DNA from: a virus
Direction: 5' to 3' (one strand)
IMG/VR virus record: IMGVR_UViG_3300049482_000175
Span: 1-22,990 of that record
Length of the DNA: 22,990 bases
Below, piece after piece: positions 1 through 22,990 of the stretch (positions are counted from its first letter, which is position 1; every line of letters begins with the position of its first letter). A program made the position numbers and the translations under genes. Below the pieces are notes generated by a model. That model saw only the letters and a program-made list of their open reading frames with translations, did no database searches and was not told the DNA's origin.

Positions 1-1
1 C

Positions 2-2065
2 TGGACCCAAGGCGTCGAGGTCGACGACAACCAATACCTGGCGCGCAAAGCGGTCAACAGCTACGGCCTGAAGCAAACCCCGGGCGGCACGCTGATGATC
101 CCGATGCTGGACAGCTCCGGCAGCATCCACGGCCTGCAGCTGATCCGCGATGCCGCTGAAGCCGCCAAGGCGCAGCGCCCGGAGAAAGAATTCTGGCCGG
201 CTGGCCTGGCCAAGAAGGGTCACTATTTCCAGATCGGCACGCCGTCGCAGGTGGTGCTGGTCGCTGAGGGCTACGCCACCGGCGCCAGCCTGCATGCTGC
301 CACCGGCCTGCCGGTGGTGGTGGCCTTCGATGCCAACAACATCGGCCCCGTGGCCGTGGCATTGCGCAAGCGCTACCGTGGCGTGAAGGTGCTGATCTGC
401 GCCGACGACGACGCCTTCGGCCGTTGCCCGGTGCTGGTCGATGGTGCCAAGTGCGGCACGCCGTTCATGCTGTCCGAACACCCCACGCTGTGCCCGCGCT
501 GCGGCAATGCCCACAAGCGCCAGAACGCCGGCGTGGGCGCCGCCAGTGCCTCGGCGCTGGAAGTCGACGGCTCCTGGGTGAAGCCGGTCTGGGCCGATGA
601 AGCCCGGCGCATCGAGCGCTTCATGAAGCAGGGCCACAAGCGCACCGACTTCAACGATCTGCACGCCGATGACGGCCTGCAGGCGGTGCGGGTGCAGGTG
701 GAAGCCGCACTCTCGGCAAAGGGTTGGCTTTCCACGCCGGCGCCCACCGGGCGCAAGGCTGAGCAGGGGGGTGGGGTGAATGAAAAACTCGCGCCGATTG
801 AATCCCTCGAAGACCTGCTGAGCCGTTTCTCGCTGGTGTATGGCCAGGGCGGCACGGTATTCGACGATCAGGAACACTGCCTGCTGACGCTCGGCGATAT
901 GCGCGATGCCTGCATCAACCGCAACCTGCACCGCACCTGGGCCGAACACCCCAAGCGCGCCATCGTGCGGGTCAGCAATGTCGGCTTCGATCCGTCCTGC
1001 ACCGACAAAAACGTCACCTGCAACCTGTGGGCCGGCTGGCCAACGCAGCCCAAGTCCGGCAAGTGCGAGCGCCTGCTGGAGCTGCTGCGCCATATGTGCT
1101 CGGCCGATAGCCGCCCCGATGATCTGTATCGCTGGGTGCTGCGCTGGCTGGCGTATCCGCTGCAGAATCCGGGCGCCAAGATGAAGACCACCCTGGTGCT
1201 GCATGGCCCGCAGGGCACCGGTAAAAATATGTTCTTCGAAGCCATCATGGCGATCTACGGCCAGTACGGCCGCATCATCGACCAGGGCGCCATCGAAGAC
1301 AAGTTCAACGATTGGGCCAGCCGCAAGCTGTTCCTGATCGCCGATGAGGTGGTGGCGCGCTCCGATCTGTACCACATCAAAAACAAGCTGAAGGCCTTCA
1401 TCACCGGCGAGTGGATCCGCATCAACCCGAAAAACATGAACGCCTACGATGAGCGCAACCACGTGAACGTGGTGTTCCTATCCAACGAGATCATGCCGGT
1501 GGTGCTGGAAGAGGATGACCGCCGCCACGTGGTGATCTGGACCCCGGACAAACTGCTGCCCACGTTCTATCAGGCGGTGGCCGATGAGATTGCAAATGGC
1601 GGATCCGCCGCGCTGCACGATTACCTGCTGCACCTCGATCTGGCCGACTTCGGCCCCAGCAGCTCGCCGCCGATGACTGTGGCCAAGGATGAGCTGATCA
1701 ACCTGTCGCTGGATTCCACCAGCCGGTTCTTCTACGCCCTGGAGTCCGGCGATATCGGCGACTGCCGGCCCATGCCGGCGTTGAGTGAAGACCTGTTCGA
1801 TCTGTATAAAGTCTGGTGCGCCCGCACCGGCAACCGGCACGCCAATCAGCCGAAGCTCATTCACGCCTTCGCCCGCAAGCACAACACGCCCAGCTTCAAA
1901 AAACGCTACGACCAGAATGGCGCCCGCGTCGGGCCGCGTGCGGTGGTGATGATGGGCGCCGCCCGGCCGCCTGAAAACGTGGCCGAGCCGTCCTGGCTGG
2001 GTGAGTCCATCGATCAATTCCGCAAGATGGTGTCCGGCTATCGGGGAGATCCGTATGCGAATTGA
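2..2065 (+). CDS. Toprim primase / helicase, P4 alpha-like (5' partial)
   Basis: This replication protein probably primes and unwinds phage DNA. The frame is open from base 2, so the true start lies outside the window; the ATG at 95 is internal. 687 residues are visible. The Toprim part shows an EGYATG motif (266-283), close to the EGYATA motif of phage P4 alpha primase, and an ADDD acidic motif (401-412). Between ADDD and the following NAGVGAA segment lies a Cys insert with codons at 425, 452, 491 and 500 (C-x8-C-x12-C-x2-C), probably a small zinc-binding module. The C-terminal half has a Walker A motif GPQGTGKN (1205-1228) followed by a segment rich in acidic residues (LIADEVV), as in the SF3-like/DUF5906 helicase domains of phage primases. 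An N-terminal zinc domain would be expected upstream but is not in view. The call is firm for primase-helicase; exact family membership is inferred. Confidence 0.88.
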   Translation, partial: WTQGVEVDDNQYLARKAVNSYGLKQTPGGTLMIPMLDSSGSIHGLQLIRDAAEAAKAQRPEKEFWPAGLAKKGHYFQIGTPSQVVLVAEGYATGASLHAATGLPVVVAFDANNIGPVAVALRKRYRGVKVLICADDDAFGRCPVLVDGAKCGTPFMLSEHPTLCPRCGNAHKRQNAGVGAASASALEVDGSWVKPVWADEARRIERFMKQGHKRTDFNDLHADDGLQAVRVQVEAALSAKGWLSTPAPTGRKAEQGGGVNEKLAPIESLEDLLSRFSLVYGQGGTVFDDQEHCLLTLGDMRDACINRNLHRTWAEHPKRAIVRVSNVGFDPSCTDKNVTCNLWAGWPTQPKSGKCERLLELLRHMCSADSRPDDLYRWVLRWLAYPLQNPGAKMKTTLVLHGPQGTGKNMFFEAIMAIYGQYGRIIDQGAIEDKFNDWASRKLFLIADEVVARSDLYHIKNKLKAFITGEWIRINPKNMNAYDERNHVNVVFLSNEIMPVVLEEDDRRHVVIWTPDKLLPTFYQAVADEIANGGSAALHDYLLHLDLADFGPSSSPPMTVAKDELINLSLDSTSRFFYALESGDIGDCRPMPALSEDLFDLYKVWCARTGNRHANQPKLIHAFARKHNTPSFKKRYDQNGARVGPRAVVMMGAARPPENVAEPSWLGESIDQFRKMVSGYRGDPYAN

Positions 2066-2396
2066 TCGCGCTGTTCCGCATCAAAGCCTTAATGTTCCGC
2101 ATGTTCCGATAAGCCAAAACGCTGAGAGGTGCGCCAGTGATGCATGTAACGCATGTAACACACCTTACATGCGCGTGCGCATGAAAGCATTGCGCCATTC
2201 CATCACCCATGCATGCACACGGAAAGCCGCGCACGTAGCATGCGTTACATGCCTCACATGCGATACAGACGCCTTATCATGCGGAACAGTATGCGGAACA
2301 CCGCGCCCCGATGCGATACAGACGCGCTCTCGCGCCCGCGCAATCTCTTTATCTTATTTTGCTGAAAGAAAAGTAGTGGTAGGGGGTGGATTATGA
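2055..2396 (+). CDS. Doubtful 113-residue ORF over the repeat block
   Basis: I do not recognise this ORF and am unsure that it is a gene. In favour: ATG at 2055 is preceded by GGGGAGAT at good spacing, it overlaps the primase stop by 11 nt, and its TGA (2394-2396) overlaps the next ATG as ATGA, the junction style used by most neighbouring genes. Against: the codon third positions look mixed rather than GC-rich, and the peptide is simply the translation of the short repeats (NVPHVP, CNACN, CVTCLTC, CGTVCGTP), giving an implausible Cys-rich chain without hydrophobic core. The same repeats translate to similar low-complexity peptides on the other strand. It may be a non-coding control region that happens to stay open. 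Confidence 0.25.
   Translation: MRIDRAVPHQSLNVPHVPISQNAERCASDACNACNTPYMRVRMKALRHSITHACTRKAAHVACVTCLTCDTDALSCGTVCGTPRPDAIQTRSRARAISLSYFAERKVVVGGGL
2072..2325. repeat. Nested inverted short repeats; possible replication origin or operator array
   Basis: This stretch between the primase and the small terminase gene is packed with short repeats. TGTTCCGCAT occurs at 2072-2081 and 2093-2102, with a degenerate third copy at 2102-2110. Its exact reverse complement ATGCGGAACA occurs at 2279-2288, with the same ATGCGGAACA at 2291-2300. Inside these, GCATGTAAC occurs in tandem at 2142-2150 and 2151-2159, and the inverse at 2165-2172 (TTACATGC) and 2244-2252 (GTTACATGC). A 15-mer ATGCGATACAGACGC is repeated directly at 2258-2272 and 2311-2325. 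The arrangement is roughly symmetric around 2190. A/T-richer sequence follows at 2341-2375. P4 alpha binds iterons at its origin, so an origin is plausible by analogy; operator function is an alternative. Confidence 0.6.
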
Positions 2397-2995
2397 GCGC
2401 ACCTCTGGAAATGGGCCTGCGCGCCTTTGCCCGCCATATCCACAAAAAGCCGTCCTACATTTCCGAACTGAAGGGCGAGGGCCGCCTGGTGCTCAGCGAC
2501 TGCGGCAAGCTGATCAAGGTCGCTGAATCCATCCAGCGCATCGCCGACACCATGGACCCGTCCAAGTTCGCCGTGTCTGCGCGCCACGCAGCGAATCGTG
2601 CCGCTGCCCTGCCGGTAGCCGCGCTTCCGGCGCCTGACGCCGCACAGAGCGATTCAGAGCCGCCGGCCGCCGATCTGGGCAGCAATCCGCGCTACCAGGA
2701 ATCGAAGGCCATGCGCGAGGAGTACCTGGCCAAGTCCGCCCGGCGCGATTACGAGCAGTCCATGGGCAAGCTGCTGCCCGCCGATGACGTGCTGGCCGTG
2801 GTGTCTTCGGCCATGTCCGGGCTGCGCTCCCGCTTTGAGCAGCTACCCGATATCCTCGGCCCGCAGCTGGCGGCCCTCACCGATGAAGCCCAGGTGCGCA
2901 GCCTGATGGCCGACACCATCGAGCATGCGCTCGAAGACGCAGCGCGGCAGTTCGCGCAAATTTCAAAGAATTCAGAAAAGGAGAGCCGTGCATGA
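2393..2995 (+). CDS. Terminase small subunit-like (Nu1/DUF1441-type) DNA-packaging protein
   Basis: The 200-residue product probably recognises the packaging site and recruits the large terminase. Residues about 10-50 look like a helix-turn-helix that starts ARHIHKKPSYISELK. After a Pro/Ala linker (about 73-95), residues about 105-195 form the helical part typical of Nu1-like small terminases: basic-acidic helices (REEYLAKSARRDYEQ), then a KLLPADDV turn and a SGLRSRFEQLPD segment. The start is chosen for AGGGGG six bases upstream. The gene opens a run of small genes leading to the large terminase, joined by ATGA overlaps, which supports the packaging assignment. Function rests on pattern and position; a generic regulator is the main alternative. 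Confidence 0.65.
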   Translation: MSAPLEMGLRAFARHIHKKPSYISELKGEGRLVLSDCGKLIKVAESIQRIADTMDPSKFAVSARHAANRAAALPVAALPAPDAAQSDSEPPAADLGSNPRYQESKAMREEYLAKSARRDYEQSMGKLLPADDVLAVVSSAMSGLRSRFEQLPDILGPQLAALTDEAQVRSLMADTIEHALEDAARQFAQISKNSEKESRA

Positions 2996-3165
2996 CCCCT
3001 ATGGAATCCAATCTTTTACATGCCTTGTTAAACGCCGAGTCATATCTCGCTGAAGGCCGCGTTCACCGTGCGCACCAGTTAATTCATAACGCCATCATGA
3101 TGCACAGGAGCCAGTTCGCGAAAGCTGTGCCGGCGGCTCCAGAGCCGCCAAAGAGCGCCGCATGA
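2992..3165 (+). CDS. Small hypothetical protein (57 aa)
   Basis: This gene is short but well supported by context: its ATG overlaps the previous stop (ATGA at 2992-2995) and its TGA overlaps the next ATG (3162-3165), and AAGGAGA precedes the start. The product is a helical peptide starting MTPMESNLLHALLNAESYLA, with AEGRVHRAHQLIHNAI in the middle and a Pro/Ala-rich tail. No family is recognised. The pattern of a short amphipathic helix pair is like the small accessory proteins often found near terminase genes, but no role can be assigned. Confidence 0.7.
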   Translation: MTPMESNLLHALLNAESYLAEGRVHRAHQLIHNAIMMHRSQFAKAVPAAPEPPKSAA

Positions 3166-3515
3166 ACGAATACATATTCCCTGCGCTCATCATCCTGGGC
3201 GCGGTTTTAATCGGCATTTACGAATCTTATGCGGAGCGCCGTGCAATAGCTGCGGCTAAGCGGTGCAGCATGACTCCAGATCACCAGCTCTTTGCCATTA
3301 AGCCCAGAGAAATTATTCTTGAGCAGCCCGCGCTAAACATTCCCCCGGTTTTCCGAACGCATGTGTTCAATGTTCAGGTTGATGATCTAAACCCCAGCAT
3401 CGAATGTATGTCTTTGCTGTCGCAAGCAATGGATAGCAATATGGCCGGCCTCTCAAAGAATGAGCGCTTAGCTGTTGTGGCATGGTTTTCTGCTATTTAT
3501 GGCGGCGTAGCATGA
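3162..3515 (+). CDS. Small membrane-anchored hypothetical protein (117 aa)
   Basis: The start is the ATG of an ATGA overlap with the preceding gene. The N-terminus is a single hydrophobic segment (about residues 4-21, FPALIILGAVLIGIYESY) followed by a basic patch (ERRAIAAAKR), predicting one membrane helix with the C-terminus in the cytoplasm or, less likely, an uncleaved signal. The rest is soluble, ending in a helical segment (LSKNERLAVVAWFSAIYGG). Base composition is visibly more A/T-rich than the genes around it, suggesting later acquisition. No family recognised; superinfection or membrane-related roles are only possibilities. Confidence 0.65.
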   Translation: MNEYIFPALIILGAVLIGIYESYAERRAIAAAKRCSMTPDHQLFAIKPREIILEQPALNIPPVFRTHVFNVQVDDLNPSIECMSLLSQAMDSNMAGLSKNERLAVVAWFSAIYGGVA

Positions 3516-4132
3516 GCCAGCACGCCGCCCCCTGGAAAACGCCCGACATGGTAATGCTGCGCGCCTGGTTCGGATTCCAGCCCGCCAAAGTGCTGGCTAA
3601 GAATCTGCGCCGATCGGTAGAGGACGTGGAAGCCCAGGCCGTGAAACTCGGGCTGATGAAGCCGGTGTTGAAAGTGGCCGGCCTGCATAAGCCGGAGCAC
3701 GATGAACGCGCTGGCCAGCCGATCCGCATCCAAGCCCGGCCGGTGCGCACATCTGCTGGGGTTCGGCCAATGCGCACGCCCACTGGCGTGATGGTACCCC
3801 GCCATTCAAACAAGCCCCGCGCTGCGCGGCCCGATGGTTGGGTTGAAGATCAGGTTCGGCAGCTCGAAGCGCTGTTCCCCACGCACTCCACCAGTGAAGT
3901 GGCGGCGGCCATCGGCCGCAATGTGGGAAGCGTCAAGATGAAAGCTAAGGCGTTGGGGCTTCGCAAGGCGATGGACTACCGACAGGATCGCTCAAGCCGC
4001 GCATACGGTTCCGGCCGCTTGTCGCTGATCCGCGCCCTGCGCGATGCCTGCGAACACCTGCGCAAGGGCGACCACCTGGCTGCGCTGAACTGTCTCGATT
4101 CCGCGCTGAACGCCGTGGATGCCAAAGCATGA
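3512..4132 (+). CDS. Tandem Myb/SANT-like HTH protein (206 aa)
   Basis: Probably a DNA-binding protein. Two related helix-turn-helix-like units are visible: residues 8-49 (WKTPDMVMLRAWFGF ... VKLGL) and 110-151 (W-x-E-D, LFPTHSTSEVAAAIGR, VKMKAKALGL). The shared pattern is W, acidic, L, aromatic, A..., V, KA-LGL, typical of phage and GcrA-like SANT/Myb-type domains. They are joined by a basic Pro-rich linker, and residues 165-206 form a helical tail. The start at 3512 is preferred because it makes an ATGA overlap with the preceding stop; an in-frame ATG at 3482 would add ten residues inside the previous gene. The product may be a phage regulator or nucleoid-type factor; its site is unknown. 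Confidence 0.7.
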   Translation: MSQHAAPWKTPDMVMLRAWFGFQPAKVLAKNLRRSVEDVEAQAVKLGLMKPVLKVAGLHKPEHDERAGQPIRIQARPVRTSAGVRPMRTPTGVMVPRHSNKPRAARPDGWVEDQVRQLEALFPTHSTSEVAAAIGRNVGSVKMKAKALGLRKAMDYRQDRSSRAYGSGRLSLIRALRDACEHLRKGDHLAALNCLDSALNAVDAKA

Positions 4133-4284
4133 GCGCGCCCGGCGACTTTCCAGAAATCCCCGGCACCGTCACGGTGTCCGGCGAAGCCATCGCCAGCCTG
4201 CATCGCTGGTATGTGGCGGCCGGCCTCAGCCCAAAAGAAGACGGCACCTACAACAAACCCAGCCCGGAGCGTAAAAATAAATGA
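4129..4284 (+). CDS. Small hypothetical protein (51 aa)
   Basis: The ORF is bounded by ATGA overlaps at both ends (4129-4132 and 4281-4284), which makes it a likely translated gene despite its size. The product is short and soluble (starting MSAPGDFPEIPGTVTVSG, ending in a Lys/Asn-rich tail PSPERKNK), with a single amphipathic stretch EAIASLHRWYVAAGL. No family is recognised and no function can be given. Confidence 0.6.
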   Translation: MSAPGDFPEIPGTVTVSGEAIASLHRWYVAAGLSPKEDGTYNKPSPERKNK

Positions 4285-4535
4285 GCGTTCTGCCAAAGTA
4301 CGATTTCAACGCGCCGGACGGATCCACGCACCTCGATCTTACCGCTGGCGAAATCCACCGCCAGTTCGTGCCGTTCCGTTCCTACCAATGGGTGCAGCGC
4401 GGCTTGCAGGCCGGCGCCCGCAGCGTCATCGAGCTGGTCAACGCCGCCGAACTGCGCCTGGCCAACGGGGTTAAAGCGGCACGGGCCGGCAGCCTCAATT
4501 CGCCGGTGCGCAAGCAGAGCATCAAACCCGAATGA
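4281..4535 (+). CDS. Hypothetical protein upstream of large terminase (84 aa)
   Basis: The 84-residue ORF begins at an ATGA overlap with the previous gene and ends at another with the terminase gene (4532-4535). Its product is soluble and basic towards the C-terminus; visible segments are FNAPDGSTHLDLTAGEIHRQ and a predicted helix ARSVIELVNAAELRLANGV. Direct translational coupling to the terminase suggests a packaging or head-assembly accessory role, but this rests on position only. No domain is recognised. Confidence 0.6.
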   Translation: MSVLPKYDFNAPDGSTHLDLTAGEIHRQFVPFRSYQWVQRGLQAGARSVIELVNAAELRLANGVKAARAGSLNSPVRKQSIKPE

Positions 4536-7500
4536 TCAACGCCCACGCCGCCATCTGTGAAGCCATCGCCAAGGCGCTGGCGCCGCGCAAGCCGCAGACC
4601 GTTTCGCAGTGGTCCGATGCCAACCGCGTGCTCAGCAGCAAGGGCAGCGCGGAGCCCGGCCGCTGGCGCACCAGCCGCAACCCCATCCTTCGCAAGCCCA
4701 TGGACTGCATGAGCGCCCGCAGCCGGGCCAAGGTGGTGGTGCTGGTGTTCCCGATTCAGCTCGGGAAAGCCTTAGACGTACAAACGCCCATCGCAACGCC
4801 TGACGGCTGGACTCGAATGGGAGATATTAAGCAAGGCGATGTGGTATTCGGCTCTGCTGGTCAGCGGGTTTCGGTGATTGCAGCTTCCGAAGTGTTTCAT
4901 GGCCACGATTGTTATCGGGTCACGTTTTCAGATGGATCTGAGATTATTGCTGATGCCGGGCATCGCTGGTCGGTAATCGACCTGCAGCAGTGCAATGAGG
5001 CCCGTAAAGAAATCAAGCGCCGCGAATCAAGCTGCGGATCTGTTCGCACACGGTCTGAAGTTAGTGCTGAACCCTATGCGAATACCAAGGTGCTGGAAAC
5101 CCACGTCCTAGCCAGCACATATCGCACACGGGGCAAACAGTCGCGCTATGGGGTGATGGTGGCCGGCGCGTTGCAATTGCCAGCGCAAAAGCTGCCGATG
5201 GACCCTTATTTGCTTGGATTGTGGCTGGGCGATGGCAACAGCGCGCAGGCTGCAATCACAACGATGGATAAAGAGATCGTAGATGCCTTTGCGGAATACG
5301 ACCCAAGCCCGCGCAAGCACCAGTCATCCGGCCTCGCAACCAGTTACGGCTTGCGGGGTGGTTTTCTGACCGGTCTGCGCGAAGCGGGCGTATTAAACAA
5401 TAAGCACATTCCAAAGCAATACCTGCGGGCTTCAAGTGAGCAGCGTCTTGCTTTGTTGCAGGGCTTGATGGACTCAGATGGATATGCTGCCGTTGATGGC
5501 ATCGCTGAATTTACCTCATCGATCCCGGTGTTGGCCATGCAGGTGATTGAACTACTGTGTAGCCTTGGTTTTAGGCCGCGTTATGTGTGGCGAAAGACCT
5601 CTCGAAAAGATAGCTGTCGCATCACATTCCCCGCGCATCGGAATAGCCGTGTGTTCAGGCTGCAACGCCATTTGGCGAAGTGCCTAGAAAAGCCCAGTGT
5701 GCGCTGCGCCGCTATGGTAACAATGCGGCACATCACCGGCGTGGAGAAAATCCCCAGCATTCCGGTGCGCTGCATCGCTGTGGATTCGCCGGACCATTTG
5801 TACCTTGCCGGTGAAGCGATGATTCCCACGCATAACACCGAGGTAGCGGTGAACACCCTGGGCTACTGCATGGACCAACACCCCGGCCCGATCATGGTCT
5901 GCCTGCCGGGCGAGGTCAGCATGAACAAATGGGTGGCGCAGAAACTCAACCCCATGCTGGAAGAAACGCCCGCCGCGCAGCGTGCGCTCAGCAGCACCGC
6001 CAGCCGCGATTCCGCCAATCAGCGCACCTTCAAGGAATTCGCCGGTGGCCAGCTGTATCTGGAGCACGCTGGCTCGCCGTCGCGCCTGAAGTCGACCACC
6101 GTGCGCACCCTGATTGTGGATGAGCTGGATGAATTCGCCGCCAACTTGTCCAGCGGCGACGATCCGGTGGCCATGCTGAACGGCCGCACCTCGGCGTTCC
6201 CGGCCACCTATAAGCGCCTGTATATTTCCACCCCGCAGATCCGCGGCCTCAGCCGCATCGAGCGCCTGTATCTGTCATCCACCGAGGCGCGCTTCCACAT
6301 TGAATGCCCTGAGTGCCTGCACAAGCAGCCGCTGGAATGGTCCGGCCTGCATTGGAATCCGGAAGTAACGCAGGTCTGGTATGCCTGCCGGGAGTGCGGC
6401 GTGTGCATCGAGGAGCACCACAAAGCCCGGCTGATCCTCGATGCCGATAACCGCGAACGCGCCGGCGAGCGCGGCATCGGCTGGGTGTCGGCGCATCCGG
6501 AAAAAGACATCGAGGGCTTCCAGACCAACTGCCTGTATTACCCCATCGGCCTCGGCCCGCGCTGGCTGGAGCTGGCGCAGATGTGGAAAGACGCCCAAAA
6601 CGATCCGTCCAGCCTGAAGACCTTCATCAACGACCGCCTGGCGGAAGCCTGGGAAGACCCGGCGATGCGCCAGGTCAAGCACAACATCGTTGCCGACCGC
6701 GCCCTGCCGTACCGCCTGCGCAGCGCCCCGCACGGCGTGCTGGCCATCACCGCCGGCGTCGACACCCAGGATAACCGCCTGGCCGTGCACATCACCGGCT
6801 GGGGCCGTGGCATGGCGGCCTGGACGCTGGATTATGTCGAGCTGCCCGGCGATCCGGCCGACGATGCCGTCTGGACCGCGCTCACCGATCTGCTCAACCG
6901 CCCGATCGAACATGCCAACGGCGCGCTGATGCGGGTCGAAGCCGTGGCCATCGACTGCGGCGGCCACCGCACCGAAGCGGTCAAAGCCTATGTGCGCGCC
7001 CGCAAGGTCAAGCGCTGCATGGGCATCTTCGGCGCCGTGCCGAACAATGCGCCGGTGCTGAACAAGGGCAAGCTGCAGGATGTGAACTGGCGCGGCCAGC
7101 TCGACAAACGCGGCGTGATGATCTACCACGTCGGCACTGTGGCCATCAAGCACATGCTGTACGGCCGGCTCAGCACAGATGCCGACAAAGCCGAGGAAGC
7201 GCGCCTGGTCAATTTCTCCGACGATCTGCCGCCGGAATACTTCACCGGGCTGATTTCCGAAACCTACAACCCGGTGAAAAACCGTTTCGAGAAACGCACC
7301 GGCGTCCGCAACGAGCCCCTCGATACCTGGGGCTATTCCTACGCCGCCGCGCACCACCCCGAACTGCGCCTGCACCGCCGCACCAAAGCCGACTGGGATG
7401 CTGCCGAAGCCCGTCTGCACAAACTCGCCACCACCGCCGCCAGCCCTACCAAGGATCCCGATGAAAACGCCCAAGCCCCTGAAGCCGAACAACCCGCCAA

Positions 7501-7552
7501 ACCCGCCCGGCAGCCTATCCGGCCACGCGGCTTCAAAGCCACCAGCTGGTGA
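4532..7552 (+). CDS. Terminase large subunit (GpA-type) containing an intein
   Basis: The ATPase-nuclease motor that cuts and packages phage DNA. The 1006-residue precursor contains an intein at residues 80-435; removing it leaves about 650 residues, normal for the Terminase_GpA family. The P-loop is split: PIQLGK (74-79) lies before the intein and T436-EVAVN after it, so splicing is needed to rebuild GKT. Walker B is LIVDELDEF with D530-E531. A zinc-finger-like C592-x2-C595 and C619-x2-C622 follows. The nuclease domain starts near AGVDTQDNR (D744). The C-terminus is Pro/Ala-rich and overlaps the next gene. The start is the ATG of an ATGA overlap with the preceding gene. The extein is GC-rich (about 63% in one sampled line) while the intein is lower (about 53%). 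Confidence 0.95.
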   Translation: MINAHAAICEAIAKALAPRKPQTVSQWSDANRVLSSKGSAEPGRWRTSRNPILRKPMDCMSARSRAKVVVLVFPIQLGKALDVQTPIATPDGWTRMGDIKQGDVVFGSAGQRVSVIAASEVFHGHDCYRVTFSDGSEIIADAGHRWSVIDLQQCNEARKEIKRRESSCGSVRTRSEVSAEPYANTKVLETHVLASTYRTRGKQSRYGVMVAGALQLPAQKLPMDPYLLGLWLGDGNSAQAAITTMDKEIVDAFAEYDPSPRKHQSSGLATSYGLRGGFLTGLREAGVLNNKHIPKQYLRASSEQRLALLQGLMDSDGYAAVDGIAEFTSSIPVLAMQVIELLCSLGFRPRYVWRKTSRKDSCRITFPAHRNSRVFRLQRHLAKCLEKPSVRCAAMVTMRHITGVEKIPSIPVRCIAVDSPDHLYLAGEAMIPTHNTEVAVNTLGYCMDQHPGPIMVCLPGEVSMNKWVAQKLNPMLEETPAAQRALSSTASRDSANQRTFKEFAGGQLYLEHAGSPSRLKSTTVRTLIVDELDEFAANLSSGDDPVAMLNGRTSAFPATYKRLYISTPQIRGLSRIERLYLSSTEARFHIECPECLHKQPLEWSGLHWNPEVTQVWYACRECGVCIEEHHKARLILDADNRERAGERGIGWVSAHPEKDIEGFQTNCLYYPIGLGPRWLELAQMWKDAQNDPSSLKTFINDRLAEAWEDPAMRQVKHNIVADRALPYRLRSAPHGVLAITAGVDTQDNRLAVHITGWGRGMAAWTLDYVELPGDPADDAVWTALTDLLNRPIEHANGALMRVEAVAIDCGGHRTEAVKAYVRARKVKRCMGIFGAVPNNAPVLNKGKLQDVNWRGQLDKRGVMIYHVGTVAIKHMLYGRLSTDADKAEEARLVNFSDDLPPEYFTGLISETYNPVKNRFEKRTGVRNEPLDTWGYSYAAAHHPELRLHRRTKADWDAAEARLHKLATTAASPTKDPDENAQAPEAEQPAKPARQPIRPRGFKATSW
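4769..5836 (+). mobile_element. Class 3 intein with LAGLIDADG homing endonuclease, in the terminase P-loop
   Basis: A 356-residue in-frame protein-splicing element at residues 80-435 of the terminase precursor. It starts ALDVQTPIATPDGW; the first residue is Ala, not the Cys or Ser nucleophile of class 1. The class 3 Trp-Cys-Thr signature is complete: W146 in GHRW of block B (two after His144), C414 in block F (VRCIAVDS), and T433 directly before the terminal H434-N435, with T436 as the first C-extein residue. The C-terminus is therefore PTHN|T. Two endonuclease motifs are intact: LLGLWLGDG (D234) and LQGLMDSDG (D316), so the element may still be mobile. Splicing by an obligate block F cysteine is established for this class (Bethlehem DnaB intein); activity here is inferred. 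Confidence 0.9.
7451..7455 (+). promoter_or_regulatory. Ribosome-binding site deciding the Mor-like start
   Basis: AAGGA, five bases before the ATG at 7461, within the terminase coding sequence. It is the reason for choosing 7461 over the upstream in-frame ATG at 7398. Confidence 0.55.
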
Positions 7553-7922
7553 GCCGCGCCCGAGTGCCTTCGCGCTGAACCGCACGCCGGAGCAGGTACA
7601 GCAGCTGGCGCCACCGGCAAGCCACCCCGACGACATCATCGGCGACGTGCTGGCCCGTATCGCCGAGCGCGTGCAGATCGCCGCGGTGGTGCTGATCGAG
7701 GTGGAGATGGAAGTGCGCCGCGACTGGGCCGGCGACCGGCCCTACATCGCCGCCACCGGCGAGCAGATGCGCGCCCAGATCAGCGCCCGCAATGGCCGGG
7801 TGTATTCCGAATGGCGCAAAGGCGAGCGCATTCCGCTGCTGGCGCGCCGCTATGGGGTCAGCGAGCGCCGCATCCGGCAGATCATCGACAGCCAGCAGGC
7901 ACTGCATCGGGCCGGAAAGTGA
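7461..7922 (+). CDS. Mor-like transcription activator / HTH protein
   Basis: The 153-residue product probably binds DNA. Its C-terminal half (about 85-150) matches the pattern of Mu Mor/C-family activators: EQMRAQISARNGRVYSEWRKG followed by the HTH core LLARRYGVSERRIRQIIDSQ. The N-terminus is a Pro-rich disordered tail (KTPKPLKPNNPPNPPG). The start at 7461 is chosen because AAGGA sits five bases upstream (7451-7455); an in-frame ATG at 7398 gives a longer Pro-rich version without such a site. The gene overlaps the terminase by 92 nt and its TGA (7920-7922) lies within the first copy of the 28-bp repeat. Being next to that repeat makes it a candidate late-gene activator; this is inference. Confidence 0.65.
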   Translation: MKTPKPLKPNNPPNPPGSLSGHAASKPPAGEPRPSAFALNRTPEQVQQLAPPASHPDDIIGDVLARIAERVQIAAVVLIEVEMEVRRDWAGDRPYIAATGEQMRAQISARNGRVYSEWRKGERIPLLARRYGVSERRIRQIIDSQQALHRAGK

Positions 7923-7943
7923 AGCCTTCGCCTGAACATTTCC
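7916..7943 (+). repeat. 28-bp direct repeat, copy 1
   Basis: First of three identical 28-bp copies (begins AAAGTGAAGCCTTCGCCTGA, ends ACATTTCC). It overlaps the stop codon of the Mor-like gene and ends 24 bases before the connector gene at 7968. It contains a small dyad GAAG-C-CTTC. No sigma70 -10 at fixed spacing downstream. Candidate activator site or module-boundary element. Confidence 0.85.
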
Positions 7944-7967
7944 GCCGGTATCGCCCAGCATCCTGAT

Positions 7968-8510
7968 ATGACCGACATACCCTCCGAAATTCCCGCCGAG
8001 CTTCGCGCCGGCGATACGCACAAATGGACGCGCAGCCATCCGTCCTATCCGGCCAGCGCCGGGTGGGTTATGGCGTATGTGCTGGTCGGCCCCGCCGGGG
8101 TGTTCAATTTCGCGGCCACTGCCGATGGCGATGATTTCGCCATCACCGTGGCGGCCAGTGTTTCGGCCACCTGGGCGGCCGGGGTGTATACCCTCACCGA
8201 GAGCGTTACCCTGGCCGGCGAGCGCTACAGCACCGCCACCAAATCGGTGCGCGTGCTGGCCAATCTGGCCGGGGCTGTGGCTGCCAGCGACACCCGCTCG
8301 CACGCCCGCCGCATGCTCGATGCCATCGAAGCCTGGCTGGAATTGAAAGCGCCCACCTCGGAAAGCGTGGAGATCGCCGGCCGCAAGATCAGCAACTACC
8401 CGCTGGTCGATCTGCTGGCCCTGCGCGATAAATACCGCTTCGAAGTCAGCCTGGAGTCCGGCGTGAAGCCCGGCGGCTTCGGTCGCAAAGTCTTAGTGAG
8501 GTTTGGATAA
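7968..8510 (+). CDS. Head-joining / connector protein, gpW-like C-terminus
   Basis: A 180-residue structural protein placed directly before the portal gene, where lambda has W. Residues about 1-100 are beta-rich (segments AGDTHKWTRSHPSYPASAGW, FAATADGD, AAGVYTLTESVT), probably an Ig-like or jelly-roll domain. The C-terminal part has helix ARRMLDAIEAWLELKA, a strand-like VEIAGRKISNYP, then LVDLLALRDKYRFEV, the pattern of gpW-like connector proteins that bind the portal. The TAA overlaps the portal ATG as TAATG at 8508-8512. It follows the first 28-bp repeat by 24 bases. The connector assignment comes from position and the C-terminal pattern; the N-terminal domain role is unknown. Confidence 0.6.
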   Translation: MTDIPSEIPAELRAGDTHKWTRSHPSYPASAGWVMAYVLVGPAGVFNFAATADGDDFAITVAASVSATWAAGVYTLTESVTLAGERYSTATKSVRVLANLAGAVAASDTRSHARRMLDAIEAWLELKAPTSESVEIAGRKISNYPLVDLLALRDKYRFEVSLESGVKPGGFGRKVLVRFG

Positions 8511-10354
8511 TGTCCGATATGTATGCGTGGCTCGGCGCGGGCAACCGCACCGCCCGGCGCGGCTTTGACGCCGCCAAGGTCGACCGCCTCACCGGCCGCT
8601 GGGCAACCACCGGCACCGCCATCGACGAAGAACTGCGCGGCCAGCTCGATCCGCTGCGGGCACGTTCCCGCGATCTGTTCAAGAATAACGAATACGCCGC
8701 CAAATTCGGGCGCAGCGTGCGCAACAACGTGGTCGGCACCGAGGGCTTCACTTTGCAGGCCCGCGTCATGGACCAACCCAAGAAGCCCGATGCGCTGGCC
8801 AACGCCGCCATCGAGTCGGCCTGGTGGCGCTGGATGCGTCCCGGCAACTGCGACATCACCGGCAAATACTCCTTTAACGACCTGATGCGCGTGCTGGCCA
8901 TCAGCCTGGCCCGCGACGGCGAGATCCTGCTGCGCCGGTTTCGCGGCAACGGCTTCGGCGAATTCGGCTACCAGCTGCAGATCCTCGACATGCAGCGCCT
9001 GGATACCACCGCCAACCGCGCCCGCACCGCCAACGCCAACGCCATCGTGATGGGCGTAGAGATCGACGCCTACCAGCGACCGGTCGCCTACCACTTCCGC
9101 AACCGCATCGCCGGCATGAACGAGATCGAGCGCATTCCTGCTGCCGAGATCATCCACCGCTTCATCGCCCAGGAACCCGAGCAGACCCGTGGCATTCCCT
9201 GGATGCACGCCGCCATGCTGCGGCTTAACGATCTGAACGGCTACCGTGAGGCGGCGGTCATCGCCGCCCGCATCGGCGCCAGCCAGATGGGCATGTATGT
9301 GTCGCCGAACGGCGAGCCGCCAAATTCCGACGATACCGACGCCGATGGCAACTTCATCACCGAAGTGGCGCCTGGCGAGTTCAGCGTGGCGCCGCCCGGC
9401 TACGACTTCAAAACATTCGACCCCAAATACCCGCACGAACAGTTCGATGCCTTCAACAAGGCCACCTTGCGCGGCATCGCCAGCGCCATCGGCGTTTCGT
9501 ATAACGATCTGGCCTCCGATCTGGAAGGCGTCAGCTTCAGCTCCATCCGCACCGGCACCCTGGCCGAGCGCGAAGAGTGGATGGTGATCCAGAACTGGCT
9601 GATCGGCGTGCTGCTCACCCCGCTGTTCGAAGAATGGCTGGAAATCGCGCTCATGGGCGGCAAGATCACCCTGCCGAACGGCACCCCGTTGCCAGCCGCC
9701 AAGCTGGCCATGCTGCGCGAACACGTTTGGCAACCGCGCCGCTGGTCCTGGGTGGATCCGAAGAAAGACATGGAAACCGCCGTGCTCGGCATGCAGAACC
9801 TGCTCACCTCGCCGCAGAAAATCGCCGCTTCGCAGGGTGTCGACATCGAGGACATCCTCGACGACATTTCCGCCTTCGAACAGATGGTGGCCGCCAAAGG
9901 CTTAACGCTGCCGGCCCCGCCGAACGCGCCCGCCGCACCGGCTCCGGAACCCAGCGAGGAAGACAAGGCCCTGCGCCTGCAAACCGCCGCCGCGCTCAGC
10001 CGTTCGCTCGATGTCATCAACGCGCAGCGCGAGCAGGGCGTGCATGTGCACCTGAACCAGGAACCCGCGCAGATCAGCATCCCGGCCCCGGTGGTCAATA
10101 TCACCAATCAGCGCGAAAGCAATCCCGCGCCGGTGGTCAATGTCACCGTTGAGCCAACGCCAGTCACGGTTCACGTGGAACCCACGCCGGTGAATGTGAA
10201 CGTGGAGCCTGCGCAGGTCACCGTGGAGCTGGAAGCCAATCTGCCCGAGCAGAACATCACCCTGGAAATGCCGGCCCGCAGAACCGAAACCGTGATTGAA
10301 CGTGATGGCCTGGGCCGCATCAAGAGCACCACGCAGCTCGAATCGGATATCTAA
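8510..10354 (+). CDS. Portal protein, lambda gpB family, with extended C-terminus
   Basis: The ring at the head vertex through which DNA enters and exits. The 614-residue product shows the lambda portal pattern: LDPLRARSRDLFKNNEYAAK and RNNVVGTEGF near the N-terminus, LARDGEILLRRF and IERIPAAEIIHRF in the core, ATLRGIASAIGVSYNDLASDLEGVSFSS and TGTLAEREEWMVIQ later. After a Pro/Ala linker (about 475-490) the C-terminus carries short valine-rich repeats (PAPVVNITNQ, TPVTVHVEP, TPVNVNVEP, AQVTVELE), then a conserved-looking tail with VIERDGLGRIKSTTQ. The start has GAGG upstream and overlaps the preceding stop. The identification is firm; the repeats may decorate the vertex. Confidence 0.92.
   Translation: MSDMYAWLGAGNRTARRGFDAAKVDRLTGRWATTGTAIDEELRGQLDPLRARSRDLFKNNEYAAKFGRSVRNNVVGTEGFTLQARVMDQPKKPDALANAAIESAWWRWMRPGNCDITGKYSFNDLMRVLAISLARDGEILLRRFRGNGFGEFGYQLQILDMQRLDTTANRARTANANAIVMGVEIDAYQRPVAYHFRNRIAGMNEIERIPAAEIIHRFIAQEPEQTRGIPWMHAAMLRLNDLNGYREAAVIAARIGASQMGMYVSPNGEPPNSDDTDADGNFITEVAPGEFSVAPPGYDFKTFDPKYPHEQFDAFNKATLRGIASAIGVSYNDLASDLEGVSFSSIRTGTLAEREEWMVIQNWLIGVLLTPLFEEWLEIALMGGKITLPNGTPLPAAKLAMLREHVWQPRRWSWVDPKKDMETAVLGMQNLLTSPQKIAASQGVDIEDILDDISAFEQMVAAKGLTLPAPPNAPAAPAPEPSEEDKALRLQTAAALSRSLDVINAQREQGVHVHLNQEPAQISIPAPVVNITNQRESNPAPVVNVTVEPTPVTVHVEPTPVNVNVEPAQVTVELEANLPEQNITLEMPARRTETVIERDGLGRIKSTTQLESDI
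10081..10234 (+). repeat. Valine-rich short tandem repeats in portal C-terminus
   Basis: Coding repeats, about nine to ten residues each, of the form P-x-P-V-x-V-x-V-E (for example TPVTVHVEP then TPVNVNVEP). The DNA copies are diverged rather than identical, so they are old or under protein-level selection. The pattern suggests a small beta-solenoid or extended strand array attached to the portal. Confidence 0.6.
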
Positions 10355-12946
10355 ATGACGGCCTACGTACTCGCCGCCAATGCCACCCTGCGCGATATCG
10401 GCAATGCCGGCATCTGGGGCGTGGCCACGGCCCGCACCGGTGGCGACACCATCGACACCAACGGCTTCAACGTCACCATCGACCAAGACACCCGCTATGG
10501 CTTGTCGGGCGCAGTGGCCAACAGCCTCGGCTCGATCACCATCAACGCCACCAAGGGCGGCCAGCTCAAGATCGACGCCACTAAAGTCTGGCTGGTGCCA
10601 TACACCACCGGCTCCGGCACGCTTACTGCTGGCACGGCGATCACGCTAACCGGCGTCACCTGCAACACCATAGGCCTGTATTCCGCCTTCACCGCCGCGC
10701 CCGTGCTCACCGGCGTGGCAACCGGCTGGCTGAAAGTCACCAATGCCAGCGGAACACCGCCAAGCTCCGGCACGTTCACGCAAGCGGGCTTCACCTTCAC
10801 CATTTCCGGCGCGCCGCTGAAAGGCTTCATTGAAGTGGTCGGCGATGAGGCAGCCACCATCAATGCCAACCGCCTCGGCTCGGTGAACATGACCGGCGAC
10901 TGGTTCGAAGTCGGCACCACCTCCGGTTCCTCGGCCACCACCTACCAGCTGCCCACCAACGGCTCGGTGCAGTATTATCCGGCGATCTGGGTTGAAACCG
11001 GCACCGGCACCGATGTCTATGAGGCGTATCCGTGCGCCGGTTCGCTGGTCGCTGCGGCATCCACACCGACCGACGCCATTCGCGGCAAGGTCTGCTGGGC
11101 CACCACCGGTGGCGTGCTGCGCTTCGGCTCGGATGGCACCAACACGGTCGGCTATGTGCCGCCATCAGGCCGCCGCATCCGCTTGCCGAATATCTTGCTG
11201 GTGAACTGCACCACCGCCGCCCGCGCCACCAATGCGCTGCCGAATGCCACGCTGGCCACCCGCTACGATTTCACCTGCACCGGTGGCGGCGTGATCAATA
11301 TGGATAAGGTTAACTGCCTGTGGTATCCGTCCTTCGCCCAGGCATATTCCACTACCCTGAGCTATGTCGGCATCGCCGAGCAGCTCAGCGTTTCCGAGAT
11401 CGCGCAGCCCTTGGTCTGGAACAATGTCGCCGTTGGGCAGGTGGCGGCGCAGGCGAATATTGCGCTGGTCATGTCGCTGTGCTTCGCCGGCGGCACCATC
11501 AGTAACTGCGCATGGAGCCGCGCCACGCAAGCCACCGCGTTGGCTGTGCGCACGCTCACCGATATTTCAGGCTTCACGTTCAGTGCAAATCGATGGTTTT
11601 CACTGGTGCTGCGCGCCGCCACCAATACCATGATGGCTACCGACACCCGCGTGGCCAATTCCACCTTCACCAATGAAGTCAACATGGGCATGGTGAATCT
11701 GGTCACCTGCACCAATATCACATACACCAATACGATTTATTACGACTGCATCACCACCACCACGGCAACCAATCCGCTGAGTGCGTTCCAGCCGTCCTCG
11801 AACTGCAACACCATCACCATCGACGGCCTGAGCTTCGGCGGCTTGACCAACGTACACCCCTACAATGCGCTGCTCACCGTCGGCGCGGCGGGCTGCACCA
11901 ACATCAAGCTGCGCAATATCGGCAGCTATGCCTCGCCCTTGAACCTCGGCTCGGCCAACGCCTGTGGGCTGATCTACACCCTGGCAGCCGGCGCTGCCGC
12001 GTCTGATGTGAAAGTGCAGCGCGTGTATTGCTCCAATACCCGCACAGGCATCATGACCGGCGATAACTCCAGCACCCGCGTGCTGAATGAATCGATATTC
12101 GGCGATTATGCCGATGCGGCCGATGTTTCTGCTGTGCTGAATTTCACCCAGAAAGGGCTTGGCACCACCAAAGCACTCACTGCCCAGACTGCCATTTACG
12201 GCACACACTGGTTGGATTATTACACCAGCACCACAGCCGGCCGGCTGGCCATTCTGATGAATGAAACGACAGGACTAACGGCGGCGCAGGTTGCGCTCAC
12301 CAATGGTGCCGCGTTCACCTCGGCCGGCGGCTTGTATATGCCCACAGTAGGCATGACGGCGACCTTTGAAACGCCTGAATATATCATCGGACACACCGGA
12401 TTCAGCGCCACGGCCGGCACCATGGCCGGCGGCACGGTAGGCAACTACCGGTTCGAGTTCGCTATCGACAAAAACGATGGCGCGGGCTTCTCGGCGATGA
12501 GCGCGGCCTCATACACAGCGGCCACGCTGGCCACGGCGATGAATGCGCTGACCGGTATCAGTGCGATTAACGGCTTCAAACTGCGCCTGAAAATCAGCAC
12601 CACCACCGCCAACACCACGGCCATCACCTCGTTCTACATGCTGACCACCAGCACAACCACAACGCAGGCGTACCAGTATCCGCTCGATACCATCACCCTG
12701 AGCCTCACCGGCCTGGTGACCGGATCCGATGCTGTGGTTCGCGCCGCCGGCGCATCGACAATTCTTGCGTCAGTGGATGCAAATGCCGGAAGCTCTTGGG
12801 CCTATACATACGAAACCCCGCAAGCGGTAGATATTGATGTCATTAAACCCGGCTATGTATTAGTACCGCTTGTCAGAAACTTCACACTTCCCTCTTCAAA
12901 CGCATCGCTACCGGTTAGTCAACTGGTCGACAGAAACTACGCATAG
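10355..12946 (+). CDS. Large beta-helix-like virion protein (863 aa)
   Basis: A Thr/Ala/Asn-rich protein without obvious catalytic motifs. Its composition, many short beta strands and repeated N-T/T-N turns (CTNITYTNTIYYD, CNTITIDGLSFGG, CTNIKLRNIGSYA) suggest a right-handed beta-helix, as in phage fibres, spikes or head decorations. The C-terminus ends in IKPGYVLVPLVRN ... VDRNYA, resembling the end of the following gene (IRPGYGKF ... QDRSYV), so the two probably share a terminal module. It starts at an ATG just after the portal TAA. Its place between portal and capsid is not the usual fibre position. A structural role is inferred; exact function, including receptor binding, is open. Confidence 0.6.
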   Translation: MTAYVLAANATLRDIGNAGIWGVATARTGGDTIDTNGFNVTIDQDTRYGLSGAVANSLGSITINATKGGQLKIDATKVWLVPYTTGSGTLTAGTAITLTGVTCNTIGLYSAFTAAPVLTGVATGWLKVTNASGTPPSSGTFTQAGFTFTISGAPLKGFIEVVGDEAATINANRLGSVNMTGDWFEVGTTSGSSATTYQLPTNGSVQYYPAIWVETGTGTDVYEAYPCAGSLVAAASTPTDAIRGKVCWATTGGVLRFGSDGTNTVGYVPPSGRRIRLPNILLVNCTTAARATNALPNATLATRYDFTCTGGGVINMDKVNCLWYPSFAQAYSTTLSYVGIAEQLSVSEIAQPLVWNNVAVGQVAAQANIALVMSLCFAGGTISNCAWSRATQATALAVRTLTDISGFTFSANRWFSLVLRAATNTMMATDTRVANSTFTNEVNMGMVNLVTCTNITYTNTIYYDCITTTTATNPLSAFQPSSNCNTITIDGLSFGGLTNVHPYNALLTVGAAGCTNIKLRNIGSYASPLNLGSANACGLIYTLAAGAAASDVKVQRVYCSNTRTGIMTGDNSSTRVLNESIFGDYADAADVSAVLNFTQKGLGTTKALTAQTAIYGTHWLDYYTSTTAGRLAILMNETTGLTAAQVALTNGAAFTSAGGLYMPTVGMTATFETPEYIIGHTGFSATAGTMAGGTVGNYRFEFAIDKNDGAGFSAMSAASYTAATLATAMNALTGISAINGFKLRLKISTTTANTTAITSFYMLTTSTTTTQAYQYPLDTITLSLTGLVTGSDAVVRAAGASTILASVDANAGSSWAYTYETPQAVDIDVIKPGYVLVPLVRNFTLPSSNASLPVSQLVDRNYA

Positions 12947-12954
12947 GACTGAAC

Positions 12955-14310
12955 ATGGCCAAAATTACCACACGCGCACAGCTCAACGTCGGCACCGAGC
13001 TCACCATCGATGAAACGGCGCGCACATTCACCTTGAATGTGGCGGGCAATCTGGTGGCTAAAGACGGCGTAACCATCCAGGCTCTGTACTCCAAATTCTC
13101 CGACCTTTGGGCAACGTCAACCTATCAGGATTCGCCGTTCCCGATGAATGCGCTCGACGCACTTTCCGGCCAGTATTATTTCGGCGTGGATGCCGGCAAT
13201 AACTACAGCGGCTGGAAGCCTGCCGATGATGCCACGCGGCAGATGCTGCGCGATGGCGGCTGGCGCGAATACTCCAGCGCCGGTGTGCTGAACCGTGAAT
13301 ACACCGGCGTTGTCGGCTTGGGCACGGTGTCCTCCGGCGCGCAGCTTTACTTCCAGCGCGCCAGCACCGACGCGCCGACCAACTTCACGTTCACCGATCA
13401 GTGCAACGAAGGCATTCAAGTGTTCGGCGACGCCAGCAACGGCAACTTCGACAAGCGCACGTTCTTCACCGGATTCTGCCGGGAGTACGGCAAGAAATAC
13501 AAGACCGGCACCATGGCGGAAACCGGCAAGTCGGCCACCGGTCCGTTTATCGTCAACCTGCTGCTTTCCAATGAAGCTGACTTAAAAATTCAGGCCAACG
13601 ATGCGGCCATGTCTGGCGCGCCGTATTCCGGCATCACGGTCAGCTATTACAGCGCAAACCAGAGCCGCACCATCGGCGGTGTCAGCCGTAACTTCAAGAC
13701 CATCATCGACGGCAACGGTGCCACCCTGGAGCAGATCTACACCAAGATTCAATATCTGCTGCGCCAGAACAGCAACATCAACACCGCCGGCACTGCCGGC
13801 AGCGTCACCGGCAAAACCGCCGCCGCCCTGTTGACGTTTTCCGGTGATACGCTGATCACCTCGCAATCGGTGTATATCGACAACATTCTGTCGGCCGACT
13901 CCAACCGGATTGAGTTTTACGATGACAGCAACACGCTGCGCACGAATCCATATACCGCCGCCGGCAACCTTACCTTCAACTCGGTGCTGGCCGGCGCGGG
14001 TTCAAGCTATCGCCTGATGTTCGCCGCACCGCCGGGCGCCGGCAACGACTACGGCGAAGCGGGCGCCATCACGGTAAACGACGCTTCCGGCACGCCGATC
14101 ACCGGCACCATTTCCGCCAGCCCGGTGGCGTTCACGTACGACTACGACGGCAACGTGCAGGGCGGCGCAACTGCCGGCACAGACCGCGCCGTGGTGCTGA
14201 TCGGAATCCGGCCAGGATACGGCAAGTTTTCCGTAGCCACCGGCACGCTGACCCGCAGCAAAGCCCTGTCGCTCTCGCTGGTAGGTGAGCAAGACCGGTC
14301 ATACGTCTAA
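12955..14310 (+). CDS. Beta-rich virion structural protein (451 aa)
   Basis: The product is beta-rich and soluble. It starts MAKITTRAQLNVGTELTID with an AGGA ribosome site upstream, and shows an aromatic-rich segment FSDLWATSTYQDSPFPM, Gly/Asn turns and a regular beta C-terminal domain (TVNDASGTPITGTIS, FTYDYDGNVQGG). The last 35 residues (IRPGYGKF to EQDRSYV) resemble those of the previous gene. It ends in a TAATG overlap with the next gene. No enzymatic motif is seen. It probably forms an appendage complex with its neighbours; the family name is not recognised. Confidence 0.6.
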   Translation: MAKITTRAQLNVGTELTIDETARTFTLNVAGNLVAKDGVTIQALYSKFSDLWATSTYQDSPFPMNALDALSGQYYFGVDAGNNYSGWKPADDATRQMLRDGGWREYSSAGVLNREYTGVVGLGTVSSGAQLYFQRASTDAPTNFTFTDQCNEGIQVFGDASNGNFDKRTFFTGFCREYGKKYKTGTMAETGKSATGPFIVNLLLSNEADLKIQANDAAMSGAPYSGITVSYYSANQSRTIGGVSRNFKTIIDGNGATLEQIYTKIQYLLRQNSNINTAGTAGSVTGKTAAALLTFSGDTLITSQSVYIDNILSADSNRIEFYDDSNTLRTNPYTAAGNLTFNSVLAGAGSSYRLMFAAPPGAGNDYGEAGAITVNDASGTPITGTISASPVAFTYDYDGNVQGGATAGTDRAVVLIGIRPGYGKFSVATGTLTRSKALSLSLVGEQDRSYV

Positions 14311-14813
14311 TGGCGATTACGTTCGACCCCGCCAATAACCGCATCGTGCTCGACAGTGCGAGCGTTTCGGCGGCTGAAATATACAGCCGGTGGGTCGATT
14401 GGGTGGTGCTCTCGGACAATGCAAAATACCTGCCGGCCTTCAAGCAGGTGGGTGGCGACGACCTGGGCGGCGGCCTGAGCATTCCGCCGTATCTGTTCCT
14501 TCTGAACGGCTGGCGCGTGCGCCCGATGGAGGCCAATCACTCGCTCACCATCACCGGCAACCTGTTCGTGGAAGGCGGCGGTGTGCCGGTGGTGAACACC
14601 CTCGGCGCGTATAACGTATCGGCGCAGTACACCGTGCCGGTGCAGGCGCAGGGTATTTCCACCAGCGGATCCACCGGACCCACCGCCGCCGAAATCGCCG
14701 CTGCCATTCTGCTGGCCGCACAAAGCACCCCAATCTGGGCCGACCTGCGCAAGGTCAACGCACTCACCGTCGACGGTGCAGGCACCGAAGCGGATCCCTG
14801 GGGTCCGGTCTGA
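14310..14813 (+). CDS. Small virion-associated protein (167 aa)
   Basis: Coupled to the previous gene (TAATG) and to the next (TGATG). The N-terminal part has a pattern seen in phage structural proteins: ITFDPANNRIVLDS, then EIYSRWVDWVVLSDNAKYLPAF, then GGDDLGGG, YLFLLNGWRVRP and LTITGNLFVEGGG. The C-terminal half is Pro/Ala-rich and helical (TAAEIAAAILLAAQSTPIWADL). It may be a chaperone or base part for the large beta-rich proteins encoded just upstream. This is inferred from order and coupling only. Confidence 0.6.
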   Translation: MAITFDPANNRIVLDSASVSAAEIYSRWVDWVVLSDNAKYLPAFKQVGGDDLGGGLSIPPYLFLLNGWRVRPMEANHSLTITGNLFVEGGGVPVVNTLGAYNVSAQYTVPVQAQGISTSGSTGPTAAEIAAAILLAAQSTPIWADLRKVNALTVDGAGTEADPWGPV

Positions 14814-15013
14814 TGGCTTCGGCCTGGGGCAAAGCCTGGGGCGCTGCGTTCGCCAATGCCTGGGGCGCGCTGCAGCTGGTCGCGCCATCCACCACGGCGG
14901 GCGGGGCATCCAAAAAACCGCGCCTGCGGCCGTTCCGCCCCATGCAGGTTCCAGCGCTCGCCTGGGACAGCGACGAAGACGAAGCCGCCCTGCTGGTGAT
15001 CGGCGCGCTGTAG
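14813..15013 (+). CDS. Small AWG-repeat protein (66 aa)
   Basis: The start overlaps the previous TGA as TGATG. The N-terminus holds a recurring Ala-Trp-Gly motif (SAWGKAWGAAFANAWGAL), a signature seen in small phage and mobile-element proteins of unknown role, often near structural genes. The middle is Lys/Arg/Pro-rich and the C-terminus acidic (SDEDEAALLVIGAL). No TM segment. The 28-bp repeat starts five bases after its stop. The gene call is supported by coupling; the function is unknown. Confidence 0.6.
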   Translation: MASAWGKAWGAAFANAWGALQLVAPSTTAGGASKKPRLRPFRPMQVPALAWDSDEDEAALLVIGAL

Positions 15014-15017
15014 CCAC

Positions 15018-15045
15018 AAAGTGAAGCCTTCGCCTGAACATTTCC
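15018..15045 (+). repeat. 28-bp direct repeat, copy 2
   Basis: Identical to the copies at 7916 and 20724. It lies in the 79-base gap between the AWG-repeat gene and the protease/capsid gene and ends 47 bases before the ATG at 15093. Sequence beyond the 28 bases differs from the other copies. Confidence 0.85.
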
Positions 15046-15092
15046 ACCCACGCTAGGCACACTCAAGTCAAATACTCACCCCGAGATTTGAC

Positions 15093-16943
15093 ATGCTTCC
15101 AAAAGACCTGGCCGCCGGCACTAAAGCCGAGCGTCTGTTCAAAATCGAAAAACGCGAGGCCATCAACCTCGAAGCCCGCACCGTCGAACTGGCGTTCAGC
15201 TCCGAGGAGCCATATGAGCGTTGGTGGGGTGTAGAAATTCTCGACCACAGCAAGAAGTCCGTCGACATGTCCCGCATGACCGACGGCGCACCGCTTCTGG
15301 TCGGCCACCGTTCCGATGATCAAGTCGGCGTCATTGAATCAGCACGCATCGATGCCGACCGGGTAGGTCGGGCCATCGTACGCTTCGGAAAAAGTGCGCG
15401 TGCCGAAGAGATATTCCAGGACGTGATCGACGGAATCCGCACCAAGGTCAGCGTCGGCTATCGCATCACCGAAGCCGTGCTGGAAAGCCAGAAAGACGGC
15501 GTAGACACCTATCGCGTCATGAAGTGGGAGCCGTACGAGTGTTCACTCGTCGCCGTTCCCGCCGATGCCTCGGTGGGCGTAGGCCGTTCCGAAGACGTTC
15601 CGGCCCCGGCCGCTGAACCGAAACCCAAAACCCCTTCTATCCAAATCAAAGGATCCAAAATGGAAGAAAACGAAATCCGCGCCCAGGAAGCCCTGCGCGC
15701 ACTCGGTGCTGACGCGGAACACAAGCGTGCCAGCGAAATCCTCAACACCGCCCAAGCCTACGCCAAGTACGAACTCGGCGATCTGGCCCGCGAAGCCATC
15801 ACCAGCAAAATGTCGGTTGAAGACTTCAAGCAGCGCGCCATGGAAAAAATGGCTGCTGCTCCGAAGCCGACTGCCGACATCGGCTTGACCGGCGGCGAAG
15901 TGAAGCGCTACTCGATGCTGCGTGCGCTGAACTTCCTGGCCAACCCGCAAGACATCCGCGCCCGCGAAGAAGCCAAGTTCGAGATTGAATGCTCGCACGC
16001 CGCCGCTGAACGTGCCGGCAAAGCCGCGCAAGGCCTGATGGTTCCGAATGAAATCCTGAAGCGCGACCTGAACGTGACCACCTCAACCGCGGGTGGCCAC
16101 ACCGTTGCCACCGAGCTGCTGTCTGGCGATTTCATCACCCTGCTGCGCAATGCCATGGTCATCAACCGCATGGGCATCCGCGTTTTGGATGGCCTGCAAG
16201 GCAATATCGCCATCCCGCGCCAAACCGCAGGCGGCACCGGCTACTGGGTTGCTGAATCCGGCACCCCGACCGAATCGCAACAAGCGTTTGATCAGGTCAC
16301 CATGTCGCCGAAAACCGTGGGCGGCATCACCGACATCAGCCGCAAGCTGCTGAAACAATCCAGCCTGAGCGTTGAGCAGTTCGTGCAGCAGGATCTGGCG
16401 CAGGTTCTGGGCTTGGCCATCCAAGCGGCAGCCATCACCGGTGGCGGCTCGAATGAACCAACCGGCCTGTTGGCATCGGCCATCGGCTCGGTAGCCGGCG
16501 GCACCAACGGCTTGGCGCCTGCCTGGTCGCACATCGTCGATCTGGAGTCCGCTGTGTCGGTCGCCAACGCCGACGTGGGCACCCTGGGCTACCTCACCAA
16601 CGCCAAAGTGCGCGGCAAGCTCAAGCAAGTGGCAAAGAACGGCGCGGCCTCGCCCTTCATCTGGGACGCAGGCAACACCCCGCTGAACGGCTATCAAGCC
16701 GCTGTCAGCAACGCCGTGCCAAGCAACCTCACCAAAGGTTCTTCATCGGGCATCTGCTCGGCGATCATCTTCGGTGACTGGTCCAGCCTGGTCATGGGCA
16801 TGTGGGGCGGCCTCGACCTGATGGTCGACCCGTACACCCAAGGTGCCAGCGGCACCGTCCGCATCGTGGCCCTGCAGGATGTCGATCTGGCGATCCGCCA
16901 CCTCGAGTCCTTCGCCGCCATGAAAGACGCGCTCACCGCGTAA
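15093..16943 (+). CDS. Fused prohead protease, scaffold and HK97-type major capsid protein
   Basis: One 616-residue chain combines maturation protease, scaffold and coat. Residues 1-165 match the HK97 prohead protease family (U35): likely catalytic His72 in LLVGHRS and Ser120 in TKVSVGYRI, with the usual PYECSLVAVPAD segment after it. A Pro-rich linker (170-188) leads to a helical charged scaffold/delta region (190-310). Residues about 315-616 are the coat: PNEILKRDLNVTT, ATELLSGDFITLLRN, IPRQTAGGTGYWV, GGITDISRKLLKQSS, and a C-terminal IIFGDWSSLVMGMWGGLDLMVDPY. Protease self-release would give mature coat. An internal start at residue 190 could also make a scaffold-coat chain. A strong terminator follows. 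Confidence 0.93.
   Translation: MLPKDLAAGTKAERLFKIEKREAINLEARTVELAFSSEEPYERWWGVEILDHSKKSVDMSRMTDGAPLLVGHRSDDQVGVIESARIDADRVGRAIVRFGKSARAEEIFQDVIDGIRTKVSVGYRITEAVLESQKDGVDTYRVMKWEPYECSLVAVPADASVGVGRSEDVPAPAAEPKPKTPSIQIKGSKMEENEIRAQEALRALGADAEHKRASEILNTAQAYAKYELGDLAREAITSKMSVEDFKQRAMEKMAAAPKPTADIGLTGGEVKRYSMLRALNFLANPQDIRAREEAKFEIECSHAAAERAGKAAQGLMVPNEILKRDLNVTTSTAGGHTVATELLSGDFITLLRNAMVINRMGIRVLDGLQGNIAIPRQTAGGTGYWVAESGTPTESQQAFDQVTMSPKTVGGITDISRKLLKQSSLSVEQFVQQDLAQVLGLAIQAAAITGGGSNEPTGLLASAIGSVAGGTNGLAPAWSHIVDLESAVSVANADVGTLGYLTNAKVRGKLKQVAKNGAASPFIWDAGNTPLNGYQAAVSNAVPSNLTKGSSSGICSAIIFGDWSSLVMGMWGGLDLMVDPYTQGASGTVRIVALQDVDLAIRHLESFAAMKDALTA
15648..15653 (+). promoter_or_regulatory. Internal ribosome-binding site before capsid part
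   Basis: AAAGGA six bases before the in-frame ATG at 15660 (residue 190 of the fusion), placed right at the protease-scaffold boundary. It would allow separate synthesis of a 427-residue scaffold-coat protein, much as lambda C contains the Nu3 start. Use in vivo is inferred. Confidence 0.5.
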
Positions 16944-16950
16944 GCCAAGG

Positions 16951-16978
16951 AAACCCGCCGCTCCGGCGGCGGGTTTTT
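16951..16978 (+). terminator. Rho-independent terminator after capsid gene
   Basis: AAACCCGCCG (16951-16960) pairs with CGGCGGGTTT (16967-16976) around a six-base loop, followed by a T run to 16978. It starts seven bases after the capsid stop and separates coat expression from the lysis cassette beginning four bases later. Confidence 0.9.
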
Positions 16979-16981
16979 GCC

Positions 16982-17302
16982 ATGAACGAAACCCACGAAC
17001 GCCGCAGCAGGGACTCTATGCGAAACACGATGGAACGCCACATCCAAACGGCCATTCAGCTGATCATCCTGGCGGTGATCATGTGGATCGGCAACACCGT
17101 GGTGGCTCTGCGCGACAGCAGTGCCGTCCTCACCACCCAAATCACCGAGCTGAAATCGCAGGTAACCGACATCAATCTGCGTTTCAACGGCTACATGCCC
17201 CGCGCCGAAACCGAAGCGAAGTTCGATCTGGAATCCTCCAAGCATTCCGAAATCAACCGCCGCCTCGATTCCGTTGAGCGCGAAATAGGCACCGCACAAT
17301 GA
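16982..17302 (+). CDS. Small membrane protein with coiled coil, holin-region (106 aa)
   Basis: One predicted membrane helix (about residues 20-42, TAIQLIILAVIMWIGNTVVAL) follows a basic N-terminus, and a heptad-like helix covers about 45-105 (LTTQITELKSQVTDINLRF ... EINRRLDSVEREI). Such proteins are common in lysis cassettes as holin partners or antiholins. ATG at 16982 sits just after the terminator; in-frame Met codons at residues 13 and 17 are alternative starts. A longer reading back into the capsid gene is not credible. It overlaps the next gene by ATGA. The lysis role comes from context. Confidence 0.65.
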   Translation: MNETHERRSRDSMRNTMERHIQTAIQLIILAVIMWIGNTVVALRDSSAVLTTQITELKSQVTDINLRFNGYMPRAETEAKFDLESSKHSEINRRLDSVEREIGTAQ

Positions 17303-17727
17303 AATTGCCCGCGCCTGCCGCGTCTGCGCTGGCCTGGCTGAATGCCGCCGCCCGGCGCTACACGCCCAAGGCCATAACCTTCACCCGGCGCTGGAGCGTG
17401 TTCTTCATCCTGCTGCCCAGCCAGGTGTTCCTGGCGATTGCCGGCAGCGCGCTGTTCGCGCACCTCGATCCGCGCATCGCGGTCGACAACCCCTTCGCGT
17501 TTCTGGCCGAGCTGCCCGCCCTGGCCAGCTACGCCTCCTGCGCCATCGCCTTTGCGGTGTTCTTCAAGATGCTGCTCTGGCACGACTTGCCGCGTGAAGC
17601 CGAAGCCGTATTGCAGAAACAAGCCGCCGAAGGCAACGCCGGCGCCCGTTGGATCCTCATCAAGGACCGCCTCGAATGGACCGTTTTACTGATCGTATTC
17701 ATCGCATTTTTCTGGCCGTCGCGTTAA
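17299..17727 (+). CDS. Probable holin (three TM segments)
   Basis: The 142-residue product has three hydrophobic stretches: WSVFFILLPSQVFLAIAGSA (about 32-53), a second at ASYASCAIAFAVFFKMLLW (about 76-94) and a third at WTVLLIVFIAFFW at the C-terminus. A charged amphipathic helix lies between the second and third. Three helices with a basic N-terminus and position before the endolysin fit a class I holin, which permits endolysin action or membrane depolarisation. It is coupled to the upstream gene by ATGA and its end overlaps the endolysin start by 52 nt. No sequence family is recognised with certainty. Confidence 0.65.
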   Translation: MKLPAPAASALAWLNAAARRYTPKAITFTRRWSVFFILLPSQVFLAIAGSALFAHLDPRIAVDNPFAFLAELPALASYASCAIAFAVFFKMLLWHDLPREAEAVLQKQAAEGNAGARWILIKDRLEWTVLLIVFIAFFWPSR

Positions 17728-18458
17728 GCGCGATTGCCTTCACGTCTTCAGCGGTGCAGGCTGCCTCTCCCGGCCAAGCTGCTGAAGCGCCAGAGCGCAT
17801 GGTGGAAGTGGCGGGGGTTCCCCTGTTCCCGCTGCTTCCGCCCCGCGCCGGCGTTACCCCGCGCATCGCCGACCTCGCCACGCAGATCATCGTGCGCTGG
17901 GAAGTCGGTTCCGAAGCCCGCTACACCCGGCTGTATCGCGGTGTGCTGTGGCCCGGCGGCGCATCCGGCCCCACCTGGGGCATAGGTTACGATGGCGGCC
18001 ACCAATCGGCGGCCAGCATCGAACGCGACTGGTCTGCTCACCCCTCAAGGCAGGCCCTGTCGCTTACTTCGGGATTCACTGGCCAACGCGCCGGTGCCAA
18101 TATATCCCGCTGGCGTGGCATCACCACGCCATTTTCTTATGCCATCCAGGTGTTCAGCGACCGCTCGCTGCCGGCCTATGCCCAGCAGGCGCACCGAACC
18201 CTGGGCCGCGATCTGGCTGGCATGCCGGAGCCGGCGCAAGCGTCGCTGATTTCCCTTGGCTATAACCGTGGCTGGCGCATGACCGGTCACCGCAACCGCG
18301 AAAAGCGCGTGATCCGCGATGTCTGTCTGCCGCGGCGCGATACCGCCTGCATCGCCGAGCAGCTGCGCTCGATGTGCCGCATCAATGCCGGCACGGCGGT
18401 GGCTAATGGCGTCTGCGCCCGCCGTAAAGACGAAGCCCGGCTGGCGGTGCGCGCATGA
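17676..18458 (+). CDS. Secreted endolysin, GH24-like muramidase (260 aa)
   Basis: The enzyme cuts peptidoglycan at the end of infection. The N-terminus is a typical signal peptide (basic MDRFTDRIHR, hydrophobic IFLAVALSAIAFTSSA, then VQA|A cleavage site), so export by the Sec system is expected rather than holin-only release. The catalytic part has WEVGSEARY with a likely Glu, then LWPGGASGPTWGIGYDGG, the conserved WPGG/SG-T-GIGYD pattern of this endolysin group, then SLGYNRGWRMTGHRNREKRVI and a Cys-rich C-terminus (four Cys, possible disulfides). The start at 17676 is chosen for AAGGA nine bases upstream; an ATG at 17649 adds a short polar extension. It sits with holin and spanins. Confidence 0.82.
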   Translation: MDRFTDRIHRIFLAVALSAIAFTSSAVQAASPGQAAEAPERMVEVAGVPLFPLLPPRAGVTPRIADLATQIIVRWEVGSEARYTRLYRGVLWPGGASGPTWGIGYDGGHQSAASIERDWSAHPSRQALSLTSGFTGQRAGANISRWRGITTPFSYAIQVFSDRSLPAYAQQAHRTLGRDLAGMPEPAQASLISLGYNRGWRMTGHRNREKRVIRDVCLPRRDTACIAEQLRSMCRINAGTAVANGVCARRKDEARLAVRA

Positions 18459-18862
18459 AGCTCGATCTGAAAGCCATCGATCTGGGCGATGCCGCCACCG
18501 CGCTGAAATGGTTGGTGGGCGTTGGCCTACTGATCGGCATTCTGGCCATCGGCTGGAATCTGGGCGCCAACAGCAAGGCCGAAGACCTCGCCAAGATGGA
18601 GCGCGATGTGGCCGTGCAGAAAATGGCGCTGCAGATCATCGCCGTGCGCCTGCGTGAAGTGAACGCCGCCGCTGCCGCCGCCGTGAAGGCCGAGAAAAAA
18701 GCCAAGGCCGCCGCCGCCGATGCCGGCAAAGTAGCCGCCCGCGCTGAGCGGCATGCGGAAGACCTGCAAAACGATTTCGACAAACGCCTGCGTACGGCGC
18801 GCAAGAATCCCAGCTGCGAGGCTCTGCTCAATTCGGATGTGAGAAAGGTATGCGGATTATGA
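18455..18862 (+). CDS. Inner-membrane spanin (Rz-like)
   Basis: The protein bridges inner and outer membranes for the last step of lysis. It has one TM helix (residues about 18-36, LKWLVGVGLLIGILAIGWNLG), then a long Ala/Lys-rich coiled coil (about 40-105) and a periplasmic C-terminus with two Cys (NPSCEALLNSDVRKVCGL), as in many Rz proteins. The start overlaps the endolysin stop as ATGA. The outer spanin gene begins in its last codons, as in lambda Rz/Rz1. Identification is by topology and position. Confidence 0.75.
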   Translation: MKLDLKAIDLGDAATALKWLVGVGLLIGILAIGWNLGANSKAEDLAKMERDVAVQKMALQIIAVRLREVNAAAAAAVKAEKKAKAAAADAGKVAARAERHAEDLQNDFDKRLRTARKNPSCEALLNSDVRKVCGL

Positions 18863-19176
18863 ATGCGCTGCGCCATTTCTGCTATTTCGCCATCGGCTTT
18901 CTGGTGGCGGTGCTCGCGGGCTTGCTTACCGGCTGCGCCAGCACGCCCATCGTGCCCGAAACCGTCACCGTGGTGGTGGAAAAAATGATTCCTGTGCCGG
19001 AGTGGGCCACCAAGCCAATCGTGAAGCCGCTGCCGTCCGATGGCACCGTGGGCGCCACGCTGGTGTCGGACTACGCCAAAGGCACGGTGATCGATCTGAT
19101 GAACTGCCACCGCGCCCTGCTGCGCAAGCTCGGCGCCGGCTTGCCCGCAGATCCGAAAGAGTGCGGCGGTGATTAA
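18859..19176 (+). CDS. Outer-membrane lipoprotein spanin (Rz1-like)
   Basis: The 105-residue product has a signal with lipobox LLTGC-AS, Cys26 being the expected lipidation site. The mature part has a proline-containing stretch (PIVPETVTVVVEKMIPVPEW ...) and short helices. Together with the inner spanin it forms the trans-envelope complex. Start 18859 gives an ATGA overlap with the Rz stop and places AAGG ten bases upstream; ATG at 18850 would add three residues but with almost no spacing. The reading continues past the inner spanin stop, so it is an overlapping, not embedded, spanin pair. Confidence is good for lipoprotein, fair for spanin. Confidence 0.72.
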   Translation: MNALRHFCYFAIGFLVAVLAGLLTGCASTPIVPETVTVVVEKMIPVPEWATKPIVKPLPSDGTVGATLVSDYAKGTVIDLMNCHRALLRKLGAGLPADPKECGGD

Positions 19177-19960
19177 TCTTAAATTCGATGTTGATCCTGG
19201 AAAAGTGTTCGAAAGAGCGCTGACTGAGCTTGAGCAAAGCCAGGTGCCTTTCGCAACGTCCAAAGCCATCAACGAGACCGCTTATCAGATTCGACAGCAG
19301 TGGGCGGGTATTGCTCCAAAGGTATTTAAAAGCCCTGTGCGCCTGACAGTTAAGGCTGCAATGTACAAGAAGGGCACAAAGTCGAAGCCCGCCGCTGAAA
19401 TATTTATCCGTGATGAGGCTTTCAAGGGTAATAGCCCGGCTCAATATTTAAGGGCGCAGGTACTGGGTGGTCAGCGCCGACGAAAAGGATATGAAAACGC
19501 ACTTGAAAGAATCGGTGCCTTGCCGCAGGGGCAATACACAGTGCCAGGTAAATACGCAGATATTGATTCTAACGGAAATATACGCTCCGGCCAGTTGGTA
19601 AGTATCCTTTCGCAACTGAAAGCGCTCCACGATTCATATCAGCATGAAACGGTAGATTCACGTGAGAAGCGCCAAAAGAAAGAGCGCCGAGCTGGCGGCG
19701 TAACGACCGACTATATGGCGCTTAATACAGCCGGAAGCCGTAAAGGCGGAATCTATAAGGTGATGAATTTTAATTTTGGGGGGAAGGTTAAGAAGGCGAT
19801 CCGCCCCGTCCTTATCTTCGTAAGCCGAGCATTTTATCGAAAACGCTATGACATTTTCGAAATGGCGCAGACGGTAGCATCGCGCCGGATGCCTGAAATA
19901 TTCAAGAACGAGCTTGAGAAGGCAGTTAAATCCACATTCAACAAGAAGTTCGGACTATGA
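19169..19960 (+). CDS. Minor tail / neck protein, gpZ-like
   Basis: The 263-residue product matches the general pattern of lambda Z-type minor tail proteins: an N-terminal helix with KAINETAYQIRQQW, then KSPVRLTVKAAM, SPAQYLRAQVLGGQRRRKGYE, a middle LPQGQYTVPGKYADIDSNGNI and a basic, Lys/Arg-rich C-terminus with FYRKRYDIFEMAQTV. It starts with GTG at 19169 and overlaps the spanin gene by eight bases. Composition is clearly more A/T-rich than its neighbours (about 38% GC in one sampled line against about 57% in the next gene), suggesting exchange from another phage. It precedes FII- and U-like genes, consistent with a tail-completion job. Confidence 0.6.
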   Translation: MINLKFDVDPGKVFERALTELEQSQVPFATSKAINETAYQIRQQWAGIAPKVFKSPVRLTVKAAMYKKGTKSKPAAEIFIRDEAFKGNSPAQYLRAQVLGGQRRRKGYENALERIGALPQGQYTVPGKYADIDSNGNIRSGQLVSILSQLKALHDSYQHETVDSREKRQKKERRAGGVTTDYMALNTAGSRKGGIYKVMNFNFGGKVKKAIRPVLIFVSRAFYRKRYDIFEMAQTVASRRMPEIFKNELEKAVKSTFNKKFGL

Positions 19961-20283
19961 GCCAAGAAAGCACCCTGCAGGAATTCGACGCACTGATCGC
20001 CAGCTCGATGATTTCATCCGGCATGGGCGATATCGGCAGCTATACGCCCTATGGCGGTGGCACATCCATCGATGGCATCAGCTGCCTGGTGGATAAGGTA
20101 TACGCCGAGTTCGGCTCCGATGCCGGCGCGGTCGGCGGCACCAAGACCGTAATCACCTTCTACCTGAGCGAAGTGCCGGTGCCCACGCGCCTGAGCAGCA
20201 TACAAATCGGCTCGCGCACCTGGAAGCTGCAGGAACTCGACGCCCAGGATGAATCGATGACGCGCTGGGTGGTGGTGCAATGA
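19957..20283 (+). CDS. Head-tail joining protein, FII-like
   Basis: A 108-residue protein of the size of lambda FII, which attaches the finished tail to the head. After a helical N-terminus (STLQEFDALIASSMISSG), the rest is beta-rich: a DGISCLVDKVYAEFG segment, VGGTKTVITFYLSEVP, then LSSIQIGSRTWKLQELDAQDESM. This alternation of strands resembles the FII/phage-attachment fold. Coupled to both neighbours by ATGA overlaps. The assignment combines size, pattern and order; another head-completion protein is the alternative. Confidence 0.6.
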   Translation: MSQESTLQEFDALIASSMISSGMGDIGSYTPYGGGTSIDGISCLVDKVYAEFGSDAGAVGGTKTVITFYLSEVPVPTRLSSIQIGSRTWKLQELDAQDESMTRWVVVQ

Positions 20284-20723
20284 GTACGCCGAAGACTTGG
20301 GATCTGCTCAGCGCCTGCCAGACCTGCCTGCAGCGCATCAGCGTGGCCAACGGCTTCTACACCAACGCCGGCGCCACGGCCAGCTTGGAGCCGGGGCAGG
20401 TATCGCCCGATGCCGATCTGGCTCTGGCTGTGGTGATCGACTCGCTCGCCGCTGCCGAAAGCGATGCCGGAAAAATCAATCAGGCCTTTTACCAGGCCGG
20501 CATTCTGGTGTTCGCCAAAGTGGGCGTGCAGCAGGCCGATGCGCAGATCCGTCTGCATGAGCTGATCGCCGATGTGCGCAAGGCCTTCATGTATCAGCAG
20601 GGCAGCTTTCCGTCCGGCATCCAGTTCCCGCGCTTCATCAGTGCCGCGCCCATTCCGCCAGCCGACGGCATGCTCTGGGTTGGCTGGGAAATCCGCTTCA
20701 CGGCGCAGGTTCCGGTCGGCTAG
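20280..20723 (+). CDS. Tail terminator / completion protein, gpU-like
   Basis: A 147-residue product encoded directly after the FII-like gene and before the tail tube, where lambda has U. It shows an alpha/beta pattern: an N-terminal helix (WDLLSACQTCLQRIS), a strand with VIDSLAAAE, a strand YQAGILVFAKVGV and helix ADAQIRLHELIADVRKAFM, ending in strands with MLWVGWEIRFTAQV. This is the pattern of tail terminators that cap the tube. ATGA overlap at the start. Its TAG lies immediately before the third 28-bp repeat, so it ends a transcriptional or modular unit. Confidence 0.6.
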   Translation: MSTPKTWDLLSACQTCLQRISVANGFYTNAGATASLEPGQVSPDADLALAVVIDSLAAAESDAGKINQAFYQAGILVFAKVGVQQADAQIRLHELIADVRKAFMYQQGSFPSGIQFPRFISAAPIPPADGMLWVGWEIRFTAQVPVG

Positions 20724-20751
20724 AAAGTGAAGCCTTCGCCTGAACATTTCC
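20724..20751 (+). repeat. 28-bp direct repeat, copy 3
   Basis: Identical to the copies at 7916 and 15018, starting at the base after the TAG of the gpU-like gene and ending 57 bases before the tail tube ATG at 20809. It occupies the only gap in the tail cluster; the rest of the gap holds a TAAGGAG ribosome site for the tail tube. Confidence 0.85.
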
Positions 20752-20808
20752 GGCTACAACGGCCAACCTGAGCACTAACTACACACCTCACGCGTAAGGA
20801 GCTTCACA

Positions 20809-21735
20809 ATGCCTGATTATTCATATGTTGGCACGGGCCAAATCTACCTGAAAGAGGTGGGTACATCGGCCGGCCTGCTGGCGATTGGCAACTGCAGCGC
20901 TCTTGCGCTGGCCATCTCCGAAGACGTGAAAGAGCTGAAAGACTACACGGCCGCCGGCGGCGGTACGTACAACGAAGTGCGCCGCATCGGGTCGGTGGAA
21001 GCCACCATCAGCGCGCACGATTTCTCGCCGGAAAACCTCAGCAAAGCACTATTCGGCACGTCCACCGCCATTGCGGCCGGCACCGTCACCGACGAAGTGG
21101 TTCCTGCCTATGCCGGCGCCATTGCGCCGACTTTGTACCAGATCGATACCGCAGTGGTTCCGGTTGTGGATTCGCAGGCCGGCACCGCTGCAGCAGCCCG
21201 CGCCAACACCACCGTGTATGGCCTCAACGTCTACCTGATTCCGGCCAGTGCCAATGGCTACTTTTACAAAGTCACCACCGCCGGCACCTCGGGCGGCAGC
21301 ATCCCGACTTACCCGATTGTTGCTGGCGCCACTGTTGCCGACGGCACCTGCGTGCTGACCTGTATGGGTAAGATCAGCCTGGTGGCCGGCACCGACTTCA
21401 ACTACAGCGGCTCCGGCATCGTGTTCACCAGCACCGCCCGTGTAACCGGCGGCGAAAACTACCTGGTCGACTACACCAAGAAAGCCGGCAACGTGATCGA
21501 AGCGCTCACCAGCTCGGCCAAGGAATACGAACTGGTGTTCGAAGGCCTGAATGAAGCGCGCAGCGGCAAGCCGGTCACCGTGCATGCCTATCGCGTGAAG
21601 CTGGGCGCAGCGCAGAGCCTCGGCCTGATCACTGAAGACTTCGGCGTTCTGGAATTGACCGGCAAATTGCTGAAAGACACCAGCAAAACCGGCAACGGCA
21701 TCAGCCAGTATTTCAAAGTTAAAGTGGCTGCTTAA
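20809..21735 (+). CDS. Major tail tube protein with inserted domain
   Basis: The tail tube subunit that forms the shaft. At 308 residues it is longer than a plain tube protein. N-terminal strands (VGTGQIYLKEVG, ALALAISEDVKELKDY, EVRRIGSVEATISAHDF) and the C-terminal block (GKPVTVHAYRVKLGA, LGLITEDFGVLELTGKLL, ISQYFKVKVAA) are typical tube-fold segments. Between them, residues about 140-200 hold an extra unit with YFYKVTTAGTSGGSIPTYP and ATVADGTCVLTC, the pattern of a small beta module found in many phage appendage proteins (Y-TTAGTSG-PTWP, GATV-DGTV-W). A clear TAAGGAG ribosome site precedes the ATG. The gene follows copy 3 of the repeat and leads into the G/GT pair. Confidence 0.82.
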   Translation: MPDYSYVGTGQIYLKEVGTSAGLLAIGNCSALALAISEDVKELKDYTAAGGGTYNEVRRIGSVEATISAHDFSPENLSKALFGTSTAIAAGTVTDEVVPAYAGAIAPTLYQIDTAVVPVVDSQAGTAAAARANTTVYGLNVYLIPASANGYFYKVTTAGTSGGSIPTYPIVAGATVADGTCVLTCMGKISLVAGTDFNYSGSGIVFTSTARVTGGENYLVDYTKKAGNVIEALTSSAKEYELVFEGLNEARSGKPVTVHAYRVKLGAAQSLGLITEDFGVLELTGKLLKDTSKTGNGISQYFKVKVAA

Positions 21736-21738
21736 GGC

Positions 21739-22134
21739 ATGTCTGAAGGCACTGAAGTCATCGAATCGCCCACCGTAACGGTGGGCTATCGCGACACTCA
21801 ACTCATCATCGCCCCGCTGAAAGTCGGCCAGATTCCAAAGTTCCTGCGCGCTGTACGGCCGCTGCTCGACGATATCAACCCGGACGTGTCGGCCACCGCC
21901 GAGTCCGAGTTCCTGAGCATGATCGCCGACCACGGCGAACGGCTGATCGAAGCGGCATCCATTGCCACCGGCCAATCCATCGAGTGGTTATCAGAGGGAG
22001 ATGCCGACGAGTTCGGCGTCCTGGTTAAAGCCATCATCGAGGTCAACTCCGATTTTTTTACGCGAAAGGTGGTGCCCCTGCTGCAGGTGGCGACCAAGCC
22101 GAATGGGGTTGGAGCGACAGCTTTCAATTCCTGA
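21739..22134 (+). CDS. Tail assembly chaperone G
   Basis: A 131-residue protein in the position of lambda G, between tail tube and tape measure. It is mostly helical with acidic patches (VRPLLDDINPDV, IADHGERLIEAASIATGQSIEW, DEFGVLVKAIIEVNSDFF). G-type proteins bind tape measure during tail assembly. The frame contains a slippery site near its end, at which a fraction of ribosomes make the longer GT product. The start is ATG three bases after the tail tube stop. Confidence 0.75.
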   Translation: MSEGTEVIESPTVTVGYRDTQLIIAPLKVGQIPKFLRAVRPLLDDINPDVSATAESEFLSMIADHGERLIEAASIATGQSIEWLSEGDADEFGVLVKAIIEVNSDFFTRKVVPLLQVATKPNGVGATAFNS

Positions 22135-22334
22135 TTTCAGCAGGCCACCGCCGAGCTGAAATCCTCGGCTACACCCTCGCGGAACTGAAGGCATACGGCC
22201 ACGCCATCGAGCGCATGAGATCGCGGGAACGGCGGCTAGACCGGGCTGAATTACTGACCTGCATGCGCGCCGCCCAATTCGACGAAAAATCATTCAACGA
22301 GGTATTCAGGAAGCTCACCGATGGCAAGTCCTAA
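21739..22334 (+). CDS. Tail assembly chaperone GT (by -1 frameshift)
   Basis: Joining residues 1-107 of G to the -1 frame at 22059 gives a 198-residue protein ending at TAA 22332-22334. The added part (YAKGGAPAAGGD ... WGWSDSFQFLISAGHRR, AEILGYTLAELKAYGHAIE and ending in FRKLTDGKS) is helical and rich in charged residues. It has no ATG of its own before 22215, and a stop (TAA 22026-22028) lies just upstream in this frame, so it is best explained as a frameshift product. G and GT exist together in lambda and most long-tailed phages. The end overlaps the tape measure start by 14 nt. Confidence 0.75.
22053..22059 (+). promoter_or_regulatory. -1 programmed frameshift site T_TTT_TTT
   Basis: Seven T's at the exact register gaT TTT TTT of the G frame, allowing both tRNAs to re-pair in the -1 frame. 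A stem with arms GCCCCTG and CAGG-T-GGC begins 15 bases downstream (22074-22091) and may help. Confidence 0.75.
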
Positions 22335-22990
22335 CACCAACCTCAAGGTCACCATCGGCGCCGAGCTGCGCGATATCAAGTCGGCGCTGGCCACCCTGCG
22401 CGGCGATTTAAAGAACACCCAGAAAGTCGCTTCAAACGTCAACTTCGGCGGCATCACCAGTGGCCTGAAATCATTCCTGGGCGCTGTCGGTGGGCTTGGC
22501 ACATTGGTGGTCGGTATCCGCGCCATCGCCACCGCCACCATCGAGGCAGAAAAAGCCCAGGCGCAACTGAATGCGGTCATTAAATCGACCGGCGGCGTGG
22601 CCGGCGTTACCGCCAAGTCGGCCAACGATCTGGCTGAAAGCCTGCAAGCCATAACCACCTATGATGATGAGGCTATCCTCGGTGCCGAAAACCTGCTGCT
22701 GACATTCACCAAGGTTGGCAAAGAAGTGTTCCCGCAGGCCACCAAAGCCATTCTGGACATGAGCACCGCGCTCGGCAAAGACCTGCAGGAAAGCACCACG
22801 CTGGTCGGCAAGGCCCTGAACGATCCAATCAAGGGCATCACCGCGCTCACCCGCGCCGGCATCCAGTTCAGCCAGGGCCAGAAAGACGTCATCAAGGACT
22901 TGGTGGAAACCGGCCGCATGGCCGAAGCGCAGACCATCATCCTGAAAGAGCTGGAAAAGCAGTTCGGCGGGTCCGCCGAACTGCTTTTCC
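22321..22990 (+). CDS. Tape measure protein (3' partial)
   Basis: The start of the gene that sets tail length and often ejects through the membrane. 223 residues are visible. It begins MASPNTNLKVTIGAELRDIK, followed by the helical pattern usual for tape measures (SALATLRGDLKNTQKVASNV), a hydrophobic LKSFLGAVGGLGTLVVGIRAI, and a segment with ENLLLTFTKVG, LGKDLQESTTLVGKALNDP and ILKELEKQFGGSAE, a well conserved block in this protein family. The ATG lies within the GT gene end. The last 18 bases form the second arm of a perfect inverted repeat, so the final residues (after GGSAE) may not be the real sequence. Confidence 0.85.
   Translation, partial: MASPNTNLKVTIGAELRDIKSALATLRGDLKNTQKVASNVNFGGITSGLKSFLGAVGGLGTLVVGIRAIATATIEAEKAQAQLNAVIKSTGGVAGVTAKSANDLAESLQAITTYDDEAILGAENLLLTFTKVGKEVFPQATKAILDMSTALGKDLQESTTLVGKALNDPIKGITALTRAGIQFSQGQKDVIKDLVETGRMAEAQTIILKELEKQFGGSAELLF
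22953..22990. repeat. Perfect 18-bp inverted repeat at window end (possible assembly fold-back)
   Basis: GGAAAAGCAGTTCGGCGG (22953-22970), spacer GT, then its exact reverse complement to the last base 22990. Part of it (TTCGGCGG-GT-CCGCCGAA) encodes FGGSAE and is naturally palindromic; the further ten bases exactly mirror upstream coding sequence, typical of a fold-back chimera or a graph end. Confidence 0.75.

Follow-up and report, generated by a model that had tools for sequence, protein, structure and literature searches.

A perfect 28-bp repeat, AAAGTGAAGCCTTCGCCTGAACATTTCC, that occurs three times in a viral genome fragment very probably forms the activator-binding and -35 part of sigma70-type late promoters that depend on a Mor-like protein. 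The fragment (IMG/VR record IMGVR_UViG_3300049482_000175; all 22,990 nucleotides analysed are referred to here as the window) carries exactly three copies, all on the plus strand and without a mismatch, and contains no near matches; the remainder of the genome may carry further copies, for example ahead of lysis or fibre genes. Among 100 dinucleotide shuffles of the window, none produced a match with up to three mismatches (Table 1). A preliminary description of this DNA had placed each copy at or just after a stop codon and ahead of a structural unit, which we confirmed. The first copy includes the stop codon of the Mor-like gene (TGA 7920–7922) and precedes the head–tail joining and portal genes, the second follows TAG 15011–15013 after 4 nucleotides and precedes a protease–capsid fusion gene, and the third follows TAG 20721–20723 with no intervening nucleotide and precedes the gene for the major tail (tube) protein. 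Among the roles suggested earlier, there is strong support for that of a phage-specific late promoter or activator site tied to the Mor-like protein: the element is linked to mor, a -10-like motif follows it, and the repeat arms track the recognition helix of the activator. It is the fixed spacing of the -10-like motif and the ATG, together with this tracking, that favours an operator within a promoter over a site acting in RNA or in recombination.

Table 1. Late-gene features of the window, with predicted promoter parts
Feature	Position	Strand	Basis or remark
Mor/C-family transcription activator gene	7398..7922	+	Pfam Mor 1.4e-9, phrog_532 4.9e-10
Mor domain of activator gene	about 7668-7913	+	start codon of gene uncertain
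Repeat copy 1, predicted activator operator	7916..7943	+	family alignment
-35-region centre TTCGCCTGA of copy 1	7927-7935	+	family alignment
Right arm CATTTCC of copy 1	7937-7943	+	left arm imperfect
Predicted -10 of promoter 1, CAGCAT	7956..7961	+	fixed-offset A-N3-T; predicted transcription start 7968
Head-tail joining gene, first of portal unit	7968..8510	+	phrog_5774; ATG 7 nt after -7 T
Portal protein, lambda family	8510..10354	+	PF05136 1.9e-92
Repeat copy 2, predicted operator before protease-capsid gene	15018..15045	+	position also occupied in relatives
Predicted -10 of promoter 2, CACACT	15058..15063	+	predicted start about 15070
Protease-major capsid fusion gene	15093..16943	+	PF04586 and PF05065
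Repeat copy 3, predicted operator before tail-tube gene	20724..20751	+	absent before L008 homolog
Predicted -10 of promoter 3, CAACCT	20764..20769	+	predicted start about 20776
Major tail (tube) protein, Ig-like domain	20809..21735	+	phrog_807 8.4e-58; Shine-Dalgarno-like AAGGAG upstream

The conserved part had been described as exactly 28 bp long, but copies 1 and 3 are identical across 30 nucleotides and a CANNNT hexamer lies at equal distance beyond all three copies. The exact 28-mer was absent from other IMG/VR contigs, so relatives were compared by position; a blastn search of GenBank phages likewise returned none. We inspected the region just 5′ of the capsid gene in 80 viral loci with related capsid proteins. 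Many of them contain an element of 28–30 nucleotides with a conserved centre (consensus TTTGCCTTA; TTCGCCTGA in the window) enclosed by inverted-repeat arms, as in CGGAAATG-GTTTGCCTTACT-CATTTCCG, GCGGCCGCCG-TTTGCCTTAT-CGGCGGCCGC and GTCAACA-CTTCGCCTTAATT-TGTTGAC. The arms differ between phages, yet they remain complementary to each other and common within one genome, and in several relatives another copy, with identical or almost identical arms, lies farther 5′. Whether relatives were collected by capsid homologues or by activator homologues, the element occupies two fixed places: directly after a gene of the Mor/C family, before the head-joining and portal unit, and directly before the protease–capsid gene. 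A scored scan, whose output included false positives, was curated to give the element lists; the fractions given here apply to the curated sets, and all counts are inflated by kinship, as many copies come from related phages.

The window version of the element reads GGAAAgTG-AAGCC-TTCGCCTGA-A-CATTTCC. Judged by sequence, it is a divergent member of the family: its positions are the same and its centre and right arm are similar, with a left arm that matches imperfectly and is displaced, such that the arms lie about 3 nucleotides wider apart than in relatives. The GAAG-C-CTTC dyad that had drawn attention inside the repeat is the wrong one: it is around the centre TTYGCCTKA that the relatives carry their symmetric arms, and in the window itself the dyad is imperfect.

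Among 19 copies, all eight arm pairs change on both sides (48 cells compared with 18.1 in shuffles), and the arm covariation score was 0.749, compared with 0.227 in shuffles and at most 0.25 in slid controls. Complementary, covarying arms around a loop-like conserved centre, in intergenic elements just 3′ of stop codons, might also describe a hairpin in the late mRNA that acts in processing, stability, anti-termination or translational control. We consider such a structured RNA highly unlikely. Arm cells were Watson–Crick pairs in 304 of 330 viral and 154 of 168 prophage cases, and G–U pairs accounted for only 3 of 330 and 3 of 168 (about 1–2%). The window copies folded no better than shuffles, and Rfam gave no match, which leaves the earlier option of RNA processing or anti-termination unsupported. 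Moreover, the arms are common as words within a genome instead of drifting copy by copy, and a hairpin would not explain the fixed downstream spacing of the -10-like motif and the ATG. The covariation of the relatives' arms and the position of the -10-like motif instead point to a dyad-symmetric site that adjoins or replaces the -35 element.

The -10-like motif is A-N3-T, whose A and T correspond to the pair of positions that are best conserved in the -10 hexamer. Counted from the end of the centre, it was found at +22/+26 or +23/+27 in 46 of 55 viral copies, compared with a mean of 1.7 at other offsets. The same was true of 20 of 28 held-out prophage copies (mean of 1.1 at other offsets), which had been picked by centre, arms and position, with the -10 and the ATG playing no part. 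In a few phages with mor, no A-N3-T could be clearly made out. The three hexamers of the window lie at exactly +21 to +26. The end of the centre (TTA; TGA in the window) forms the beginning of a would-be -35 hexamer followed by a 17-bp spacer, and the whole has the layout of a sigma70 -10 at fixed spacing with a weak -35.

The distance to the next gene is similarly constrained. Counting only open reading frames of at least 60 codons, the next ATG lies at +33 to +36 in 39 of 55 viral and 16 of 28 prophage copies, and any other 4-nucleotide window holds an ATG in no more than 7 viral or 2 prophage copies. In 29 of 45 scored copies the ATG stands 7–8 nucleotides after the T at -7, and at most of these starts a Shine–Dalgarno-like sequence is missing. 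As the ATG usually lies 7–8 nucleotides after A-N3-T, leaderless mRNAs are implied: the natural reading is that transcription would start at the AUG or one base before it, and in many related phages portal-unit and capsid messages appear to start right at the first codon. Under these predicted starts, the dyad of the relatives is centred at about -36.5. Within the window, a leaderless start is predicted for copy 1 only (ATG 7968); the predicted leaders of copies 2 and 3 are about 23 and about 33 nucleotides long, the latter with AAGGAG.

The gene that ends within copy 1 encodes a protein with a Mor domain (PF08765, 38.3 bits; cut-off 24.9), which also matches phrog_532, late transcriptional activator, and has the recognition helix SERRIRQII. 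By sequence, it belongs to the Mor/C family; its profile reaches Protein Data Bank entry 1rr7 with an E value of 0.0092. Structural support is weak, the best match in a fold comparison being Mu C in a polymerase complex (9l0x; E 0.064, rmsd 12.7). No homologue was found in cultured phages by tblastn. Mor homologues lie directly 5′ of the first element in relatives collected by capsid, and where mor was absent from two of these loci (G007 and G012) the full records have it further off, directly before an element. A second set was collected with a Mor alignment, and in most of its new loci mor is again closely followed by elements that share this centre. The third set consists of held-out prophages, collected from bacterial genomes with a capsid alignment and including Variovorax and Undibacterium isolates; here a clear mor gene was accompanied by a pre-capsid element, and loci without mor generally had none.

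Individual loci vary around this pattern. L171 has a weak mor match and no clear element. L163, from Noviherbaspirillum, has mor and element variants, although the scan called none before its capsid gene: at 7274 and 9604 it carries a variant centre, CTTCCCTAA, with identical arms AGTGACAT/ATGTCAC at both places, and at 7274 a -10-like motif and an ATG follow at the usual distance. In L075 a different repeated palindrome, CCCCGGAAATTTTTCCCCCT, is found after a weak Mor-like gene (5903) and before the capsid gene (9759), and may represent a further type of operator within this system. L170, from an Azoarcus metagenome-assembled genome (MAG), has the candidate TGCGAAATTT-CTTGCCTAG-...TTTCGCA before its capsid gene, at about 9822.

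Consistent with recognition of the arms by the activator, arm similarity correlates with recognition-helix similarity across 31 activator–element systems (partial Mantel r = 0.346 with the rest of the protein allowed for; 0 of 5,000 permutations). TTGAC arms occur in all nine systems with S/TRQR helices and in none of the 22 with other helices, the KRVYA helix is paired with CGAGAC/TCTCG arms in two systems, and helices like SxxR[IV][RQ]Q are paired with GGAAA-like arms; these figures are inflated by shared ancestry, and the TTGAC group spans several diverged lineages. Another regulator, such as a repressor or host factor, could bind the dyad of an otherwise unchanged promoter, with mor as a mere neighbour. 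The unlike geometry of the Mu Mor site (see below) would fit such a regulator, as would candidate elements in two loci in which no mor was seen over the upstream DNA scanned (3 kb in L148 and 10 kb in L170). We think this unlikely, because mor co-occurs with the element in three differently collected sets and because the arms vary with the recognition helix even after the remainder of the protein is accounted for.

The preliminary description had treated absence from equivalent positions in close relatives as evidence against its proposal. The portal and capsid copies have counterparts at these positions. The tail-tube copy does not: no element precedes the tube gene of L008, the only relative readable at this point, and such a third copy is missing from most relatives. 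GCCGG is found on both sides of copy 1 (7909–7950) and GGCTA on both sides of copy 3 (20717–20760), flanking repeats that look like short target duplications, and no clean repeat of this kind flanks copy 2. Given the flanking direct repeats and the absence before the L008 tube gene and in most relatives, copy 3 probably arose by duplication.

These flanking repeats, and a third copy that appeared by duplication or transfer, would also suit a recombination boundary or a tiny mobile element whose copies spread through insertion and delimit modules open to exchange. That all three copies are to be explained in this way seems extremely improbable to us: the same two positions are occupied, always in the same orientation, across deeply diverged phages, copy 2 is not cleanly flanked, the -10 and ATG spacing is conserved outside the repeat, and a recombinase site leaves the link to mor unexplained. 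A promoter function is needed to account for the conservation of position, orientation and downstream spacing, and the recombination boundary proposed earlier finds no support. A CRISPR-like solitary repeat, an Xer/lox-type site and a REP/IS200-type hairpin were considered and dropped, as none of them fits the linkage to mor or the constant spacing of -10 and ATG beyond the repeat.

In phage Mu, the activator C turns on the late promoters lys, I, P and mom (PMC4461284). The predicted promoters of the window are similar in having a Mor/C-family activator, several late operons, host polymerase and poor -35 and -10 elements. In the Mu genome (NC_000929), the lysis genes directly follow C, and an intergenic gap lies immediately 5′ of the protease and head genes; unlike in the window, a lysis gene follows the activator, and protease and capsid are separate. 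By our own reading, the Mu lys dyad looks like TTAT-N11-ATAA near -46, whereas the dyad of the window family lies near -36.5, and its elements further differ from Mu lys in their asymmetric conserved centre and usually leaderless starts. Running the element model on the Mu stretch gave nothing convincing.

At Mu Pm, the Mor site spans 16 bp, with two repeats of 5 bp separated by a 6-bp spacer, and is centred at -43.5 (PMC4390567). As at Pm (PMC4390567; PDB 1rr7), an activator dimer on an inverted repeat would replace the -35 in the window family while the -10 is kept. The window family does not show the Mu geometry: its arms are about 7–8 bp long with about 12 bp between them and a centre at about -36.5, making the sites longer, with arms about 20 bp apart, and about 7 bp nearer the start than those of Mu. 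Given this arm distance and centre, we would class the predicted promoter as a variant Mor/C-activated type and not as a Mu-type site. With an operator geometry unlike the one measured for Mu Mor, these sites need not be bound by a Mor-type dimer. The VP882/Arya/Mica-type phages, the closest cultured relatives by capsid, share with the window the order terminase, head–tail joining, portal and protease–capsid fusion, but their portal and capsid genes overlap or abut. Six cultured relatives (VP882, Arya, Mica, Bas97, RcRhea and S-LBS1) have no mor and no convincing element, and their portal and capsid genes are mostly overlapping or adjacent.

Other features of the window lie outside the repeats. 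The GpA-type terminase gene at 4532–7552 contains, within its ATPase domain, an intein-like insertion (LDVQTPIATPDGW ... VRCIAVDSPDHLYLAGEAMIPTHN-T) that weakly matches LAGLIDADG_3. Direct and inverted repeats are densely clustered at 2067–2325, in the stretch that separates the primase/helicase gene from the small terminase gene; they include TGTTCCGCAT, also present as its complement, CGCATGTAAC... and two copies of ATGCGATACAGACGC, and could be a cos/packaging region, an origin or an operator array. Four genes (863, 451, 167 and 66 amino acids) separate portal and protease–capsid at 10355–15013, the first three without a PHROG match; in many relatives the portal–capsid gap is about 2.1 kb and free of such an insertion, and others have different insertions there.

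From the repeats, the element family, arm covariation, the -10-like motif, the ATG distance, mor co-occurrence and the arm–helix correlation, all read from sequence, we infer protein binding, dimerization, activation, start sites and timing as follows. The Mor/C-like protein encoded 5′ of copy 1 would bind, as a dimer, both arms around the centre TTCGCCTGA, and the bound activator would enable the host's sigma70 RNA polymerase to open promoters whose -35 is poor, using the minimal -10 (CANNNT) at 13–18 nucleotides after the repeat. The three promoters would drive the portal, protease–capsid and tail-tube units, and the message from copy 1 would begin at the AUG itself.

We judge the chances to be about even that this is an undescribed promoter class, used by many proteobacterial phages and prophages, in which a Mor-family dimer straddles the -35 with arms near -47 and -27, the asymmetric centre at -35 is kept for sigma, a helix code sets the arms, and head-joining and capsid mRNAs are leaderless. 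A search of the open literature found the Mu papers and no description of this promoter family. The element is likely to be a switch for late genes in a group of phages that are mostly uncultured, and its roughly 30 natural activator–operator pairs could be used to decode DNA recognition by Mor/C helices. Should the leaderless starts prove genuine, for which prophages of Variovorax, Undibacterium and other named isolates offer a direct test, these phages would make an abundant structural protein from mRNAs that have no ribosome-binding site, which would be unusual.
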